Assembly (NCBI GenBank): GCA_003554945.1
Contig: PWHN01000057.1
Span: forward strand, 33,804 to 97,803
Direction of reading: 5' to 3'
Length of the DNA: 64,000 nt
Source: a bacterium
Lineage (GTDB): Bacteria > T1Sed10-126
In this document: positions 1-64,000 of the stretch, piece by piece
How positions within the stretch are numbered: the first letter of the stretch is position 1
How the letters are laid out: each line of letters starts with the position of its first letter
Position numbers and translations under genes: made by a program
Notes under the pieces: generated by a model
Seen by the model: the letters and a program-made list of their open reading frames with translations, nothing else
Databases searched by the model: none
What the model was told of the DNA's origin: nothing

Positions 1-39
1 CTTGCTGCTTATTTACATTTCTAACTTTTTTTACAGAAC

Positions 40-215
40 CAACCGATTCCCGTCATTGAGAGAACGACTAACGTCCCAAAACTTGACCCGCAAGACATTT
101 TTACCCCCCCTTTGTCTTTCCCCTCTTCAAGGGTGGAAAGGAAAGGGGGGATGGTCTTGAACTAAAGATTGTCATTGCGGGCTCCAACCCGCAATCCATT
201 TTTACGGGTTTGAAT
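40..215. repeat. Composite intergenic repeat downstream of the fumarase genes
   Basis: The first 285 bases hold no gene. Two dispersed modules are visible. Around 60-150 a block with ACGTCCCA, CTTGACCCGC, CCCCCTTTGTCTTTCCCC and TCAAGGG recurs in the same order near 31040-31130. At 171-197 an inverted repeat GTCATTGCGGG...CCCGCAATCC belongs to a family with relatives near 24240, 46490 and 47235. These could act as 3' structures for the fumarase transcript, but no uridine run marks a terminator. Confidence 0.6.
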
Positions 216-285
216 GATAAACACGTCAACTTCAAGATGGATCCCGGCTCGCGCTCCCTTCGGTCGCTTGGCCGGAATGACGGAG

Positions 286-816
286 TTAGGTTTTGTGTTT
301 TGCATCAATCGTTACAATTAATGGTCCAAACTTGTTCATTTCAAAAACCCAGACCGCTTCTGCCATCCCCAACTCCTCTAACCAGTAGACATCTGTAACA
401 CGCTCTATTGCCTCCGCGGCTGCAACAGCCGCTCCGCCGGGAAATTGTGCATATATGCATCCGCATCTTTTCATGGCCTCGGCCGTCCCCTGCCCCATAC
501 CTCCCTTGCCAATTAATACTCGTGGCGTGTATCGATTTATAAAATCAGGCGCGAAAGGCTCCATCCGCATACTGGTCGTCGGCCCGGCGGCCAGAACTTT
601 CCACTCGCCGGCACTGCCGGCAATAAGTGGACCGCAGTGAAAAATTGCACCGCCAACTATTCTTTGTTTCAACTCGGCAGGGACTTCCGCTTCTGCATTC
701 AATATATTATTATGGGCAGCATCACGAGCCGTAACTACGGTACCGGTCAAATATATCTCATTTCCGACTTTTAGCTTACGAACCTCCTCTTCCGTCATCG
801 GCAGTTCAAATTCCAT
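286..816 (-). CDS. Class I fumarate hydratase, C-terminal (beta) subunit
   Basis: Second subunit of the two-subunit, iron-sulfur class I fumarase (or the closely related L-tartrate dehydratase beta chain), which hydrates fumarate to malate in the cytoplasm. The 176-residue length is typical for the stand-alone beta domain. Family motifs are TARDAAH (29-35), HCGPL (60-64), GPTTS (78-82) and GKGGM (103-107). The ATG overlaps the alpha-subunit stop (TAATG), so the two are translationally coupled. Fumarase is favoured over tartrate dehydratase because of the methylmalonyl-CoA-type decarboxylase nearby; sequence alone cannot fully separate them. Confidence 0.9.
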   Translation of the reverse strand: MEFELPMTEEEVRKLKVGNEIYLTGTVVTARDAAHNNILNAEAEVPAELKQRIVGGAIFHCGPLIAGSAGEWKVLAAGPTTSMRMEPFAPDFINRYTPRVLIGKGGMGQGTAEAMKRCGCIYAQFPGGAAVAAAEAIERVTDVYWLEELGMAEAVWVFEMNKFGPLIVTIDAKHKT

Positions 817-1697
817 TAGAGCCGCACCAGCCTCCAGGAGCCTTTTGGATCAAACTCAATCACAGAGTATCTATGGGCCCAGCACTGTATAACGATACCG
901 ACGGGAAATGAAGCCGGATGGCGGGCGGACAGATTTAGATGCACCGCCAGCGCGGTCGGCTCACCGCCCAGTCCCATCGGCCCGGCTCCCCGGGCATTAA
1001 TTGCCTCCAGTATCTCTGCTTCTATCTCCGCCGCTTCAGGATCCGGATTTGGCTCGCCGATTGGCCTGAACAGACTTTTTTTAGCCTGTTTCAATGCAGA
1101 ATCAGCGCTCCCGCCAACAGCAACGCCAACCAGCACCGGTGGACAGGGCTGGCCGCCGGCGGCCACTACATGCTCTACGACGACATCTTTAACAACATTC
1201 AGACCGGTAGACGGGGCAAGCATTTTCAAAGCACAGTGATTTTCCGCACCTCCACCTTTGGGAAATATATAAATTTTACAGCTATCCCCGGCCTCAAGCT
1301 CCCAATCAACCAGAGGCATCTGCGGACCGCTGTTGTCCCCGTAGTTCTTCCCATTCAGTGGGTTAACCGTGTTTGGTCGCAGAGGGACTGCACGAGTGGC
1401 CGTTGCTACTGCCTCTTTTATCGCTGGATATATCTCTTCCTGAGCGGGGAAATCATGTCCTGCTTCAACAAAAAATGCCAGCAGACCGGTATCCTGACAG
1501 AGCGGCAGCTGTTTCTCTTCTGCCAGTTCTATATTCTTTAAAATTGTCTGCAATTGAGTTAAAGCCGCGCCCGTGGCTGTTTTGGCCGCTTCTCGCAGAC
1601 GCTCAGTAACAGCAGGTGGCAGGGTGGTTACGGCAGACTTTATCCCCGCTACCAGTCCCGCTTCCATCTCTTCGCGTATCACAGAAGAATTATTCAC
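816..1697 (-). CDS. Class I fumarate hydratase, N-terminal (alpha) subunit
   Basis: Catalytic Fe-S subunit of class I fumarase, 293 residues. CQDTG (Cys67), GGQPCPP (Cys185) and VIQCWAHR (Cys272) supply the three expected [4Fe-4S] cysteines. RPNTVNPL (107-114), KGGGAEN (147-153) and GAGPMGLGG are further family signatures. The start is GTG, overlapping the upstream sulfotransferase stop as GTGA; no ATG fits better. It is the fourth gene of a tightly packed minus-strand operon and is coupled to the beta subunit. Likely role: reversible fumarate/malate step in a reductive or propionate-type pathway. The oxygen-labile class I enzyme fits an anaerobe. Confidence 0.92.
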   Translation of the reverse strand: MNNSSVIREEMEAGLVAGIKSAVTTLPPAVTERLREAAKTATGAALTQLQTILKNIELAEEKQLPLCQDTGLLAFFVEAGHDFPAQEEIYPAIKEAVATATRAVPLRPNTVNPLNGKNYGDNSGPQMPLVDWELEAGDSCKIYIFPKGGGAENHCALKMLAPSTGLNVVKDVVVEHVVAAGGQPCPPVLVGVAVGGSADSALKQAKKSLFRPIGEPNPDPEAAEIEAEILEAINARGAGPMGLGGEPTALAVHLNLSARHPASFPVGIVIQCWAHRYSVIEFDPKGSWRLVRL

Positions 1698-2662
1698 CCG
1701 GCACCGTTCAACCAGTGGCTAAAGTCACGATCCAGCAGATTGCTCAGCCGCTCAACTTCTGGTTTAGTCTGCTCATTCAACTTTTGCCGCAGCTCACGAG
1801 AAAGTGGCGGCCGGGAAAATGTCTCTACCACTGCCGGTTCAATACTGCGCCACGCCTCCATGCAGGTGCGAACCGGCACAAGATCACGAATATTTTGTTT
1901 GGTATCACCGGAAAGCTTCTGAATTAACTCCTGCACAAACTTGCTCTTAAAACGGCCGTTGGAATTATATTTCTTAAAATTAACTCTGTCCGCAAAGTCA
2001 AGTTCAAGAAAATTCAGGATCCGACAGTAAACTTCCTCCACATCCTGCTTCATCTCGTCAAGCGTTACTACCAGCACGTTCTCACGTCCAAATTCTCTAA
2101 AATAACGCTGTATCTGATCTGTGTAACGATAAACTTGAGTATATAAAAGACCGTCAGGAAAATAAGCAGCCTCAGGGACATGACGTCCTTCTTGCCGTTC
2201 AGGGACAAGCTCAAGAGCCCGCTCAAAATCTTTCTCTGTTTCATTTCCAAGAAAAAGATACTGACTGTGCAGCGAATACATGGCCTCTGGTATACTACGA
2301 AGCATTATTATAATTTTAGCGTCGGGAGAAAAAGACTTTATCTCCCGGGCCGCCACTCGTGAGTAGAGATACCAGGTAGAAGCTTCACCAACACGCTTGT
2401 AATCTGATGAGCCTTCAAAGAAGGAGAGATACTCCATTAAATCACGGGTACGTAACTTGTGGTTGGTTAAATCCTTACAAAAATGCAGGGGCTCCTTGGG
2501 GATTGACATGAAGATATCCGGGTGCTGTTTTAAATAAAAATACATTGATGTGGTGCCACATTTTGGAGCGCCGACAATAAAAAAATTCGGCCGTTTTACC
2601 CCCTTTTCTTTTTGCAACGACACCAAATTAGTGACTCGCCCTGTCACCGGCATAAATATCAA
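1694..2662 (-). CDS. Sulfotransferase-domain protein
   Basis: PAPS-dependent sulfotransferase family, about 320 residues. The 5'-phosphosulfate loop is GAPKCGTTSMYFYL (31-44). The 3'-phosphate segment KIIIMLRSIPEAMYSLHSQY (Arg122, Ser130) is also present. Start choice: TTG at 2662 sits 4 nt after a GGAG; ATG at 2653 has a long spacer, so TTG is kept with doubt. The acceptor is unknown; this family modifies carbohydrates, lipids or exported polymers. It lies between an AI-2E transporter and fumarase with overlaps, an odd operon partner. A second, distinct sulfotransferase is at 17855-18517. Confidence 0.85.
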   Translation of the reverse strand: MIFMPVTGRVTNLVSLQKEKGVKRPNFFIVGAPKCGTTSMYFYLKQHPDIFMSIPKEPLHFCKDLTNHKLRTRDLMEYLSFFEGSSDYKRVGEASTWYLYSRVAAREIKSFSPDAKIIIMLRSIPEAMYSLHSQYLFLGNETEKDFERALELVPERQEGRHVPEAAYFPDGLLYTQVYRYTDQIQRYFREFGRENVLVVTLDEMKQDVEEVYCRILNFLELDFADRVNFKKYNSNGRFKSKFVQELIQKLSGDTKQNIRDLVPVRTCMEAWRSIEPAVVETFSRPPLSRELRQKLNEQTKPEVERLSNLLDRDFSHWLNGAG

Positions 2663-2671
2663 CTCGCTCCG

Positions 2672-3787
2672 TTAAGTTTCAAAACGATAGTTCTTTACGG
2701 CCCAGCTAAATTCGCTGATTATAACCCAGAGACTGGCTGCTACCGGGATTGCCAGGACCATGCCCAGCATGCCGGCGAGCTGGCCGCCGGCAATAATAAC
2801 TATCACCACAATTAACGGATGCATCGACATGCTCTGGGAAAAAGCGACTGGTTTGACCGCTATGTTATCAATAAGTTGGACAAGCAAAATTAGTAGCATT
2901 ACCATAATTACGGGAAGGGCCGAGCCGGTTTCAATTAATTGTACTATAATTGCCGGGAGGGCTCCCACTACAGGCCCAACATAGGGAACCACATTTGCCA
3001 GCCCCACAAATATTCCGATTGTAATCGCATAGGGCACATCGAGCAGCCAGAACCCCCCCGCGCTTAACAGAGCAATTACAACCGCTTCTATTGCAAGCCC
3101 CCGGACATACTCACCTATTTTTTGGTCGACTTTATTATATATCTGATAAATCATCTCAAAAAAAACGTTAGGCACTCCGCTCAAGAAAAAAGTTTCTATA
3201 GCCTGTTGATCGCGAACAATAAAAAAAGCAATAAACGGAATAACTACAACGTATACCGCAACGTGAGGTAATATTCTACCAATTGTTAGCAGAAGAAGAG
3301 TAAGCTGCTGCAGACCCCAGTCATAAGCATACGAAACCTGGTCATGGAATGTGCCCTCCGGTATAAAGCCAAGCGAACGTTCCAGCTCACTCAAATAGCC
3401 CATGATCCCCAGGACTTCTTCAATTTCTCCAGGTTCTTCTTCCTCGAGCAATTCTTCCATCTCCAGTTCTCCCAGCGTCCGCCGCAGGTTAATTGCCTGG
3501 TTGTAAATATGGGGAATAAAACCACCCAGCAGAGTTACAAGTATTAAAAATAAAACTACAAAGACAAGCGCCGTCGACGTATAACGAGAAAACCCACGAT
3601 GTTCAAGCGACTCGACCGGCGGGCGCAAAAGGTACGAAAACAGAACAGCTATGAATAGCATACTGACCAGATGATACAGCTCCGGAATAAAATAGAGGGT
3701 TACTGCAAAAATTATGAGAGGCAGAAAGTAATGAATCAGCGAGACAACAAGCCTGGGAGTTGGGGCCCATGACTTAGATTCACTCAT
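2672..3787 (-). CDS. AI-2E family transporter (PF01594-type membrane protein)
   Basis: Polytopic inner-membrane protein of 371 residues with the AI-2E transporter layout: paired N-terminal helices, a charged extramembrane segment, then closely spaced helices toward the C-terminus. The segment at about 120-150 is very acidic (LLEEEEPGEIEEV). Signature stretches include FVGLANVVPYVGPVVGALPA and the LVQLIDN region. Substrates vary across the family (autoinducer-2, Na+/H+ exchange or unknown), so no specific function is claimed. The start overlaps the end of the cNMP-domain gene by 8 nt. Confidence 0.88.
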   Translation of the reverse strand: MSESKSWAPTPRLVVSLIHYFLPLIIFAVTLYFIPELYHLVSMLFIAVLFSYLLRPPVESLEHRGFSRYTSTALVFVVLFLILVTLLGGFIPHIYNQAINLRRTLGELEMEELLEEEEPGEIEEVLGIMGYLSELERSLGFIPEGTFHDQVSYAYDWGLQQLTLLLLTIGRILPHVAVYVVVIPFIAFFIVRDQQAIETFFLSGVPNVFFEMIYQIYNKVDQKIGEYVRGLAIEAVVIALLSAGGFWLLDVPYAITIGIFVGLANVVPYVGPVVGALPAIIVQLIETGSALPVIMVMLLILLVQLIDNIAVKPVAFSQSMSMHPLIVVIVIIAGGQLAGMLGMVLAIPVAASLWVIISEFSWAVKNYRFET

Positions 3788-4385
3788 TGACTTCAGCCTC
3801 GCTATCCTGCTGATTTAGACGCAAATTTTCTTGCCGTATCTTCAAAAACTGCTGGCCTATGTGAGCAGTTAAGTTCCCATGTACTTTCAATCCGGCCGAG
3901 GGGTTACGGTAGACAAAACGTTCCAGTCCTTTTCTGAATAGAACCAGGGTCTTTGTTGAAGCACGAGTACGAGCATCATACATACGGCGATGTTCACAAC
4001 ATAAGGCTAGTTCCCCAAAGATATTTCCCGACTCGAGATAACTACCATCCATCTGCTTGACCGCCGGGCAACTTAACTCAACCCGGCCATTACAGATTAT
4101 ATACATTGCAGTCGCCGGATCTCCTTCGGAAAATATGCTCTCCCCTTTGGTAAACTGTCGCTCGTGCAGATAATCAGCAAGCGCCAGATATTGAGAGCTG
4201 CGCAACCCACTAAATACCTCGATATCGGACAGCAGGTCAATTAACTCCTGAGCCTCTGGATCTTCCGGTTCATGTATTTGCTCCCACCATTCAACTACCA
4301 TCCCGCGCAGATCACACCAGTAAAGCTTTATCTTTTCTTTTATGTCGTTGAGAATCTTCTTTCCCTCCTTTGTATAACCAGGCAT
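3780..4385 (-). CDS. Cyclic-nucleotide-binding-domain protein
   Basis: Stand-alone CRP-like cyclic-nucleotide sensor without a recognisable DNA-binding helix-turn-helix. The cNMP fold spans roughly residues 60-170 (EGDPATAMYIICNGRVEL, then a phosphate-cassette-like FGELAL followed by RMYDARTRAST). ATG at 4385 is chosen because GGGAGG lies 7 nt upstream, giving 201 residues. An upstream in-frame extension to 4448 would run through a 25-bp tandem duplication whose period is not a multiple of three, so that part is probably leader. First gene of the transporter-sulfotransferase-fumarase operon. Role unknown; it may tune the downstream transporter. Confidence 0.75.
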   Translation of the reverse strand: MPGYTKEGKKILNDIKEKIKLYWCDLRGMVVEWWEQIHEPEDPEAQELIDLLSDIEVFSGLRSSQYLALADYLHERQFTKGESIFSEGDPATAMYIICNGRVELSCPAVKQMDGSYLESGNIFGELALCCEHRRMYDARTRASTKTLVLFRKGLERFVYRNPSAGLKVHGNLTAHIGQQFLKIRQENLRLNQQDSEAEVNE

Positions 4386-4405
4386 AAAATATCCTCCCAT
4401 GTTTA

Positions 4406-4460
4406 CATCTTTAAGTCCGTCACGTATTTCCATCTTTAAGTCCGTCACGTATTTCCATCT
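4406..4460 (-). repeat. 25-bp tandem duplication in the leader of the cNMP gene
   Basis: The unit CATCTTTAAGTCCGTCACGT plus ATTTC occurs at 4406-4430 and 4431-4455 without a mismatch, followed by a third partial CATCT. It lies just upstream of the preferred start, inside the divergent spacer shared with the MscS gene. It may duplicate a protein-binding site or simply be a recent slippage event. Confidence 0.9.
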
Positions 4461-4643
4461 GAAACCCCGGTAACAATAGATTCCTGTTCTCGCAGAAATG
4501 ACAAAGTAGAGGGGCCTGAATTATTTTAACATATTACTTGTCTCAGTATAATATCCGACTTTCCCTTTCACGTCTCGAAAGTTATACTTAATTTCAAGAA
4601 ATGAGTCTACTTTAAATCAACATCTTACTGGAGGTATGTCCTG

Positions 4644-5555
4644 ATGTTTAATGCCCTTACTTCCGTGACGTATGAGACAGTTCTCATCCTGCTGCACGAT
4701 ATTATCAATTATCCGCTATTCAAGCTCCAGGACACTCCGATCACCCTGCTTGCCATTCTTTTGTTTGTGGCTGTTATCGCCGGCTCATACCTGATTTCAA
4801 TCTATATTCGCAAACTATACGATCGACGTCTTACAACTCGCTTTTCCTCCGGAATTGACTTCACAGTAAAGCGGCTAATACATTACACAGTTTTAATTAT
4901 TGGATTTTTGGTAGCTTTTGAAATCGCCGGCATCGACCTCTCCAGTCTTGCGATCATCGCCGGTTTCCTCAGTGTAGGTATTGGTTTCGGGCTTCAGAAT
5001 ATAACTTCTAACTTCATCAGCGGACTGATCCTTCTCTTTGAAAGACCAATCGAAGTCGGAGATACCGTAACTGTCGGTGACCAGCTCGGAACCGTTACCG
5101 GTATTAATCTTCGAGCAACGGAAGTCAACACCTGGGAGAATATCGACATTATCATCCCAAACTCCGCTTTTGTCGAGGATAACGTTATCAACTGGTCACA
5201 TGGCGAGGAATACATTCGGGTGAGCTGTCCGGTGGGGGTTGCTTACGGGGCCGACACTGAGAAAGTTCGGGATATTTTGTATGAAATCGCCCGTGAACAT
5301 CCAAAAGTATTAGATACTCCCGAGCCAAATGTACTTTTTCTTGAATTTGGCGACTCTTCCCTGGACTTCGAACTGCGTATATGGATTCGAACTCCCCGTC
5401 GCCGCAACTGGATAAAAAGTGAAATAAACTACGAAATCGACCAGCGGTTCCGTGAAGAAAATATCGAAATCCCCTTCCCGCAGAGAGACCTGCACCTGCG
5501 CAGCGCAACTGAACTCAGACTTAAGCAAGCCGATACCAATAGACAAGGAGATTAA
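4644..5555 (+). CDS. Small-conductance mechanosensitive channel (MscS family)
   Basis: Osmotic-downshift release channel, 303 residues. Three hydrophobic segments (about 5-25, 34-55, 78-105) precede the pore-lining helix, and the hallmark core GFGLQNITSNFISGLILLFE spans 114-133 with RPIEVGD after it. The C-terminal soluble vestibule follows (NSAFVEDNVINWS, then beta-rich region). GGAGG lies 9 nt before the ATG. Transcribed divergently from the cNMP operon and convergently with the PduS-like gene. Such channels are common in organisms facing osmotic swings. Confidence 0.92.
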   Translation: MFNALTSVTYETVLILLHDIINYPLFKLQDTPITLLAILLFVAVIAGSYLISIYIRKLYDRRLTTRFSSGIDFTVKRLIHYTVLIIGFLVAFEIAGIDLSSLAIIAGFLSVGIGFGLQNITSNFISGLILLFERPIEVGDTVTVGDQLGTVTGINLRATEVNTWENIDIIIPNSAFVEDNVINWSHGEEYIRVSCPVGVAYGADTEKVRDILYEIAREHPKVLDTPEPNVLFLEFGDSSLDFELRIWIRTPRRRNWIKSEINYEIDQRFREENIEIPFPQRDLHLRSATELRLKQADTNRQGD

Positions 5556-5571
5556 ACTAAACTCTCCCCCC

Positions 5572-6657
5572 TCATTTTTCGATTGTAATAAAATTCTCGG
5601 CGACTGCAGTAACGCCTCCGCTGATTGAGGCGTGCTGATAGTTGCTTATCCCTTCGGGAGCCGGTTCGGCGACAACGTCTCCCCTTTTTACCCGGTTGCC
5701 CGGTTCAACCACTGGCTGGCTCGGACTCACACCCCCCGCCAGCAGCGGATTGCTAATCAACGGTACTCGCACCTCATCTGGTTCCAACCACTTGGGTTCC
5801 GGGAAGTCTTCCGTTGGGGACCAGTCCCCAGCCGCCAGAGCATTAATTCTTTCCGGCTCTCTCTTCTCTCGATACTCTTCAACAAAATCTCTACCGGCAA
5901 TCATCAATCCGTTGGTTCGTTTGCTGACAACAGAGTCACTGAACGATCTCTCCACCTCACAGCACCAGCCCGGTCCACCATCCAATAATACCGGCTCTTC
6001 CAGATTGTTTAGATCCATATCTTCCGCGGCGTCCAGCAGATCAAACACGGGCGTACCTATCGGAACAACAAAATACCTGCCCGGCAACTCTGGGCCGTAT
6101 AACAAAACATGTTTACGGGTCACCGGTCTACCTTCTAACAAGGCTAACAGGATGTTATAGGTTGTTTCAGCGTTCTGCACGATCCAACCGTGATTGGTCG
6201 GCAAATCTCCCCCTACACGTTCACCGGCCACTGTCCAGAGCAGTGATGACTCCTGGCTGATCTCGTAACGGTCTCTGGTGTAGGCGAGAATTAGACCCTG
6301 CCGGTCCTCAACGTCCAGCGGCAGGTCAGCCGGAAAATATACATTTTCGGCCAGCAATTTTTCCAGCTCTTCAAACCATTTTTTACGATATTTTTCTTTA
6401 GTAGCCACCACAACTGAGTCAAAGACTTCAGTGGCCAGTTTACTGAGCCCTTTCTGGTAAAATTCAGCCTGAGACGAAATTAGCCAGCAATCGCCATAAA
6501 ATGGCGGTTCCCCCTCCTGGAGATTTACCATTAAGTTCTCAATTTCGTCGAGATTCTGCCACTTGACGTAGGTTGGAAATCCGGCCCCACCGGCACCGGC
6601 GACACCACACTTCCAGATCCGCTCCGCCAGGTCAGCTCTGGCCGGCAGTTCCGTCAT
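5572..6657 (-). CDS. PduS/RnfC-like flavoprotein-fold subunit lacking Fe-S motifs
   Basis: Cytosolic protein of 361 residues. The start CGVAGAGGAGFPTYVK (17-32) is the nucleotide/FMN-loop signature of the NADH-dehydrogenase 51-kDa/RnfC/PduS group. A central segment (NAETTYNILLALLEGRPV) and a SLBB-like part (LPGRYFVVPIGTPVFDLL) follow PduS order. A C-terminal barrel-sandwich-like piece (VEPGNRVKRGDVVAEP) resembles the RnfC N-terminal domain placed at the end. No CxxCxxC cluster-binding motif is present, whereas PduS and RnfC normally carry two [4Fe-4S] sites. It is the last gene after the Na+-decarboxylase subunits, implying a function in that pathway. Electron transfer from NADH is possible but unproven. 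Confidence 0.7.
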   Translation of the reverse strand: MTELPARADLAERIWKCGVAGAGGAGFPTYVKWQNLDEIENLMVNLQEGEPPFYGDCWLISSQAEFYQKGLSKLATEVFDSVVVATKEKYRKKWFEELEKLLAENVYFPADLPLDVEDRQGLILAYTRDRYEISQESSLLWTVAGERVGGDLPTNHGWIVQNAETTYNILLALLEGRPVTRKHVLLYGPELPGRYFVVPIGTPVFDLLDAAEDMDLNNLEEPVLLDGGPGWCCEVERSFSDSVVSKRTNGLMIAGRDFVEEYREKREPERINALAAGDWSPTEDFPEPKWLEPDEVRVPLISNPLLAGGVSPSQPVVEPGNRVKRGDVVAEPAPEGISNYQHASISGGVTAVAENFITIEK

Positions 6658-6706
6658 TAGTATCTCCTTTCAATTAACTAAAACTTTATTTCATTTGAAC
6701 TTTAGT

Positions 6707-7825
6707 TTAAAACCAGAGAGGAACCAACTGAATAAGCACCCCGGCGGCCAGGGCTGAACCGATTACTCCGGCGACATTGGCGCCCATAGCCACCATGATA
6801 AGCTGATTGGAGGGGTCTTCTTCCTGACCTACCTTGTGTGCAACACGGGCTGCCATGGGCACGGCACTAACCCCGGCGGCTCCAATAATAGGATTAACTT
6901 TCCCGCCGGTTACCCAGCACATAATCTTACCGAACACAAGTCCGCAGATAGTCGCAAAAATAAAGGCACAGACGCCGAGTAGTAAAATCCCCAGAGTTTC
7001 CCAGCGCCAGAAACGCTCCGCCGGCATTGAAGCCCCAACCGCCAGACCGAGCAGTAATGTTACAATGTCCATCAGATAATCCTGGGCCGCCCGGTTAAGC
7101 CGCTCAACCACCCCACAGACACGAATAAAATTACCGAGCATTAGCATACCTACGAGCGGCGCTGCGGTCGGAATTAAAAGGATAGTGATAACCATGCAGA
7201 CGGCTGGAAAAATAATTTTTACAGTGTTGTTAACCTTGACGCTGGTTCCCATCTTGATAGCTCTCTCTTTTTTAGTAGTTAACGCTTTTATAACCGGGGG
7301 CTGGATTAACGGAACAAGAGCCATGTAAGAATAAGCTGCAACGGCAATCGGTCCTACAAGATCACCGGCCAGCCTGTTAGCGGCAAAAATTGCCGTCGGT
7401 CCGTCAGCACCACCAATAATGCCAATCGCTGCCGCCTGGGCCGGTGTAAAACCCAGTAATATGGCGCCGAGCAGAGTCAAAAAGATGCCGGCCTGAGCGG
7501 CCATACCGAGCAGCATAGTATAAGGGGCCGAAAGCAGCGGAGTAAAGTCAGTCAACGCCCCCACACCAAGAAAAATCAACGGCGGTAAAATTTCATAACT
7601 TATCCCCAGCTTAAAGAAAGAAAGCAACCCGTCCTCGGCAAGTAAATCGGTCGCCGGCATATTTGCCAGCACAATACCAAATCCTATCGGCACGAGCAGC
7701 AGTGGCTCAAACTGCTTTTTTACCCCGAGATAGACGAGGATTAAACCGACTATGATCATTCCCGCCTGTCCAAGGGAAAAATACTCTATTCCGGTCAGAC
7801 CAATAATTTGTTGAATAGCTTCCAA
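6707..7825 (-). CDS. Na+-translocating decarboxylase, membrane beta subunit (OadB/MmdB/GcdB)
   Basis: Integral-membrane subunit that decarboxylates carboxybiotin and drives Na+ export. It has 372 residues with about nine to eleven hydrophobic helices. The conserved cytoplasmic/membrane motif GGADGPTAIF (138-147) carries the functionally essential Asp. The conserved C-terminal block GAAGVSAVPMAARVAHKVG followed by GANVAGVIGSALAAGVL is also present. It lies 7 nt downstream of the biotin-carrier gene. Substrate specificity is set by the alpha subunit upstream, so oxaloacetate, methylmalonyl-CoA and glutaconyl-CoA remain possible; methylmalonyl-CoA is favoured. Confidence 0.93.
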   Translation of the reverse strand: MEAIQQIIGLTGIEYFSLGQAGMIIVGLILVYLGVKKQFEPLLLVPIGFGIVLANMPATDLLAEDGLLSFFKLGISYEILPPLIFLGVGALTDFTPLLSAPYTMLLGMAAQAGIFLTLLGAILLGFTPAQAAAIGIIGGADGPTAIFAANRLAGDLVGPIAVAAYSYMALVPLIQPPVIKALTTKKERAIKMGTSVKVNNTVKIIFPAVCMVITILLIPTAAPLVGMLMLGNFIRVCGVVERLNRAAQDYLMDIVTLLLGLAVGASMPAERFWRWETLGILLLGVCAFIFATICGLVFGKIMCWVTGGKVNPIIGAAGVSAVPMAARVAHKVGQEEDPSNQLIMVAMGANVAGVIGSALAAGVLIQLVPLWF

Positions 7826-7832
7826 CTTATTT

Positions 7833-8246
7833 CTACTCCCCCTTGAAAGTAACTAATTTGTCTTCTTCTTCGACGCTCTCGCCTTCGTTTACGTAAACCT
7901 GATCTACAGTCCCAGCTTGAGGGGCAGGAATGACCGTTTCCAGTTTCATCGCCTCCAGCTTTACCAGATCGTCACCGGATTTTACACTATCTCCCACATT
8001 GACCATGACCTCCAATACCTTGCCCGAAAGCGGTGACAAAACTTCTCCTCCCTCAGCGACATTTGGCTCGCTCGCATCCTGGGCAACCGTCCCGCCCCCG
8101 GTTTGCTCACCTGAGCCCGATCCGGCTCCCTTGAGAAGCTTAAATCTCCAGCTTTTTTCGCCGATTCGTGCTTCGTAACCGTCACCGGCCCAATCAACTT
8201 CTATCTCAATTTTTTCGCCGTCTCGCTCAAATTCATATTTTGCCAT
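7833..8246 (-). CDS. Biotin carrier subunit of the Na+ decarboxylase (MmdC-like)
   Basis: 137-residue biotin carrier. The N-terminal 40 residues form a small beta domain (KYEFERDGEKIEIEV). A Gly/Ala/Ser-rich linker follows (40-68), then the biotinyl domain with EAMKLET, Lys101 being the biotinylation site, and the mirrored EGESVEEEDKLV half. It shuttles CO2 from the carboxyltransferase to the membrane beta subunit. A second, different biotin carrier lies at 10349-10786. Confidence 0.88.
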   Translation of the reverse strand: MAKYEFERDGEKIEIEVDWAGDGYEARIGEKSWRFKLLKGAGSGSGEQTGGGTVAQDASEPNVAEGGEVLSPLSGKVLEVMVNVGDSVKSGDDLVKLEAMKLETVIPAPQAGTVDQVYVNEGESVEEEDKLVTFKGE

Positions 8247-8345
8247 TCTATCAGTCCTGTTTCATCACCTACCGAAGCATATCCCCTCTCCCGGAAGAGC
8301 GGGGGAAGTAATTTTCGGAAAACTTCGCTAGATTGTGATCTTGTT

Positions 8346-8630
8346 TTACTTTAAATTTTTAGATCCTTTATTTAATCGCTCGCCCAGTTTAAGCTGACGG
8401 CGATGGTGTTCAACCGCCGCTGCAGCAAGCAGAGAGTCATCAGCTTCCTCGGCTTCTTTTTCTTCTTCCGATTCTTTAGCTGGTTCTTTTTCAACTGTAC
8501 CGGTAACCGCCGGAAAAAGCACACGCAAAATTAATACAGTAAATACTAACAACAAGAGGGAGGCGGCCACAACGCTAATTCCCACAACTGATACCAGCAG
8601 AGCCGTATTGAAAATTGTCCAATCAACCAC
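8346..8630 (-). CDS. Decarboxylase gamma/delta-type small membrane subunit (OadG-like)
   Basis: 94 residues: one N-terminal transmembrane helix (about 9-35, LLVSVVGISVVAASLLLLVFTVLILRV) followed by a Glu/Lys-rich cytoplasmic tail with an HHRRQLKL segment. This is the layout of OadG/MmdD, which assembles the peripheral carboxyltransferase onto the membrane subunit. The start is GTG, 14 nt after the carboxyltransferase stop, with GGTGA upstream. Identification rests on topology and gene position more than on residue identity. Confidence 0.75.
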   Translation of the reverse strand: MVDWTIFNTALLVSVVGISVVAASLLLLVFTVLILRVLFPAVTGTVEKEPAKESEEEKEAEEADDSLLAAAAVEHHRRQLKLGERLNKGSKNLK

Positions 8631-8644
8631 AAAAGGTCACCATG

Positions 8645-10216
8645 TTAGAGCGGAATGTTACCGTGCATTTTGTCTGGCCGCTGCTGGTTCTTGTCAATAA
8701 CCATTTCCAGGGATTCAACAAGCGACCGGCGGGTCTCGGCCGGGTTGATTATCTGGTCAACAAGACCGTCATCGGCAGCACGGTAAGGATTAGAAAATTT
8801 TTCACGAAACTCGTCTATTTTCTCCTGTCGTTTCAGCTCAGGGTCATCGGCCTCTTCAATTTCTCTGCTGTGAATTATGTTAACCGCTCCCTGTGCCCCC
8901 ATAACAGCAATTTCGGCGGTTGGATAGGCAATTACAGAGTCGTAGCCAAGATCACGACTGCACATGGCTACAAAAGCTCCTCCGTAGGACTTGCGCACTA
9001 TCAAACTGAGTTTGGGCACAGTTGCCTCCGCATAAGCGAAAAGCATCTTGGCGCCGTGTCGAATAACGCCACCGTGCTCCTGGCCGACCCCTGGTAGAAA
9101 TCCGGGCACGTCTACAAAGTTGATCAACGGTATGTTAAACGAGTCACATAACCTGATAAATCGGGCAATCTTGTCGGCACTGTCGATATCCAGACAACCG
9201 GCCAGCTTCTTGGGCTGATTACCAATAATTCCCACCGGATGACCGGCCAAACGTCCAAACCCAATAACACAGTTATCCGCAAAACCCGGTTTTAACTCCA
9301 TAAACTGCTGGTCGTCCAGAACCGGCCGTATAACCTCTCGCATGTCGAAAGCCTGCTTGGGATCGGTAGGGACAACTTCCAGTATCTCGTCGGTAGAACG
9401 ATCAACCGGGTCCTCGAATTGGGCTGTCGGGGGGGACTGTCTGAAATTGTCCGGTAAAAACTTGAGCAATTTCTTTACCGCGTCCAAGCACTTACGCTCA
9501 TCCGTATAAAACTGATCAGCCGTTCCTGTCTTCCTAACGTGGGTATGAGCTCCTCCGAGTTCCTGAACCCCCACCTGCTCTCCCGTGACCTCTTTTATCA
9601 CCTTGGGTCCGGTTAAAAACATGTTACTGGTCTCTTCAACCATAAAAATAAAATCTGTTATCGCCGGCGAATAAACAGCTCCCCCGGCACAAGGTCCCAT
9701 TATACAGGTTATTTGAGGAATTACGCCGGAAGCAAACGTATTATTTTTAAATATCTTACCGTATCCGTTCAGGGAATGTATCCCTTCCTGAATTCGAGCG
9801 CCACCGGAGTCATTTATCTGAATGAAAGGCACACCGTTTTCACGTGCTTTTTCCTGGACCGCGGTGATTTTTTCAGCATGCATCTCACCAAGCGAACCAC
9901 CCATAACCGTAAAATCTTGCGCCATTAGAAAAACAGGCCGCGAATCTATCTGTGCCGCTCCTGTAACCACGCCGTCGCCGGCGGGACGTTTCTCCGACAT
10001 CCCAAAGTCAGTGCAGCGGTGTTTGGTAAAGGGATTTATTTCCCGGAAAGACCCCTCGTCCACGAGAAAATCTATCCGCTCACGGGCTGTCATCTTTCCC
10101 TTTTCATGCTGCTTTTCTATTCGCTCCTCACCACCACCAAGTTCTGTCTCTTCCCTTCTTTCCTCTAACTCGTCTATAAGTTCCTGCATAGCATCTCTAT
10201 TCTGCTCGTTATCCAT
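8645..10216 (-). CDS. Acyl-CoA carboxyltransferase (MmdA-like decarboxylase alpha subunit)
   Basis: 523-residue carboxyltransferase with tandem crotonase-like domains, the size of methylmalonyl-CoA decarboxylase alpha and propionyl-CoA carboxylase beta chains. Features are the N-terminal KGKMTARERIDFLVD, QDFTVMGGSLGEMHAEKI, the oxyanion stretch GGARIQEG, GPCAGGAVYSPA, and the second-domain VPGFLPG with GAFVAMCS. It transfers the carboxyl group from the acyl-CoA to biotin. With the OadB, OadG and biotin genes immediately downstream, a Na+-pumping decarboxylase is much likelier than a carboxylase; no biotin carboxylase gene is in the window. ATG with GAGGAGAAGAG upstream. Confidence 0.92.
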   Translation of the reverse strand: MDNEQNRDAMQELIDELEERREETELGGGEERIEKQHEKGKMTARERIDFLVDEGSFREINPFTKHRCTDFGMSEKRPAGDGVVTGAAQIDSRPVFLMAQDFTVMGGSLGEMHAEKITAVQEKARENGVPFIQINDSGGARIQEGIHSLNGYGKIFKNNTFASGVIPQITCIMGPCAGGAVYSPAITDFIFMVEETSNMFLTGPKVIKEVTGEQVGVQELGGAHTHVRKTGTADQFYTDERKCLDAVKKLLKFLPDNFRQSPPTAQFEDPVDRSTDEILEVVPTDPKQAFDMREVIRPVLDDQQFMELKPGFADNCVIGFGRLAGHPVGIIGNQPKKLAGCLDIDSADKIARFIRLCDSFNIPLINFVDVPGFLPGVGQEHGGVIRHGAKMLFAYAEATVPKLSLIVRKSYGGAFVAMCSRDLGYDSVIAYPTAEIAVMGAQGAVNIIHSREIEEADDPELKRQEKIDEFREKFSNPYRAADDGLVDQIINPAETRRSLVESLEMVIDKNQQRPDKMHGNIPL

Positions 10217-10348
10217 TGTGAACTCTTCTCCTCATTTTATAAAAATCATCCGCTCGTCCAAAATTAACTGTATGGTTAAATGTGCCTTTCCCCATCAATC
10301 TGTTTTTAAATGAAGAAAACGCTTGTTATCGGATAAATTTTTTCGAGT

Positions 10349-10786
10349 TTAAGCGGGGTCTACGTAAAACAGCGTATCGTCTTTACTTACCGGCTCGGCG
10401 TCGGTTTTGCAGACTTCTTTGATCGTCCCCTTGCACTCGGCTTCAATCTCATTCATTAACTTCATCGCTTCAATGATACAGACGGTTGTCGAGTAACTGA
10501 CTTTGTCACCGGGCTGCACAAAAGGTTCGGCGTCCGGTGCCGGTGCTTCGTAGAATGTACCCACCATAGGCGCCTCAATAGCAACCCAATTCTCCGCCGG
10601 GGCTCCCTGCGCCCGGGGTTTTGCTCCCCGAACAGCCTGAGGCGCACTTTCGGCGGCGGGCGCAACAGCTCCCGGTGGGGTCGAACTAAGTTTTACCTCA
10701 AACTCTTCATCCGTCCAACCGAGTTCTGTGAGCGCGGCCTCTTCTTTCAACTGCGCTATCTCCTGTAACGTTTGCCAGGGAATCAC
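10349..10786 (-). CDS. accB: Acetyl-CoA-carboxylase-type biotin carrier protein (AccB-like)
   Basis: 145-residue BCCP. The N-terminal helix (WQTLQEIAQLKEEAALTELGW) and a following beta strand match AccB. A Pro/Ala-rich linker (36-65) leads to the biotinyl domain VAIEAPMVGTFYEAPAPDAEPFV with EAMKL (Lys109). The YEAPAPDAEPFV thumb is typical of true BCCP and absent from the MmdC-like protein. The GTG start overlaps the hflX stop (GTGA). Whether it serves fatty-acid synthesis or the neighbouring decarboxylase is unresolved: no AccC is linked, and a 132-nt gap separates it from the carboxyltransferase. Confidence 0.88.
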   Translation of the reverse strand: MIPWQTLQEIAQLKEEAALTELGWTDEEFEVKLSSTPPGAVAPAAESAPQAVRGAKPRAQGAPAENWVAIEAPMVGTFYEAPAPDAEPFVQPGDKVSYSTTVCIIEAMKLMNEIEAECKGTIKEVCKTDAEPVSKDDTLFYVDPA

Positions 10787-11934
10787 TGCGAGATCATCTC
10801 CCTTAAAGGTAGATTTTTTGCATAATCTGGTCTTTCAATTAATTTGTTTTCAAGTAAATAACGGTATATTGATTCCTTTAGTTTCGTCAACCCTTCTCCG
10901 GTCCGGGCGGAAACAAAATAAGCATCAGGGAATTGTTTCTGGTAACGTTCAACCAGTCCCTCACTGGCCAGATCAATTTTGTTAAAAACTTTAAAAATAG
11001 GTCGTTCGGCAACACCCAATTCTTCCAACAATTCCGTCACTGTGTTCATTTTTTCCTGCAACCGTGCCCCGGTAATATCAATCACGTGGAGCAGACAATG
11101 AGCTCTGTCCAACTCCTCCAGAGTGGCAATAAAAGCATCCTTTAGCTTGGGAGGCATACGCTGAATAAATCCAACGGTATCAGTGAGAAGAAAATAGCGG
11201 TCCCCTTCAAGATGAACTCTCCGGGTCTTTGTATCCAGGGTTGCAAAAAGCATATCCTCTTCCCGCTCTTCTGAATCAGAAAATTTATTTAAAAGTGTTG
11301 TCTTGCCGCTGTTAGTATAACCAACCAGACTAATTTCAGGGATTCCCCTGCGATTTTTTCGCTGCGTTCTCCGTTTGTCTCTAATGCTCTGCAACCGCGT
11401 CTCAAGCTGGTGAATACGTTCGCGCAAATCACGCTCCTTGATTGTCATTTTTGTTTCCCCGGGACCACGTGTCCCTATCCCGGCACCGGGATTCGTCAGA
11501 GCCCACCCCCAACCCCGCTTGCGGGGCAGGTTGTGCTGAAGTTGGGCCAGCTCTACCTGCATTTTTGCGTCCTTGGTATGAGCACGCTGAGCAAAAATAT
11601 CAAGAATAAGATCCGTCCGGTCAATCACCTTGACTGGAAACTTCTCCCGCAATTTGTCGTGCTGAGCGGGCTTCAGGTTCTCATTAAATATAACCAGGTC
11701 AAAATCCTTCGATTTTTCAGCCAGTTCTTTTACTTTACCCGAACCTATCATCGTCGAAGGATCCGGTTTTGACCGTTGCTGTATTTCTATCTCTTCCAGC
11801 CTCGCGCCGGCGGTAGCAGCTAAAAGACCAAGCTCACGTAACTCCTCTTTCAGAGCACGTCCACTCGAACGCCAGCCATCAATTGCCACTCCCAGCGCCA
11901 CTTCTACATCATTGGAGCTCGTATTTTTGCTCAA
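10783..11934 (-). CDS. hflX: Ribosome-associated GTPase HflX
   Basis: HflX splits or rescues stalled 70S ribosomes using GTP. The N-terminal HflX domain includes TMIGSGKVKEL (61-71) and NPGAGIGTRGPGETK (148-162), followed by a coiled-coil linker. The G domain carries GYTNSGKTT (205-213), DTVGFI (252-257), FNKID (317-321) and SARTGEG. At 383 residues it is slightly short. The start is uncertain: TTG at 11934 lies inside the miaA end, and no ATG exists near the N-terminus. The miaA-hflX pairing is widespread. Confidence 0.93.
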   Translation of the reverse strand: MSKNTSSNDVEVALGVAIDGWRSSGRALKEELRELGLLAATAGARLEEIEIQQRSKPDPSTMIGSGKVKELAEKSKDFDLVIFNENLKPAQHDKLREKFPVKVIDRTDLILDIFAQRAHTKDAKMQVELAQLQHNLPRKRGWGWALTNPGAGIGTRGPGETKMTIKERDLRERIHQLETRLQSIRDKRRTQRKNRRGIPEISLVGYTNSGKTTLLNKFSDSEEREEDMLFATLDTKTRRVHLEGDRYFLLTDTVGFIQRMPPKLKDAFIATLEELDRAHCLLHVIDITGARLQEKMNTVTELLEELGVAERPIFKVFNKIDLASEGLVERYQKQFPDAYFVSARTGEGLTKLKESIYRYLLENKLIERPDYAKNLPLREMISQ

Positions 11935-12865
11935 TTACCCGAATCAACTCCTCGCTATCCGTTTCCGGATGACCGCTGATATCCGTAGGCATCTGGTCAA
12001 ACCAGCGGATCTGTTTACGTGCAAATTTTTTAGTTCGCCGTGTTATATTATCAATTGCTTCTTCTCTTGTCAGCTCCCCCTGCAAGCACCTCAGCCCTTC
12101 AGTAAAACCAATAGCCTGCTTAATATTTCGGTTCAGATCTTTACGCTGCTGCAGTTGTTCAACTTCCTCAACCAACCCTTCCTCAAACATCTGCTCCGCC
12201 CGCCTTCTAATTCGCCTGTATAGTTCCTCCCGTGGTCTTTTCAAATAGACCAGAAGCGGGTTCAGACCGTTGCGAAATTGTTTCTCGCCACTTATTAACT
12301 CTGTCTTAGTCCGTCCGGTCTCGTGATAAATTTCTAGCGCTCTAATAATGCGCCTCAGATCATTAGGATGAATATTTTCTGCCGCCTGGGGATCAATTTC
12401 CAGCAGTTCTTGATGCAGCACCCGGCTTCCCGCTTCTTGAGCTCGCTCACGCAACCGGGCGCGGTATTCAGGATTAGCAGCGGGCATTTCGTCGAGACCA
12501 TAAAGGTATTTTTGAATATACATCGCAGTGCCACCGACCAGGACCGGTAGCCGGGCCGATTTAACCGCTGCTTCTACCGCCTCCTCAGCCAGTTTTAGAA
12601 AAGCAGCAACGTCAAAATTTTCGGCCGGATCCAGCTCATTTACACCGCTATGCTTAATTTCGGCCAATACTCCCGCCGGCGGACTGGCGGTCGCCACGTC
12701 AAACCCACGATAAACCTGCATCGAATCGGCAGAAATAACGTGGATTGAATAACCATTGAGATTGTTATAAACAAAGCTCGATTTACCGACAGCCGTCGGC
12801 CCAACTATTATTAAAGGTTTTTTCTTGTCCAGTTTAACTGCCTTTAAACCTCCATCCACTGCCAC
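11909..12865 (-). CDS. miaA: tRNA dimethylallyltransferase MiaA
   Basis: Transfers a dimethylallyl group to A37 of tRNAs reading UNN codons. P-loop GPTAVGKSS (22-30), then SADSMQVYRGFD, VGGTAMYI and the DLRRIIRALE stretch are family landmarks. The C-terminal half (IKQAIGFTEG, RRTKKFARKQIRWF) is complete. At 318 residues the length is normal. The start is GTG at 12865 (or GTG six bases later) with a weak ribosome site. The 3' end overlaps hflX by 26 nt, so translation is coupled. Confidence 0.95.
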   Translation of the reverse strand: MAVDGGLKAVKLDKKKPLIIVGPTAVGKSSFVYNNLNGYSIHVISADSMQVYRGFDVATASPPAGVLAEIKHSGVNELDPAENFDVAAFLKLAEEAVEAAVKSARLPVLVGGTAMYIQKYLYGLDEMPAANPEYRARLRERAQEAGSRVLHQELLEIDPQAAENIHPNDLRRIIRALEIYHETGRTKTELISGEKQFRNGLNPLLVYLKRPREELYRRIRRRAEQMFEEGLVEEVEQLQQRKDLNRNIKQAIGFTEGLRCLQGELTREEAIDNITRRTKKFARKQIRWFDQMPTDISGHPETDSEELIRVIEQKYELQ

Positions 12866-12990
12866 TATAACGGTAAGTAAGATTTTTTGTTTGCAGCAAA
12901 ATTCAGATCGCCGGGAAACACTACCGGTTCCTAAATTTGCCCTTTATTTTAACAAAAATACCCCGGTTTAAGCCAAACAATTTTTAATAT

Positions 12991-13060
12991 CTGCTCACCT
13001 TATCTTTCCCCCGTCAAGTAAGAAAACGAAACGTCCCCCCCTTCAAGAGTGGAAAGCTTT
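12991..13060. repeat. Partial copies of two dispersed intergenic repeats
   Basis: The 271-base spacer upstream of miaA contains CTCACCTTATCTTTCCCCC (12994-13012), identical to the left arm of the element at 33838. Next to it is CCCCCCTTCAAGAGTGGAAAG, a diverged form of the module at about 110-140. No gene is seen in this spacer. Confidence 0.6.
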
Positions 13061-13136
13061 TCGGCGAGACTCGATTTCGTCTTTGTCGGTAGGTTTTGAA
13101 CTAGGGTTGGAGGGTATTTCCGAGAAAAACTGTTAA

Positions 13137-13340
13137 TCAAGCCAGCTCGTCCACAAACTGCCCTTCAAAATCGAGCTCGGGCCGTTCAAGAACTTCTACC
13201 ATGATTTCTATCCTCTGCAAACGACGCCTTAAGTCAGAACTTGACGCCTGAGCGGTAGAGGCGGAAGACGAACCGGTCTGCCTGGTTACAGGCCCACTAT
13301 TTAACGAAGCACCGGCACCACTGACTACGCCCGTACTCAT
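13137..13340 (-). CDS. Small hypothetical protein
   Basis: 67 residues. ATG at 13340 is chosen because GGGGAGG lies 8 nt upstream; the longer reading to 13406 would overlap the promoter. The N-terminal half is a low-complexity Ser/Gly/Ala/Thr segment. The C-terminal half is an amphipathic, probably coiled helix (DLRRRLQRIEIMVEVLERPEL) with an acidic tail. No family recognised. It is divergent from trxB with its own good promoter, which supports it being real. Confidence 0.55.
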   Translation of the reverse strand: MSTGVVSGAGASLNSGPVTRQTGSSSASTAQASSSDLRRRLQRIEIMVEVLERPELDFEGQFVDELA

Positions 13341-13388
13341 GAATCTTCTACCTCCCCTTTCAATCTCGCCCATTTTCCTACCATTTAA

Positions 13389-13417
13389 AATATAATACAA
13401 TCTCACCTCAGAGTCAA
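13389..13417 (-). promoter_or_regulatory. Predicted sigma70-type promoter for the small hypothetical gene
   Basis: On the minus strand TTGACT (13417-13412) and TATATT (13394-13389) are separated by 17 nt, close to consensus. Initiation near 13382 would give a 40-base leader to ATG 13340. A weaker plus-strand TTGACC at 13421 with an AT-rich -10 region may drive trxB in the opposite direction. Confidence 0.55.
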
Positions 13418-13509
13418 CTTTTGACCCGACAAAACCAAAAATATTTTATATAATTTTGCACGAAAAAAAGTAACATCGCTGTTAATTTAAACAGGAGGCC
13501 TAATTTTTA

Positions 13510-14514
13510 ATGAAAATTTATGACACAGTAATAATTGGCTCCGGTGCCGCCGGACTGACTGCAGCCATATATACGGCAAGAGACGGCTTGAAGACCGCCG
13601 TTCTGGCCGGAAATACTCCGGGCGGCCAACTTACTCAAACCCCCGACGTCGAAAATTATCCCGGCTTTCCCGAGGGAATATCCGGCTCTGAATTAATGCA
13701 AAGAGCACGAACACAGGCCGAAAATTTTGGTGCCGAAATATTGCCTGTGCTGGCCAGATCGGCTGATTTTTCGGATCTGCCCTACACCATAGAAACTACT
13801 GACAATACTGTTAGAGGCCAGAGCGTAATTATTGCCAGCGGTGCCAGCGCTCGCTGGCTTGGTTTAGAATCCGAAACCAAATACCGCGGAAAAGGTGTCT
13901 CGGCCTGCGCCACCTGTGACGGTTTCTTTTTTCAGGGCGAGGAAGTTCTGGTAATTGGCGGCAGTGACGCCGCCGCAGAGGAGGCACTATTCCTCACAAA
14001 ATTCGCCCGCCGGGTTCGCATTTTACACAGACGCGATGACCTGCGCGCCTCAAATGCTCTTAAACAACGACTGAAAGCAAACGATAAAATCGAAATACTC
14101 TGGAATACTGAGCTTATAGAGGTACTGGGAGACGGTGAGAAAGTTACCGGTGCCCGAGTTATTACACACCCTGACGGCCACCCGAAAAATAAGTTAAACC
14201 AGGAGGATCAGTTGATCGAGGAAAAAGAACTCGAATGTGCTGGTATATTTATTGCCATTGGCCACTCCCCCAACACCGATTTTCTTGAATCAACCGCTGT
14301 AAAAACGGACAAACGTGGCTATATCATTGCAGAAAATGAAGTTTTTACCGGTGTCGAGGGGGTCTTTGCCGCCGGCGACGCAGCTGACTCTCGCTATCAA
14401 CAGGCTGTTACAGCAGCCGGTACAGGATGCAAAGCAGCCCTGGAAGTGGAAAGATTCCTGGCCGGTTGCAGAACCTACCAAAGCATCTCCCCTCCCCTGG
14501 AGGGAGGGGATTAA
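13510..14514 (+). CDS. trxB: Thioredoxin-disulfide reductase TrxB
   Basis: Low-molecular-weight flavoprotein reducing thioredoxin. FAD loop GSGAAGL (10-16), active-site CATCDG (Cys133, Cys136), a Rossmann loop VIGGSDAAAEEA and the C-terminal FAD motif GDAADSRYQQAVTAAGTG are all present. AGGAGG is 11 nt upstream of ATG. The homologous part ends near GCKAALEVERFL; the final residues (about SISPPLEGGD) and the stop are encoded by an inserted GC-rich palindromic repeat. The NADP-binding arginines are not strict (ILHRRDDLRAS), so NADH or F420-type variants cannot be excluded. Confidence 0.94.
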   Translation: MKIYDTVIIGSGAAGLTAAIYTARDGLKTAVLAGNTPGGQLTQTPDVENYPGFPEGISGSELMQRARTQAENFGAEILPVLARSADFSDLPYTIETTDNTVRGQSVIIASGASARWLGLESETKYRGKGVSACATCDGFFFQGEEVLVIGGSDAAAEEALFLTKFARRVRILHRRDDLRASNALKQRLKANDKIEILWNTELIEVLGDGEKVTGARVITHPDGHPKNKLNQEDQLIEEKELECAGIFIAIGHSPNTDFLESTAVKTDKRGYIIAENEVFTGVEGVFAAGDAADSRYQQAVTAAGTGCKAALEVERFLAGCRTYQSISPPLEGGD

Positions 14515-14527
14515 GGGGAGGGGGGGG
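14486..14527. repeat. GC-rich palindromic repeat overlapping the trxB 3' end
   Basis: CTCCCCTCCCCTGGAGGGAG followed by GGGATTAAGGGGAGGGGGG forms a strong imperfect palindrome. Relatives sit at about 21211, 33850, 37064, 46425, 51155, 54406 and 54846. Here it runs across the trxB stop codon (14512-14514). Confidence 0.8.
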
Positions 14528-14575
14528 AAGGAATTTTGGAACCTTTCGGTAGATTCTGGCCGGTTAAAAAATCTC

Positions 14576-14603
14576 TTGTTTTCTTTGATAATTTAACTAT
14601 AAT
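14576..14603 (+). promoter_or_regulatory. Predicted promoter for the 14.7-kb hypothetical gene
   Basis: TTGTTT (14576-14581) and a perfect TATAAT (14598-14603) are 16 nt apart, about 100 bases before the start at 14702. A CACCTGTAAAGA...CAGGTG segment in the leader could form a small hairpin. Confidence 0.45.
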
Positions 14604-14701
14604 GGAATTATAGTAATTCTCACTTGGGCCTTCACCTGTAAAGAATCAGGTGCTAATAGCTGCTTTTACAGGTTATGCTCAGGTCATGCTGGAGTGATAA
14701 A

Positions 14702-15232
14702 ATGAGTAAAATGAGCAACGATGACTTAGAAAAGATTATTGAGCTTGACATTGAGTCCGAGCTGCAGCCGTGGCCTGAGGACATGAGTCAAATATTTGAG
14801 GCAGTTGTAACTACTGACAAAGTCGACGAACAGACCCTCCGCGAGTATCTTTACTCAACAAGGCCTTCCCTTAAGGACATCTCCCGGGCACTTCAGATGG
14901 TCGCTGAAAGCCAGCGCAACAATATATCAAGCGACAGCTTTGAAAAAATTAGTCAGGGCCTAGAAATATTAGGACCACAAGTTGACCTTGGACTACCGGA
15001 CGAAGAACTGCAAAATGTCTACGACAGATTAATAGAGCTCCTGAAAAAAACTCAGGAAAATGGCGAAATTGATATTGATAAAGTAATTCTACACTCCATC
15101 TTCATACTGGTGGGGACCATAGTCGCCAGCATAACCATACCACATCTGATAAAAAAACGTGACGAATACGGCGATCAGGTGGGGAAAGCCATTGACTGGC
15201 TAAAAGATATTTTCCAAAAAGAAACAGACTAA
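14702..15232 (+). CDS. Hypothetical protein with one C-terminal membrane helix
   Basis: 176 residues from ATG 14702, which has TGGAG 8-9 nt upstream; an upstream ATG at 14675 lacks a ribosome site. The protein is mostly helical and acidic, with about 125 soluble residues containing an ISRALQMVAESQRNN stretch. A single hydrophobic helix (ILHSIFILVGTIVASITIPHL) and a short basic-acidic tail follow. No known family recognised. It stands alone between trxB and the cold-shock gene with its own promoter. Confidence 0.7.
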   Translation: MSKMSNDDLEKIIELDIESELQPWPEDMSQIFEAVVTTDKVDEQTLREYLYSTRPSLKDISRALQMVAESQRNNISSDSFEKISQGLEILGPQVDLGLPDEELQNVYDRLIELLKKTQENGEIDIDKVILHSIFILVGTIVASITIPHLIKKRDEYGDQVGKAIDWLKDIFQKETD

Positions 15233-15255
15233 TTTCAGTTATTAATAATTATTGT

Positions 15256-15284
15256 TTGCTACTGTAGCTTCTTTATGCTATAGT
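15256..15284 (+). promoter_or_regulatory. Predicted cold-shock gene promoter
   Basis: TTGCTA (15256-15261) and TATAGT (15279-15284) have 17-nt spacing. The roughly 80-base leader that follows holds AAAGCCTGA...GGGCTTTCAGG, able to fold into a stem before AGGAGG. Structured leaders are common on cold-shock mRNAs; a thermosensing role here is inference. Confidence 0.5.
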
Positions 15285-15371
15285 TTGGTTGAAAGCAACA
15301 GTTTAAAGCCTGACAGACCGTTATGACGGGCTTTCAGGTTAGAATACTACGCAGCAAAGGAGGTTGTCACA

Positions 15372-15572
15372 GTGCCAACAGGGACCGTTAAATGGTTTGA
15401 TGACGCCAAGGGTTACGGCTTCATTGAACAAGAAACGGGCGAGGATGTATTTGTCCACTTCTCGGACATTGAAGTCGAAGGTTACAAAACCCTCGACGAA
15501 AACCAGGAAGTCGAGTTTGAACTCGAAGAAACTGAAAAAGGCCTCGCCGCTGTCGAAGTTACCCCGCTTTAG
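15372..15572 (+). CDS. Cold-shock domain protein (CspA family)
   Basis: 66-residue single cold-shock domain that binds single-stranded RNA and acts as an RNA chaperone. RNP1 KGYGFI and RNP2 DVFVHF are intact, with the family opening [12 protein letters not shown]. The start codon is GTG at 15372, with AGGAGG 8 nt upstream. The protein is unusually acidic for the family (many Glu), matching the acidic bias of neighbours. It is followed by a strong bidirectional terminator. Confidence 0.95.
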
Positions 15573-15600
15573 GTGAGGTTAAGTTCACCAAGCGTTATAT

Positions 15601-15646
15601 AAAAGAGCTTCCTCCGGGTTAACCCGGAGGAAGCTCTTTTTTTTGT
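15601..15646 (+). terminator. Bidirectional intrinsic terminator
   Basis: AAAAGAGCTTCCTCCGGGTT and its exact reverse complement form a perfect 40-bp palindrome (15601-15640) with T-runs at both ends. It sits between the convergent cold-shock gene and the HAD phosphatase gene, and can end transcripts from both sides. Confidence 0.95.
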
Positions 15647-15652
15647 ACTGTT

Positions 15653-16405
15653 TTAGTCCTGCAGCCAGCGCTTCATAAGCTCCAGAACACCGTAGGCCGC
15701 CTGGTTTTCCAGCAAGATTCCGTCGTTGCTTTTTACCGCTTCTCGGACGATCGGTTCAGCGTTGGCAACAGCAGCAGATAAATAGCCGTAACGCCCGTCA
15801 AGCATATCGATATCGTTGGCCGAATCACCAACACAAATAACCTCCGGTGACTCAAGCGAAGTAGTTCGCTCGAGCCGTTTCAAACAGCGTCCCTTCCCCA
15901 CTTCTTTCGGGGCCAGTGTAAGATGAACACGATTACGCAGGGTCTGTTGCCCTTTTTTCAACATTTTTTTCAAAAATTCTTCGGCTTCAATAGCCTCTGC
16001 TTCCGAAGCAAAAATTAAGTGCCCGTGCTCATTATCTGGCTCCAGCTCTGCTTTGTTAAGACAACGAAGAAGCTTGGGCAGTAGCTCCTTCCAATCACTA
16101 TCAACTTCTTGAGTTCGACGCCGTAGTCTCGAATTCCACTCCTCATCAGCCTCAAATCTATCCCCTCTGTTAAAATGGATAAACCTTTCTCGAGATATAA
16201 TCGTTCCGGGACGCTGAGGCCAGTTCTCACTAAATTTACGCACCTGTTCAAAACTGCGGCCGGTCGCCACAATCCAGCGGCAGTCTTCTAATAGCTGACT
16301 ATCAAGCAGGTAAAAAAATTCCCACGGTGGGTCGGTAGTGTCGGGTAAAAATAGAGTGCTATCAAGGTCGGTTACAAATACGCTAATATCGGCAAGTCGA
16401 GTCAT
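15653..16405 (-). CDS. HAD-superfamily phosphatase (sucrose/mannosyl-phosphoglycerate phosphatase-like)
   Basis: 250-residue HAD hydrolase. Motif I is DLDSTLF (14-20) with two aspartates, and the IVATGRS segment is motif II. The cap region contains Lys/Arg-rich turns. Motif IV is VICVGDSANDIDML. The closing CVGDSxND arrangement and C2-type cap size resemble sucrose-phosphatase and mannosyl-3-phosphoglycerate phosphatase relatives; Cof-type sugar phosphatases are an alternative. A compatible-solute role would suit salt adaptation but is not shown. Its start abuts the exonuclease stop. Confidence 0.8.
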   Translation of the reverse strand: MTRLADISVFVTDLDSTLFLPDTTDPPWEFFYLLDSQLLEDCRWIVATGRSFEQVRKFSENWPQRPGTIISRERFIHFNRGDRFEADEEWNSRLRRRTQEVDSDWKELLPKLLRCLNKAELEPDNEHGHLIFASEAEAIEAEEFLKKMLKKGQQTLRNRVHLTLAPKEVGKGRCLKRLERTTSLESPEVICVGDSANDIDMLDGRYGYLSAAVANAEPIVREAVKSNDGILLENQAAYGVLELMKRWLQD

Positions 16406-17032
16406 CTAACCGGCTGCTTTTTCAGCTGCTGCCTCCAGCTTTGGCTCGTAAAAATTTAACAGCTCACAGTAAATACGATAATTTTTGCGGGCGCCCGATA
16501 GACCGGTGTGAGTGGTAGGGTCATCAGCATTGTAGTGCTGCGGCTCATCGTCCAGGCCAAGCAGGTCAATAATCTCACTGGAGTGCAATTTACTTATCCC
16601 CATTCCCCAGGCCAGTGAGGGCAAATCCATCACATAGTCGTGCACAACGTCAATATGTTTTCCCGCTTTTTGAAACATCTGATCCAGAAAAGCAGAGTCA
16701 AACGAAGAACGATAAGCACTCATCATCACCTGCTTATCGGCCGCATGTTCGTCATAAAAATCAACTATTTCTTCCACTGTTTCCTCGGCGGTTAAGGTGT
16801 CAAACTCCTCCCACTTCTCCACACTGAAGCCGTTACAACGGGCGGCTCCGGGCATCGTCCGCTCGGGATGTGCGGGCATAACGCGACGGTGATAATTGGC
16901 TATCTCACCATCCCGCGGATCAGCAAGTACTATTCCCACGTCGATAACTTCATGATAACCGGGATTGAGCCCGGTTGTTTCTACGTCGGTAAAGGCTATC
17001 AGCCAGTCCTCTTCTTCAAATATAGCTAACAT
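16406..17032 (-). CDS. DnaQ-like 3'-5' exonuclease
   Basis: 208-residue DEDD-family exonuclease. ExoI is FTDVETTGLNPG (Asp, Glu metal ligands), with an internal ExoII-like SSFDSAFLDQMF. ExoIII is the HYNADDPTTHTG segment, where His and Asp are spaced as in DEDDh enzymes. No polymerase or other domain is attached, so it could be a proofreading-like, RNase T-like or repair nuclease. It is co-transcribed with the HAD gene, with no gap. Confidence 0.8.
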   Translation of the reverse strand: MLAIFEEEDWLIAFTDVETTGLNPGYHEVIDVGIVLADPRDGEIANYHRRVMPAHPERTMPGAARCNGFSVEKWEEFDTLTAEETVEEIVDFYDEHAADKQVMMSAYRSSFDSAFLDQMFQKAGKHIDVVHDYVMDLPSLAWGMGISKLHSSEIIDLLGLDDEPQHYNADDPTTHTGLSGARKNYRIYCELLNFYEPKLEAAAEKAAG

Positions 17033-17164
17033 GTTTTATTTTCCTTTTTTGTTATGGGATTATATTCAAAACTAAGCTGCATTATGCATCAACTGTTGTT
17101 ATTTTTAAGCCTTAAAATATATCACGGGAAGAGATAGAAATCAAGTGTTTGGAAGATTTGGCAA

Positions 17165-17204
17165 AAAAATAAAAATCCGGCGGCAGTGACCCGCCACCGG
17201 ATTT
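17165..17204 (-). terminator. Intrinsic terminator of the small membrane protein gene
   Basis: Reading the minus strand, AAATCCGGTGGCGGGTCACT then GCCGCCGGATTT folds into a strong stem, followed by a T-rich run (TTTTATTTTTTT) at about 17175-17163. It lies 32 nt beyond the stop of the gene at 17236. Confidence 0.85.
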
Positions 17205-17235
17205 CAACAACTATTCCCAACTTGGCCGTCGAAGC

Positions 17236-17553
17236 TTACAGCGATGATTCCTCCGAACTACTGCAGGCTGCGCTGCAGGTGCGGACCATATCTACGGCAA
17301 AAATAATTAACGCAAAAGCACCAAGTATTGCCGGGATTATGTAAACATCGATATCACCTTCAAATTTCAGGGCCTCAAACCAGTGCCCGAATACGGGTGT
17401 TCCCAGCCAGGCACCTAACCACCCAATAATTACTTTGTTCACAAAAGAATCCCATCCACCTCTAACGCTATAGCCGCTAAAGTGTAATATCAGTGAGACA
17501 ACTACACTTATAACGAGCAGTATTAAAAAACTCAAAAAACACATGCCAATCAT
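17236..17553 (-). CDS. Small membrane protein, transglycosylase-associated (YeaQ/GlsB)-like
   Basis: 105 residues with three hydrophobic helices (about 3-24, 40-58, 70-90). The central IIGWLGAWLGTPVFG resembles the Gly-rich helix of the YeaQ/YmgE/GlsB (PF04226) family, often stress-linked. The C-terminus has an unusual Cys/Ser-rich tail (CSAACSSSEESS). AGGAGGG is 7 nt upstream of the ATG. Monocistronic, with its own promoter and terminator. The family assignment is tentative. Confidence 0.7.
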   Translation of the reverse strand: MIGMCFLSFLILLVISVVVSLILHFSGYSVRGGWDSFVNKVIIGWLGAWLGTPVFGHWFEALKFEGDIDVYIIPAILGAFALIIFAVDMVRTCSAACSSSEESSL

Positions 17554-17602
17554 GCTGAATCCCTCCTAAAGTGTGATTGATAACTCTTTGCCACATCGTT
17601 AC

Positions 17603-17631
17603 AATATACAACACCAATTGTTTATTATCAA
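17603..17631 (-). promoter_or_regulatory. Predicted promoter of the small membrane protein gene
   Basis: Minus-strand TTGATA (17631-17626) and TATATT (17608-17603) with exactly 17 nt between, 50 bases before the ATG at 17553. Confidence 0.6.
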
Positions 17632-17776
17632 GATTAAAATTAATTATGGGGAAATTTGCCGAAGAGATCCTAAAATTGCCCACGTTGAGTGACTTTTTTC
17701 AGGGGAGCAAAAGCCAATTTCCTGGACAACGGGAAAAACAAAGTCCAAAAGCCAAAAATGGCGGGAAATGCCCCAT

Positions 17777-17842
17777 CACACTTGCGCATTTTCGCAAATG
17801 ATCATTTGATCATTTGCGCAATTGCGAAAATGTGCAAATGAC
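17777..17842. repeat. Imperfect palindrome built of TTGCGCA/AAATGATCA words
   Basis: The 301-base spacer 17554-17854 holds no gene. Its left part carries the promoter; its right part is CACTTGCGCATTTTCGCAAA with a near-mirror TTTGCGCAATTGCGAAAATG around a central TGATCATTTGATCA. It lies just beyond the stop of the sulfotransferase gene. No T-run follows, so it is not a standard terminator. Confidence 0.7.
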
Positions 17843-17854
17843 TGGGGGATTTGG

Positions 17855-18517
17855 TTAGTTGGTACAGCTCTCTTGTTCTAACTCTTGAAGGCGACCGTAA
17901 AGTTCTTTTTCCTCTTCTCGCAGACAGATACGGCTGTTGTCCTGTGTCTGCAGGTCGCGATCCACTCTATCAAAATTTATCGACAGCCCCAGTGATTCAA
18001 AACCGTCCTTAACGTGCTGGGCGCGGTTAATTATGGACTCATAGCTAATAATTATACTATCCTCCACGTTCTCGTAAGCGGCGATCAAGGCGTTATTATT
18101 CTTAAACCAGGATAATGAAAATTCTCCCAATCCACGTTTGAAAAGGCTGGCTTTTACGTCGGCAGGGTGACGATAAATAAGGACGAGCCGCAAATTTTTA
18201 GCGACATGACGATAGAAAAAAAGTGCCGGCACGCGCACCAGTTTCAACCCAGCGGTCCCTTGAACATCATTCAAAAGGCGAACCACCTTGTTCATCCGCC
18301 CGGTTATTTCTGGAGTCATGGCCTTCTGCAGCAGCTCTTTGGAAAGCTCCTTGGCCTGTTTTATTTCGTAATAGCCGGCACGATTGTAGTCGTCCCCCTC
18401 AAAATCAGAAGGAAAAGTAACGCCTGCACTTTCCACAAGTTGGCAGGCAAGCGAAGTTCCAGAGCGGGGATGACCGGCAACTAAAACGGCGTCGTCAAGC
18501 ATTACAGCTTTTGCCAA
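17855..18517 (-). CDS. Small sulfotransferase-like protein
   Basis: 220-residue P-loop protein. AGHPRSGTSLACQLVE (about 14-29) is the PAPS-binding loop. LRLVLIYRHPADVKASLFKRG supplies the Arg and Ser expected of the 3'-phosphate site. It resembles the sulfotransferase/Stf0-like group but is shorter than typical enzymes. The start is TTG at 18517 with GGAG 9 nt upstream; the valS stop lies 6 nt before it. The acceptor is unknown. Linked to valS only by position. Confidence 0.75.
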   Translation of the reverse strand: MAKAVMLDDAVLVAGHPRSGTSLACQLVESAGVTFPSDFEGDDYNRAGYYEIKQAKELSKELLQKAMTPEITGRMNKVVRLLNDVQGTAGLKLVRVPALFFYRHVAKNLRLVLIYRHPADVKASLFKRGLGEFSLSWFKNNNALIAAYENVEDSIIISYESIINRAQHVKDGFESLGLSINFDRVDRDLQTQDNSRICLREEEKELYGRLQELEQESCTN

Positions 18518-18523
18518 GACAAA

Positions 18524-21178
18524 TCACTCCTTCTGGAGCAAAGAAATAGTCTGCTCCAGCCTTTCAACCTCGTCCTCTACTTCAAGAAGCTCTTCCTTGC
18601 TTTCTTCAATAACGCCCAGCGGGGCATTCTCAAGAAATTGTGGGTTCTCCAGCCGCTGATTTAGCTCTTCAATACGCTGCTGCCGGTCGGCAAGATCAGA
18701 CTGGAGACGTTCCGTTTCTTTTTGAACATCAATAACTCCGGCCAGCGGCAGGAGAATTGTTCCAAAATCAAGCACTTCGGTCGAACAGAGCTTGGGCTGT
18801 TGTCCATCCGTCAGTTCGAATGATTCCACCCCGACCAGTTTTTGCACATAAGGCTCCATTTCCAGCAGTTTTTGACTTGCCTGTTCTTCCGGGTCAATCA
18901 GCAGACTGACGCCTGAGCTACGCTGAACGTTAAACTCTTTCTTCAAATGGCGGCCGGAGCGAATTACCTCCTGAAGCTGCTCGACAACTGCAAGTGATTT
19001 TTGATCTAACCACTGTTCGGGCGGCGACGGCCACTCGGTATTTATAATTAGCTTACCATTGGGATTAAGCCTACCATAAAGCTCCTCCGTCAAATGCGGC
19101 ATTACCGGGTGAAGAGCCTTCAGAGATTCCACAAGAACCCGGTAGAGAACTCGCTCAACGTTACGCTGTTCTTCACCGGCGCTAACATCAAGCCGTATTT
19201 TTGAAAACTCTATATACCAGTCACAGTATTCGTGCCAGAAAAACTGATAAAGGTTGTCCGCGTAGCGGTCAAAATTATAGTTTTCCAATGCTTCCGTAGC
19301 AGCTTCCATACGCTCCTTAAAACGGCCAAGTATCCATTTTTCAATAGCAGAACAGTGTTCAATTTCAATTGGTTCGACGAGATATTGAGCAGTGGGGTCA
19401 TCAAGTGCAAAATCAAGATAACGAACGGCGTTCCAGATCTTGTTGGCGAAATTCCGAAAACCTTTTACACGATCATATGAGAGCCTTATGTCGCGACCCT
19501 GGGCGGCAAGGGCGCAGAGTGTAAAACGCAATGCATCACAGCCGTACTCATCAATCACGTCGAGCGGGTCAATAACGTTCCCCAGCGATTTACTCATCTT
19601 CTCGCCGGACTCGGTTCTAATAAGTGCATGAATATAAACGTCGTCGAAGGGGCGCTCGTCCATGCAGTAATAACCCATCATAATCATCCGGGCAACCCAA
19701 AAATAAATTATGTCAAAGCCGGTGGAGAGTACATCGGTAGGATAAAAAGCTTCCAGATCTGCAGTATCCTCAGGCCAACCGAGAGTGGAGAAGGGCCAGA
19801 GGGCCGAAGAAAACCAGGTGTCCAGAACATCTGAATCCTGCTCCAGGTCAACCTGCTTACCATAAATTTCTTGCGCTTTTTCCTCAGCTTCCTCTTCACT
19901 GCGAGCGACTATGGTCTCACCGTCCGGACCATACCAGACGGGAATTCGGTGGCCCCACCATATCTGACGGCTGATACACCAGTCGCGAATGTTCTCCATC
20001 CACTCAAAATAAGTCTTTTCCCAGCGTTCAGGATAAAATTGAACCTCGTCGTCCTTGACCGCTTCGATGGCCGGTTCCGCCAGGGGTTCCATTGAAACAA
20101 ACCACTGTTTGGAAACATAGGGCTCAATCTCGGTATCACAGCGGTAGCAGTGCCCAACGTCATGGGAATAAGGTTCAATCTCTAACAAGTAATCCTGTTG
20201 TTTTAAGTCTTCAACCACTTTTTCACGAACTTCGTAGCGATCAAGCCCGGCGTAGGGCTGACCGGCATTCTGATTGTAGGTTCCGTCTTCATTCAATAGG
20301 TTAATTAACTCCAGTCCGTGGTCCTCGCCAATTCTAAAGTCCAGGTCGTCGTGCCCCGGTGTGATTTTTACAAGACCTGAACCAAAATCGGGATCGACAC
20401 GATCGTCAGCAACAACTGGCAGCTCACGCTCAACAAGTGGGAGCAAGGCTTTCTCGCCTTCCAGATGAGTATAACGCTCATCACGGAGATGAAAAGCAAC
20501 GGCGGTATCGCCAAGCATCGTCTCCGGCCGGGTGGTGGCAATGTGCAGGTAATCGTCTGAATTCAAAAGCGGATACTTTATATGATACCAGTGGCCGTCA
20601 ACCTCCTGATGTTCCACTTCAACGTCAGAAAGAGCGGTATGACAGCGGGGACACCAATTTACGATGTAGTCGCCCTGGTAGATAAGTTCATCCTCGTAAA
20701 GTCTGATAAAAACTTCGGTGACAGCACGGGAAAGTCCTTCGTCAAGCGTAAAACGCTCGCGGCTCCAATCACATGAAACACCAAGAGCCTTAAGCTGATG
20801 AATAATCTGATCCCCGTATTCCTGCTTCCACTCCCAGACACGGTCGAGAAATTTTTCTCGCCCAAGCTCCTCGCGACTACTGCCTTCTTCTGCAAGCTGT
20901 CGCTCTACCACATTCTGGGTGGCAATGCCGGCGTGGTCGGTGCCAGGCAGCCAGAGGACTTCGTATCCCTGTAAATTACGCCAGCGGGCTAAAACATCCT
21001 GCAGAGTACAGTTGAGCGCATGTCCCATGTGAAGCGTTCCCGTAACATTTGGAGGGGGAATAACCATTGAAAATTTTTCTCGTTCTGAACTGTCCTCAGC
21101 GGCAAAAACCCCCGCTTCCAGCCATTTTTCGTAAATATCCTTTTCAAAATTTTTAGGATCGTAATCTTCTATCTTCAA
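18524..21178 (-). CDS. valS: Valyl-tRNA synthetase
   Basis: 884-residue class Ia synthetase charging tRNA-Val. HIGH-type HMGH (50-53) in PPPNVTGTLHMGHA, editing domain with TTRPETMLGDTAVAFH, and KMSKSLGN near residue 530 are intact. The anticodon-binding domain is followed by the C-terminal coiled-coil arm (ETERLQSDLADRQQRIEEL onward). The start is TTG at 21178 with AGGAGG 7 nt upstream, a strong site favouring this non-ATG start. No T-box is seen in the 92-base leader, which instead holds a C-rich palindrome. Confidence 0.97.
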   Translation of the reverse strand: MKIEDYDPKNFEKDIYEKWLEAGVFAAEDSSEREKFSMVIPPPNVTGTLHMGHALNCTLQDVLARWRNLQGYEVLWLPGTDHAGIATQNVVERQLAEEGSSREELGREKFLDRVWEWKQEYGDQIIHQLKALGVSCDWSRERFTLDEGLSRAVTEVFIRLYEDELIYQGDYIVNWCPRCHTALSDVEVEHQEVDGHWYHIKYPLLNSDDYLHIATTRPETMLGDTAVAFHLRDERYTHLEGEKALLPLVERELPVVADDRVDPDFGSGLVKITPGHDDLDFRIGEDHGLELINLLNEDGTYNQNAGQPYAGLDRYEVREKVVEDLKQQDYLLEIEPYSHDVGHCYRCDTEIEPYVSKQWFVSMEPLAEPAIEAVKDDEVQFYPERWEKTYFEWMENIRDWCISRQIWWGHRIPVWYGPDGETIVARSEEEAEEKAQEIYGKQVDLEQDSDVLDTWFSSALWPFSTLGWPEDTADLEAFYPTDVLSTGFDIIYFWVARMIMMGYYCMDERPFDDVYIHALIRTESGEKMSKSLGNVIDPLDVIDEYGCDALRFTLCALAAQGRDIRLSYDRVKGFRNFANKIWNAVRYLDFALDDPTAQYLVEPIEIEHCSAIEKWILGRFKERMEAATEALENYNFDRYADNLYQFFWHEYCDWYIEFSKIRLDVSAGEEQRNVERVLYRVLVESLKALHPVMPHLTEELYGRLNPNGKLIINTEWPSPPEQWLDQKSLAVVEQLQEVIRSGRHLKKEFNVQRSSGVSLLIDPEEQASQKLLEMEPYVQKLVGVESFELTDGQQPKLCSTEVLDFGTILLPLAGVIDVQKETERLQSDLADRQQRIEELNQRLENPQFLENAPLGVIEESKEELLEVEDEVERLEQTISLLQKE

Positions 21179-21210
21179 TTATGAGCCTCCTTTTTCTTTT
21201 TCGTTATCAT

Positions 21211-21254
21211 TCTCCCCCTCTCCCTGCCCCTCTCCTCCCCCAATGGGGGAGAAA
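21211..21254. repeat. GC-rich palindromic repeat between cimA and valS
   Basis: TCTCCCCCTCTCCCTGCCCC and TCTCCTCCCCCAATGGGGGA belong to the same dispersed C-rich family as 14486 and 33850. It occupies most of the spacer between these two same-strand genes. Confidence 0.65.
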
Positions 21255-21270
21255 ATACAAAAGAGGGGGA

Positions 21271-22830
21271 CTAGTCCCGCGTTTTCATTAGCTTATAATC
21301 CACACCATCTGTGAGAGCTTCCCAGCTCGCTTCAATTATATTCTCCGAGACACCGACCGTACTCCATGATTCCTCCTGGTCGGCCATAGTAATAAGCACC
21401 CGTACTTTGGCGGCGGTGCCGGCACGCTCGTCAAGAACCCGCACCTTAAAATCTGTTAAATGGGCTTCCTTCAGTTCAGGATAAAAAGGGTCAAGCGCCT
21501 TACCGAGTGCTTTGTCCAGTGCATTAACAGGACCGACTCCGTCAGCGGCAGTATGCTCTATCTGATCGCCAACTCTAACTTTAATTGTCGCCTCACAAAG
21601 CCGCTGAACATCCTCCTTCTGTTCACTTATAACTCGAAATCCATCAAGACTGAAGTAAACCCTATGCTTCCCCTGCAGTTCGTTTACCAGGATTTCAAAA
21701 GAACCGTCAGCGGCTTCATACTGATAACCTTTATTCTCTAACTCTTTAACCTTTTCGACGATTTTCGTAACTTCGTCCCTGTCCTCAATGTCAAGGCCCA
21801 GCTCTTCGGCTTTCTGCAGGACATTGCTTTTACCGGAGAGCTCACTTACCAGGACCCGGCGGGAATTACCAACCAGCTCCGGCTGTAGGTGTTCATAAGT
21901 CTCGGGGTTGCGCCGAACAGCACTAACGTGAATGCCACCTTTGTGAGCGAAAGCGGAGTCACCAACGTAAGGCTTGCGGTGATCTGGAGAGATGTTCGCA
22001 ACCTCGTAAACAAAACGACTGGTCCGGCGCAGATTTTTTAATTTTTCTTTGCCTACCGTTTCATACCCCATTTTAAAGGTCAGGTTGGGCAAAATTGCAG
22101 TCAAATCAGCATTACCACAGCGTTCGCCGAGGCCATTGATAGTGCCGTGAACATGAACGGCACCAGCGCGCACGGCAGCCAGGGTATTTGCAACTCCACA
22201 GGCCGAGTCGTTGTGGGCATGAATACCCAGCGGGGTGTCTACAGCTTCAGCGGTTTTGGCGGTAATTTCATAAATCTCATGGGGTAAACGGCCGCCGTTA
22301 GTTTCACACAAACAGAGGCAGTCGGCACCCGCCTCCGCGGCGACGCGGATGGTTTTTATAGCATACTCGGGATCGTCGGCGTAGGCATCGAAGTAATGCT
22401 CGGCGTCGTAAATGACTTCTCGCCCCGCTTCCTTGACGTGAGAGACGGAACTAAAAATCATGTCCAGGTTTTCCTCCGGTTCAACCTGCAGTGCATCCTC
22501 AACATGCAGCCTCCATGTTTTACCAAAGATAGCAACAGCCGGCGTTTCCGACTCCAACAGCGCCTGAATGTTTGGGTCTTCAGAGGGTTTATTGTTAGCG
22601 TGTCGGGTACTACCGAATGAAGTCAGGGTTGAATTTTTTAGATTCTCCTTTTTCATCTGCGCAAAATATTCCATATCCTTCGGATTTGAACCCGGCCAGC
22701 CGCCTTCTATATAATCAAGCCCCAACTCGTCAAGATGACGAGTTATGCGCAGTTTATCCTCAAGCGAAAATGAAATGTTTTCCGCCTGTGAGCCGTCACG
22801 CAGTGTTGTATCGTAAATATCAATTTTCAT
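21271..22830 (-). CDS. cimA: (R)-citramalate synthase
   Basis: Condenses acetyl-CoA with pyruvate to citramalate, the threonine-independent entry to isoleucine. 519 residues from ATG 22830 (AGGA 12 nt upstream); a GTG at 22839 would add three residues. The DRE-TIM barrel carries [11 protein letters not shown] (5-15), [11 protein letters not shown] and the metal/catalytic [17 protein letters not shown] with [11 protein letters not shown]. The C-terminal LeuA-like regulatory domain ([20 protein letters not shown]) suggests isoleucine feedback. The [10 protein letters not shown] loop and length favour citramalate synthase over isopropylmalate synthase. Confidence 0.92.
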
Positions 22831-22913
22831 TATTATCACGTCCTACAATTAATAGTAGCTGTTCAACTCTATTCGCGTCCCCGCCAGATTAAATTACGAA
22901 CAACGGAAAATAT

Positions 22914-24128
22914 TCACAGTTCATAGACATCGTGCAGGATCTGGACAGCCTCATCGCTCTGCTTTTCACTGACCAGAACAGAGATTTTTATTTCCGATGT
23001 GGAGATAGTCTCGATGTTGATCCCGGCCCCTCCAAGAGCGTTAAAAAGCTTTTGCGCCACCCCGGGGTGGTTACGCATACCGGACCCGACAACAGAAACC
23101 TTGGAAATGGCGTCATCTGTTGTTAATTCGCTGCCACAACCGGTTTCAACCAGTTCATCCAGGATTTCCAGAGCTTCAGCCGAGTCAGTGCGCGAGACGG
23201 TAAAAGAAATATCGTTGGCACCTTCCTTGTGGACCGGACTGCTCTGAACGATCATGTCCACATTGATATCAGCATCAGCCAGGGCACCAAATATCTTCCC
23301 TGCCATGCCCGGTTTGTCGGGTACATCAAGTACCGTAAATCGTGTCTGATCATCATCGGACGTAACTGCTCTTACCTCTACATCTTCCATATCTTCATCA
23401 CTTCCTGTAATAATTGTTCCAATTTGGTCGTTAAAACTTGATCTAACATGTAACTTTACGTTATATTTCCAGGCAAATTCAACGGCTCTTACCTGAAGCA
23501 CCTCAGCACCCAGGCTGGCCAGCTCCAGCATTTCTTCAGGACTGATCCTATCAATTTTATGCGCTCCTTTTACCACCTGAGGATTAGCCGTGAAGACACC
23601 GTCAACATCCGTATAAATTTCACATTCGTCAGCATCAAGCGCTGCGGCCAATGCAACGGCCGTAGTATCCGAACCCCCACGGCCAAGTGTTGTCACGTCC
23701 TCCTCCTCGGTAATACCCTGAAAACCGGCGGCTATGACTATATTCCCCGCCTCCAGCTCCTGCCTCAGACGCTGGTCATCAATATTCAAAATACGGGCCT
23801 TTGTGTGGGTAAAATCCGTTTTAATACCAAGCTGATGTGCAATCAGGGCTCGAGCGTCCTTGCCTTCGTCGGCGACCGCCATGGCTAACAAAGCGCTGCT
23901 GATAACTTCACCGGTTGACATCAACAGATCCATCTCACGTTTCGGACGAATGTTGGAGACCTCCTCGGCCAACTCAATTAACTCGTCTGTAGTATCTCCA
24001 AGCGCCGATACCACGGCGACAACTTGATTGCCCTGATCTGCCGTTTCTACTATCCGGCGGGCAACATTTTTTATTTTATCAACATCGGCGACCGAACTGC
24101 CGCCGTATTTCTGAACGTGTAATTCCAT
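22914..24128 (-). CDS. lysC: Aspartate kinase
   Basis: First enzyme of the aspartate family (Lys, Thr, Met, Ile). 404 residues: kinase domain with VQKYGGSSVAD (5-15), FQGITEEEDVTTLGRGGSDTTA and TDVDGVFTANP. Two C-terminal ACT domains follow (RFTVLDVPDKPGMAGKIF and KVSVVGSGMRNHPGVAQKL) for feedback control. Monofunctional. AAGGAG precedes ATG. Upstream on the same strand, beyond a MITE-bearing gap, are the apgM-like and hom genes, so the threonine pathway is clustered. Confidence 0.96.
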   Translation of the reverse strand: MELHVQKYGGSSVADVDKIKNVARRIVETADQGNQVVAVVSALGDTTDELIELAEEVSNIRPKREMDLLMSTGEVISSALLAMAVADEGKDARALIAHQLGIKTDFTHTKARILNIDDQRLRQELEAGNIVIAAGFQGITEEEDVTTLGRGGSDTTAVALAAALDADECEIYTDVDGVFTANPQVVKGAHKIDRISPEEMLELASLGAEVLQVRAVEFAWKYNVKLHVRSSFNDQIGTIITGSDEDMEDVEVRAVTSDDDQTRFTVLDVPDKPGMAGKIFGALADADINVDMIVQSSPVHKEGANDISFTVSRTDSAEALEILDELVETGCGSELTTDDAISKVSVVGSGMRNHPGVAQKLFNALGGAGINIETISTSEIKISVLVSEKQSDEAVQILHDVYEL

Positions 24129-24187
24129 TTTACATACTCCTTAAATTGATTTGTCAAAATCATACCACAGCCAAAACCTTCCGGTGT

Positions 24188-24268
24188 CATTCCTCCTCCC
24201 CTTTTTGAAAGGGGAAAGACAACGGGGACCATAAAAAATGGATTGCGGGGCGGGGCCCGCAATAACGA
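24188..24268. repeat. Inverted-orientation copy of the composite intergenic repeat
   Basis: CCCCTTTTTGAAAGGGGAAAGACAACGGGG at 24197-24226 is the reverse orientation of the CTTTGTCTTTCCCC module. AATGGATTGCGGG...CCCGCAAT at 24237-24264 is the inverted form of the 171-197 palindrome. The same two modules occur together as at the window start, but inverted. Confidence 0.65.
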
Positions 24269-24309
24269 ACTCGTTGGAAGATTCCGTGCCACAACAAGCC
24301 ATTACAGGC

Positions 24310-24587
24310 GGCTCTGTTGAAATCCTTACTGGAGTCAGGCTACTCAAAGGTGTTGGGGCTCATTCTTCCGAGCACTCAATTTAAAGCGTAAGAAGTAATA
24401 GATGTCAAAATTTGCTTTCATATGTTTTATTGAGTGCTCGGTCCGAGGTATATCTGGCAAAAATCAGATCATCCAGGATCTATTGCCAGCTATAAATCCG
24501 TCAAACACCTTCGAGTAGCCTAATTAAAGTTTATAGATATTTAAATCAATTGCTCTCTAAGATAGCAAAAAGGATTTCAACAGAGCC
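24310..24587. mobile_element. MITE-like element, 278 bp, with three nested inverted repeats
   Basis: Perfect 18-bp terminal inverted repeats GGCTCTGTTGAAATCCTT (24310-24327 and 24570-24587). A second pair lies inside: AGGCTACTCAAAGGTGTT (24337-24354) against AACACCTTCGAGTAGCCT (24504-24521, one mismatch). A third pair is CCGAGCACTCAAT (24368-24380) against ATTGAGTGCTCGG (24429-24441). No transposase is encoded and no clear target duplication is seen. The ends look like transposon termini, so a non-autonomous element is the best call. The rest of the 494-base spacer 24129-24622 is repeat or AT-rich. Confidence 0.8.
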
Positions 24588-24622
24588 TTATAGCCGCTTG
24601 CCAGTAATTATGTCATATCTGT

Positions 24623-25813
24623 TTAAAATTCTCCGTTTTCTTTATACCAGTGGGCCAACCTGTTCCAGGCGCGAGGAGCAAAAGGAGCTTCTCGTGAGCC
24701 CGACTCAGTACAAGTATATTTATTTTTGCCCCCGTCCAGGACTAAAAATGGAACCGGTTCTTTGACGTGAGTCCGCTCCTGTATTGGCGTGTAGTGATCA
24801 GGCCCCAGGGCCAGATGAAACTTATTTTTTTGCCAGCGCTTATAAACCACTGAAAGGATTTCACTGTCAAATTTTTCAATCATCTCCAGTTTTAAACGAG
24901 CATCACCGTCATGACCGGCTTCGTCCGGCGCCTCCAGGTGAAGGAAAACCAGACGTCCGGGTTCCAATTCAGCTATTGCTGCGTCAGCTTTAGCTCTCAT
25001 ATCAGTATCAAATCCACCGGTGGCTCCAGGAACATCAATTTTCTCCATTCCCAGTGCTTGACCCAGTCCATTAATCAAATCAACACCGGCAATAACGCTT
25101 CCCTGAATTCCATAACGTTCTTTCAGTCCCGGCAACCCGGACAAACGACCCGGTCCCCAGGGCCAGATCATGTTGGCAGTCGGCTCGCCGGTCTTCAGAA
25201 GAGCCCTATTTTCAGGCTGCTCGCGCAGAAAATCTTGACTGGCCCACATCAACCGAGTCAAACGTTCTGCCGCTTCACCGCGGGGTAAAAGCTCCTGCAC
25301 CGGACGCCCCATTTCATCGTGAGGACGTGAACAATCTAATTCCCCTACTTCGCGAACCAACAAAATACCACGGTAACCAACACCGTGATGAAAGGTATAT
25401 TTTTCGCCGCCAAACTCTTCCTGCAGAGCTGAAAACAGAGCCGCTCCCACTTCTCCCGGCAGGCCACCAGCGGAATAATCTATCAGACGATCGTTATTAT
25501 CAACCGTCACTAGGTTACAGCGATACGCAACTTGATCGTCATCAAGCTCAAGCCCTAAGTTTAAAGCTTCCAGTGCTCCCCGCCCGAGATAATACTTTCG
25601 AGGATCGTAACCCAGCAAAGCCATGTTAGCCACACCGGAATCGGCCGGGCTTTCCGGCGGAATGTTCTGAATCCGGAAAGTTCGACCTGCTTCACAGAGC
25701 CGCTCGAGATTGGGAGTTGACGCCGCCTCCAGGGGAGTTTGTCCGTCCAACTCCTCCTGAGGCCAGTCCGCCATGCCGTCAGGAACAACCAGCAAATAAC
25801 TTGCGTCGTTCAC
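24623..25813 (-). CDS. apgM: ApgM-family protein: cofactor-independent phosphoglycerate mutase or homoserine kinase
   Basis: 396 residues of the archaeal-type independent phosphoglycerate mutase (alkaline-phosphatase superfamily). Metal motif VPDGMADWP (9-17), TPLEAASTPNLERL, nucleophile Ser in PADSGVANMALLGYDP, GRGALEALNLG, HLEAPDEAGHDGD and GPDHYTP are intact. The start is GTG overlapping the hom stop (GTGA). Placement between hom and lysC, with no thrB in view, favours a homoserine kinase role; ApgM-family homoserine kinases have been reported in other bacteria (from memory). Glycolytic mutase is the alternative. Confidence 0.85.
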   Translation of the reverse strand: MNDASYLLVVPDGMADWPQEELDGQTPLEAASTPNLERLCEAGRTFRIQNIPPESPADSGVANMALLGYDPRKYYLGRGALEALNLGLELDDDQVAYRCNLVTVDNNDRLIDYSAGGLPGEVGAALFSALQEEFGGEKYTFHHGVGYRGILLVREVGELDCSRPHDEMGRPVQELLPRGEAAERLTRLMWASQDFLREQPENRALLKTGEPTANMIWPWGPGRLSGLPGLKERYGIQGSVIAGVDLINGLGQALGMEKIDVPGATGGFDTDMRAKADAAIAELEPGRLVFLHLEAPDEAGHDGDARLKLEMIEKFDSEILSVVYKRWQKNKFHLALGPDHYTPIQERTHVKEPVPFLVLDGGKNKYTCTESGSREAPFAPRAWNRLAHWYKENGEF

Positions 25814-27108
25814 TCCGACTCGAAATCCTCTTCTATGCGCAATAGCTTCGGCTTGCGGCCAATAACATCCAGTTGTGAAATTTTGTCGACAGCGTCCTGA
25901 ATTGACCCCTCCCGAGCCCTGTGCGTGGTCAAGACAACGGGAACAAGCTCTCCGGCTGAGCGACCGCGCTGAAGCACAGTCTCTATACTGATTCGATGTT
26001 CCCCCAGAATTTTTGTTACTTTAGCCAGCACGCCGGGTTTATCAGTCGCATTCAGGCGAAGATAATAACGCGTCGAAAGCTCAGACGTAGAAACCAACCC
26101 CTCAGAGCTGTCGGAGTAATAAATCGACGGCTGTGAGTTGGGTTCCACTGTCGCCAGTGAGACAATATCCGAGACCACAGCGCCTGCCGTCGACGGCCCC
26201 CCGGCTCCTTTCCCATAGAGCATTGAGGACCCCGTGGGATCGCTCTGAATGTAGACGGCGTTGTATTCGCAGTTGACCGCCGCCAGAGCGGAGGAATCAG
26301 GGATTAAAGTTGGATGAACGCGAACATCAACTTTTTCTCCAATTTTTTTGGCAATACCCAGCAGCTTAATGCTGTAATTCAATCTCTCAGCGTCCTCTAT
26401 GATACTGGGCGTGATTAAATTTATTCCTTCCGTATGAACCTCTTCAACCGGGACGGGCATGCCAAAAGCAAGCTCAGCGAGTATCGTCATCTTATGGGCA
26501 CTGTCCCGCCCTTCTACGTCGGCGGAGGGGTCAGCCTCAGCATACCCCTTATCCTGTGCCTCTTTTAGCGCTTCCCCGAAGGATAATCCCCGGCGGGCCA
26601 TACTGGTGAGCATATAGTTGGTAGTGCCATTAATGATGCCATATATACACTCAAAATCAGCACCAACCATTGCCTCACGAACAGTGCGTATTATAGGAAT
26701 ACTTCCGCCCACTGCAGCCTCAAAACGTATCTGCGCAGAACTTCGAGAGGCATGTCCAAAAATTTTCTGGCCGTGATGTGCCAACAACTCTTTGTTGGCG
26801 GTAACAACATTAATTCCCCGGCCAAGTGCACTTTTTATCAAGTCCCCCGCCGGATTGATACCACCAATCAGCTCAACAAAGACATCCAGTTCAGTATTGT
26901 CGAGCATTTCCTCGGCATTAGTGAATATTTCACGATCAGTAAGAAGTTTCTCCGCTCCCGATGGTAAGTCGGGGTCAGCCGCTGCAACCAGACGCACCTC
27001 AACACCGGTTCTCCGGGCAAGTTTTTCCTCTTTGTCAATCAGTTGCCGGGCCGTGCTAAAACCAACTGTTCCCAGACCGGCGATTCCAACCTTTATCTGT
27101 CCTGTCAT
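25810..27108 (-). CDS. hom: Homoserine dehydrogenase
   Basis: Reduces aspartate semialdehyde to homoserine with NAD(P)H. 432 residues with N-terminal Rossmann GIAGLGTVGFSTARQL (8-23). Catalytic-domain landmarks are NVVTANKELLAHHG, FEAAVGGSIPIIRTVRE, GIINGTTNYMLT and YAEADPSADVEGRD. A C-terminal ACT domain (YYLRLNATDKPGVLAKVTKIL) supports feedback control. Stop overlaps the apgM-like start. Separated by 41 nt from the PfkB-type gene upstream. Confidence 0.97.
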   Translation of the reverse strand: MTGQIKVGIAGLGTVGFSTARQLIDKEEKLARRTGVEVRLVAAADPDLPSGAEKLLTDREIFTNAEEMLDNTELDVFVELIGGINPAGDLIKSALGRGINVVTANKELLAHHGQKIFGHASRSSAQIRFEAAVGGSIPIIRTVREAMVGADFECIYGIINGTTNYMLTSMARRGLSFGEALKEAQDKGYAEADPSADVEGRDSAHKMTILAELAFGMPVPVEEVHTEGINLITPSIIEDAERLNYSIKLLGIAKKIGEKVDVRVHPTLIPDSSALAAVNCEYNAVYIQSDPTGSSMLYGKGAGGPSTAGAVVSDIVSLATVEPNSQPSIYYSDSSEGLVSTSELSTRYYLRLNATDKPGVLAKVTKILGEHRISIETVLQRGRSAGELVPVVLTTHRAREGSIQDAVDKISQLDVIGRKPKLLRIEEDFESE

Positions 27109-27149
27109 ACTATCAAACTCTTTCGTCAGTATAAATTCGGTACAAAAAA

Positions 27150-28058
27150 TTACAAGTCAAAATGAGTTAGTCGAACAAATCTCTGGTAGCGTTCGTCAAT
27201 ATCCCATTCTTCCAGCTCCAGCAGCCGGCGGACACCAAACTCCTGGACAGTAAAGGAAGCAACAATATTGCCGTGAACCAGGGCATGTTTGAGCGCGGTA
27301 AAGTCATCGCTTTCAGTCCCGGCCAGATAACCCATAAATCCTCCGCCAAAGCTATCACCAGCTCCAGTCGGGTCTTGAACCAGACCGACAGGAAAACCGG
27401 GAAGAACAAACTGCCAGTCGTGACCAACCATAAATACACCATGTTCCCCTTTTTTGATTATAACTATCGACGGGCCTCGTTGACGCAATTTTTGGGCAGC
27501 TGTAATCAAATTAGCTTCTCCGGTCATCATTTCCGCCTCAGACGAGTTGAGGAAAAAAATATCAATCTGTTCCAGAACTCGATTGAGCGCTTCCGGTTTG
27601 CTGTCAATCCAAAAATTCATGGTGTCACAGGCAGTTACCCGGGTATTATCCATTTGTTCAAGAACAGAGAGTTGGATTTCAGGATCAATATTTCCCAGAA
27701 AAACGTAAGGAGTCTCACAATATTCCGGGGGCAAATCCGGATCAAAATCTGCAAAGACGTTCAATTCCGTCTTTTCGGTTTGCGCCTCAAGATCAGATTC
27801 ATAATATCCTTTCCAGCGGAAAGTTTTCTCATCCTCAATTACTTTAAGTCCTTCAAGATCGATACCGGACGCTTCCATCGAGGATAGCAACCCGCTATCA
27901 AAATCACCACCCACAACTCCAACAAGGTTAACATCGGCAAAACGACTGGCAGCCAGGCTAAAATAGGTGGCGGCACCACCAGGTTCCTCTTCAACTTCGC
28001 CGTGCGGCGTGCGGATTGAATCAAATGCAAGAGAACCGACAACAAGAACATCAGACAT
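27150..28058 (-). CDS. PfkB-family (ribokinase-like) kinase
   Basis: 302-residue sugar/nucleoside-type kinase. The N-terminal signature is GGAATYFSLAASRF, with an internal GVVGGDFDSGLL. The C-terminal anion-hole motif is DPTGAGDSFGGGFMGYLAG, whose Asp is the catalytic base. The substrate is not predictable from sequence; relatives phosphorylate adenosine, ribose, fructose or tagatose-6-P. Position directly upstream of hom-apgM-lysC makes it a second candidate for a pathway kinase, though adenosine-kinase-like activity is equally plausible. ATG start. Confidence 0.88.
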   Translation of the reverse strand: MSDVLVVGSLAFDSIRTPHGEVEEEPGGAATYFSLAASRFADVNLVGVVGGDFDSGLLSSMEASGIDLEGLKVIEDEKTFRWKGYYESDLEAQTEKTELNVFADFDPDLPPEYCETPYVFLGNIDPEIQLSVLEQMDNTRVTACDTMNFWIDSKPEALNRVLEQIDIFFLNSSEAEMMTGEANLITAAQKLRQRGPSIVIIKKGEHGVFMVGHDWQFVLPGFPVGLVQDPTGAGDSFGGGFMGYLAGTESDDFTALKHALVHGNIVASFTVQEFGVRRLLELEEWDIDERYQRFVRLTHFDL

Positions 28059-28201
28059 ATTTCAACAACTCCATTTTGTAAGTATTTGATGTAACAAAAT
28101 TAGTTGGACTGGCGTAAATAATTTGAATAAAGAGTAAGCTCTGGCGGGAGGGACAGGTCCACGGTAAAAAAATGTGGATGTCCGAAGCAACTATTTTTTT
28201 A

Positions 28202-28933
28202 TTAGTTCTCCACAGTACTTATCCAGTAGCTATCAATTTCGCCATCTTCTACCATTTCTTCAGCAAAATTTTCCGCCTGAGAACGAGTCGGAAATTCACC
28301 GACACGAACCCGATACCAGTCAGCATCTTCAATAGTTGTTTCTTCGATTACAGCCGGATAACCTGCTGCCTCGAGCCGCTCGCGTTCGTTTTCTGCCGAC
28401 TCCCTGTTTTCACTGGAAGCGACCTGAATCGTATGAAATTCACCCGCGATTTCAGGTTCTTCGGGTTCCTCAGGCTCTTCGGGTTCATCAATCTCCGGCG
28501 GTGTATCAGGTTCCTCTGGTTCTTCCGGTTCAGCATCTTCTTCCATAACAAGTCCCGGTTCCATCTCCCTTTCAACCGGGTCAACCTCTTCCGGCGGCGT
28601 CTCTTCATCAACCAGAATCGCCGGCTCATCTTCCAAAAAGTCTATATCTTCGTCTGGAATCTCCGGCTCTGCTTCAAACTCCGGTTCTTCCAGATCAAAG
28701 TCCTCCATATCAATCTCTTCTTCTTCAAGCAGAGCGGCAAGATCCTCTCCAGGCAGCTCCGGTCGTTCTTCCGCTGTTAACTCCTGCCCCTCTTCAACCC
28801 CCCAATTGTAACCAAGATAAAATCCGGCTCCAAAAAATACCACCAGGAAAATTGCGACACCGGTTAAAGCCCACCCCAGTGCCGTGGAACTCAGCGTCCA
28901 GGCTTCGCTCTCTCGACGACTATATTTAGGCAC
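28202..28933 (-). CDS. SPOR-domain membrane protein with acidic periplasmic linker
   Basis: 243 residues. A short cytoplasmic basic stretch (SRRESEAW) precedes a single membrane helix (about 18-45). A roughly 110-residue Glu/Pro/Asp-rich linker (repeating EPEEPEEP-type units) follows, then a C-terminal SPOR domain (FHTIQVASSENRESAENERE, then YRVRVGEFPTRSQAENFAEE) that binds denuded peptidoglycan. The GTG start has AGGAG 8 nt upstream. It likely acts at the division site or septal wall. It follows the HDOD gene by 2 nt. Confidence 0.9.
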   Translation of the reverse strand: MPKYSRRESEAWTLSSTALGWALTGVAIFLVVFFGAGFYLGYNWGVEEGQELTAEERPELPGEDLAALLEEEEIDMEDFDLEEPEFEAEPEIPDEDIDFLEDEPAILVDEETPPEEVDPVEREMEPGLVMEEDAEPEEPEEPDTPPEIDEPEEPEEPEEPEIAGEFHTIQVASSENRESAENERERLEAAGYPAVIEETTIEDADWYRVRVGEFPTRSQAENFAEEMVEDGEIDSYWISTVEN

Positions 28934-28935
28934 AG

Positions 28936-29832
28936 CTAATCACTCCTTTCAGAATCTATAACTAATTTAATCAATTCTTCCGCTTTGTCAATATTTTTCT
29001 CCATTTTACCGAGAAGCATTTCAATATCTTCTTCGTCTATATCAAGAACGCGCCAGACCTCTTCTTGAAAGTCCGGCGCCTTGTTATCCCCGGACCAACC
29101 GACGTCTTTCACCCGTGCCATTACGTCACCCACGTGGATGAAGAGGGGTAACTGTCGGTATTCTTCAGGTGCTTTCATAGGCGAACGATAATACCGTATC
29201 CCATTAACTATATTTTCGGGTAAATTCCATGTTTTCGTTAACCATGCCCCTATTTCCGGGTGACCGGTTCCAAGGGTTTCCAGCTCTGCCTCATACATTG
29301 AACACTGATTTTCTTCAGCATATGAGAGAATTTGTCTTAACTCTCCGGGAGCAGCGAGATCAAGAAGCATCTTACCTATATTATGAAGAATCCCTGAGAC
29401 TAACACCTCCTCCGGGTTGGGGTAGCGATCCCAGCGAGCAACAAGTTCAGCACCAATACCGGTGGCAATGGAATGTTTCCAGAGCCCGACCATATCAAAT
29501 CCAGGAACGCTCTTTGAGCTAAATACATCAAGCACAGAGGCACTGAGAGCAAGACTTTTTATGGCATCAAACCCAAGTATAACGACCGCTTCGGTTACAG
29601 TCGATATTTCTCTCGAAAAACCATAAAATGCACTGTTTACAATTTTCAAAACTTTCGCAGTCAACGACGGATCCTGTGTAATTATCCGGTTAACATCCTT
29701 GGCGGTGGTCTCGGGGTCCTCTACCAGACCAACCAACTGGGTAACAACCTCAGGCAGTGTTGGCAAGTTACTTACATTGCCAAACAATTCCTGGAATTTT
29801 TCGTCGCTAAACTGCTGCTCATTATCAGTCAA
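28936..29832 (-). CDS. HDOD-domain signalling protein
   Basis: 298 residues. The HDOD domain covers about 18-215: VSNLPTLPEVVTQL, DPSLTAKVLKIVNSAFYG and AVVILGFDAIKSLALS are characteristic. GILHNIGKMLLDL corresponds to the degenerate HD motif (H-N instead of H-D), so hydrolase activity is not expected. Such proteins act in signal transduction or chemotaxis-linked regulation. TTG start with a GGTGAT site upstream. Forms a two-gene unit with the SPOR protein. Confidence 0.9.
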   Translation of the reverse strand: MTDNEQQFSDEKFQELFGNVSNLPTLPEVVTQLVGLVEDPETTAKDVNRIITQDPSLTAKVLKIVNSAFYGFSREISTVTEAVVILGFDAIKSLALSASVLDVFSSKSVPGFDMVGLWKHSIATGIGAELVARWDRYPNPEEVLVSGILHNIGKMLLDLAAPGELRQILSYAEENQCSMYEAELETLGTGHPEIGAWLTKTWNLPENIVNGIRYYRSPMKAPEEYRQLPLFIHVGDVMARVKDVGWSGDNKAPDFQEEVWRVLDIDEEDIEMLLGKMEKNIDKAEELIKLVIDSERSD

Positions 29833-29916
29833 TTCAGTTCATCACCTTAATCCGAATTATTTACGGCACTAAAGTTTTGCAAGCAAGATAATCTATATCT
29901 TATTTTCTCATTTTCT

Positions 29917-30263
29917 CGAGCACTCAATCGAGCATACAAGGAAAAACCGTTACCAAATAGTGAAGATGTCTCTTTGGCCTCATACAGGGAGCTACCTGCA
30001 GGTGTTTTTCGGGATTATAGCCGGTTGCAGGCCACGATGGCCTGGTTTGCAACCGGCTATACCTCGGAGGTTGCCTGGACCATTTAGCAATGGAGGCTTT
30101 TTCCTGCCACGATATCTATGGAACTGTAACCTCCTGTACTCATAAAAATGTGCAAAGTAAACACACGTCCCGATAGGGACCGAGAATGAGAAAAACATTT
30201 GCAGGTGGCTCCTAAATAGCGTAAATTTACTCCTCATCACACTCTCGATTGAGTGTTCGGTCC
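29917..30263. repeat. 347-bp palindrome-rich element bounded by GAGCACTCAAT / ATTGAGTGTTC
   Basis: The ends TCGAGCACTCAAT (29916-29928) and ATTGAGTGTTCGGTCC (30248-30263) match the innermost arm of the MITE at 24368-24441. Inside, GGGAGCTACCTGCAGGTGTT faces an inverted ACATTTGCAGGTGGCTCC. A very strong hairpin, ATAGCCGGTTGCA...TGCAACCGGCTAT with inner GGCC pairing, occupies 30017-30060. A weaker GAGGTT...AACCTC stem follows. No protein is encoded. Either a transposable element without transposase or a structured RNA. Confidence 0.7.
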
Positions 30264-30329
30264 CCAAAACGGAGAAACCGTAAAACTTTAGTAGCAGCAA
30301 TACAAATGCTGTAAATGTTTCAGTATAAC

Positions 30330-30941
30330 TCAACGGGGCTCTGCTGCTTCAAAAAGCTCTCCACCGGGCTGCAGTTTATGAGCAACTTCCTCAGCTTTTA
30401 GCTGAAGGTGATCTAAACTACCGCTGTTATCCACAATCTCGTCAGCACGTTCACATTTTTCCTCAGCGGATAGCTGCCGACGGCGCCGCCTGTCAAGTTC
30501 AGCTTCAGGAATACGAACGCGCCTGTTCACAACTTCTTCAGAAGCTGTCACACAGACTATCCAGTGACAGAGCCTGTCCACCCCGGCTTCAAAAAGAAGT
30601 GGAGCATCAACAACGTAGAAACTTTCCCGTGGTCTGGAAACGATTTGTTTGATTTTTTCAAAAACAAGCGGATGAATTATATCTTCCAGACGCTTGAGTT
30701 TTTTTGAATCGGAAAAAACTTCATCAGCCAGTAGGCTGGGGTTAATGTAGCCCTCTTCATCAGTGATATAGGTGCCAAACTCATCCAAAACTGCCTCATA
30801 CGCATCATGCCCGGGCAACATTAATTCATGGGCCATCTTATCTGCATCAAGATGCCGCCCCCCCTGCTCGGCCAGGAATTTACTGAAAGTCGTTTTACCG
30901 CTCCCAATAGAGCCGGTTACGCCTATCACTGGTGTTGACAT
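30330..30941 (-). CDS. coaE: Dephospho-CoA kinase
   Basis: Last step of coenzyme A synthesis. 203 residues from ATG 30941, chosen for the AGGGAG 7 nt upstream. P-loop GVTGSIGSGKTTFSKFL (5-21), LDADKMAHELM and the lid/CoA segment FYVVDAPLLFEAGVDRLC, with VNRRVRIPEAELDRRRRRQ, are standard. Linked to polA through a repeat-bearing spacer, a pairing seen in several bacteria. Confidence 0.95.
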   Translation of the reverse strand: MSTPVIGVTGSIGSGKTTFSKFLAEQGGRHLDADKMAHELMLPGHDAYEAVLDEFGTYITDEEGYINPSLLADEVFSDSKKLKRLEDIIHPLVFEKIKQIVSRPRESFYVVDAPLLFEAGVDRLCHWIVCVTASEEVVNRRVRIPEAELDRRRRRQLSAEEKCERADEIVDNSGSLDHLQLKAEEVAHKLQPGGELFEAAEPR

Positions 30942-30999
30942 CTTGTGACTCCCTCTCAACAGCTTTCCGATCCTATAATCATTTCTTGAGTGTAAGTGT

Positions 31000-31178
31000 T
31001 TAGCGCCCCCAGTGTTATTGCGGGAACGTATGACGTCCCAGGGAACGAATAACGTCCCAGGGCTTGACCCGCTCCCGATTTATCTCCTCTCCCCCCTTTG
31101 TCTTTCCCCCCATCAAGGGGGGAAAAGGAAAGAGTTTAAATAATTATACCTGATTTGATCTACTAATATAAGGGGCGC
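31000..31178. repeat. Composite repeat between coaE and polA
   Basis: TTAGCGCCCCC at 31001 and AGGGGCGCTTA near 31169 form outer inverted ends; the latter runs into the polA stop. Between them lie tandem ACGTCCCAGGGAACGA / ACGTCCCAGGGCTTGACCCG words, then CCCCCCTTTGTCTTTCCCCC and TCAAGGGGGGAAAAGGAAAG. These match the order at 60-150. No gene is present in this spacer. Confidence 0.7.
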
Positions 31179-33812
31179 TTATTTGCTCACCTCGGCCCAG
31201 TTTCCTCCCACTTTCACTTCAACCTCAAGCGGAACTTCAAGTTCTACGGCCGCACACATTTGCTTTTCTACCTCAGCACTAACACGTTGAACATCTGACA
31301 GCTCGGTCTCCAGGAGTAACTCGTCATGAATTTGAAGTAGCAGATTGTGGTCATACTCGGCCAGAGGAGCTGCAAGATCAATCATTGCCTTTTTTATCAG
31401 ATCAGCCGCAGTTCCCTGGATCGGAGCATTTATGGCGCTGCGCCGCGCAAACTGCTGGCGGAAATAATCACCGCTGTTAATTTCAGGCACATAACGGCGG
31501 CGTCCGTAAAGTGTTTCTACATATCCTTTTTCGCGGGCCTGGTTGATGACATCCTCAATGTACTTCTTAACTCCCGAATAGCGACGGAAATACTTCTCGA
31601 TATACTTTTTAGCCTCATCCCGGGAAACACCTAAATCTCGTGCCAGACCATATTCGCTCAGCCCGTACGCAATGCCAAAATTAACCACTTTGGCCGTCCG
31701 ACGATCACTTTCCTCTACCTTTTCTATCGGCTTCCCGGTCAATTCTGCTGCAGTCAAACGATGAACGTCACGTCCCTCTTTAAAAGCATTTATTAGAGTT
31801 TTATCCCCTGAGAAGTGGGCCAGCAGGCGCAGTTCAACCTGGGAGTAGTCGGCCGCGATTAGAAGATAATTGGACTGCGAAGGTACAAAAGCCTCACGCA
31901 CCCGGCGGCCAAATTCCTCACGCACAGGAATATTCTGCAGGTTTGGGTTACTGCTGGAAAGCCGCCCCGTGGCTGTAACCGTCTGATTAAACTCCGTGTG
32001 CAAACGACCTGTATTTTGATTCACCGCTTCAACCAGCGGGGTCAGATAAGTGGAATTAATCTTTTTGTAACGGCGGTATTCAAGAATAATCGCCGGTAGA
32101 TCATGTACATCAGAGAGCGTCTGCAGACTGTCAGCATCAGTACTCGGCTTACCACTGTCCGTTTTGCCGCAGGGCTCCAGATCAAGCTTTTCAAATAAGA
32201 TTTCTCGTAATTGTTTTGGGCTGTTTAAGTTGAATTCTTCCCCGGCGCTATCATGTGCCTGCCGTGTCAATTTGGCCAGTTTAGCTTCCAGTTCATCCGA
32301 AAACTCATTGAGCTTTTGGCTGTCAATTTTGATTCCATTGTGTTCCATCCGGGCCAGTTCGCGCGCCAGCGGCTGTTCAAGCTCATCTAATATTTGTTTC
32401 TGTTTGTTTTCTTTAACACGCTCTGTTATCTCGTCTGCGACCTCTAACAAACTACCAAACAACGTCGCTCGCCACTTCAGCCATTTTCCCTCTTCATTTT
32501 CTTGCGGTTCGATTGGCTCTCCGCCCACCTGGCGGCGGACTACCTCCGGTAACGAATGGCCGGCCTCGGGCGAAAGCAAATAGGAAGCTAACTTAAGATC
32601 AATCGGCTTATTCACCAGTTTTGGCTCTACTTCAAGCTTAAAACCAAGAGCATAAAATTCCTTTATCCCGAAAAAATAACAGGAATGGTTTACCAGTATT
32701 TCCTGGACCTTTTCATACAGCTTCCGTCCCTCTTCACCCCTGACAACCGCTGCCTCCACCACCCCGTCCGCGGCCAGCATCAGATATACTGTCTCTGCGC
32801 TTACTATTTTTGTTTCTCCACCGTCTGTTTCAACAAATATCCCCCTGAACTCTCCTGCGCTTAGACGCCGCTTGAGCTCCTCTGCTGATACGACTGCAAA
32901 ATCAACTGTTCTTTCAGTTGTCAACTCTTCTCGAGAGCGAAACATATCCTCAATATCTCGTAATACAGAGTTCAGATCCAGATTCGCACAAAACTCTTTT
33001 AAATTTAAAAATTTCTCTTGCTCAAAAATACAATCTTCCAACTCAAAGTCAATCTCGCAATCCGAACGCAATTGCACAAGTTCAAAACTTTCTTCAAGTT
33101 GCTGTTTATTGGCTCGGATCTTTTCTCCCAGATGTCCCTCGATCGACTCGGTATTAGCAAGAATTGTCTCGACATCACCGTATTTATCAAGGAGCTTAGC
33201 AGCATAAGCGTCACCAATGCCGGCAACTCCGGGCACATTGTCCGCCGAATCTCCGGTCAGAGCGAGAAAATCAGAAACACGTTCCGGTGAAACGCCCAGC
33301 TCGTCCTCGACTCCACTTTCGTTTAGCAACTTAACGTCTGTTAGCCCTCGGCTCTGCTTAAGAACTGAAACTTTATCCGAAACCAGTTGAAAAAGATCTT
33401 TGTCATTACTGACGATAATTATTTCCCGGTCCTTTAGGTGTTTCCACTTCTCGACAAGCCCGGCAACCAAATCGTCACTTTCCAACCCCGGTTCAAGTAA
33501 AACGGGCACGTCAAGCAACTCAAAGATTTCCTTGATTAGACTAATTTGTGAACGAAGATCGTCAGGCATGTCAGGACGATTTGCCTTGTAGTCCTCAAAA
33601 AACTCGTGACGGAAAGTTGGCTCCTTGGAATCAAGAGCACAGACGAGATAGTCAGGTTCATAGCCCTTCTGGAGACTTATCAGGAAGCGGAGTAATCCAA
33701 ATACAGCGCCAGTGGGCCGACCACTCGAATCTTTTAACCCCGCCCTTTTCATAGCGTGATAACTGCGATAAATTAAATAATGTCCGTCAAGGATGAAAAT
33801 ACGTTCGCCCAT
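31179..33812 (-). CDS. polA: DNA polymerase I
   Basis: 877 residues from ATG 33812 (GGAGA 5 nt upstream; a GTG three bases earlier is too close). The 5'-nuclease domain (1-290) is complete with LDGHYLIYRSYHAM, DADNVPGVAGIG-type helix-hairpin-helix (SADNVPGVAGIGDAYA) and acidic ligands. The 3'-5' exonuclease region (about 300-480) looks degenerate. Polymerase motifs A (DYSQVELRLLAHF), B (RRTAKVVNFGIAYG) and C (LLQIHDELLLE) are intact. Repair and Okazaki-fragment maturation. Confidence 0.97.
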   Translation of the reverse strand: MGERIFILDGHYLIYRSYHAMKRAGLKDSSGRPTGAVFGLLRFLISLQKGYEPDYLVCALDSKEPTFRHEFFEDYKANRPDMPDDLRSQISLIKEIFELLDVPVLLEPGLESDDLVAGLVEKWKHLKDREIIIVSNDKDLFQLVSDKVSVLKQSRGLTDVKLLNESGVEDELGVSPERVSDFLALTGDSADNVPGVAGIGDAYAAKLLDKYGDVETILANTESIEGHLGEKIRANKQQLEESFELVQLRSDCEIDFELEDCIFEQEKFLNLKEFCANLDLNSVLRDIEDMFRSREELTTERTVDFAVVSAEELKRRLSAGEFRGIFVETDGGETKIVSAETVYLMLAADGVVEAAVVRGEEGRKLYEKVQEILVNHSCYFFGIKEFYALGFKLEVEPKLVNKPIDLKLASYLLSPEAGHSLPEVVRRQVGGEPIEPQENEEGKWLKWRATLFGSLLEVADEITERVKENKQKQILDELEQPLARELARMEHNGIKIDSQKLNEFSDELEAKLAKLTRQAHDSAGEEFNLNSPKQLREILFEKLDLEPCGKTDSGKPSTDADSLQTLSDVHDLPAIILEYRRYKKINSTYLTPLVEAVNQNTGRLHTEFNQTVTATGRLSSSNPNLQNIPVREEFGRRVREAFVPSQSNYLLIAADYSQVELRLLAHFSGDKTLINAFKEGRDVHRLTAAELTGKPIEKVEESDRRTAKVVNFGIAYGLSEYGLARDLGVSRDEAKKYIEKYFRRYSGVKKYIEDVINQAREKGYVETLYGRRRYVPEINSGDYFRQQFARRSAINAPIQGTAADLIKKAMIDLAAPLAEYDHNLLLQIHDELLLETELSDVQRVSAEVEKQMCAAVELEVPLEVEVKVGGNWAEVSK

Positions 33813-33837
33813 CACTGTCTCCTTTCAAAAAACAGTT

Positions 33838-33918
33838 GTAACTACTCACCTTATCTTTCCCCCTCCCCCTCACCCTAACCCTCTCCCCCCAGGGGAGAGG
33901 GGATAGATGAGTAGTTAC
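33838..33918. repeat. 81-bp inverted-repeat element upstream of pncC
   Basis: The left end GTAACTACTCACCTTATC and right end GATAGATGAGTAGTTAC are near-perfect inverted repeats around CCTCACCCTAACCCTCTCCC and AGGGGAGAGGGG. A 71-bp sister lies at 51147-51217, and a left arm alone is at 12994. It fills the polA-pncC spacer. Confidence 0.85.
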
Positions 33919-33925
33919 AAAAAGT

Positions 33926-34432
33926 TTAAATCAGTTCTTCAATTGCTCTCACTATACTTTTTTCTACACTCTTATTTCGTATTTGCGAGCGTGACCCAGA
34001 AAATATATGTTCAGTTACTCTACCTTTTGTTTGAACCCTGATGCCTATATAAACAAGACCGACAGGTTTTTCGGAACTGCCTCCACCGGGCCCGGCGATA
34101 CCGGTGACAGCAATACTTATATCCGAATCAATATTTTTTAATACCCCCGCTGCCATTTGAGCGCAGACCTCGCTACTCACCGCCCCATGTTCGTCCAGGA
34201 TAGCTTCATCTACATCGAGGAGATTTATTTTAACCCGGTTGGCGTAAGCAATTATTCCTCCCTGGAAATAAGCGGAGCTCCCCGGTATTGAAGTTAGAGC
34301 ACCGGCCAAAAGGCCTCCAGTGCAGGACTCAGCAACGCTAATGGTCAAATCATTATTACACAAAATAGCAGACAACCGTTCAGCCGCTTTTTTTATTTTT
34401 AAACCAAAAAATTCAGGTACCTGGGTCGACAT
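33926..34432 (-). CDS. pncC: Nicotinamide-nucleotide amidase (CinA C-terminal domain type)
   Basis: 168 residues. Deamidates NMN to nicotinate mononucleotide for pyridine-nucleotide salvage. VAESCTGGLLAGALTSIPGSSAYFQGGIIAYAN contains the catalytic Ser/Thr region, and SIAVTGIAGPGGGSSEKPVGLVYIG is the second conserved block. No N-terminal molybdopterin-like CinA domain is attached, as in stand-alone PncC. The start overlaps the rsmD stop (TGATG). Confidence 0.92.
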   Translation of the reverse strand: MSTQVPEFFGLKIKKAAERLSAILCNNDLTISVAESCTGGLLAGALTSIPGSSAYFQGGIIAYANRVKINLLDVDEAILDEHGAVSSEVCAQMAAGVLKNIDSDISIAVTGIAGPGGGSSEKPVGLVYIGIRVQTKGRVTEHIFSGSRSQIRNKSVEKSIVRAIEELI

Positions 34433-34974
34433 CAGCCATCACTTTCCGGTTCGACCGCTGCCTTTTCTCGATCTGACTGATAAATTGTCAACCGGCTTCC
34501 TCCATATTCACGGTCTCGCATGAGGTAGAGCTTTTTATTCCCTTCTTTGCCATAACTGCGGTCAAGCTCAATTTTGTAGTTGGTAAGCGCGGAGGTTTCC
34601 ACAGCTACTATTGCCCTGTCATTCAACCACTTTGCTTCCGCTATCAGGGGAAGCAAACGTTTGACATAATCCGTCCGGTATGGAGGGTCCATAAAGATAA
34701 GATCAACTATTTCTGGCGGTCCACTTTCCGTAATAAAATCAATCACGTCGCTTTGGAACCAGTGTATATTTGCACCCTCGTCCTGTTGCGGTGGACTTCG
34801 AAGATCGACAGCGTAAGCGCAGCGAGCACCTTCGTCCACTAACGCCCGGCTGACAGAACCAAGGCCGGCGAAAAGATCAAGCACAACCAGGTCGCTGATA
34901 ACAGGCCTTAAAATGTCACAGAGAGCTTTAATAACTACAGCTTTGGTTTTTCTCACCTCAATGCATTCAGACAC
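34432..34974 (-). CDS. rsmD: RsmD-family RNA methyltransferase
   Basis: 180-residue Rossmann methyltransferase, probably 16S rRNA m2G966. SAM motif VVLDLFAGLGSVSRALVDEGA and catalytic motif IFMDPPYRTDYV (DPPY) match RsmD. Early residues (RKTKAVVIKALCDIL) replace the usual RP(T)xxxVREALFN segment, so it is somewhat divergent. Overlaps M48 by 22 nt upstream and pncC downstream, indicating coupled translation. Confidence 0.8.
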   Translation of the reverse strand: MSECIEVRKTKAVVIKALCDILRPVISDLVVLDLFAGLGSVSRALVDEGARCAYAVDLRSPPQQDEGANIHWFQSDVIDFITESGPPEIVDLIFMDPPYRTDYVKRLLPLIAEAKWLNDRAIVAVETSALTNYKIELDRSYGKEGNKKLYLMRDREYGGSRLTIYQSDREKAAVEPESDG

Positions 34975-36119
34975 CAGTCATCCTCCTCCATGCGCCAGAT
35001 GACTTCTTGATAACCGTCACGAATTTCAGGGACCTCTTCTCCCGGTTGATACTGTTCCTCGAAATAACTATAAATAATTCGAACCTCGGGTTTTGACGTT
35101 TTTAAATCTAACAACTGATACTGATAGTTTATTTTTTCAAGACGCGAAAAACGCTTCTTGAGGTCCTCCAGTAATTTCTCCGTGGATTCTTCGCCTTCAG
35201 TTCCCAATCTGAAGCCAGAACACAATTTTTCTCTTATCGTTTCTAAATCCAGAGTTTGATAAGCATCTATAAATTTTTCCAGCCTGGATAACGCCTGCTT
35301 TTCCGGTGGAGTAAATAGATGCTGGCGCTTGTAACGACTGTAGCGCCCCCTGTTAACCATATATTCTTCGCCCGGTTGCCAGCCGGCAAGAATTGAATTT
35401 AGGCGGCGAACCCGATCATCAAGGTACGGGTGGGTCCTCATTATCTCAAACTCGCGCACCGGGAAAGCTTCGCTTTCCTCCCGCAGCATCGTAAGAAATT
35501 CAATCATAGCCCGAGGATCATATCCGGCGCGACGCAGGTAGGTCATTCCAAGCTCGTCCGCTTCATACTCAGCCCCCCTGGTGTAACCACGCGCTAACAT
35601 GTCTGTTCCAATTATGCCACCAACCAGACTACGTCCGTCGGTGGCACTTACCGCAGCAACAGAAGTAAAGATGGATGCAAGCTGAAGTTGCGTTCGCTTC
35701 TCACTGTGATAAGCGCTAATATGGCCAAGCTCGTGAGCAAGGACAGCAGCAAGTTGAGCCTCTGTTTCCACCTTTTCTAACAATCCCCGGGTGACATAGA
35801 CATACCCCCCCGGCAATGCCATTGCATTGACCATAAAGGTGTCCAGGATTTCAAATTGATAGTCCAGACCCGGTCGATCAGAGAAAGAAGCCACCCGGCG
35901 AGCAACATTTCTTACATAAGCCTGGTAAGCTTCCGATTCGTAAAGACCTACTTCGCTTTCAAGCCTCCGCGCTGCTCTTTCGCCCATCCTCCGAGCTGTT
36001 TCTTCGGGAATAAAAACTCCACCGCCGTGAGGATCACCGGGACGCCCCGGGGCGCATCCTCCTGCCAAAAATAATATCAGAGTTGAAATGACTATAAAAC
36101 AGGCCGTTTTCGGCCTCAT
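34953..36119 (-). CDS. M48-family metallopeptidase, lipoprotein
   Basis: 388 residues. Signal with lipobox LAGGC (Cys22), so it is probably anchored to a membrane facing the periplasm. Zinc site LAHELGHISAYH (HExxH), with the third ligand in YTRGAEYEADELGMTYL. This is the BepA/LoiP-like arrangement used in outer-membrane protein quality control. The C-terminal 130 residues form a non-peptidase helical/NTF2-like extension. Stop of the DUF3108 gene is 3 nt upstream. Confidence 0.92.
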   Translation of the reverse strand: MRPKTACFIVISTLILFLAGGCAPGRPGDPHGGGVFIPEETARRMGERAARRLESEVGLYESEAYQAYVRNVARRVASFSDRPGLDYQFEILDTFMVNAMALPGGYVYVTRGLLEKVETEAQLAAVLAHELGHISAYHSEKRTQLQLASIFTSVAAVSATDGRSLVGGIIGTDMLARGYTRGAEYEADELGMTYLRRAGYDPRAMIEFLTMLREESEAFPVREFEIMRTHPYLDDRVRRLNSILAGWQPGEEYMVNRGRYSRYKRQHLFTPPEKQALSRLEKFIDAYQTLDLETIREKLCSGFRLGTEGEESTEKLLEDLKKRFSRLEKINYQYQLLDLKTSKPEVRIIYSYFEEQYQPGEEVPEIRDGYQEVIWRMEEDDWCLNALR

Positions 36120-36122
36120 CGT

Positions 36123-37019
36123 CTACAACTCCTCGCCGGGCACGTAATCCTCCAGATAAGCGTAAATTGAACCAAAATATGCCGAAACTGCTATTTGATA
36201 GGGTATCTGACGCTCGTCCTTACTCAACCAGAACCGGATATTCTCTACCCGGTCGGTGACCTCTTCCCCTTCCTCGTCTAAATCACCGGTTTTTCGCTCC
36301 AGTCCAACCCCGACGAGATAAGCTTTTTTCCAACCATCGTACGTTCTAACGTCAACAATATCGTTTACTTTTAAATGGATCTGGGCTACTTCATCTCCGA
36401 CCTGCACTGGAAAACTATACTCGTTGTTCACCTCAAGATCCTGTGAACGCAGAAAGAATACGGCCGAAAGAGCATCCTGTGTATATGGGGGGATTTCTCC
36501 GCGTTCGCCGTCATCGTGCTGAAAAAAACCTTTGTCTTGGTAATAGCGAACTCTTTCTTCGTCCTCCTCGTCCTCGTGATCCTGAAAATAATTATACCCC
36601 CAGGAAAACAACCCCCCAACGTCCATAAAACTGACCGCACGGTCACTCACGCTATAAAGCCAACTGGCCGCTCCTCTACTCTCCGCCTCAAGAGTCAATT
36701 TAAAAACATCTTGGCCGTTGAAATCATCCTCATCGACCTGCACCCGCAGCTCGCCGGCTGTCAGGCCAAGATAAGTCACTCGCCAGCGCAAACGTTCTCC
36801 CACACCAAAACGGGGCGTCATTTCACGTGGATCAAAATCAGGCGAAATATCAAAGTGTCCCGGCTGATCCTCCACAACCGGAGTATCCTCCTCAATCGAC
36901 GGCGTATCGCCGGCTAAAACCTCTGTATATGAAAAAAGTAGGCCAGCGATAAGGAAAAGACTAAAAACAACCAATCTAAAATTATTACGCCTACCTCTAA
37001 ACAGCTCAAAAAACATCAC
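36123..37019 (-). CDS. DUF3108-like exported protein
   Basis: 298 residues with an N-terminal signal/anchor (LVVFSLFLIAGLLFSYTEVLAG). The body is beta-rich: GERLRWRVTYLGLTAGELRVQV at about 72-93 is the typical DUF3108 opening, with later VRYYQDKGFF and FPVQVGDEVAQIHLKVNDI, consistent with a periplasmic beta fold. Function not established in the family. Co-transcribed with the M48 lipoprotein, suggesting an envelope role. Its transcription start must lie in the repeat-rich 451-base spacer upstream. Confidence 0.75.
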   Translation of the reverse strand: MMFFELFRGRRNNFRLVVFSLFLIAGLLFSYTEVLAGDTPSIEEDTPVVEDQPGHFDISPDFDPREMTPRFGVGERLRWRVTYLGLTAGELRVQVDEDDFNGQDVFKLTLEAESRGAASWLYSVSDRAVSFMDVGGLFSWGYNYFQDHEDEEDEERVRYYQDKGFFQHDDGERGEIPPYTQDALSAVFFLRSQDLEVNNEYSFPVQVGDEVAQIHLKVNDIVDVRTYDGWKKAYLVGVGLERKTGDLDEEGEEVTDRVENIRFWLSKDERQIPYQIAVSAYFGSIYAYLEDYVPGEEL

Positions 37020-37063
37020 AAAAACCTCCGTTAGAACGAATTAATATAAAGTCTTCTCCCAAA

Positions 37064-37200
37064 AGCCCTCTCCCCTGGAGGGAGAGGGTTGAGTGAGGGG
37101 AGAGAAGGTCTTACCGAGCACTCAGAGCGCTGAGTGCTCCGGTCACCCCCCTTTGTGTTTCCCCCCTTCAAGGGGCGAAAGCTTTTGGGGTGGACTCAAT
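37064..37200. repeat. Three repeat families stacked in the 37.0-37.5 kb spacer
   Basis: The 451-base spacer 37020-37470 has no gene. At 37068-37106 is the CCCTCTCCCCTGGAGGGAGA palindrome. At 37114-37142 is CCGAGCACTCAGAGCGCTGA mirrored by GTGCTCCGG (10-bp stem, 4-base loop), a compact form of the GAGCACTC arm found at 24368 and 29917. At 37145-37180 is the CCCCCTTTGTGTTTCCCC/TCAAGGGG module. The remainder is AT-rich and should hold divergent promoters. Confidence 0.75.
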
Positions 37201-37470
37201 ATAGCAAAATTGCTCAAACGAACAGTGCCCCGCTGATTATCTATCTAAGATTTTTTCCGTCCTACGTTGTTAACACCAAAAAGAGTGGATTAAATTCCTC
37301 TAGTAAAAAAGGTAATTTTTACCGGGTATTTTTTACCCATCAAAAAGCTTATTTTCCATATTAATTAGAGAATTTCCGTAGTATTAGCCGCTCAATCTAA
37401 TTACTGGGTCAACTCATGCGGAATAAATCTTGCTCTATTATTAAGTAACAACCAGAGGAGGTGAACCAAG

Positions 37471-37692
37471 ATGGCGAAGAAAAAAAAAGTAGTTGCCGCG
37501 CAAAAACGAATTAACGAGCTTGAGCCGGGGATGGTACTCGCACGACCTGTATATGGACCCGGCGGCTGCCCGCTGCTGCACAAGGACAAACCACTTAGCA
37601 GAAAAGGAATCGAACGCCTTCGCCGCCATAAGAAGCGTTTTGTGTACGTTTACCTCCCCGAATACGAACCAGAAGTAGTGGAAACAGCCTGA
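37471..37692 (+). CDS. Small basic protein resembling the N-terminal module of HD-GYP proteins
   Basis: 73 residues. After a Lys-rich start (MAKKKKVV), RINELEPGMVLARPVYGPGG and a following LLHKDKPLSRKGIERLRRHK with VYVYLP match the short beta-rich domain that precedes many HD-GYP phosphodiesterases. No catalytic domain follows; the stop at 37690-37692 is clean. GAGGAGGTG lies 7 nt upstream of ATG. It could be a stand-alone adaptor or c-di-GMP-linked regulator; function unknown. Confidence 0.75.
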   Translation: MAKKKKVVAAQKRINELEPGMVLARPVYGPGGCPLLHKDKPLSRKGIERLRRHKKRFVYVYLPEYEPEVVETA

Positions 37693-37710
37693 GACTGACC
37701 GAGAAGTCTT

Positions 37711-40700
37711 CTATATCGGCCATTCAATGTCAAGCTCAAGCGCTTCAAAGTGTCTTTCGGCAAATTCTCCCTCATACAGAATAAAGCGGCAGTTATCGTG
37801 ATCTTCAGTCATATACATGGTGGTCGTCTGAATCGTAACTTTAACCCCTGAACGCAGGGTCTCAGCGACTCGTATCTCTCCGCCCTCCAGTTCATCTATC
37901 TCGGTTTTTAGTTCCAGCAGTTCCTCACTTAAACTTTCTATTCTTTGCTTGATCGCTTTGGCACGAGCGGCCAGTTTTGAACGCAATTCCTGTTTGTCAT
38001 CGGGTAATTTGTCCATCCCGCCGACCTTCTCCGCTACGTCCATCAGACCCTTAATACCGCTTCTTACCTTATCCATATTGTCTTTTTGAAGATCAATTTC
38101 ATCTTCCAATTTAGAAACTCTGTCACGGAGACGGGGAGAAATTCCCACCTCAACCTCCGTTTTAGAAGCTAACTTGGCCCCTACTTTTTGTGCCTGAATT
38201 ATCTTGCCGGCACGGGTGACGCCGCCAATAATATCACCGCGGCGCTTGCCGTCGACAATTACGTTTTCCTCGGCGTCCACCTTGCTGTGCATAATCGCCT
38301 GTCGCACCATCACATTGCCGCCCGCCTTCACCCGGCAGTTTTCAACGTATTTGGCAAAGACATTGCCGCCCGCTTCGACCAGTCCCTCGTCCCGACCCAC
38401 GAGCCCCTGTTCAACAACCACGTCGCCCTCCGTCTTCACGTGCGCTTTACCCACCGAAACAGCTTCCACCCCCTGCTTGGCCTCCACCTTAAACCCGTCC
38501 AGGATCATCCCCTTAACTATCACCACACCGTCAAATTTAATGTTCCCCACCTCGTAATCAAGATCACCGTCAATCTCGAGAACCGGTTCAACGATTAACT
38601 CCTGCGTATCTTTATCTCCAATCAAACGTGCCCGACCATCCCGGTCAGCAATAACTTCCGTTCCGTCGGCGGAAAAACTGGTATTTTCTCCGGCCTTAAT
38701 TTCCACGTCTTCACCGGGTTCGGGGGGAATTTCCTCCCCATACACGGACAGACCAGCTTCACCTTCTGTGGGCGTATACACCTTAACCAGCACGTCGCCT
38801 TCTTTCACACTTACAACATTTTCCCCCTCTCTGAAGTCTACCTTTCCCTCTTCGACCTCTTCTTCTTCCTCCTCTTCCAGCTCTAGCTTAAATTCTATCT
38901 TTCCGTCCTTGCCATGTTCGGGGTCCTTCCCCTCGGCTATTAAAACTTCTTCTTCAAATAGTTCCTCGGAAAAAACCCGCTCGACTATTTCTTTGTCATA
39001 ATTGATTCCCTCCCCCTCAAGATAGTTAATCACTTCTTCTTTAGTTACAGCCACCCCCTCAGGTTTTGGAGGTATAACGGTAAGATATGCTTTAGTCTCG
39101 TATTCATTCATATTAATGCTAAAGCTGCCATCAATTTCAGGGTCACGTTGGCGGGGCCCTATTTTACGGGGTTCCCCCGTCGGTTCTTCGACCATCTCTT
39201 CGACTGTAACCCAATCAATGTCCTGATCATAGTTATTGTCCTCCAGTTCTTCTTTCACCTGTTCAAGTGTGACAGGGAGTCCGTGGCCCTCCGGTGGATA
39301 AACCGTAAGCATTAACCCGTCAACTGTGTTTTCCAGGTTTATAAAGCCAGCAACATCCTCCTGCTGCTTGGCCTGTTGAAGCAGATCAAAGGTCTCTTCT
39401 TCTTCCTCTTCCCCCTTTTGCTTAGTCTTTATATTTTCTTTTTTTACCACCCGAATTAGGTAATCTTTTTTACCGAACCCAAAGACACCGGGTCGCCCCT
39501 CTTCTAAAATTCTAACAGCTAAATTTTCGGGTCGCTCGGCCAGGTATTCAGCCGCTTTTTCAAGCCCTTCTTTAGGGGACTTACACCTGACCTTTACCGA
39601 ATCCCGCTTCTTGGGATCAAAATAGTGTCGTACTTTATTACGATTTTCCCCCTCCCGGACCTCAATAGCCCACCATTTCTTTGCTTCTTTGTCCGTTTTT
39701 TCTTCATCTCCTTCTTCCTTTTCGCCTTCGTCATCTTCTCCTTCCTCCGGCCGCGGTCCCTCTTCCTCTTCCGGAGTTATATCTATCAATACTAATTTCT
39801 CGTCCTCGTCGAGGCCCAAAAATAACCGAAACTGATCCTCACGGTTAAACAACGGCTTTTCTTCCTGGTAAGTGACGTGCCGTCGTAATTCACTTATTTC
39901 CGGAGTCTCGTATTTTTCTTCGAAGTCGTCGAGGTTTTCACCCAGAGCCGGGCTAAAATCCAGCGCTTCCTCAGGTTCACTGAAACTATCGTATTTTATT
40001 TCTTTGTCCTCCACCTTGATAGTGCAGTGATTTCTTTCCTCCTCCACCGGTTCACGAACTGCGCCAATATGCAATCTAACCCCGGGATAAACAGTGCCCC
40101 TCACTATGATTTCACGACGTATGTCAGAGTCTAACTCTTCTTCAATATTTTCTATTCTCAGCTTAACCTGCTGAAAGTCTTCACGTTCATGGTTCAATTC
40201 AAATTGAAGTTCACGCAGCCGGTCCTCGTCCGCCGGTGTTAACCCCTCCTCTTCCTTTTTCTCTTTCAGCTTGCTGACATTTTTTTCTTTTCTTCCTACA
40301 TCTCCCTCCAGTTTGTTAAAACGCTGTTCAAGTTTTTCCAGTTCTTCCTGCAGAACACCTCGAGCACCCATCCTGACCTTTGTTTCCGGATAACTTACCG
40401 AACCAAGATCATTGGTCACGATCAACTCACCGGCCGCCGTTTCTCCGCCAATTATATTCCCCCCCTTATCAACCAAAATAACAGCTTCTTCGGCGTCCAG
40501 TTGACTGTGCATCACCACCTCTTTGATAATAATTTTACTACCTGCTTTAATCCGAGCATTTTCGGCAAAACGACCGTAAACAAGACCGAGCGCCTGAATA
40601 AGTTGTTTTTCGCTACCCTTGATCCCCCCCCTGATTATTATATCCCCGCTGGCTTTCAACCGTGAGCGGCCCACAAGCCCCATGACCCAGATGTTACCGC

Positions 40701-41316
40701 GCGCCTCGACCAGACGATTGTCTGACACTTTTCCCTCAATAAAAATGTTCCCGTCATAACGAATATCGCCTGTGTCCGCATCCACATCTCCCTCCACGTG
40801 CATTATGGGGAGAACATGAACGGTATTCCCCGCCCAGACTACCTGGCCGGGACGACCGGCATAGAGGCGCTTGCCACCGTCCGTTTCTCTCACATACCGC
40901 CCGGCTTTAAATTGGGGCTCCCCTTCTTCGGTCAGATCAGCGGCCAGAAGCTGACCGGGCTTGGCCTCCTCCAGGTTTTCCATTGACTCGCTAAACTCAG
41001 CCAGTTTTTCCTCAATGCTGGCATCCTCTTCTACTCCCTCGTCGTCCTCCTCTTCCTCTTCAGGTTTATTGAAGGTAAATGTTTTCTGAATCTGAAGCTC
41101 TTCTTCTTCCTCTTCCTCCTCGTGCGAACGGATAGTGGTTCCCTGCATTTCAATGAGACTGTCTTCAAGTTCAAACAGCTCATCTTCTATTTGCATGAGC
41201 TCCTCTTCGGAGAGCTCTTCCACTACCTCCTCGTCAAAAGAGGTCTCCTCGGTCATATCCTCACTGGTAGTTTCCGAGTCGGCCATTTTTAACACCCGCT
41301 TTCCTGTCAACGCCAT
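37711..41316 (-). CDS. Giant FapA-like (DUF342) protein with duplicated beta-helix and internal Jag-N domain
   Basis: 1201 residues, more than twice the usual FapA length. An acidic N-terminal 120 residues come first. A first FapA polymer-like region (about 120-420) has DVDADTGDIRYDGNIFIEGKV and a coiled coil. A Jag-N domain (about 575-645) holds VKVRCKSPKEGLEKAAEYLA and GVFGFGKKDYLI. Linker domains follow. A second complete FapA region (about 870-1195) has DGDLDYEVGNIKFDGVVIVKG, AGGNVFAKYVENCRVKAGGN and a second coiled coil. Strongly acidic throughout. No signal peptide. Start MALT or an internal Met at codon 11. Role in the family is unclear (polymer or scaffold); no flagellar genes are linked. 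Confidence 0.85.
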   Translation of the reverse strand: MALTGKRVLKMADSETTSEDMTEETSFDEEVVEELSEEELMQIEDELFELEDSLIEMQGTTIRSHEEEEEEEELQIQKTFTFNKPEEEEEDDEGVEEDASIEEKLAEFSESMENLEEAKPGQLLAADLTEEGEPQFKAGRYVRETDGGKRLYAGRPGQVVWAGNTVHVLPIMHVEGDVDADTGDIRYDGNIFIEGKVSDNRLVEARGNIWVMGLVGRSRLKASGDIIIRGGIKGSEKQLIQALGLVYGRFAENARIKAGSKIIIKEVVMHSQLDAEEAVILVDKGGNIIGGETAAGELIVTNDLGSVSYPETKVRMGARGVLQEELEKLEQRFNKLEGDVGRKEKNVSKLKEKKEEEGLTPADEDRLRELQFELNHEREDFQQVKLRIENIEEELDSDIRREIIVRGTVYPGVRLHIGAVREPVEEERNHCTIKVEDKEIKYDSFSEPEEALDFSPALGENLDDFEEKYETPEISELRRHVTYQEEKPLFNREDQFRLFLGLDEDEKLVLIDITPEEEEGPRPEEGEDDEGEKEEGDEEKTDKEAKKWWAIEVREGENRNKVRHYFDPKKRDSVKVRCKSPKEGLEKAAEYLAERPENLAVRILEEGRPGVFGFGKKDYLIRVVKKENIKTKQKGEEEEEETFDLLQQAKQQEDVAGFINLENTVDGLMLTVYPPEGHGLPVTLEQVKEELEDNNYDQDIDWVTVEEMVEEPTGEPRKIGPRQRDPEIDGSFSINMNEYETKAYLTVIPPKPEGVAVTKEEVINYLEGEGINYDKEIVERVFSEELFEEEVLIAEGKDPEHGKDGKIEFKLELEEEEEEEVEEGKVDFREGENVVSVKEGDVLVKVYTPTEGEAGLSVYGEEIPPEPGEDVEIKAGENTSFSADGTEVIADRDGRARLIGDKDTQELIVEPVLEIDGDLDYEVGNIKFDGVVIVKGMILDGFKVEAKQGVEAVSVGKAHVKTEGDVVVEQGLVGRDEGLVEAGGNVFAKYVENCRVKAGGNVMVRQAIMHSKVDAEENVIVDGKRRGDIIGGVTRAGKIIQAQKVGAKLASKTEVEVGISPRLRDRVSKLEDEIDLQKDNMDKVRSGIKGLMDVAEKVGGMDKLPDDKQELRSKLAARAKAIKQRIESLSEELLELKTEIDELEGGEIRVAETLRSGVKVTIQTTTMYMTEDHDNCRFILYEGEFAERHFEALELDIEWPI

Positions 41317-41403
41317 CTTTCAAAATTAGTCCGAACAATTCATACTTTCGTAAATAACCGGGGATAGCTGTATATAATTTGCATTGACCCCACCGTAAAA
41401 TTT

Positions 41404-41895
41404 CTACAATATCATTAACAGTAAAATAAACCAGAAAATAAATATAAGTCCGTTTCCAACCAGCAACAAAAAAATAAAAAATGTAACCAGCTCCGAGGTA
41501 GTATTTCGTTTGCCACCTTTAATGTAAAGATGAGCAGTCCAGCCCAGCAGCCAGCAAAGCCAACTAAAACCGGCAAATAAAACAACCGGTAGAGATTCCA
41601 GCACAACTATTTCAAGCCATAAGACACCCAATCCTACTATTGATAAAAATAGAGCCAGGGAGCCGGATTTTAATCTACCCTCCCACAAATGACCAAGTCC
41701 CGGCAAAAGTAAAGACAGCACCAGCGGAAGAAAAAACCAGCCTGAGCCACCGCTGCTACCCCGGCGCACGGGAGTCCCGCAGTAGCTGCACTCCTCCGGC
41801 CAGCCAATCACGCGGGCTCGACAGGTCGGACACTGACTGAGACTAATCGATACTACCTCCCCAGTCCGGGGTTTTATAGAGAAGCCTGATTTCAT
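41404..41895 (-). CDS. Zinc-ribbon membrane protein
   Basis: 163 residues as the longest reading. CPTC (22-25) and CSYC (36-39) make a zinc ribbon, followed by three to four hydrophobic helices. The first ends in LLPGLGHLWEGRLKSG, like TM2/DUF5683-type small membrane proteins. The start is unresolved: the long form overlaps sppA by 53 nt, and a GGGGAGGT inside the sppA end is followed 7 nt later only by an ATT codon next to the sppA stop. Possibly co-translated with sppA. Confidence 0.65.
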   Translation of the reverse strand: MKSGFSIKPRTGEVVSISLSQCPTCRARVIGWPEECSYCGTPVRRGSSGGSGWFFLPLVLSLLLPGLGHLWEGRLKSGSLALFLSIVGLGVLWLEIVVLESLPVVLFAGFSWLCWLLGWTAHLYIKGGKRNTTSELVTFFIFLLLVGNGLIFIFWFILLLMIL

Positions 41896-42784
41896 TCTCC
41901 TGGGGAGCGGAAAAACCCTCTATAAAAGAGACTACACGACCCATTAAACGGAGCGGCGATGGCCTCTTTTCTTTTGGCTCGTCCAGGACAGGATCGGCTT
42001 CTATATCCGCCGCTTTACGAGCCACTTCAATAGCTTCGCGGCGGCTGCCAGTTTTGTCAATGAGACCAACCTCCAGGGCCTGCTGGCCGGTAAAAATTCG
42101 ACCATCAGCCACCTCTTCAATATCCATATCCTCCAGCCCTTCCCGCCGCTCCGCAACGTATCCAATAAATTGATCGTATACGTCCATTACTAATTCCTGC
42201 AGAAGCTCACGTTCATCGTCCGACATAGTACGAAACGGTGACCCAAGGTCCTTAAATTCCCCCGACTTTATTATTTCGTAATCAAGACCAATCTTATCGA
42301 CTAACTCACTTGCCTGAATAAATTGAATCATCACCCCAATACTTCCGACCACGCTGCCGGGATTTGCCACAACGGTGTCACCGCTGACTGCGACATGGTA
42401 GGCTCCCGAAGCTCCGGTATTACGGACAAAAGATATAATTGGCTTGTCAGTCTCATCACGCACACGCTCAACCTCACTACTCAGCTCCTGGGTGGGACCC
42501 ACCGCACCGCCCGGACTGTTGATATCAAGCAAAATAGCTTTAACTTCCGAGCGTCTTTTTAATCTTTGTAGCCGATCAATCAACGGCTGAACGTCCAACA
42601 AAACTCCATCCACGCTTACCACACCAATCTGGTTTTTACGGGGCACGGTAAAAATATCAGTGTATTCATGACCCACTATCCCCAGGAAAATCACTGATTG
42701 CAGGGCCAGGTAAAAAACGAGTCCAACAATCAGAACAAACGAAAAAATCCAGATAATCCTCTTTTTAATACTACTTCGCATCAT
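41843..42784 (-). CDS. sppA: Signal peptide peptidase SppA (S49 family)
   Basis: 313 residues, short-form SppA. N-terminal membrane anchor (about 10-30), LLDINSPGGAVGPTQEL (Gly-rich loop) and the catalytic Ser in FVRNTGASGAYHVAVSGD. The general-base Lys is in SGEFKDLGSPFR. GSIGVMIQ precedes it. Degrades leftover signal peptides or small membrane proteins. AGGAGG is 9 nt upstream of ATG. Part of a block with two Zn-ribbon membrane proteins and a large exported protein. Confidence 0.92.
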   Translation of the reverse strand: MMRSSIKKRIIWIFSFVLIVGLVFYLALQSVIFLGIVGHEYTDIFTVPRKNQIGVVSVDGVLLDVQPLIDRLQRLKRRSEVKAILLDINSPGGAVGPTQELSSEVERVRDETDKPIISFVRNTGASGAYHVAVSGDTVVANPGSVVGSIGVMIQFIQASELVDKIGLDYEIIKSGEFKDLGSPFRTMSDDERELLQELVMDVYDQFIGYVAERREGLEDMDIEEVADGRIFTGQQALEVGLIDKTGSRREAIEVARKAADIEADPVLDEPKEKRPSPLRLMGRVVSFIEGFSAPQENEIRLLYKTPDWGGSID

Positions 42785-42845
42785 TCAACTCGGCCTCCTT
42801 AAACCCGAAAAATCGGACACGGTGTACGGTATTGAATTATTAACT

Positions 42846-43094
42846 TTATGTCTTTTGCCCGCCTTTTTTGTAACAGTGGGGGCAGCCCTTTATCCGGAGT
42901 TCGGATTCTTTTTCATTTTTTCTAATCTCATCTGCAAACAAAGTCTCCCCCTGGGCCAGGTCGCTACCACAAACGGGACAGGTTCTAGCCGGGGGGTGCT
43001 CACCCGGACCGGTTAACTTGCCCACTCGTATTAGAGCTATGATCACGGCAATTATCAACAGAAGATATACAAACCAGATGATTTCAGGGGTCAT
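42846..43094 (-). CDS. Small membrane protein with two CPxC zinc motifs
   Basis: 82 residues. One N-terminal membrane helix (about 5-24) is followed by a cytoplasmic zinc ribbon with CPVC (39-42) and CPHC (71-74). The ATG overlaps the stop of the large exported-protein gene (ATGA), supporting translation. Function unknown. With the 41404 gene it brackets sppA, so the Zn ribbons may be accessory to membrane proteolysis or export; this is inference. Confidence 0.7.
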   Translation of the reverse strand: MTPEIIWFVYLLLIIAVIIALIRVGKLTGPGEHPPARTCPVCGSDLAQGETLFADEIRKNEKESELRIKGCPHCYKKGGQKT

Positions 43095-46000
43095 TTGTCA
43101 TTAGCCCCCTCTAAACCGAGGACGGGCGGTTGCAAATACGGCTGACCGGCTTGACCCTGTTCATAGTATAAAACACTTAACCGGTATTTTACAAACGGAG
43201 ACAGTGAAACGATAAAATTATCCTTGACCGCCTCGAGAAGCTCCAGTTGAGCGCGGTCAGCAGCACCCGGGATTAATTTCATGCGCTCTCCCGGTGTAAA
43301 AATCCCCGGTTCTTCCCGCATAAGCCCCCGTAGAACATCAAGTTCACCTTTCTCAAAAAGTATTTCTTTTAGCAACTGCCGTGCCTGCCGCATGTATACA
43401 TCTCCGGCTCCCATCCCCCGGAAAACGTCAAGCCGGGACTGAGCTTCAGCCAGCCTGCCCTTGGAAAAAAGTTCGAAGGCTCTATCCAGCAGCGGTACAT
43501 CCTCGGGCGAATGCAGCGGTATTGAGTGTTCAGAACCATATTCTCCTTCATTTATTACCTCCCAGAATGTAAATTGGGGGACATAATCCCTGTAAAGAGC
43601 TTCTAAGCTTATATAGCCCGCTGGCAAATCACCTTTACGAAAGTAACCACGGGACTCTGTAGTTACAACATCTCCACCTGGTTGTATCAAAAACGGCACT
43701 CCGGAGAGATCTACAGGATCAGCCACACTCAAGCGGCCCCTTAACCCTCCCCGCGGCCCCCCTTGGTTGTCGGGATAAAGTTCAACAAGATGCCCCTCCG
43801 ACCTCAAAGGAAGATTTAGCAGCTTGATTTTTTCATCGTCAAGAGTAAGTATTTCAAAGTTTCCGGCCTGGCGCCGAATAGTTTCTGGGCGGTATCTATC
43901 ACGATAAGGACGTAAACGTACCAGCCGGCTGCTATCTCTCGTATCTTCAACCCTGAGATACAGATCTCCTTCATCATAATGCAAACGGCTAATTCGACGG
44001 TCAACATCTAACAGTTCTTCCACTGGACGCCAGACGAATTCACTTTTGTCCAGTTCGCCACGAATTATCTTATAATTATCATCAACCGTATAAATTCCAT
44101 AATATTTATCTTCTGCCACACGTTCTAAATGCAGCAGTCCCTCGCTGTTTTCTACCTTGCCCGAAGTATCCGCTTCCAAATCAATATATCTGAAATTTAA
44201 GGTATCAGCTTCTTCGTTAACCGCGGGAAAAATATGCACTTTTCCCTGCGCTATCCCGGGACCTCGTGGTTTGGCCTCCACACCCATATTTTCAGATTGG
44301 AAACGGGCTCGATCTGTCCGGTAGAGGTTGTATTTATCAACGCCGGTCGGTCGGCTCCAAAAGTAAATATCATCGTCTGATCGCTCGTGGTAAGGAAAAA
44401 ATATACCGGCGGGCTGTGGCGTTGACATGACCTGCTCATAGCTTCGCTCTTCAAAATTATATTCAAATAATTCAGCACGTCCCCCCGGGCCTCCGCCAAC
44501 CAGATACGCCTGCCGGTCGTCAATCGCCAGACCTTCGGATAAATTCAACCCGGAGCGCGGCGAACCCAGACGGACCGGCGGCGATTGGGGACGAGAAATT
44601 TCTTTAATACTTCGTGCCTCGTCGGCCAGGACAATCAATCCCTCCTGGTGGCCAACCAGATCAACAGCCCCCTCCACTCCGCTTATAAAACCGCGCTCAA
44701 ATCCATCAAGATCAAACTGCTGGATAAATTCCGGGAAGAGCAAATAAAGGTAGCCGTCACCTCCGTAGGCAAGCGACACTTCAAAGGCTCCCTCGCCTCG
44801 GCTTGCATCAACTAATTTTGAAACCTGCAACAATCTTTTTAGTTCACCATCACTATCAAAAATTAAAACTATCCTCTGATTCCCCTGGCGTGGAAAGAAA
44901 TATTGTCCCTCCAGAATAACGTACTCTTCATTAACACCAACAAGCTCTGGAGCTTTTACCCGGTCCATCTGCTCCCAGTTTAACTCAAGCCGTGAGATGA
45001 TTTCATTTTCTCGGTTATATTTTTCTAATGAATTGTCGTCGGAAAAATAATAATATAGATATCCGTCCGGCGACCAGTAGCTTTCCGGCAGAAAAAAATA
45101 CTGGCGAGCGCTTAGAGATAGGTCATCGGGCAGAGAGGCACGACGGTATTTTGGCGGGGTATCATGAATCCGACCAACAGCCCGGGGTGCTTCCGCGGAT
45201 GAACCGACCAATAAGATAGTGGTATCCCCCGCCTTATCCTCAGGTTGTTCTTCCAACCAGATGCGGCGCTGCTGTCTTTTTTGGGGACGTTCGGGATCTG
45301 TTCCAACAATTTTCCGCGCTTCGATAGTTCGAGTAAGAAAATAAAAAATTTCGTATTCAACTGTAAGATCAACGAAAAATATCCCCTCGGGACCGGCCAG
45401 CAGTGCCCCGCGCTCATAAATCGAAATATCATTTACCTCTACATTCTCCCGTAAATCAAATATATATTCGGAATCAAGTCGGTCCTGCAGCTTCAGGACC
45501 CGCCCCTCTTCCAGGAACACGAAAACTTCACCATCGTAAACTTCAACGTCAATCAACCCTGGAAATCTTCTCTCGGCCAGTGGCCCGTCAAATCCAAAAA
45601 CGTAAATAGTGTCACCGTCGCGGCTAACTACCTCCTCCGGTCCCAGGGCTCCGACGAGCCCTCCTTCAACTACCAGTTCAGGAGTATCGCCTGCAACTGC
45701 CGGTGTGTCCGGTGTGATGAAATTAACGGTATCAGCGGTATTTTGAACAGCCCAGTATTCTTCAAAAGGTTGGATCTCTTTCACTCTGCCCTCCAGGGGC
45801 ACTGAATCACCGCCGCCAATAAGGGGAAAAACAAAGGTAGTGTCTGCCTGAACTGTTAACTCTCGATCATAAAACCAGAGGGTGTCACCCGACCAGAAGC
45901 TGCGATAATCAGGAACTAAATCCATCCCACGTAAAGTTTCGGCAGCGCGGTCAGCTCCTCCCACAATCGAATGCTCGGAGAGCAACCGGATCCCCGGTCG

Positions 46001-46207
46001 ACCCTCGGCGATAGTAAAAAATGTTGCCAGCCCCCGATCAAACACTGCCGCTTTGCCGGATTCATTCACCTGCACTGTCTCCGGGGTGTGAGCAACCGGA
46101 CGCTGCTCGAGTGGTAGCGAGGCAGTTTGGCCAATACCCGTATGAATAATCAAAACTAAAGCCATCAGTAGAAAAAATAGAACTAATCTGCTAAAATACT
46201 TATCCAT
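43091..46207 (-). CDS. Large exported protein with probable beta-propeller repeats
   Basis: 1038 residues from ATG 46207, chosen for AAGGGA 7 nt upstream; a longer reading to 46255 has no ribosome site. Signal peptide (SRLVLFFLLMALVLIIHTGIGQTA) then a long extracytoplasmic beta-rich body. Repeating Tyr/Asp segments such as YLYYYFSDD, DGYLYLLFPEFIQQFDLDGFE and ADKYYGIYTVDDNYK recall propeller/NHL blades. The last 150 residues (DRAFELFSKGRLAEAQSRLD, then ARQLLKEILFEKGELDVL) are TPR-like helices. No specific family recognised. Monocistronic start with small downstream partners. Confidence 0.7.
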   Translation of the reverse strand: MDKYFSRLVLFFLLMALVLIIHTGIGQTASLPLEQRPVAHTPETVQVNESGKAAVFDRGLATFFTIAEGRPGIRLLSEHSIVGGADRAAETLRGMDLVPDYRSFWSGDTLWFYDRELTVQADTTFVFPLIGGGDSVPLEGRVKEIQPFEEYWAVQNTADTVNFITPDTPAVAGDTPELVVEGGLVGALGPEEVVSRDGDTIYVFGFDGPLAERRFPGLIDVEVYDGEVFVFLEEGRVLKLQDRLDSEYIFDLRENVEVNDISIYERGALLAGPEGIFFVDLTVEYEIFYFLTRTIEARKIVGTDPERPQKRQQRRIWLEEQPEDKAGDTTILLVGSSAEAPRAVGRIHDTPPKYRRASLPDDLSLSARQYFFLPESYWSPDGYLYYYFSDDNSLEKYNRENEIISRLELNWEQMDRVKAPELVGVNEEYVILEGQYFFPRQGNQRIVLIFDSDGELKRLLQVSKLVDASRGEGAFEVSLAYGGDGYLYLLFPEFIQQFDLDGFERGFISGVEGAVDLVGHQEGLIVLADEARSIKEISRPQSPPVRLGSPRSGLNLSEGLAIDDRQAYLVGGGPGGRAELFEYNFEERSYEQVMSTPQPAGIFFPYHERSDDDIYFWSRPTGVDKYNLYRTDRARFQSENMGVEAKPRGPGIAQGKVHIFPAVNEEADTLNFRYIDLEADTSGKVENSEGLLHLERVAEDKYYGIYTVDDNYKIIRGELDKSEFVWRPVEELLDVDRRISRLHYDEGDLYLRVEDTRDSSRLVRLRPYRDRYRPETIRRQAGNFEILTLDDEKIKLLNLPLRSEGHLVELYPDNQGGPRGGLRGRLSVADPVDLSGVPFLIQPGGDVVTTESRGYFRKGDLPAGYISLEALYRDYVPQFTFWEVINEGEYGSEHSIPLHSPEDVPLLDRAFELFSKGRLAEAQSRLDVFRGMGAGDVYMRQARQLLKEILFEKGELDVLRGLMREEPGIFTPGERMKLIPGAADRAQLELLEAVKDNFIVSLSPFVKYRLSVLYYEQGQAGQPYLQPPVLGLEGANDK

Positions 46208-46423
46208 GAATAAATCCCTTCTCGCCAGATCAAACTTAAGAGTCAACCCAATCATTCGGAAGGTTCTTGAATAATCACATCTAAAACGAATGATTTCATT
46301 GCTTTTTTACGCACCTATAAGTATAATGATATCTTAAATCGGCTGGAATATATAGATGAGTTTGACCAAACTCACAATCTACCAACGATCTAGCCAAGAC
46401 GGCCACCAGCCCGCTCTTGATTT

Positions 46424-46590
46424 TACTCCTCTCCCCCCGAGGGAGAGGACACAGGTGAGGGGGGAATTTGAACTTGAACTAACGCTCGTCATTGCGGACT
46501 TGATCCGCAATCCATTTTAAATTCTCAGTTTCCAGTTTATAGTTTTCAGTTATAGTTTCAACCCGTAACTCGCAACAGACAACCCGCAAC
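46424..46590. repeat. Stacked repeats upstream of rpmB
   Basis: The 420-base spacer 46208-46627 has no gene. CTCTCCCCCCGAGGGAGAGG (46428-46447) is the C-rich palindrome. TCATTGCGGACTTGATCCGCAATCCA (46489-46514) is the ATTGCGG palindrome. Around 46520-46592 come stuttering words TCAGTTTCCAGTTTATAGTT and CCCGTAACTCGCAACAGACA/CCCGCAAC. The left part carries an AT-rich TATACTTA segment that may be the promoter of the large exported-protein gene. Confidence 0.7.
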
Positions 46591-46627
46591 AATTTTTTTA
46601 AATTAAACTTTTAAGGAGTGCATATCA

Positions 46628-46864
46628 ATGCCAAAATATTGTCAGGTAACAGGAAAAGGTAGTAAATCCGCCAACAATGTTTCTCATGCGAACAACCGCA
46701 CCAAACGCACGCAGAAACCCAATTTACAAAAGAAACGGTTTTACCTTCCCAGTGAGGACCGCTGGGTTAAGTTGACTGTTTCCACTCAGGGTATCCGTAC
46801 GATTGACAAAAAAGGCATTGAGAAAGTTGTTAAGGAGATGCGCCAACGCGGAGAGGACATTTGA
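46628..46864 (+). CDS. rpmB: Ribosomal protein bL28
   Basis: 78-residue large-subunit protein. KYCQVTGKGSKSANNVSHANNRTKR is the classic start, followed by KPNLQKKRFYLPSEDRWVKLTVSTQGIRTIDKKG. One Cys only (no CxxC zinc ribbon form). AAGGAG is about 9 nt upstream of the ATG. Heads a small plus-strand ribosomal unit with rpmG. Confidence 0.97.
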   Translation: MPKYCQVTGKGSKSANNVSHANNRTKRTQKPNLQKKRFYLPSEDRWVKLTVSTQGIRTIDKKGIEKVVKEMRQRGEDI

Positions 46865-46956
46865 ACGACTATATAACTCGCGAATGAGCCGGAGTACAAG
46901 TACGCAAACTAAACCTTGCACCCCGCATTCATAGACATAAATTGGAGGTTTTAGTA

Positions 46957-47118
46957 ATGGCAAGAGAAAAAATTAAGCTTGTTAGCACGGCTGGGACTGG
47001 CTACTTTTACACCACTCTTAAAAATCCCCTGAACAACAGGGATGACCTGGTGCTAAAAAAATACGACCCGGTCGCCAACAAGCACGTCGAATTTAAAGAA
47101 GAAGAACTGAAGTCTTAA
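46957..47118 (+). CDS. rpmG: Ribosomal protein bL33
   Basis: 53-residue protein, short enough to be skipped by length filters. Translation begins [20 protein letters not shown] and ends [12 protein letters not shown], with the internal [12 protein letters not shown] block. This is the zinc-free bL33 form (no Cys). GGAGG is 9 nt before ATG 46957; stop TAA 47116-47118. The 92-base gap after rpmB contains no other reading frame of note. The rpmB-rpmG pairing is common. Confidence 0.96.
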
Positions 47119-47375
47119 CCCCGTCCATTTGATGAATGGGCGGCCCTTCGGGCGGCCTATGCATAGGGTTCATGCATAGGCCGGGCTAAATGTTTAGCAC
47201 CTGGATTATCCTTACGGATTTGACCTATTGATCGTCATTGCGGACACCGTTCCGCTTTTATCTGAACTTACGGTTTTGATCGGTCTTTCGCTTAAAGCTT
47301 TAAGCTTTAGGCTGAGCTTACGGTTTTGATTGGTCTTCAGCTTTCAGCTTTTAGCTTTAGGCTTTTAGCTGAACT
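47119..47375. repeat. Hairpins and 50-bp stuttering tandem repeat between rpmG and tRNA-Leu
   Basis: Just after rpmG a GC-rich stem GGCCTATGCAT...ATGCATAGGCC (11 bp, 47154-47182) may act as a transcript end. At 47232 a degenerate ATTGCGG palindrome follows. At 47266-47375 two 50-base imperfect tandem units begin with CTTACGGTTTTGAT(C/T)GGTCTT and decay into variations of AGCTTTAAGCTTTAGGC. No coding potential. Confidence 0.75.
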
Positions 47376-47378
47376 TTT

Positions 47379-47465
47379 GCCGGAGTGGCGGAACAGGCAG
47401 ACGCGCGGGATTCAAAATCCCGTGGGCTTTATCGGCCCGTGCGGGTTCGACCCCCGCCTCCGGCA
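47379..47465 (+). tRNA. tRNA-Leu (anticodon CAA)
   Basis: Class II tRNA. The acceptor GCCGGAG pairs with CTCCGGC, and the discriminator is A (47465). The D-arm is GTGGCGGAACAGGCAGACGC. Anticodon stem CGGGA/TCCCG has loop TTCAAAA, placing anticodon CAA at 47413-47415. A long variable arm (TGGGCTTTATCGGCCC) is typical of tRNA-Leu, and the T-arm GCGGGTTCGACCCCCGC is canonical. CCA is not encoded. Followed by TTTTT. Confidence 0.97.
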
Positions 47466-47522
47466 TTTTTAGTTGGAAAGTGGGAAAGTTAGAAAGTGAG
47501 AAAGTTGGCTAGTTGAGAAGTA
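47463..47522. repeat. GAAAGT stuttering repeat after tRNA-Leu
   Basis: TTGGAAAGTGGGAAAGTTAG then AAAGTGAGAAAGTTGGCTAG: five variations of the word (G)GAAAGTT with changing joints. It separates the tRNA from the convergent gene at 47526. Confidence 0.7.
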
Positions 47523-47525
47523 AAC

Positions 47526-48377
47526 TTACTCCGCCGGTTGGGGTTCAACATAAGGCATGAGGACGTAGCCGGCTTCCTCCATATAAACGGGTTCGTCGAC
47601 GTCGCGAATAAACTCTATATGTACCTTCTCTCCAATTCCGCTTCCACGCAACCTTTCCAGCACCCGCCTGTAAACCCGGACCGGATAGAACCTGTCGGGA
47701 GCAAGATCAAGATCTATCGTCCCAATCTCGTAGCGATCCCCCTCAGGAGTAACACCCCGTCGGCTGGCAATTTCATAGCGATAAGGTTTCTGCGTCCCGT
47801 AAATTTCTGAGTAAGCGACTGCATAGGGGGAGTCAAGCTCCAGCACCAGCACAATATCCATTGAACCACTCAGCCAACCATCTCGCCGTCGGATCGGACC
47901 AATTCTGAAGTTACCGGTTGAATCGAGCAGATCAGAACCCAGGCGGTCGTCGGCCACTCCCTCAGCATAGGCGTCAAAAAAACCTCCGCGGCGCTCGTAG
48001 ACATGCACAGTTGCCCAACCCAGGTTCCTTACCCGTCCAGTTATGAAAAAATACCCCTCAGGTGCGGTTGGTCGACGCCCCAGCTCCCAGGGCAACCGCG
48101 GGAAAACATCGCCCAGACCAATTGTCCCCATAAGCTGAGGACGCGTCAGCTCCACCGTCTCACCCACCGGTGTGTCCGGCTGGTCCTCGGGATCCGGCGG
48201 TAGCACCACAACACGAGGCACAGTGTCCATTCCGGGCACTTCCGCAGCCACAGAAGGTAATCTCCGGCTTGGACGAGGTACAGTGACTACTTCAGCTTCA
48301 AGCGACACAACGCCACTGAAAGCTAAAAGAAACAGTAAACCCAGTAAAAATAGTCCCCACAACCAGTAATTTTTCAT
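47526..48377 (-). CDS. Hypothetical exported protein of the TonB/TPR operon
   Basis: 283 residues. N-terminal signal or anchor (YWLWGLFLLGLLFLLAFSG), then a Pro-rich linker (about 40-85). A beta-rich C-terminal domain follows, with GYFFITGRVRNLGWATVHVYERRGGFF and an acidic SPYAVAYSEIYGTQKPYRY stretch. No family recognised. Its start overlaps the stop of the TPR gene by one base, so it is the last gene of the ExbB-ExbD-TonB-TPR operon and probably works in the same periplasmic process. Confidence 0.7.
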   Translation of the reverse strand: MKNYWLWGLFLLGLLFLLAFSGVVSLEAEVVTVPRPSRRLPSVAAEVPGMDTVPRVVVLPPDPEDQPDTPVGETVELTRPQLMGTIGLGDVFPRLPWELGRRPTAPEGYFFITGRVRNLGWATVHVYERRGGFFDAYAEGVADDRLGSDLLDSTGNFRIGPIRRRDGWLSGSMDIVLVLELDSPYAVAYSEIYGTQKPYRYEIASRRGVTPEGDRYEIGTIDLDLAPDRFYPVRVYRRVLERLRGSGIGEKVHIEFIRDVDEPVYMEEAGYVLMPYVEPQPAE

Positions 48378-51076
48378 CAGCTACTCCCCAGAAGCGGTGA
48401 TTCGGGATATTCTTCCTCTAAAAGTTGGCGCAGACGCTCAGCTTCAGACTCTTCGCCAAGCTCTTCGGCCAGACCTTTCAACTCATATATAACTTTCTCA
48501 CGCTCTTGCCAGTCTTCATAAACGTAGTAGACGTGATACCAGTATTCCTCGGCATCTTCGTAGTCGTTCAGCTCCCGGGCCACTCGACCCTTCCAGAAGT
48601 AAAGTTGCGCCTGAAGATCCGCTGCCGCAGGTGTTTCCATCTCTTCTAACACCGAATTAGCTCTGGAATATTCCCCGCCATGATAAAACAGACGGGCACT
48701 CAGCAATTGATCCGCGGGTGCTGGAGATTCTATCTCCTCAATTAACTGGCGGGCAAGCGAAAAATCCTCCCGCCCATAAGCCACTTCTGCCTGCAGTGAT
48801 TTGATTTCATCTGCAGTTACAAAATCCGGCTGAGCCTCGGATACTTCGCCCAACAACGACTCCGCCTTCTCGTAATTTTCGAGTTCCAGGCTAACCTGCG
48901 CCAGGCGAAATTGTGCTCTTAGCTTGATATTCGTTCGGACTGCCTTCTCGATTGATTTTTCATAACTTTCCGCTGCTTGCTGGAGCTGATCATAGAGCCG
49001 TTTTCCTTCCCCGAGCATAAAGTGAACCTCACCGTGATACCGTGAGGTTTCATAAAGTTCGATAAATTTTGGCCCCCATTCGAGCAATTCATCAATCTCT
49101 CTAAAATTGTAAAGACCGGAGAGCAGGCGATAAAATCCAGTAACAAGATGTTCATGCCCGGCAACCGGTTCCAGATTTTCCTCCAGATAGACAAGTGCCT
49201 CCAGCGGTTGGTTAAACTGGAGCCGAATATCTACAACCTGATTAATTGCTTCAGCCACAATAATCGGGTCATCCGTCATTTCGGGCAGCTCACGGTAAAT
49301 TTTCTCCGCTTCTTCTAACTCCCCCAGCTCGAATAAACTTTCCGCCCAACCCTGCGTCATATCAGCCTGTTCGGCGGCGGGACTGGCCTCTATTTTTTTC
49401 CGTATTCGCTGAACTTGTTCATCGCTTTCCGGGTCAAGATCTTCCAGCTCGGTTCTAAAACTCATCCGGCGCGCTGCTGAGGCAAAGGCTGATTCGGGAA
49501 AATCGGCAGCGACGCGGTCGTAATATCGACGCGCTCTCTCATACTGGCCGGCTCGATAAGCGGCTTCCCCGGTAAAGTAAGCAAACTCAACCGGAAATTG
49601 CTGCTCCAGAACAGTTTCGTAGTTTCTAAACACCGACCAGGCCAGTGTATAACGTCCCATCTCAAGAGCGGAACGGCCAAGGGCAAAATTTACCGCTGGT
49701 TCCAGTTCGGCCGTCAGCTCTCGACGGCTGAGCTCAAGCAACAGATCAAACGATTCCGCCACCTGGCCAGTTTCATAGTAAAGCTGTGCCAGCTCATACT
49801 CCGTTTTATTGCGCGCTTCTCCGTCCGGTACCGTTTCAAGAGCCCGCTCATATGCTGATAACGCCGTGTCATAATCGCCTAATTCCATAGCTGTCCGGCC
49901 ACGAATTCGGTAGAGTTCGTCCACCGGTATTTTCTCAGATGATTGAACCTGCATGAAGGTTTCATACGCGGCTTCAACCTGGCCCTGTTGATAGTAGTTC
50001 CAGCCCAGCCAGTAACGGGTCTCGTTAATAAAACCTTCGTCGGTGGAAAAATCAACTGCATCCTGGTAAGCCGAAGTCGCCTCCTCAAATCGTCCGTCGG
50101 TCATGTATGCTTTCCCTTTCAGGCGGCTGGCTCCGGCAGCAAGTTCACCACCAACTTCCGGCCAGTCAACCTCTTCCAGCAGGGTATAAGCTTCAGAGAG
50201 TTGATCCCTGTCGTATTTTATCCAGGCTAATCCGTAGGTAGCCTGAGCGACATACTGACCGGCGTCCTGTAAAAACCTGTAATTATCCTCCGCGACCTGA
50301 TACTCACCGGTAGCAAGCGCTGACTCTGCACGAAAAAGTGCCATTTCGGCCGATTGCCAGCGACTTGGCACCCGTTCAGTCAGACGCAGTAAATCTTCAG
50401 GACGCTCCTGTTCCCACAACTCACGAGCAGCAAGGGTTAGCAAATTTTGCCGTAAACCGGGCGGCAGCTCTCCAAGGTTGTCTCGAATCTCCGGTGTCCA
50501 GCGACCGGCTGCCAGGTCATCCTTCAGCTCCTGCGTCTCACGATCAAGTTCGTGCTGAGCCAGCAGACGCTGGGCTGACTCCGTTAATTCTCCAGCGTCC
50601 AGCAAAAGGAAACGTGAAACCAGGGAGTCAACCTCTCCCCGGGCCCATTTCCACTTGATTAAAAAATTCTGCAAAACTGGTCTATTTTCAAGATTCTCTG
50701 TGGTTAACAGGTCGATTACTGCTGATTCACGCCCAAGCTGATCGGCAAGGTAGGCCAGCCGGTGCAGCACCAGACCGGGTTCAAAACCTGGGTTTTCCTG
50801 GTGCAATCGCAGCAGCAGATCAAAAGAACGCTCGTAATCTTCAAGATGTAGAAGTGCCTCCGCCTTCCACATCTGCGCCTGTGGCAATCGCTCGTCGTCC
50901 GGATAACTGTTGATAAACCGTCGGAACCCGCGCACAGCAATTCTGTAATTACCGTCGTTGAAAGCACGAATCGGAAATCTGAACGCTGATTCACGCTCCG
51001 CCAACCCCGGCCCTGCCGTCAGAACGATAAGAACAGCGGCGATCACCACAAAAATAATTGTTTTAACTTGTTTCAT
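48377..51076 (-). CDS. Exported tetratricopeptide-repeat protein
   Basis: 899 residues from ATG 51076 (GGAGG 8 nt upstream). Signal peptide (KTIIFVVIAAVLIVLTAGPGLA). The remainder is almost entirely TPR helices, with clear units such as GNYRIAVRGFRRFINSYPDDERLPQA, ATGEYQVAEDNYRFLQDAGQY and GDYDTALSAYERALETVPDG. A YbgF/BamD-like start (FNDGNYRIAVRGFRRF) suggests interaction with TonB/Tol-type machinery or the cell wall. Downstream of tonB in the same orientation, after a 154-base spacer with an inverted-repeat element. Confidence 0.85.
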   Translation of the reverse strand: MKQVKTIIFVVIAAVLIVLTAGPGLAERESAFRFPIRAFNDGNYRIAVRGFRRFINSYPDDERLPQAQMWKAEALLHLEDYERSFDLLLRLHQENPGFEPGLVLHRLAYLADQLGRESAVIDLLTTENLENRPVLQNFLIKWKWARGEVDSLVSRFLLLDAGELTESAQRLLAQHELDRETQELKDDLAAGRWTPEIRDNLGELPPGLRQNLLTLAARELWEQERPEDLLRLTERVPSRWQSAEMALFRAESALATGEYQVAEDNYRFLQDAGQYVAQATYGLAWIKYDRDQLSEAYTLLEEVDWPEVGGELAAGASRLKGKAYMTDGRFEEATSAYQDAVDFSTDEGFINETRYWLGWNYYQQGQVEAAYETFMQVQSSEKIPVDELYRIRGRTAMELGDYDTALSAYERALETVPDGEARNKTEYELAQLYYETGQVAESFDLLLELSRRELTAELEPAVNFALGRSALEMGRYTLAWSVFRNYETVLEQQFPVEFAYFTGEAAYRAGQYERARRYYDRVAADFPESAFASAARRMSFRTELEDLDPESDEQVQRIRKKIEASPAAEQADMTQGWAESLFELGELEEAEKIYRELPEMTDDPIIVAEAINQVVDIRLQFNQPLEALVYLEENLEPVAGHEHLVTGFYRLLSGLYNFREIDELLEWGPKFIELYETSRYHGEVHFMLGEGKRLYDQLQQAAESYEKSIEKAVRTNIKLRAQFRLAQVSLELENYEKAESLLGEVSEAQPDFVTADEIKSLQAEVAYGREDFSLARQLIEEIESPAPADQLLSARLFYHGGEYSRANSVLEEMETPAAADLQAQLYFWKGRVARELNDYEDAEEYWYHVYYVYEDWQEREKVIYELKGLAEELGEESEAERLRQLLEEEYPESPLLGSS

Positions 51077-51146
51077 CGCAAAAACCTCCAAGTAAAGCGA
51101 CATCTACTGGTTTGTTTTATCTCAGCCATAATATATTGGACTTATT

Positions 51147-51217
51147 GTAACTACTCATCTTATCTTTCCCCCTCACCCTAACCCTCTCCCTCCAGGGAAG
51201 AGGGGATAGATGAGTAG
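51147..51217. repeat. 71-bp inverted-repeat element between tonB and the TPR gene
   Basis: The ends GTAACTACTCATCTTATC and GATAGATGAGTAG, with CCCTCACCCTAACCCTCTCC inside, match the element at 33838-33918. It splits the otherwise contiguous tonB and TPR genes. Confidence 0.85.
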
Positions 51218-51230
51218 ATAGGACATATTT

Positions 51231-51995
51231 TTAATTGTCTGCTGCCGGAATTTCAACGGTTGCCTCAACCTCCACTTCAGCCCCCGGCTCTTCGTAACGC
51301 CAATCCATAACCCAGCTTTTTACAGCACTATCCAGCTCCTCGTCACCGGAGGATTCAATGACCGACGCGTCGCTAACTTCGCCCCCCGCGTCGACTAACA
51401 ATTTATAGCTTACCCGGACGGCTTCCTCGGGCAGAAGCCGTCCCAGGCGCGCGTATGGGAAAGAGGGGCGGTCAACAACCGACGGTTCGCGTATTTCCGC
51501 CTCGGCCGGACCCAGGTCCATAAGATCATCCGCAGACTTATCTTCAACCTCTACCAGGTCCTCAATTTCTTCAGGCACTACCGATTCAGGCGTTACTCCT
51601 TCCACCTCCGGATCCGGCTGAAACTCCGCCAGCGGACTCGCCTCTATATGGCGAGCATAGGCAGCGTCAAGCAGTCCTCGCCGCTCCGGTTCTTCCGGCC
51701 GGGACGGCCTTCGTAAGTCTTCGCTGACCCCGGTATAACTTCGCAGGCCTGCCAGGCGATCCACTTCCCTCACTGCAGCGTCAAAATGCATAGTTTCTGG
51801 ATAAGCCCTGAAAGCACCCTCGCGCTGCACCGGTTCCCTCACTCTAACCCGAACAGGCTTTACCTCTACGGGCTCCCCAATAAAAACTTCCAGGTCAGCA
51901 ACTGTTACCACACCCAGAAAGAAAAGGTGACAGACCAGAGATACCAGCAGATAAAAGTTAAATCCCTTACGAGACAGGAAGCTTCGTTTAGCCAT
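51231..51995 (-). CDS. TonB-like energy-transducing protein
   Basis: 254 residues from ATG 51995 (AAGGAGA 5 nt upstream). Short cytoplasmic basic head and one membrane helix (FNFYLLVSLVCHLFFLGVVTV, typical of TonB anchors, with an SxxxH-like His). A Glu/Pro-rich periplasmic linker leads to a C-terminal TonB_C domain (RVSYKLLVDAGGEVSDASVIESSGDEELDSAVKSWV). Overlaps the ExbD gene by 8 nt. Transmits proton or sodium motive force to outer-membrane partners; no TonB-dependent receptor is in the window. Confidence 0.88.
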   Translation of the reverse strand: MAKRSFLSRKGFNFYLLVSLVCHLFFLGVVTVADLEVFIGEPVEVKPVRVRVREPVQREGAFRAYPETMHFDAAVREVDRLAGLRSYTGVSEDLRRPSRPEEPERRGLLDAAYARHIEASPLAEFQPDPEVEGVTPESVVPEEIEDLVEVEDKSADDLMDLGPAEAEIREPSVVDRPSFPYARLGRLLPEEAVRVSYKLLVDAGGEVSDASVIESSGDEELDSAVKSWVMDWRYEEPGAEVEVEATVEIPAADN

Positions 51996-52410
51996 CGGGT
52001 CTCCTTCCTCGTAATGTAACTTCAAAACCGAAATCCTCTATCCCGGCGGCCCTCGCCCCGGACATTACGTCAACTACCCACTGGTGCTGAGAACGAGCGT
52101 CCGCGGAGATAAGTATAACCGGATGCTCTATTTCGGCGTTCAGTCGTTGAAAAGCCTCTTCAAGCTGGCCTCGCTCCAGCCACTCCCCCGCCAAACGAAC
52201 GCGCCCGTCAGCAGCCAGAAAAAGTCTTACCTCCGTCGCTGCCGGACCATCAGTAACCTCCGCTTCCGCCAGCGATACGTCCATCTGCTGCGGAATTGTC
52301 GTATAGGTTGCCGTAATTAGAAAAAATATCAGCACAAGCAAAACTATGTCCACCATTGGCACAATCTGCGGAAAAAAACTCTCGGTATCATCAAGGCGAT
52401 ATACTTTCAT
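51988..52410 (-). CDS. exbD: ExbD/TolR-family protein
   Basis: 140 residues: short cytoplasmic N-terminus, one membrane helix MVDIVLLVLIFFLITATYTTIP that includes the essential Asp of MVDIVLVLL-type ExbD, and the periplasmic domain VRLFLAADGRVRLAGE. It forms the ion-driven stator with ExbB. The stop of exbB is 2 nt upstream, so exbB-exbD-tonB form a compact set. Confidence 0.92.
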   Translation of the reverse strand: MKVYRLDDTESFFPQIVPMVDIVLLVLIFFLITATYTTIPQQMDVSLAEAEVTDGPAATEVRLFLAADGRVRLAGEWLERGQLEEAFQRLNAEIEHPVILISADARSQHQWVVDVMSGARAAGIEDFGFEVTLRGRRPDG

Positions 52411-52412
52411 AT

Positions 52413-53267
52413 TTACACCTCGCCGGTTTCTTCCGTGTCAACTCGTTCTGAATCACTCTTTTCTTTATCCCTGGCTATTTCAGCGTCATTTTTCTCCTCT
52501 TCAGCGACTTCAATCCCCTCTTCTGATTCCTCAGCTTCCAACTCGCTGGTTTCTTTCTCTTCCTTTGTCTCTGATGATTTCTTCTCTTTCCGCTTTTTTG
52601 AACTGGATCGCCGCGGGCGTTCCAGAACCACGCTGTCCGGATAATGAAACGCTTTCATCACTTCATGCGAAAACTCCTCAAACTCAGCCGCGTAATGGTT
52701 TACCCGGTTGCGAAAATAGCTGTGGACGACGAGAAACGGTATCCCGATCGAAAGACCCACCGCTGTAGTTATGAGAGCCTGACTGATACCCTGGCCGACG
52801 GCCATCGGATCAGCCCCCGCACCTATAGAAACTTCTCCCATAGCCCTAATCATTCCAATCACGGTCCCCAGCAGACCGATTAATGGTGAAACCTGGGCCA
52901 GTATACCCAGCATCCGCACGCGCCGGCTTATGTTGCGCACGTGCAGGCTAGCCACGGAAGCCATCTCCGAAAGCATGTCTTCTTTGGGCAGTTCTGCTAC
53001 TAACTGAGCCGAGCTGACTATCTCCGCCATTGGCAGTGGCGACTCCTTTTTTGCTTGATCAATTTGTTCTTTTTTACCCCGCTTTATTGCCAGCAACAGG
53101 CTAACGGCGGCGCTTTCCTGGAAAAGACGCTCACGTCGTAAAACGATAAGTTTCTCCAGGATAATTGCCAGGCCGGCGATTGAGACGAAAAAGAGAACGT
53201 ATATAAGCACACCGCCCTGACTGACAAGCTGCTGCCATCCTTCCCAGGAATATCTCAATAACCACAT
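52413..53267 (-). CDS. exbB: ExbB/TolQ/MotA-family proton channel with long charged tail
   Basis: 284 residues. First membrane helix at about 18-40 (GGVLIYVLFFVSIAGLAIILEKLIV). The conserved MotA/TolQ core follows: LGILAQVSPLIGLLGTVIGMIRAM, then ISQALITTAVGLSIGIPFLVVHSYFRNRV. A 75-residue C-terminal tail of Lys/Glu/Ser (SSSKKRKEKKSSETKEEKET) is not part of the family core. It powers TonB with ExbD. The tail is unusually long and acidic. Confidence 0.93.
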   Translation of the reverse strand: MWLLRYSWEGWQQLVSQGGVLIYVLFFVSIAGLAIILEKLIVLRRERLFQESAAVSLLLAIKRGKKEQIDQAKKESPLPMAEIVSSAQLVAELPKEDMLSEMASVASLHVRNISRRVRMLGILAQVSPLIGLLGTVIGMIRAMGEVSIGAGADPMAVGQGISQALITTAVGLSIGIPFLVVHSYFRNRVNHYAAEFEEFSHEVMKAFHYPDSVVLERPRRSSSKKRKEKKSSETKEEKETSELEAEESEEGIEVAEEEKNDAEIARDKEKSDSERVDTEETGEV

Positions 53268-53291
53268 AGCTCTAACTCCTCCTATTATTGT

Positions 53292-53345
53292 GTTTAAAGG
53301 TTTTCATCCGTGCAAATCTGTGTTTATCCGTGCCCGCCCGTGTCC
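53292..53345. repeat. GTGTTTATCCGTGCAAATC-type word repeat
   Basis: TCATCCGTGCAAATCTGTGT then TTATCCGTGCCCGCCCGTGT: variations of ATCCGTG(C)/AATCTGTG joined without a fixed period. The spacer 53268-53359 between exbB and the barrel protein holds nothing else. Confidence 0.7.
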
Positions 53346-53359
53346 TAACGTCCCGAATA

Positions 53360-54286
53360 CTAAAAATTCACCGTGCCTCCGGTGCGGATAATATTCCCAT
53401 TTTCTTCCTGCATATAACCCAGCCGGAAGGAAAATCGCTCAAATTGAAAATCAAGGTTACCGGCCATTCCATCGTTATCCTCGTATATGTTGTGATAACC
53501 AACAGCCAGACTGACGTGGGGAGAATATAAAAAACGTAGCCCCCCGGCCACTCCAATCTGTTGATCGTCATCAGTATTACTGTTCTCATCTTCAAGATAA
53601 ACGGCATCCGCCGTTATCCCCAACCTGGTCTGAAACAGATACCAAGCCACACCCGCCCTGTATTGAGGTGGAAGCTTGTTTTGTTTATCGTCAACCTTCA
53701 AGGAACCGTTTATGTTTTTTCCTACGGCACCGAGCCATAAGTCAGGCGTCATTCGAAAAATCGCCCCGACGTCCATACTTCCGGCAGTCTCTCTGTCGTA
53801 GTCAAAGTCAATTTTAGAAGTCATTACATTCCCGGTCACTCCAAGAGCCAGTCTATCTGTAAGAAGCTGGCTGTAAGTGAGACCTGCTTTAAATTCATTG
53901 CCCTGGGGCCGATAGAGGTCATCGGGCTCTTCCGGTTCAAGTTCGCCGTAATCAAGCCACGTGAATTGGGTTGAAAAAGCACCGCCACCACGCATCGGAT
54001 GCGCCAGGGCAGCGCTTACAAGGTCCCATCCTTCACCCCAGCGCTGGTATTCAACGCTGAACTGGTTTGAAGCTATACGGCTAACGGCCGCCGGATTAGT
54101 AAAGCCTGCCTGTGCCGCTCGTGCATCAGCGGCGTAAGCCTGACCGACTCCCATGTTAAAAACCGGCAGATTCCAGCGCTCAAGATTGTCCCCCAGGGCC
54201 ACCTCCTGCACCGTCTTACCAGCATACAGCGGACTCGCCCCCAGAAAGAACCCTATTATTAATATAGAAAAAATGACTGCCTTCAT
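53360..54286 (-). CDS. PorV/UPF0164-like outer-membrane barrel protein (short)
   Basis: 308 residues from ATG 54286; longer in-frame reading to 54493 would translate a GC-rich repeat and is rejected. Signal peptide AVIFSILIIGFFLGASPLYA. NPAAVSRIASNQFSVEYQRW is the hallmark opening of the PorV/PorQ/UPF0164 group, followed by repeating amphipathic strands ending in Phe (LDFQFERFSFRLGYMQEENG, then GGTVNF at the very end). In T9SS, PorV shuttles cargo to the outer leaflet. A second barrel of the family lies upstream at 54914. Confidence 0.8.
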   Translation of the reverse strand: MKAVIFSILIIGFFLGASPLYAGKTVQEVALGDNLERWNLPVFNMGVGQAYAADARAAQAGFTNPAAVSRIASNQFSVEYQRWGEGWDLVSAALAHPMRGGGAFSTQFTWLDYGELEPEEPDDLYRPQGNEFKAGLTYSQLLTDRLALGVTGNVMTSKIDFDYDRETAGSMDVGAIFRMTPDLWLGAVGKNINGSLKVDDKQNKLPPQYRAGVAWYLFQTRLGITADAVYLEDENSNTDDDQQIGVAGGLRFLYSPHVSLAVGYHNIYEDNDGMAGNLDFQFERFSFRLGYMQEENGNIIRTGGTVNF

Positions 54287-54405
54287 TACTTTATTAATAC
54301 CACCTTTAAATGAAATCAGTCTCCTCAACAGTATCTTTCCATACGAAAAAAATAATCTTCCAGCTCTCAGTTCCCTCCCCTGAGAAGGAACAAAGTTTCC
54401 GCCTT

Positions 54406-54450
54406 TTAATCCCCTCCCCCCTGGAGGGGGAGGGTTAGGGTGGGGGGGAG
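54406..54450. repeat. GC-rich palindrome on one side of the DUF559 gene
   Basis: ATCCCCTCCCCCCTGGAGGG and GGAGGGTTAGGGTGGGGGGG form a palindrome in the leader of the short PorV-like gene. It is the counterpart of the copy at 54846 on the far side of the nuclease gene. Confidence 0.75.
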
Positions 54451-54489
54451 AATTAGAAAAAGAAACAGTAAAATGTCTCTCTAAATTTT

Positions 54490-54837
54490 TCATGATTCAT
54501 CAAGCCCCTTTAAAATTTGCTCCAATACTTTATCTATCTCTTTTAAAACTTCGTTGTTCCAAAACCTTAATACAGTAAATCCTTCACTATTCAACCGATC
54601 AGTTCTCTCATCATCATACGTCTTATTTTTTTGGTGCTGACCACCGTCTAACTCCACAATAAACTTTTTTTCAAAACATTCCACAATATATTTATCTATT
54701 GGCTGCTGACGTCGAAATTTATAGTCATCCAAATTTTTCTTCCTCAGGTGATACCAAAGTTTTTCTTCAGCATCTGTCATATTTTTCCGCAAGTGCTTCG
54801 CTTTTTCAACATTTTTCTTTTGATATTTACGTTTCAT
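54490..54837 (-). CDS. DUF559 / Vsr-like endonuclease-fold protein
   Basis: 115 residues of the very short-patch-repair-like nuclease fold. RKNMTDAEEKLWYHLRKK is the family opening. The FRRQQPIDKYIVECFEKKFIVELDGGQH stretch holds the PD-(D/E)xK-type residues (Asp, Glu, Asp, His), and LRFWNNEVL ends the domain. Such stand-alone genes are frequent, function uncertain. It is bracketed by C-rich palindromes in the middle of an envelope operon, so it looks like an insertion. Confidence 0.88.
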   Translation of the reverse strand: MKRKYQKKNVEKAKHLRKNMTDAEEKLWYHLRKKNLDDYKFRRQQPIDKYIVECFEKKFIVELDGGQHQKNKTYDDERTDRLNSEGFTVLRFWNNEVLKEIDKVLEQILKGLDES

Positions 54838-54845
54838 AATTCAAC

Positions 54846-54893
54846 TTCCCCCTCCCCTTAATCCCCTCCCTCCAGGGGAGGGGAGATATTTCG
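54846..54893. repeat. GC-rich palindrome on the other side of the DUF559 gene
   Basis: CCCCCTCCCCTTAATCCCCT with TCCAGGGGAGGGGAGA; same family as 14486-14527 (shares CCCCTTAATCCCCTCCCT in inverted form). Confidence 0.75.
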
Positions 54894-54913
54894 GGGGCTA
54901 TGGCCTTTCCTAT

Positions 54914-56176
54914 TCATTGGTTATCCCTCGCATTCTGCAGGTATTCCCGCGCCTTTTCATAATTACCAATCTGGTAATAAGCCTGTCCAAGCTGCCTGTA
55001 TACACCGCTCTGTCCGGGAGCATCCCGCAGACTCTGCTCCCACAACTCGATTGCCTGCTCGTAGTTACCTGCCTCTAAGTGCTGCTCGGCGCGCGAGTTA
55101 AGCTCAGCGTTTTCCTCATCAATTTCTTCACTGCGTTCTGGAATTAGCTCCTTAAGATCTCGCTCCAGCCCCTCGCGGAAGCGACGCCGTTCTTCAGGGT
55201 CTACAATCTCCGGTCGTTCCCTGATCAACCTTTCCTCGGGCCGGTGACCAAACTCGAAAGACATCGAGAAGACGTGACTGGCTTCCAGGTTTGTGCGATC
55301 AGAGTAACTGTAATCAAAAGCAAACTGACCATCATTAACTCCAAGACCGGTATAAAATTGCCCGTCGTCGCTATAATCACGCGAAGTAGAATAACCGGCC
55401 CGCAGGTCGAGAAAATTAACGAGATTATACTCCGCACCCAGGGCAAAATAAGTGATATTTTCCGGCTGATAATATATTAGATCGTTGGCCAACGTTAAAC
55501 GCCTCTCAAAGGGCTGAAAGTCATAAGCCCAACCGGCGCGAACAGTACGCGGCAGTGGATCTCCTTCTTCAATAAATTTGATATCCGGCCCCAGGTTCTG
55601 CACCACCGCTCCAAGACGCAGCGGTGTCCGCGGAGAACTGTAATGCAGGCCAAGATCGAGCGCATAACTGCTGGCATCATAGTCAGCCAGTTGTTCACGA
55701 ATGTATTTGGCGCCTGCTCCCAGAGACAGACCATAACGACTTCCGTAAGCGTAGTTTAACGAAAACGAACCGCTGTAATTTGTAAAATCAGAACCGTCCT
55801 CCCACTCTGAGCGGTAGTAATCAGTGGTGTGTAACAATCTCCCTCCCACGCCAACAGTATGACTGGCCCCAAACGGATAAGCCAGGCTCAAATATTCGTT
55901 GTCAATATCTAAATCGGGAAATAGCTGCTCGTGGCTGACGCTGAATACGCCCCGTTCCAACCGGCTCATGCCGGCCGGATTCCAGTACATTCCGAAACCG
56001 TCATCAGAAACAGCCGTATAGGCGCCGGCCATAGCCGTAGCTCGCGGGCCCGCCTTGACACGCAGGAAATCCGCGCCGACTATACCGACGTCACCAGCCC
56101 ACACCGGAGAAATCCCCAAACATAAAAACAGTATTACTGTCAATATTACCAAGGGCTCTATTTTTCGACTACTCAT
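54914..56176 (-). CDS. PorV/UPF0164-like barrel protein with C-terminal TPRs
   Basis: 420 residues. Signal peptide (LVILTVILFLCLGISPVWA). The barrel opens with VGADFLRVKAGPRATAMAGAYTAVSDDGFGMYWNPAGMS, a textbook PorV/PorQ start. Repeated strands run to about residue 310. A charged linker (EERRRFREGLERDLKELIPE) leads to two TPR units (AEQHLEAGNYEQAIELWEQSLRD and AYYQIGNYEKAREYLQNARD). The barrel-TPR fusion suggests docking of a periplasmic partner. Located between the secreted proteins and the TonB operon. Confidence 0.85.
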   Translation of the reverse strand: MSSRKIEPLVILTVILFLCLGISPVWAGDVGIVGADFLRVKAGPRATAMAGAYTAVSDDGFGMYWNPAGMSRLERGVFSVSHEQLFPDLDIDNEYLSLAYPFGASHTVGVGGRLLHTTDYYRSEWEDGSDFTNYSGSFSLNYAYGSRYGLSLGAGAKYIREQLADYDASSYALDLGLHYSSPRTPLRLGAVVQNLGPDIKFIEEGDPLPRTVRAGWAYDFQPFERRLTLANDLIYYQPENITYFALGAEYNLVNFLDLRAGYSTSRDYSDDGQFYTGLGVNDGQFAFDYSYSDRTNLEASHVFSMSFEFGHRPEERLIRERPEIVDPEERRRFREGLERDLKELIPERSEEIDEENAELNSRAEQHLEAGNYEQAIELWEQSLRDAPGQSGVYRQLGQAYYQIGNYEKAREYLQNARDNQ

Positions 56177-56257
56177 AACACTTCACCCCACAATGGGTAA
56201 AAGTTTCTCTCGCCAACATACCACAAACCATCTTCTGGCACGCAGATCCCGCCGCTA

Positions 56258-56345
56258 ACTTTCGCCCCCTCGCCCCATCTCCCCATCGACACTCCACGTT
56301 CCCCGCCCTTGAACTTGACCTTCGCTCTTGTTGTTGACGCCAAGC
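56258..56345. repeat. CGCCCCATCxCCCCATCGACACTCCACG word repeat
   Basis: TCGCCCCCTCGCCCCATCTC then CCCATCGACACTCCACGTTC, followed by CGCCCTTGAACTTGACCTTCGC. The same phrase recurs at 57957-58010 and 62100-62180. The spacer 56177-56365 otherwise holds only a GCACGCAGATCCCGC phrase also found at 57822. Confidence 0.75.
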
Positions 56346-56365
56346 GCGAAGCGCCCCGCGATCGT

Positions 56366-57745
56366 TTACTTAACAAGGGTAACCTTGCCCCTTTCGACGC
56401 CATATTGTGATTTAATCACGTAGACATAGGTACCACTGGCCACGTAACTGCCGCGGTCGTTCTTGCCCCACCAGCGGGCTTTGTTACCGCTTTCGCGAAA
56501 GTCTATGCCCCGTCCAACAGTCAACCGCCGCACCATCTGTCCCTGCACGTTGTAGAGGAAGATCTCCATACCGTCATCTGCCGGCAGATCCTGGAATACG
56601 AACGGGTCGCCTTCAAGCGGTTTAAACGGCGACGGCCAGGTTCTGACCTCATCCAGCGTATCGATGTGGTCGGGATCGGGATCGGGCGTCCAGACAGTGG
56701 TATCTTCCCCGGCCAGGGCAGCATCCATAACGTCCGTATTAACCGAGGCTCTAATGTAAGTAGTTTCGCCACGCACCTCAAGGAAGGGCGTCTTGCCTTC
56801 CAACGCCGGGTGTTCATCAAAACGTGAATGTCCCTCCGTAAAGCCAAACTCAAGCTCATAGAGTGGAATATCTGCATCTTCATCCTCTTCCAGAACTATG
56901 TCAAGTTCTGAACCGGTTAATTTATCACCATATTTATCCTCGGACCAAATGCTTACCGGCAGCGTATCGCCAATAGACGGCTGCTCTGCCCTGATCATAC
57001 CAAGAGGTTCTCCCGCTTCGTCCGTCCGCCCCACGTATTTTTCTTCCCTGAAATAGAGCGGCTCGGGTTCTTCGGCAGTTACTGGAATCACTACTGTATC
57101 TGCTCCGCGGCCTCGTTTAGAATCCACCCAGGCACTGTCGGGATGGCTGGTTTCTGCCACAATAGTTATCGTATCGGCTTCAAAATTACTATCCAGATCT
57201 ATCTCTAGACCAATATATTTGGTATCCATAGAATCAACTATAGACTCTATTCTGCCGGTAGAATCAATAGTATCCCCATCTACATCTGTTAGTCTGATAC
57301 TTTCTATGCCCGTTTCTCCAGCAACTGAAGTATCCGCGGAAAGACTGAACTCATCCGGCGCATTCCCCAGATTCCAGGCCTCAATGTCAATTATGTCAGA
57401 TGCGCCCGGCAACATTCTATGCTCGTTATGTTCGGGTATCAGGTGTGGGAACGCAAGCGTATCCACACTTGCCGAAACTTCTGCCGGAGTCATATACGTA
57501 GTATCTCCGCCGTCTCGGTTACGGGCGATCATAACCATTTCACCGGGACCGGCCGGCAGGCGATTATCAGGTGTTTTAGCATTCTCAATTACTGTTCCTA
57601 CAGGGGTCGTATCCGTCTCCAAATCATACTCAAATCTTCCTTCTACCGGACTAACACACAGCAGCAGAACGAGCAGACCAATCCCACAGAGCAGATAACG
57701 GGACCAATTGCGGAAAAGCCCGCTCATCCTGCTGGTTTCATTCAT
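56366..57745 (-). CDS. Secreted protein with FlgD/T9SS-like C-terminal domain
   Basis: 459 residues. Signal anchor (YLLCGIGLLVLLLCVSPVEG). The N-terminal half resembles that of the DUF11 paralogues upstream (a GDTTYMTP segment, NLGNAPDEFSLSAD), so it is a relative with a swapped C-terminus. The last 80 residues (WPSPFKPLEGDPFVFQDLPADDGMEIFLYNVQGQMVRRL, ending SGTYVYVIKSQYGVERGKVTLVK) form a FlgD-Ig/Por-secretion-like domain. Possible T9SS-type cargo. GAGGTG is 6 nt upstream of the ATG. Probably followed in the transcript by the PorV-TPR gene. Confidence 0.8.
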   Translation of the reverse strand: MNETSRMSGLFRNWSRYLLCGIGLLVLLLCVSPVEGRFEYDLETDTTPVGTVIENAKTPDNRLPAGPGEMVMIARNRDGGDTTYMTPAEVSASVDTLAFPHLIPEHNEHRMLPGASDIIDIEAWNLGNAPDEFSLSADTSVAGETGIESIRLTDVDGDTIDSTGRIESIVDSMDTKYIGLEIDLDSNFEADTITIVAETSHPDSAWVDSKRGRGADTVVIPVTAEEPEPLYFREEKYVGRTDEAGEPLGMIRAEQPSIGDTLPVSIWSEDKYGDKLTGSELDIVLEEDEDADIPLYELEFGFTEGHSRFDEHPALEGKTPFLEVRGETTYIRASVNTDVMDAALAGEDTTVWTPDPDPDHIDTLDEVRTWPSPFKPLEGDPFVFQDLPADDGMEIFLYNVQGQMVRRLTVGRGIDFRESGNKARWWGKNDRGSYVASGTYVYVIKSQYGVERGKVTLVK

Positions 57746-57764
57746 GCGTTACACCTCACTTTTG

Positions 57765-58008
57765 AACCACAGATTTCACAGATAAAATTCGGATTTAATT
57801 CAAAATAAACATCTTTTTGGCACGCAGATCCCGCAGATAACTTCGGATTTATGGTCAAGCCCTTGCTTTGGGCGGGCTGTGAACCGCTAAACCTAAATCC
57901 TGTCAATCCTGTCAATTGCCTCACGCCCTTGAACTTGACCTTGATTCCCACGCGCTTTCGCCCCCTCGCCCTATCGCCCCACCGCCCCATCGACACTCCA
58001 CGCGGTAC
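57765..58008. repeat. Word-repeat tract in the 58-kb spacer (left part)
   Basis: The 730-base spacer 57746-58475 has no convincing gene. This part strings together ACCACAGATTTCACAGATAA, CGCAGATCCCGCAGATAACT, CCTGTCAATCCTGTCAATTG, CGCCCTTGAACTTGACCTTG and TCGCCCCCTCGCCCTATCGC phrases, several shared with 56260, 60550 and 62100. Confidence 0.75.
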
Positions 58009-58262
58009 CAAACACACAGGAGGTGCACTTAGACTCGAATTCGCCGCAGAGGTCCCTGGATGCGATACAGGCCACCCCTGCAAATTACACCGGTCCGCAG
58101 ACCATCGCTTGCCCTGTCGCAAATCACGCACTAATTTGCTTCGGAGCCGGCCGCGGCTCCTATTGAACTGTTCCGGGCAACCACGCCTGCTCAGCACTGA
58201 TTCCCGGGTCGAGTCTATACTGCTTCGGTCATTCAAAAGATCCATCCTTTCTTCTGCAAATT
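58005..58262 (-). other. Conserved intergenic element, copy 1 (possible small reading frame)
   Basis: About 250 bases shared with 62232-62490. Read on the minus strand it starts GAAAGGATGGATCT, then diverges with conserved GTGATTTG and CAAGCGATGG words, and ends ACCTCCTGTGTGTTTGGTAC. Translated from that ATG both copies give MDLL, then (S/T)TRE, Gln-Asn spacing and a KRW stretch. That suggests either a short gene or a structured RNA; no good ribosome site exists. The remaining 58263-58475 shows nothing recognisable. Confidence 0.5.
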
Positions 58263-58475
58263 CAAATCACCTGCAAGTTGAGCAAGCCCCTCTCAACAGA
58301 TCATCAACCTCAATCTAAAGGCTCCGGCCCGCTCAGACATTCCCGATCACCGACCGGTTATCCGGAACTGTCCTGCCTGCACAAGCTGCACGCCTTACAA
58401 CCAACCCACCGGCAGCCTGCCGCAAGTATACAGCCGAACTACCGCAGTCCTGAGACCACCCAATAAAAAACATCA

Positions 58476-59750
58476 TCAGTTGATCTGAACAGTGAATTCA
58501 ACTAACCGGTTACCAGGCACATTTTCATTAAAATCCGGGTCTTCATCACCGTAAGGCCCTATCTCATGAAAATGCCAGCGGAGCATCTCTACGTCCGTAT
58601 CGCCATCTGTAGGTTCTTCACCGGTGAAATCATCGTAGTCGTAACCATCCGCATACTCGAATTCATCCGCTTCACCTTGCTCCCCCGAATAATACGTCGT
58701 ATGCTCCGGAATAGCATCGATGATCTCGATATCGGTCGCCGTGTCACCACCATGGTTGGAAACAGCTATCTCATAACTAATCGTGTCACCAGGGCGCCGG
58801 CGCCAGTCTTCAACATCCAGTGCTTGCTTATCGATAGCCATATCCGGACCTAGGACCTGAGTTACAAACCAGCCGGTCTGGGTGTCAAAACGGTCCTCTT
58901 CAACCGGCATTCCACGCTCCCAGCCGTCACCGTAGGGATATTCCCCCTCGTGAGTAGGGGCGTTATTGGTCACCTGAAACCTGGACTTTATCCAGTCTTG
59001 ATCACTTACATTTCCGTCGGAGGTAACGACAAGATAAATTGTCTTTACCTCGCCGTAGGACCAGCCAGATATTTCACCGTCGACAAGATTTCCATCTTGC
59101 CCGGCTCCGACCGCGTCCTGGGAACCATCAAAATCTGCCGCAGTATTGGCACCGTCTTCGTAGTAAAGCTCGACTGTAAACTCTCCTTCCTCTTCATCCG
59201 GGTCCAATTCTTCGACATAATTCTCGTGCAGCGCGTCGTAGTCGATGTTTACGTAGTTGTTACTCATGTTCATCACCTGCACGGCTCGCACCACCGAGTC
59301 GCTGGCTGTAATCGACACCGTGTCGGCCGGATCGTAATCCTCTAGATCAGAACCGTCACTCATCTCAACCTCACGGAAAATTTGCTCGAAATCCTGTCCT
59401 TCGACCGTGGAGGAGTCAGGCCGGGCAATATAGGACATGTCCCAGCCGGTATCGACGTTATCCTCAATTTGATCCGCTATAGCATAACTGGTGTCGGCTC
59501 CCTGCAAGTTTCTCCAACGCAGGGCCAGTTCACCAGGGTCGCCGGGCAGTTCCTGCGGGCCCGGATCAATAGCGTTAATTATCTCCTCCATCGCCTTGGT
59601 TATCGTGTCACCGTCATCAACCGCACTCTCCATCGAGATCTTGTCCGTGTCGGACTCTACTGCCTGTGAGGGCGATGGGCTCACAGCCAGTCCAAAGGCA
59701 GCAACAAAAGTCACTGCAAGAAAAAGAATTAAAATCTGTTTAAATCGCAT
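58476..59750 (-). CDS. DUF11-domain secreted surface protein, paralogue 1
   Basis: 424 residues. Signal peptide ending PSPSQA (about 30). N-terminal domain (about 31-120) with GELALRWRNLQGADTSY and DNVDTGWDMSYI. A central domain holds SVVRAVQVMNMSNNYVNIDYDALH and the GEVKTIYLVVTSDG strand. The C-terminus is one DUF11 repeat (RPGDTISYEIAVSNHGGDTATDIEIIDAIPEHTTY) that ends directly in FTVQIN. Strongly acidic. AGGAGGT is 6 nt upstream of the ATG. The leader copy at 59751-59862 is shared with paralogue 3. Likely S-layer or appendage component; inference. Confidence 0.85.
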   Translation of the reverse strand: MRFKQILILFLAVTFVAAFGLAVSPSPSQAVESDTDKISMESAVDDGDTITKAMEEIINAIDPGPQELPGDPGELALRWRNLQGADTSYAIADQIEDNVDTGWDMSYIARPDSSTVEGQDFEQIFREVEMSDGSDLEDYDPADTVSITASDSVVRAVQVMNMSNNYVNIDYDALHENYVEELDPDEEEGEFTVELYYEDGANTAADFDGSQDAVGAGQDGNLVDGEISGWSYGEVKTIYLVVTSDGNVSDQDWIKSRFQVTNNAPTHEGEYPYGDGWERGMPVEEDRFDTQTGWFVTQVLGPDMAIDKQALDVEDWRRRPGDTISYEIAVSNHGGDTATDIEIIDAIPEHTTYYSGEQGEADEFEYADGYDYDDFTGEEPTDGDTDVEMLRWHFHEIGPYGDEDPDFNENVPGNRLVEFTVQIN

Positions 59751-59862
59751 CGTTAGAACCTCCTGTGTGTGTGATACTGCAAGATTAATTGTGCGTAATG
59801 TAACGTCGTACTGTGCTGCTAATGCTGTCCTTTGCTACAATACTTGTCGTATCACCTCCCGT
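59751..59862 (-). promoter_or_regulatory. Conserved 110-nt leader, copy 1
   Basis: About 85 percent identical to 63737-63848. On the mRNA strand it begins with an extended Shine-Dalgarno GGAGGTGAT (59859-59851), runs through ACAGCATTAGCAGCACAG and GACGTTACATTACGCACAA, and ends in CACACACAGGAGGTTCTAAC before the ATG. Two strong ribosome-binding sequences about 100 nt apart are notable; only the proximal one serves the gene. Confidence 0.75.
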
Positions 59863-59867
59863 TGTTG

Positions 59868-59940
59868 GCGGGGAGCAGGGCGCAGGGGGCGGGGGGCTAA
59901 ACCCGTAAACCCTTAAAATCCTCTGCTCGCAGACCGTAAA
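59868..59940. repeat. GGCGGGGAGCAGGGCGCAGG-type G-rich repeat, copy 1
   Basis: TGGCGGGGAGCAGGGCGCAG then GGGGCGGGGGGCTAAACCCG, followed by TAAACCCTTAAAATCCTCTG. Near-identical tracts occur at 60372-60450 and 61929-61995, each upstream of a paralogue. Confidence 0.8.
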
Positions 59941-59977
59941 ATAATCGATCATTTCCATTTTATTTCCCTCTCCTTTT

Positions 59978-60346
59978 TTAAGACTTTCTCAAACTTTTTT
60001 GAAAATTCGTTATTTGTCGGGATAATTGCTCAAGTTCTGTCACAATATCCTTACAAGGGTCAGGATCAATTAACCCACGTCTACGAAAAACTGTAAGCAT
60101 ATTTACGTTCTCGAAAATAGAACGCCGTGCAATTCCCAAAAATCGGCTAAACTCCTTATCACTATCACAACCGGCTCCTTCCGCGATATTATTAGATACA
60201 GACAAAGCAGCTCCGTTAAGCTGCTCAGCAAATTTATACTTTTTCTTTTGCGCGATTTCCTCCGCTATGTCATAAAGCTTGTCTCCCACGTTTATTGCCA
60301 TTTTCCAAATTTCAAACTTCATAAAGCGAAACGGCTCGTCTTGCAT
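59978..60346 (-). CDS. Four-helix bundle (S23/IVS-type) protein
   Basis: 122 residues of the family first found in 23S intervening sequences. FMKFEIWKMAINVGDKLYDIA opens helix 1; AALSVSNNIAEGAGCDSDKEFSRFLGIARRS is the conserved centre with NIAEG and the F-x-RFL-x-IA pattern. Two further helices complete the bundle. ATG at 60346 has AGGAGTG 8 nt upstream. Function not established. It interrupts the tandem surface-protein genes and is flanked by G-rich repeats, consistent with insertion. Confidence 0.88.
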   Translation of the reverse strand: MQDEPFRFMKFEIWKMAINVGDKLYDIAEEIAQKKKYKFAEQLNGAALSVSNNIAEGAGCDSDKEFSRFLGIARRSIFENVNMLTVFRRRGLIDPDPCKDIVTELEQLSRQITNFQKSLRKS

Positions 60347-60364
60347 CTCAAATCACTCCTAAAA

Positions 60365-60644
60365 ATCTTTTGGCGGGGAGCAGGGGACCGAGGGCTGGGG
60401 ACCCGTTAACTCCTGAAAACCCTTGCTTAACCTGCTCTGCCTTGAGATATCCATCATCACTCATCAGTAACCTCTCCAGCTCAATTTCCTTTCTTGGTTT
60501 TGAACTGCTTTTTTTCTCGTTTTTGCTCTTAATTTTGCACTTGCCTTTGTCTTTTGCTCCACGCTCCCCGCCCCACGCGCCCTTCCCTCGCACTTGAACT
60601 TGACGTTAGCCCCCTGCCCCCTGCCCCACGCCCCCCGCTGCTCT
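60365..60644. repeat. G-rich copy 2 and C-rich word repeats upstream of the S23-type gene
   Basis: This 298-base spacer contains TGGCGGGGAGCAGGGGACCG with GACCCGTTAACTCCTGAAAA (60372-60425). Then come GCTCCACGCTCCCCGCCCCA, CGCACTTGAACTTGACGTTA and CCCCCTGCCCCCTGCCCCAC phrases (60547-60640). No coding region. Confidence 0.75.
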
Positions 60645-61910
60645 TTAGTTAATCCAAACTTCAAAACGCACCACCCTTTCACCGGTATCAGGAGCTTCCC
60701 AGTCAATCTCCCAATCTTCCGGATCAATTCCCTCGTTATATTCAATCTCATCGTACGTCCAGCGTATCTTTTTCACGTTTTCCGGTTCGTCCACATCCCA
60801 ATCCTCACCGTCATACTCACTTTCAAATTCAACCGTCAGATTATCCTGCAGAATGGTATCCCCTTCGGCACTTTCCGGCACATAAGTAGTATGCTCTGGA
60901 ATCGCATCCACAACCTCAATTTCCGTCGCCTTGTCACTACCGTAGTTAACTATCGCTATCTCATACCCGACCGTATCTCCGGGTCGCATCCTCCACGCGC
61001 CCGTATCACGCGCCCGCTTATCAATCATCATACGCGGACCGGTTATCTCGGTCACAAAGTAACCCCACTGGGTGTCAAACCGGTCCTCAGCAGTCGGCAG
61101 GCCGCGCTCCCAGCTATCACCACTGGTGCTGGCATCGTCGTCATGCACCGGCGCGTTGTTGGTTATGAAGAACTCCGACTCCACGTAGTCGCCGTCACTG
61201 ACCTGGTCATCAGCACTGATCACGAGGTAGATAGTCTTGACCTCGCCCATCGTCCAGCCGTCGATATCACCGTCAGCTCCATCAACACGAGTTATTCCCC
61301 CACCAACGTCACCGCTATCAAAATCAGTCGCTTCCCGGAAACCGTCCTCGTAAAACAGCTCCAGGCTGAAGGAACCTTCTTCGATCTGATCTATCTCTTC
61401 GGCTATCGTGTCGTGGTAGCCGCTGAAGTCGATATCGACGTAATTGTTGGAAAGATTAGCCACCTGGACGGCCCGAACCACCGAGTCACCGGCGCTCATA
61501 CTGACCGTATCGGCGCCGATATTACGTTCTTCTTCCGTGCCAAACCGGGCCCGGCTGAATACTGGTTCGTCGGCACCATCGACGTCAATAGTGGAAGAAT
61601 CAGCCGCCGCAATATCCGACATGTCCCAGCCGGTGTCGACACTGTCGGTCACTGTCTGCTCCGGCGCTTTCCAGCCGGTGTCACCGCCGGCAAGGTTGGT
61701 CCAGTTGACGACAAGCTCACCGTGGGTATCGGGATAACGCTGCTGCGTGGCGGCAGTGTCAAAGGCGTTGACTATCTCCGTCAGCGCCCGCGTCACACCA
61801 ACATCAACCGTGGTCTCCTCGGCCACAGCCTGCCCCGCCGGCAGAGCAATCCCCACAGCTGCCAGAGACAGACCAACAAGAACCGAAACCAACCACTGAT
61901 TACGTTTCAT
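60645..61910 (-). CDS. DUF11-domain secreted surface protein, paralogue 2
   Basis: 421 residues. Signal peptide (LVSVLVGLSLAAVGIALPAGQAVA). N-terminal DVGVTRALTEIVNAFDTAA with NLAGGDTGWKAPEQTVTDSV and DTGWDMSDI. The central domain holds GDSVVRAVQVANLSNNYVDIDFSGYHD and GWTMGEVKTIYLVISADD. A single terminal DUF11 (GDTVGYEIAIVNYGSDKATEIEVVDAIPEHTTY) closes with FEVWIN. Closely related to its neighbours. Unlike paralogues 1 and 3 it lacks the conserved leader; only a weak AGGGG precedes the ATG and word repeats lie upstream. Confidence 0.85.
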   Translation of the reverse strand: MKRNQWLVSVLVGLSLAAVGIALPAGQAVAEETTVDVGVTRALTEIVNAFDTAATQQRYPDTHGELVVNWTNLAGGDTGWKAPEQTVTDSVDTGWDMSDIAAADSSTIDVDGADEPVFSRARFGTEEERNIGADTVSMSAGDSVVRAVQVANLSNNYVDIDFSGYHDTIAEEIDQIEEGSFSLELFYEDGFREATDFDSGDVGGGITRVDGADGDIDGWTMGEVKTIYLVISADDQVSDGDYVESEFFITNNAPVHDDDASTSGDSWERGLPTAEDRFDTQWGYFVTEITGPRMMIDKRARDTGAWRMRPGDTVGYEIAIVNYGSDKATEIEVVDAIPEHTTYVPESAEGDTILQDNLTVEFESEYDGEDWDVDEPENVKKIRWTYDEIEYNEGIDPEDWEIDWEAPDTGERVVRFEVWIN

Positions 61911-61924
61911 TAGAATGAACCCCT

Positions 61925-62230
61925 TATTGGCGGGGAGCAGGGCGCAGGGGGCGGGGGGCTAAACCCGTTAACCCCTGAAAACCTCTGACCAACCTGCTTC
62001 GCCTCAAAGTGTTCTGCATCGTCCATCTTTAATCAGTCCTATTCACTTGCGTTCCGCGGTTTTGAACTGCTTTTTGCTCTTGATTTTGCTCCACGCGCCC
62101 CGCTCCATGCCCCATCACCCCACCGCCCCATCGACACTCCACGTCCCCCTCCGCCCTTGAACTTGACCTTGATTTCCACGAACTTTCGCCTGTTCGCATG
62201 CTCGCCTGTTCTCCTGCTCGACGCTTCACG
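61925..62230. repeat. G-rich copy 3 and C-rich word repeats between paralogues 2 and 3
   Basis: TTGGCGGGGAGCAGGGCGCA to CCGTTAACCCCTGAAAACCT (61928-61984) repeats the tracts at 59868 and 60372. Next, CACGCGCCCCGCTCCATGCC, CGCCCCATCGACACTCCACG and GCCCTTGAACTTGACCTTGA phrases fill 62090-62180, then TTCGCATGCTCGCCTGTTCT. The 650-base spacer 61911-62560 contains no convincing gene. Confidence 0.75.
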
Positions 62231-62231
62231 C

Positions 62232-62490
62232 AGTACCAAACACACAGGAGGTTCAAATCCTTGTTCGGGTACAATCTTCCCCAACACATACAACCAGGAC
62301 GGCAGCCATCGCTTGTCCCGCCACAAATCACTCACAAATTCGTGTCGAGACACCGCACGCCCTTTATTCAACTGCACCGGTGCACCGCCGAAAAACGATG
62401 CTTCCCGGGTCGTAAAGTTCAACTTCGCTGTAACCAATAGATCCATCCTTTCAAGGGTGTTCTCATTGCACTCCTCAAAAAATCGAAACA
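62232..62490 (-). other. Conserved intergenic element, copy 2
   Basis: Partner of 58005-58262. The minus strand begins near CTTGAAAGGATGGATCTATT and includes GAGTGATTTGTGGCGGGACA and AGCGATGGCTGCC. It ends in GAACCTCCTGTGTGTTTGGTACTGC (62263-62239), which is an inverted near-copy (22 of 24) of the leader found at 59755-59779. Both copies therefore carry a reversed piece of the surface-gene leader. A GCCGGGGAAA...TTTCCCGGC stem at 62514-62537 may end the paralogue 3 transcript. Confidence 0.5.
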
Positions 62491-62560
62491 CTGCACCCCT
62501 TCACTACTTACTCAGCCGGGAAAAATCTTTCCCCGGCCTCCATCAGACCGACTCCGCTCG

Positions 62561-63736
62561 TTAGTCAATGGTGACGGAGAAGCTAAGCTCCAGTGATCCG
62601 TATTCACCATCTTCCTGATCCGCCGGGATCGTGTCGTAATACCACCTGATCATCTCAGTAGCGTCATCATCCGCGTCATCAAAATTGTCAGCGTTGAGAT
62701 TGTCAGAAAAATCTATATCAACAGATTCTCCATAATCAGGATCATCACCGGCGGCTGATCCGGCGATATAAGTGGTATGCTGCGGTATAGCGTCAATAAT
62801 CGTCACGCCCGACGCCGTATCGCTACCGATGTTATCCACTGTCAGGGTGTAATCTATAGTGTCTCCAGGTCGTGTGCGACCGCTTGGAGTATCGTGGGAC
62901 TTGTCGATTTGGATAACCGGTCCCTCGACAACTGTCCAGAATAAACCGGTTTGTGTGTCATATTGATCCTCTCCGACAGGCACGCCTCGCTCCCAGGCAT
63001 CACCGCTTCCGGAAGGATCTCTAACCGGTGCGTTATTAGTCACCCAGAAATCAGATTTGATCTCATCGCCGTCAGCAGCATCAACGCCAGACTTTACAAC
63101 TAGAAACAGGGTCTTAACTTCACCCATAGTCCAACCCGTCACGTCACCGTCGGAGCCTCCTACTCCTTCGAGATCTTCATCTGGCAAAGTGTAAAAGTCT
63201 TCCGCCGTGTAAGACCCATCAGCGTAATGCAACTCCAATGTGAAGGTGTCGTTGCCATCGGTAAATTCATTTTGATAACCCTCACCAATTAAATGATACG
63301 CAGAGAAATCAATCTCGACGTAGTTATTGCCGAGATTGGCAATCTCCACGGCTCGCACCCTGGTGTCGTTAGCTGCTATCGACTCAGTTTCACCAAATAC
63401 ATCCGTTACTGCGAGGCCTTCAAAATGAGTTGTATCGTGGATATCCGACATGTCCCAGCCGGTGTCGACGGTGTCCGTAACCCGATCCTCGGGTGCAGAC
63501 CAACCAGTGTCACCACCGGCAAGGTTGGTCCAGCGTGAGACAACTTCACCGCGGGCGTTTGGAAAACGTTCGTCAACCGCCGCGGTGTCAAAAGCGTTGA
63601 TAATCTGCTCCATCGCTCGGGTTACTCCAACATCAACTGTGTCATCGGCCTGCGCGGGCGATGGGTTCCACGCGAAACCAATTGCAATAGCGATCGCTAC
63701 TGCAACCAATAAAGTGAATAATCTTCTGACTTTCAT
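62561..63736 (-). CDS. DUF11-domain secreted surface protein, paralogue 3
   Basis: 391 residues. Signal peptide (FTLLVAVAIAIAIGFAWNPSPAQA, cleavage before DDTVDVG). N-terminal DVGVTRAMEQIINAFDTAA, GEVVSRWTNLAGGDTGWSAPE and VDTGWDMSDI. Centre with RVRAVEIANLGNNYVEIDFSAYH and GWTMGEVKTLFLVV. C-terminal DUF11 (GDTIDYTLTVDNIGSDTASGVTIIDAIPQHTTY) ends LSFSVTID. First gene of the surface cluster in transcription order within the window; AGGAGGT 6 nt upstream and the full conserved leader precede it. Confidence 0.87.
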   Translation of the reverse strand: MKVRRLFTLLVAVAIAIAIGFAWNPSPAQADDTVDVGVTRAMEQIINAFDTAAVDERFPNARGEVVSRWTNLAGGDTGWSAPEDRVTDTVDTGWDMSDIHDTTHFEGLAVTDVFGETESIAANDTRVRAVEIANLGNNYVEIDFSAYHLIGEGYQNEFTDGNDTFTLELHYADGSYTAEDFYTLPDEDLEGVGGSDGDVTGWTMGEVKTLFLVVKSGVDAADGDEIKSDFWVTNNAPVRDPSGSGDAWERGVPVGEDQYDTQTGLFWTVVEGPVIQIDKSHDTPSGRTRPGDTIDYTLTVDNIGSDTASGVTIIDAIPQHTTYIAGSAAGDDPDYGESVDIDFSDNLNADNFDDADDDATEMIRWYYDTIPADQEDGEYGSLELSFSVTID

Positions 63737-63848
63737 CGTTAGAACCTCCTGTGAGTGTGATACTGCGAATTTAGGTTGTGCGTAATGTAACGTCGCGCTG
63801 TGCTACCAATGCTGTCACTTACTGCAAAAATTGTCTTATCACCTCCTG
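63737..63848 (-). promoter_or_regulatory. Conserved 110-nt leader, copy 2
   Basis: Counterpart of 59751-59862. GGAGGTGAT (63846-63838) again lies about 100 nt before the ATG, followed by GACAGCATTGGTAGCACAG and GACGTTACATTACGCACAAC, then CACACTCACAGGAGGTTCTA. Conservation exceeds that of ordinary spacers, suggesting either recent duplication or RNA-level function. Confidence 0.75.
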
Positions 63849-63851
63849 TAC

Positions 63852-63930
63852 TGATCGAGCTTGCGAACTTGCGAGCATGCGAGCTTGCGAAAATGCAAAG
63901 TCAACAACATCCTGTACTGATCGAAGTTCA
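63852..63930. repeat. GAGCTTGCGAACTTGCGAGCATGCG word repeat
   Basis: TGATCGAGCTTGCGAACTTG then CGAGCATGCGAGCTTGCGAA, variations on (G)AGCxTGCGA. The 15-mer TCCTGTACTGATCGA flanks it on both sides (63844-63858 and 63910-63924). The last 70 bases to the window end show nothing recognisable. Confidence 0.7.
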
Positions 63931-64000
63931 TTCAATTCTCCAGCACCCACTTTTGGTTGTCTTTGATCATTCGTGATATTTGCCTGAGAATATGTTCATA

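Follow-up and report, generated by a model that had tools for sequence, protein, structure and literature searches.

A cluster of four minus-strand genes, D391, D421, D424 and F459, in the 64,000-nucleotide stretch of DNA analysed here (the window) probably, on balance, encodes a head-to-tail surface fibre of split DUF11 (CLIPPER) domains, in which Lys, Asp and Asn are placed for an interchain bond and F459 is the base. An earlier sequence-only reading had given the coordinates correctly; since all four genes are on the minus strand, the order of transcription is D391, D421, D424, F459. In the proposed roles, the gene order is shaft-shaft-shaft-base-PorV, and the contig ends 64 bases upstream of D391, truncating the cluster. 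The genes are as follows:

62561-63736, minus strand: D391, proposed shaft subunit with a donor N-terminus, an Ig-like central domain and a C-terminal DUF11 acceptor without its final strands
60645-61910, minus strand: D421, proposed shaft subunit, D391 paralogue
58476-59750, minus strand: D424, proposed shaft subunit, D391 paralogue
56366-57745, minus strand: F459, proposed base subunit with the donor motif PVGTVIENA, no acceptor and a FlgD/T9SS-like tail
54914-56176, minus strand: PorV/PorQ-family outer-membrane protein with C-terminal TPRs (NF033709, E 1e-45)
53360-54493, minus strand: second PorV/PorQ-family protein (NF033709, 94.4 bits, cut-off 90)

In the proposed fibre, each shaft subunit would end in a DUF11 without its final two strands, and the segment that follows the signal peptide of a shaft subunit would supply the two missing strands to the next one. 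The acceptor Lys and catalytic Asp and the donor Asn would then be positioned for a neighbour-to-neighbour isopeptide bond of the kind that is normally formed within one chain in DUF11. F459, which would donate and could not accept, may serve as the base, its FlgD/T9SS-like tail holding the fibre on the outer membrane and being probably handled by the adjacent PorV-family protein. An acceptor-only tip is probably encoded beyond the contig end.

D391, D421 and D424 are clear paralogues (41-45% identity over the full length by BLAST, 45-48% in the alignment), with a pI of about 4.05 and no cysteines, and the repeats contained in the spacers of the cluster point to tandem duplication. Signal peptides are present in all four proteins, which agrees with the earlier description of secreted proteins. 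The four-member tandem family described with it holds for these three; F459 is distant, and the part it has in common with them is the first ~90 residues. BLAST alignments of F459 with the paralogues cover 36-93 residues with E values of 0.03-3, and a profile built from the paralogues and their relatives matches F459 from residue 17 (profile columns 8-88) with a domain E value of 3e-5. Since the likeness is confined to this region, the NLxNNY central domain is not established as common to F459, which carries NLGN at a similar place. A match to a known enzyme or a cytoplasmic location would have spoken against surface subunits; neither was seen, all four proteins having signal peptides. Enzyme identity was rejected, as no catalytic family was matched and the fold search returned Ig-like surface domains.

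The same fold comparisons bear on domain structure. In the AF2 model of mature D391, residues 1-84 are unfolded (pLDDT <50), and both Ig domains fold. The central domain of D391-type proteins, taken earlier as unfamiliar, is better explained by a predicted Ig-like (NEW3-like) fold. The N-terminal region, earlier regarded as a separate domain, more plausibly represents the final two strands missing from the DUF11 of the neighbour. In the model, residues 244-361 align to SpaA residues 194-311 (3htl) with a middling Z of 7.3 over 103 residues at 2.8 Å, and also to PilB; the C-terminal domain of the model thus has a CnaA-like fold, as in SpaA. In a sequence search of solved structures, the CLIPPER domain 9IFR was the sole match, and a weak one.

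The three upstream genes do end in a single DUF11, as had been proposed. PF01345 scores are 36.9 (D391), 28.1 (D421) and 32.8 bits (D424) against a gathering cut-off of 24.6, with E values from 5e-9 to 3e-6, and the TIGR01451 cut-off is exceeded by all three as well. The acceptors are located as follows:

62564-62923, minus strand: D391 acceptor, DUF11 ending at strand 7, with Lys279 at 62900-62902 and Asp315 at 62792-62794
60648-61040, minus strand: D421 acceptor, with Lys298 at 61017-61019 and Asp335 at 60906-60908
58479-58850, minus strand: D424 acceptor, with Lys308 at 58827-58829 and Asp345 at 58716-58718

That this DUF11 stops at its last strand was nearly right: the chains end after strand 7, two strands short of a complete domain and before the column of the isopeptide Asn, which the missing strands would bear. 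The chains retain the strand-1 Lys and the catalytic Asp, both invariant across 13 family acceptors. The same end point is seen in relatives outside the window's phylum. Among ~95 proteins with DUF11 as the last element, 85 show a beta-strand-like end, nearly all stop at or near the end of strand 7 and ~4 carry the whole domain, as scored against a profile built from internal DUF11 repeats only.

The putative donor strands lie at the opposite end of the subunits, where the codons of the donor Asn are found:

63596-63598, minus strand: Asn47 of D391 (EQIINA)
61767-61769, minus strand: Asn48 of D421 (TEIVNA)
59574-59576, minus strand: Asn59 of D424 (EEIINA)
57581-57583, minus strand: Asn55 of F459 (GTVIENA)

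The donor Ile and Asn are invariant in nine D proteins. Mature N-termini of relatives outside the window's phylum carry the missing strands as AGTxIxNxAxxxY...SNxV, and typical donors match canonical strands 8-9 in hhalign comparison (P 1.3e-5). A profile of strands 8-9, made from internal repeats, scored above 8 bits with 12 of 76 N-termini and with one of 1520 shuffles. The same profile retrieved six sequences above 8 bits from 420 other ORFs; all six have the donor motif and no C-terminal acceptor, and five end in a T9SS-like tail or a barrel-like C-terminus. When a shaft protein's own N-terminus was added to its acceptor, the fusion outscored every one of 50 shuffles in 13 of the 17 shafts that have canonical donors, and the match was lengthened from column 92 to 121-133. 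With the canonical DUF11 profile, this fusion test failed to recover the donor strand in the window's own family, and hhalign likewise shows no significant similarity of its donor segment to canonical donors (P 0.07). The Pfam version of the test discriminated weakly, apparently since even an internal canonical copy aligns to PF01345 no further than position 101, about where the Asn strand lies; with DUF7927, the own donor gains 4 bits over shuffled ones. For the subunits of the window, we infer the donor strand from its position, the invariant Asn, the homology of the operons and the N-terminal disorder predicted by the model.

Many loci in many unrelated bacteria hold three types of protein: acceptor-only (tips), donor plus acceptor (shafts) and donor-only with an outer-membrane anchor (bases), the anchor being either a beta-barrel or a T9SS-like tail, the latter with a PorV homologue encoded alongside. 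The layout is also present on Thermus thermophilus HB8 pTT27, on Deinococcus radiodurans pMP1 and in Pacificitalea manganoxidans. The order tip, discoidin protein, shaft, base, PorV occurs in loci L068 and L104 and in part in L102, L066 and L041. An usher (PF00577) was absent from six genomes, including that of the window, with control matches in E. coli; a sortase (PF04203) was likewise absent from six genomes, with control matches in Gram-positives. Filament subunits, strand donation and F459 as the terminal or anchoring member, as the sequence-only reading had suggested, are favoured by the comparative evidence; the S-layer that it offered as an alternative found no support.

The F459 tail lies at the extreme C-terminus and is conserved in the alignment with the CSSed10_354m orthologue. 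Its matches to sorting-type domains are weak and below the curated cut-offs: CHU_C gives E 0.004 and 17.7 bits (cut-off 27), FlgD_ig E 0.017 and TIGR04183 13.4 bits (cut-off 23). The AF2 model of F459 (mean pLDDT 39) was too poor to use. Of possible secretion machinery, two PorV/PorQ-family genes are adjacent. PorV homologues follow the base gene in several relatives, adjoining bases with T9SS-like tails, and none occurs in loci with barrel bases. The shaft subunits have no T9SS tail. SprA was not found in the window's genome and gave a weak match in its relative. The SprA_N (PF14349) profile gave no match in four genomes, an absence uninformative alone because the controls gave none either.

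The three residues bear on whether such a fibre would be welded covalently. Donor Asn and acceptor Asp tend to disappear together: both are present in about 33 cases and both lost in three, Asp alone is kept in two (shafts L107 332 and L133 358) and Asn alone in none. Fisher p values are 0.0012 for proteins and 0.012 for loci; given the visual scoring of the table and the relatedness of the sequences, they are exploratory. The Lys column was also read by eye, its hmmalign reading being unreliable because of loop insertions. It is unlikely, in our estimate, that strands are exchanged by complementation alone, as in chaperone-usher pili, with Lys, Asp and Asn kept for packing. Some small acceptor-only proteins do lack Asp, and locus L041 (G029 C30), with one tip and one shaft devoid of Lys and Asp, retains the layout with all three residues lost; the bond is at best not universal, and the layout works bond-free there. 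Against this stand the retention of the three residues in most loci, the tendency of Asp and Asn to disappear together and the fact that the same residues form the bond in the intact CLIPPER domain (PMC12617251).

Self-closure, in which the N-terminal strands complete the C-terminal DUF11 of their own chain to give circular monomers and independent surface proteins, is geometrically possible for shafts, since one chain carries both donor and acceptor. We regard it as very unlikely, given that acceptor-only and donor-only proteins of the same loci cannot self-close and that the N-terminus is unfolded in the AF2 monomer. Just as improbable is a sorting or secretion role for the C-terminal DUF11, equivalent to the T9SS-like tail that takes its place at the extreme C-terminus of F459: the same shortened C-terminal DUF11 is found in Thermus and Deinococcus, and also in loci that have neither T9SS tails nor PorV homologues, and such a role leaves the strand-7 stop, the kept Lys and Asp and the donor motif at the opposite end unexplained. 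Surface adhesins commonly contain DUF11 (PMC12617251) and the spacer repeats show tandem duplication, so that ordinary adhesins or S-layer proteins, with truncation as a domain-boundary effect, could be imagined. We find this more improbable still, because DUF11 copies located internally in proteins of this data set continue through strands 8-9 and the stop at strand 7 is sharp and common to otherwise unrelated proteins.

As a tentative but quite possible generalisation, these loci may represent a widespread, undescribed class of diderm surface fibres, polymerised through split CLIPPER domains, welded by interchain isopeptide bonds and held at the base by a T9SS tail with PorV or by a barrel, depending on lineage. 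The usual annotations of DUF11 proteins include adhesin and hypothetical protein; if the fibre reading is true, many DUF11 genes gain a tip, shaft or base role readable from which DUF11 end they carry. It would also mean a further class of pili, assembled with neither usher nor sortase, provide a natural counterpart of SpyTag/SpyCatcher and a precedent for engineered isopeptide tags, and hint at the function of some PorV-family proteins outside Bacteroidota. The reading is testable in Thermus thermophilus HB8 and Deinococcus radiodurans.

A literature search joining DUF11 with strand donation gave a single paper, which does not connect the two. Several known systems resemble parts of the proposed fibre. 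D391-type acceptors belong to the same family as the CLIPPER domain (PF01345; structure 9IFR), with the same Lys and catalytic Asp and mostly in surface proteins, but in CLIPPER the Asn lies on the same polypeptide and the Lys-Asn bond is intramolecular (PMC12617251), whereas here the domain lacks the Asn strand and other subunits carry a matching one N-terminally. In chaperone-usher pili (type 1, P, CupE), an incomplete Ig domain is completed by the neighbour's N-terminal donor and tip, shaft and base are distinguished, as would be the case in the proposed fibre. They differ in that the acceptor here is without its last two strands, the putative donor is a hairpin from the same domain family, no usher was found, a covalent lock is possible and the base has a T9SS tail or an outer-membrane barrel. 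Sortase pili (SpaA) likewise have CnaA-type Ig domains with Lys-Asn isopeptide bonds, consistent with the alignment of the D391 model to 3htl, but their subunits are joined by a sortase. F459, with its C-terminal FlgD/CTD-like tail and adjacent PorV-family gene, recalls T9SS cargo with PorV/PorQ shuttle proteins (PMC5562754, PMC12618676), the differences being the tail's scores below family cut-offs and its restriction to the base subunit. Usher-less strand donation between subunits, as suggested here, is known from the archaeal thread (Saci_0406, PMC9715654) and TasA fibres (PMC9674648), whose proteins and organisms differ from this cluster; for the thread, an intermolecular isopeptide bond from the Asp24 N-terminal amino group to Asn57 two subunits away has been proposed (PMC9715654). 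Finally, the Litorilinea grappling-hook protein GhlA forms a surface filament of 49 DUF11 domains as one giant polypeptide of consecutive tandem domains (PMC13319060), while the filament proposed here from genes would consist of many subunits with split domains.

The four clustered genes lie where the sequence-only reading had placed them, all on the minus strand and transcribed in the order D391, D421, D424 and F459 (names carry protein length in amino acids). The window reaches the end of contig C102 in a 2.2-Mb, 93.5% complete genome assembly, where the sequence stops 64 bases upstream of D391. Of the four-member family proposed from the sequence, D391, D421 and D424 are indeed paralogues (41-45% identity by BLAST), strongly acidic (pI 4.05) and terminated by a DUF11 domain scoring above the Pfam cut-off, while the likeness of F459 to them is confined to the N-terminal stretch. 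The FlgD/T9SS-like tail attributed to F459 is kept in its orthologue but scores below family cut-offs; the window genome has six or more of these tail-like domains. Two PorV/PorQ-family proteins are encoded downstream of F459. The cluster has probably grown by tandem duplication that included intergenic DNA, since the spacers among the four genes have common repeats of 31-113 nt (64-100% identity), including a leader-like 74 nt copy found upstream of both D424 and D391.

Features of the cluster and its surroundings
37711-41316, minus strand: 1201 aa protein, C-terminal half Jag_N plus FapA, ~570 N-terminal residues without assigned domain
43091-46255, minus strand: 1054 aa protein, no match in Pfam or NCBIfam searches
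54914-56176, minus strand: PorV-family barrel ending in TPRs (in comparison locus L068, the PorV homologue also seemingly ends in TPR-like repeats)
59978-60346, minus strand: 23S rRNA-intervening-sequence-type protein (PF05635, E 7e-25), inside the D421/D424 spacer
56264-56307, 57924-58027, 59789-59925, 60370-60513, 61920-62075, 62109-62255, 63776-63849: repeat-bearing spacers

DUF11 has been renamed CLIPPER, and in structure 9IFR it carries an isopeptide bond between Lys715 and Asn806, with Asp748 the presumed catalyst (PMC12617251). A reference profile of 136 columns was built from internal, tandem copies only; the Lys falls at column 11, the Asp at 45, the end of strand 7 at 92 and the Asn at ~103. 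The D proteins of the window have the Lys and the Asp, neither of which varies among 13 acceptors taken from three genomes, and their chains stop at a final strand V.F.V.I[ND]. Across many loci, 85 of 95 proteins with DUF11 as the last element have a beta-strand-like end, nearly all stopping at or near column 92, and only ~4 have a complete domain, in a sample partly chosen for short reading frames whose proportions are thus not an estimate over all DUF11 proteins. By its sequence, the terminal DUF11 is therefore two strands short and devoid of the Asn.

Counterparts of the missing strands occur at N-termini. In relatives beyond the window's phylum, the mature N-terminus AGTxIxNxAxxxY...SNxVxxxV reads as strands 8-9 do in internal DUF11 domains (profile-profile comparison, P 1.3e-5). 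The strand 8-9 profile scored above 8 bits in 12 of 76 N-termini of terminal-DUF11 proteins versus 1 of 1520 shuffled copies; six matches above 8 bits were retrieved among 420 other ORFs, and all six are donor motifs in proteins without a C-terminal acceptor. When the acceptor was fused to its own N-terminus, the fusion outscored every one of 50 shuffles in 13 of the 17 shafts that have canonical donors, and the DUF11 match lengthened from column 92 to 121-133.

The corresponding segment of the window's subunits, VTRAMEQIINAFD...GEVVSRWTNLAGGDTGW...VTDTVDT, has an insertion of about a dozen residues relative to canonical donors, to which its similarity in profile comparison was not significant (P 0.07). 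We infer that it is a putative donor from its location behind the signal peptide, an I.N[AG] motif that does not vary, the canonical donors that bases carry in related loci (GTVIENA in F459, NTLLTNVASFQY in genome G029, LTVDNTASIQF in G176) and the model. The AF2 model of mature D391 contains two Ig-like domains (residues ~85-230 and 231-361), the second of which aligns with CnaA-type domains of SpaA (194-311), PilB and RspB. Residues 1-84 have pLDDT below 50, as expected of a segment that would fold only inside a partner, though the shallow alignment (six sequences) is another possible cause.

Three protein kinds recur across the locus sets, the donor-only kind with a presumed anchor at its C-terminus. 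Since tips hold only an acceptor and bases only a donor, neither can complete itself, which speaks for strand exchange from one molecule to another.

Protein kinds at the window and comparison loci
Acceptor only (tip): e.g. L103 611 aa, L106 606 aa, L104 1845 aa (start cut by contig), L068 838 aa
Donor and acceptor (shaft): e.g. L101 654 aa, L103 610 aa, L104 333 aa, window D proteins; smallest L165 189 and 194 aa, hardly larger than a donor strand plus a single acceptor domain
Donor only, T9SS-like tail (base): F459, its orthologue, L038, L065, L102, L165 (by eye); layout kept, minus the Asn, in L041 and L068
Donor only, C-terminus resembling an outer-membrane barrel (base): L101, L103, L106, L109, L113, Pacificitalea
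Small stand-alone truncated DUF11: L103, L106, L111, L112, L113, L172 (TTH_RS10905), L174
FN3/discoidin-like: L036 1958-3229 (minus strand), L040 6200-8449 (plus strand), L068, L104, L066

PorV homologues adjoin T9SS-tailed bases, and no locus with a barrel base has one. The gene order at L068 and L104 is tip, FN3/discoidin protein, shaft, base, PorV, most of which is kept at L102, L066 and L041; the window has three shafts, base and PorV, and in its relative G001 a shaft and a base come after a giant acceptor protein that is cut by a contig end. Cases in named bacteria that can be grown in culture are Thermus thermophilus HB8 pTT27 (TTH_RS10905-RS10925), Deinococcus radiodurans pMP1 (DRO_RS15300-RS15310) and Pacificitalea manganoxidans. 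Between the tip gene and the shaft gene, relatives that do not belong to the window's phylum encode a secreted protein in which FN3-like and discoidin-like stretches were recognized by eye; it has no donor and no acceptor, and it may act in assembly or in binding to surfaces. The small stand-alone proteins (160-210 aa), often encoded immediately upstream of a shaft gene and many with the catalytic Asp substituted, may serve to chaperone or cap the donor hairpin without a covalent link.

Whereas the usual DUF11 bond forms within one chain, here the Asn would come from another. Lys, Asp and Asn are all kept in ~33 donor-plus-acceptor proteins. At L041, L067 and L068 the donor Asn is lost together with the acceptor Asp, and the bases of L041 and L068 both lack the Asn; L107 332 and L133 358 have lost the Asn and kept the Asp, and no scored donor/acceptor protein keeps the Asn with the Asp lost. 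The joint loss (Fisher p 0.0012 by proteins, 0.012 by loci) is only suggestive of a covalent bond between chains, because the table was scored by eye after the hypothesis was formed and the sequences are related to one another. L041 (G029, contig C30), whose acceptor Lys is lost as well, apparently represents a non-covalent version of the same layout, since all three residues are gone.

Usher and sortase were absent from the six genomes searched, in scans whose controls worked. A search of the window genome for SprA gave no match; weak matches were found in G001, G029, G133 and G068. The separate parts, namely Ig strand donation, CLIPPER isopeptide chemistry and T9SS anchoring, are already known; to our knowledge, no known example combines them in a fibre, and a literature search, which left aside preprints and most subscription journals, found no paper tying DUF11 to inter-chain strand donation. 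If the inter-chain bond is true, these proteins would form a new pilus class. The proposed fibre of the window would resemble donor-strand-complemented fibres.
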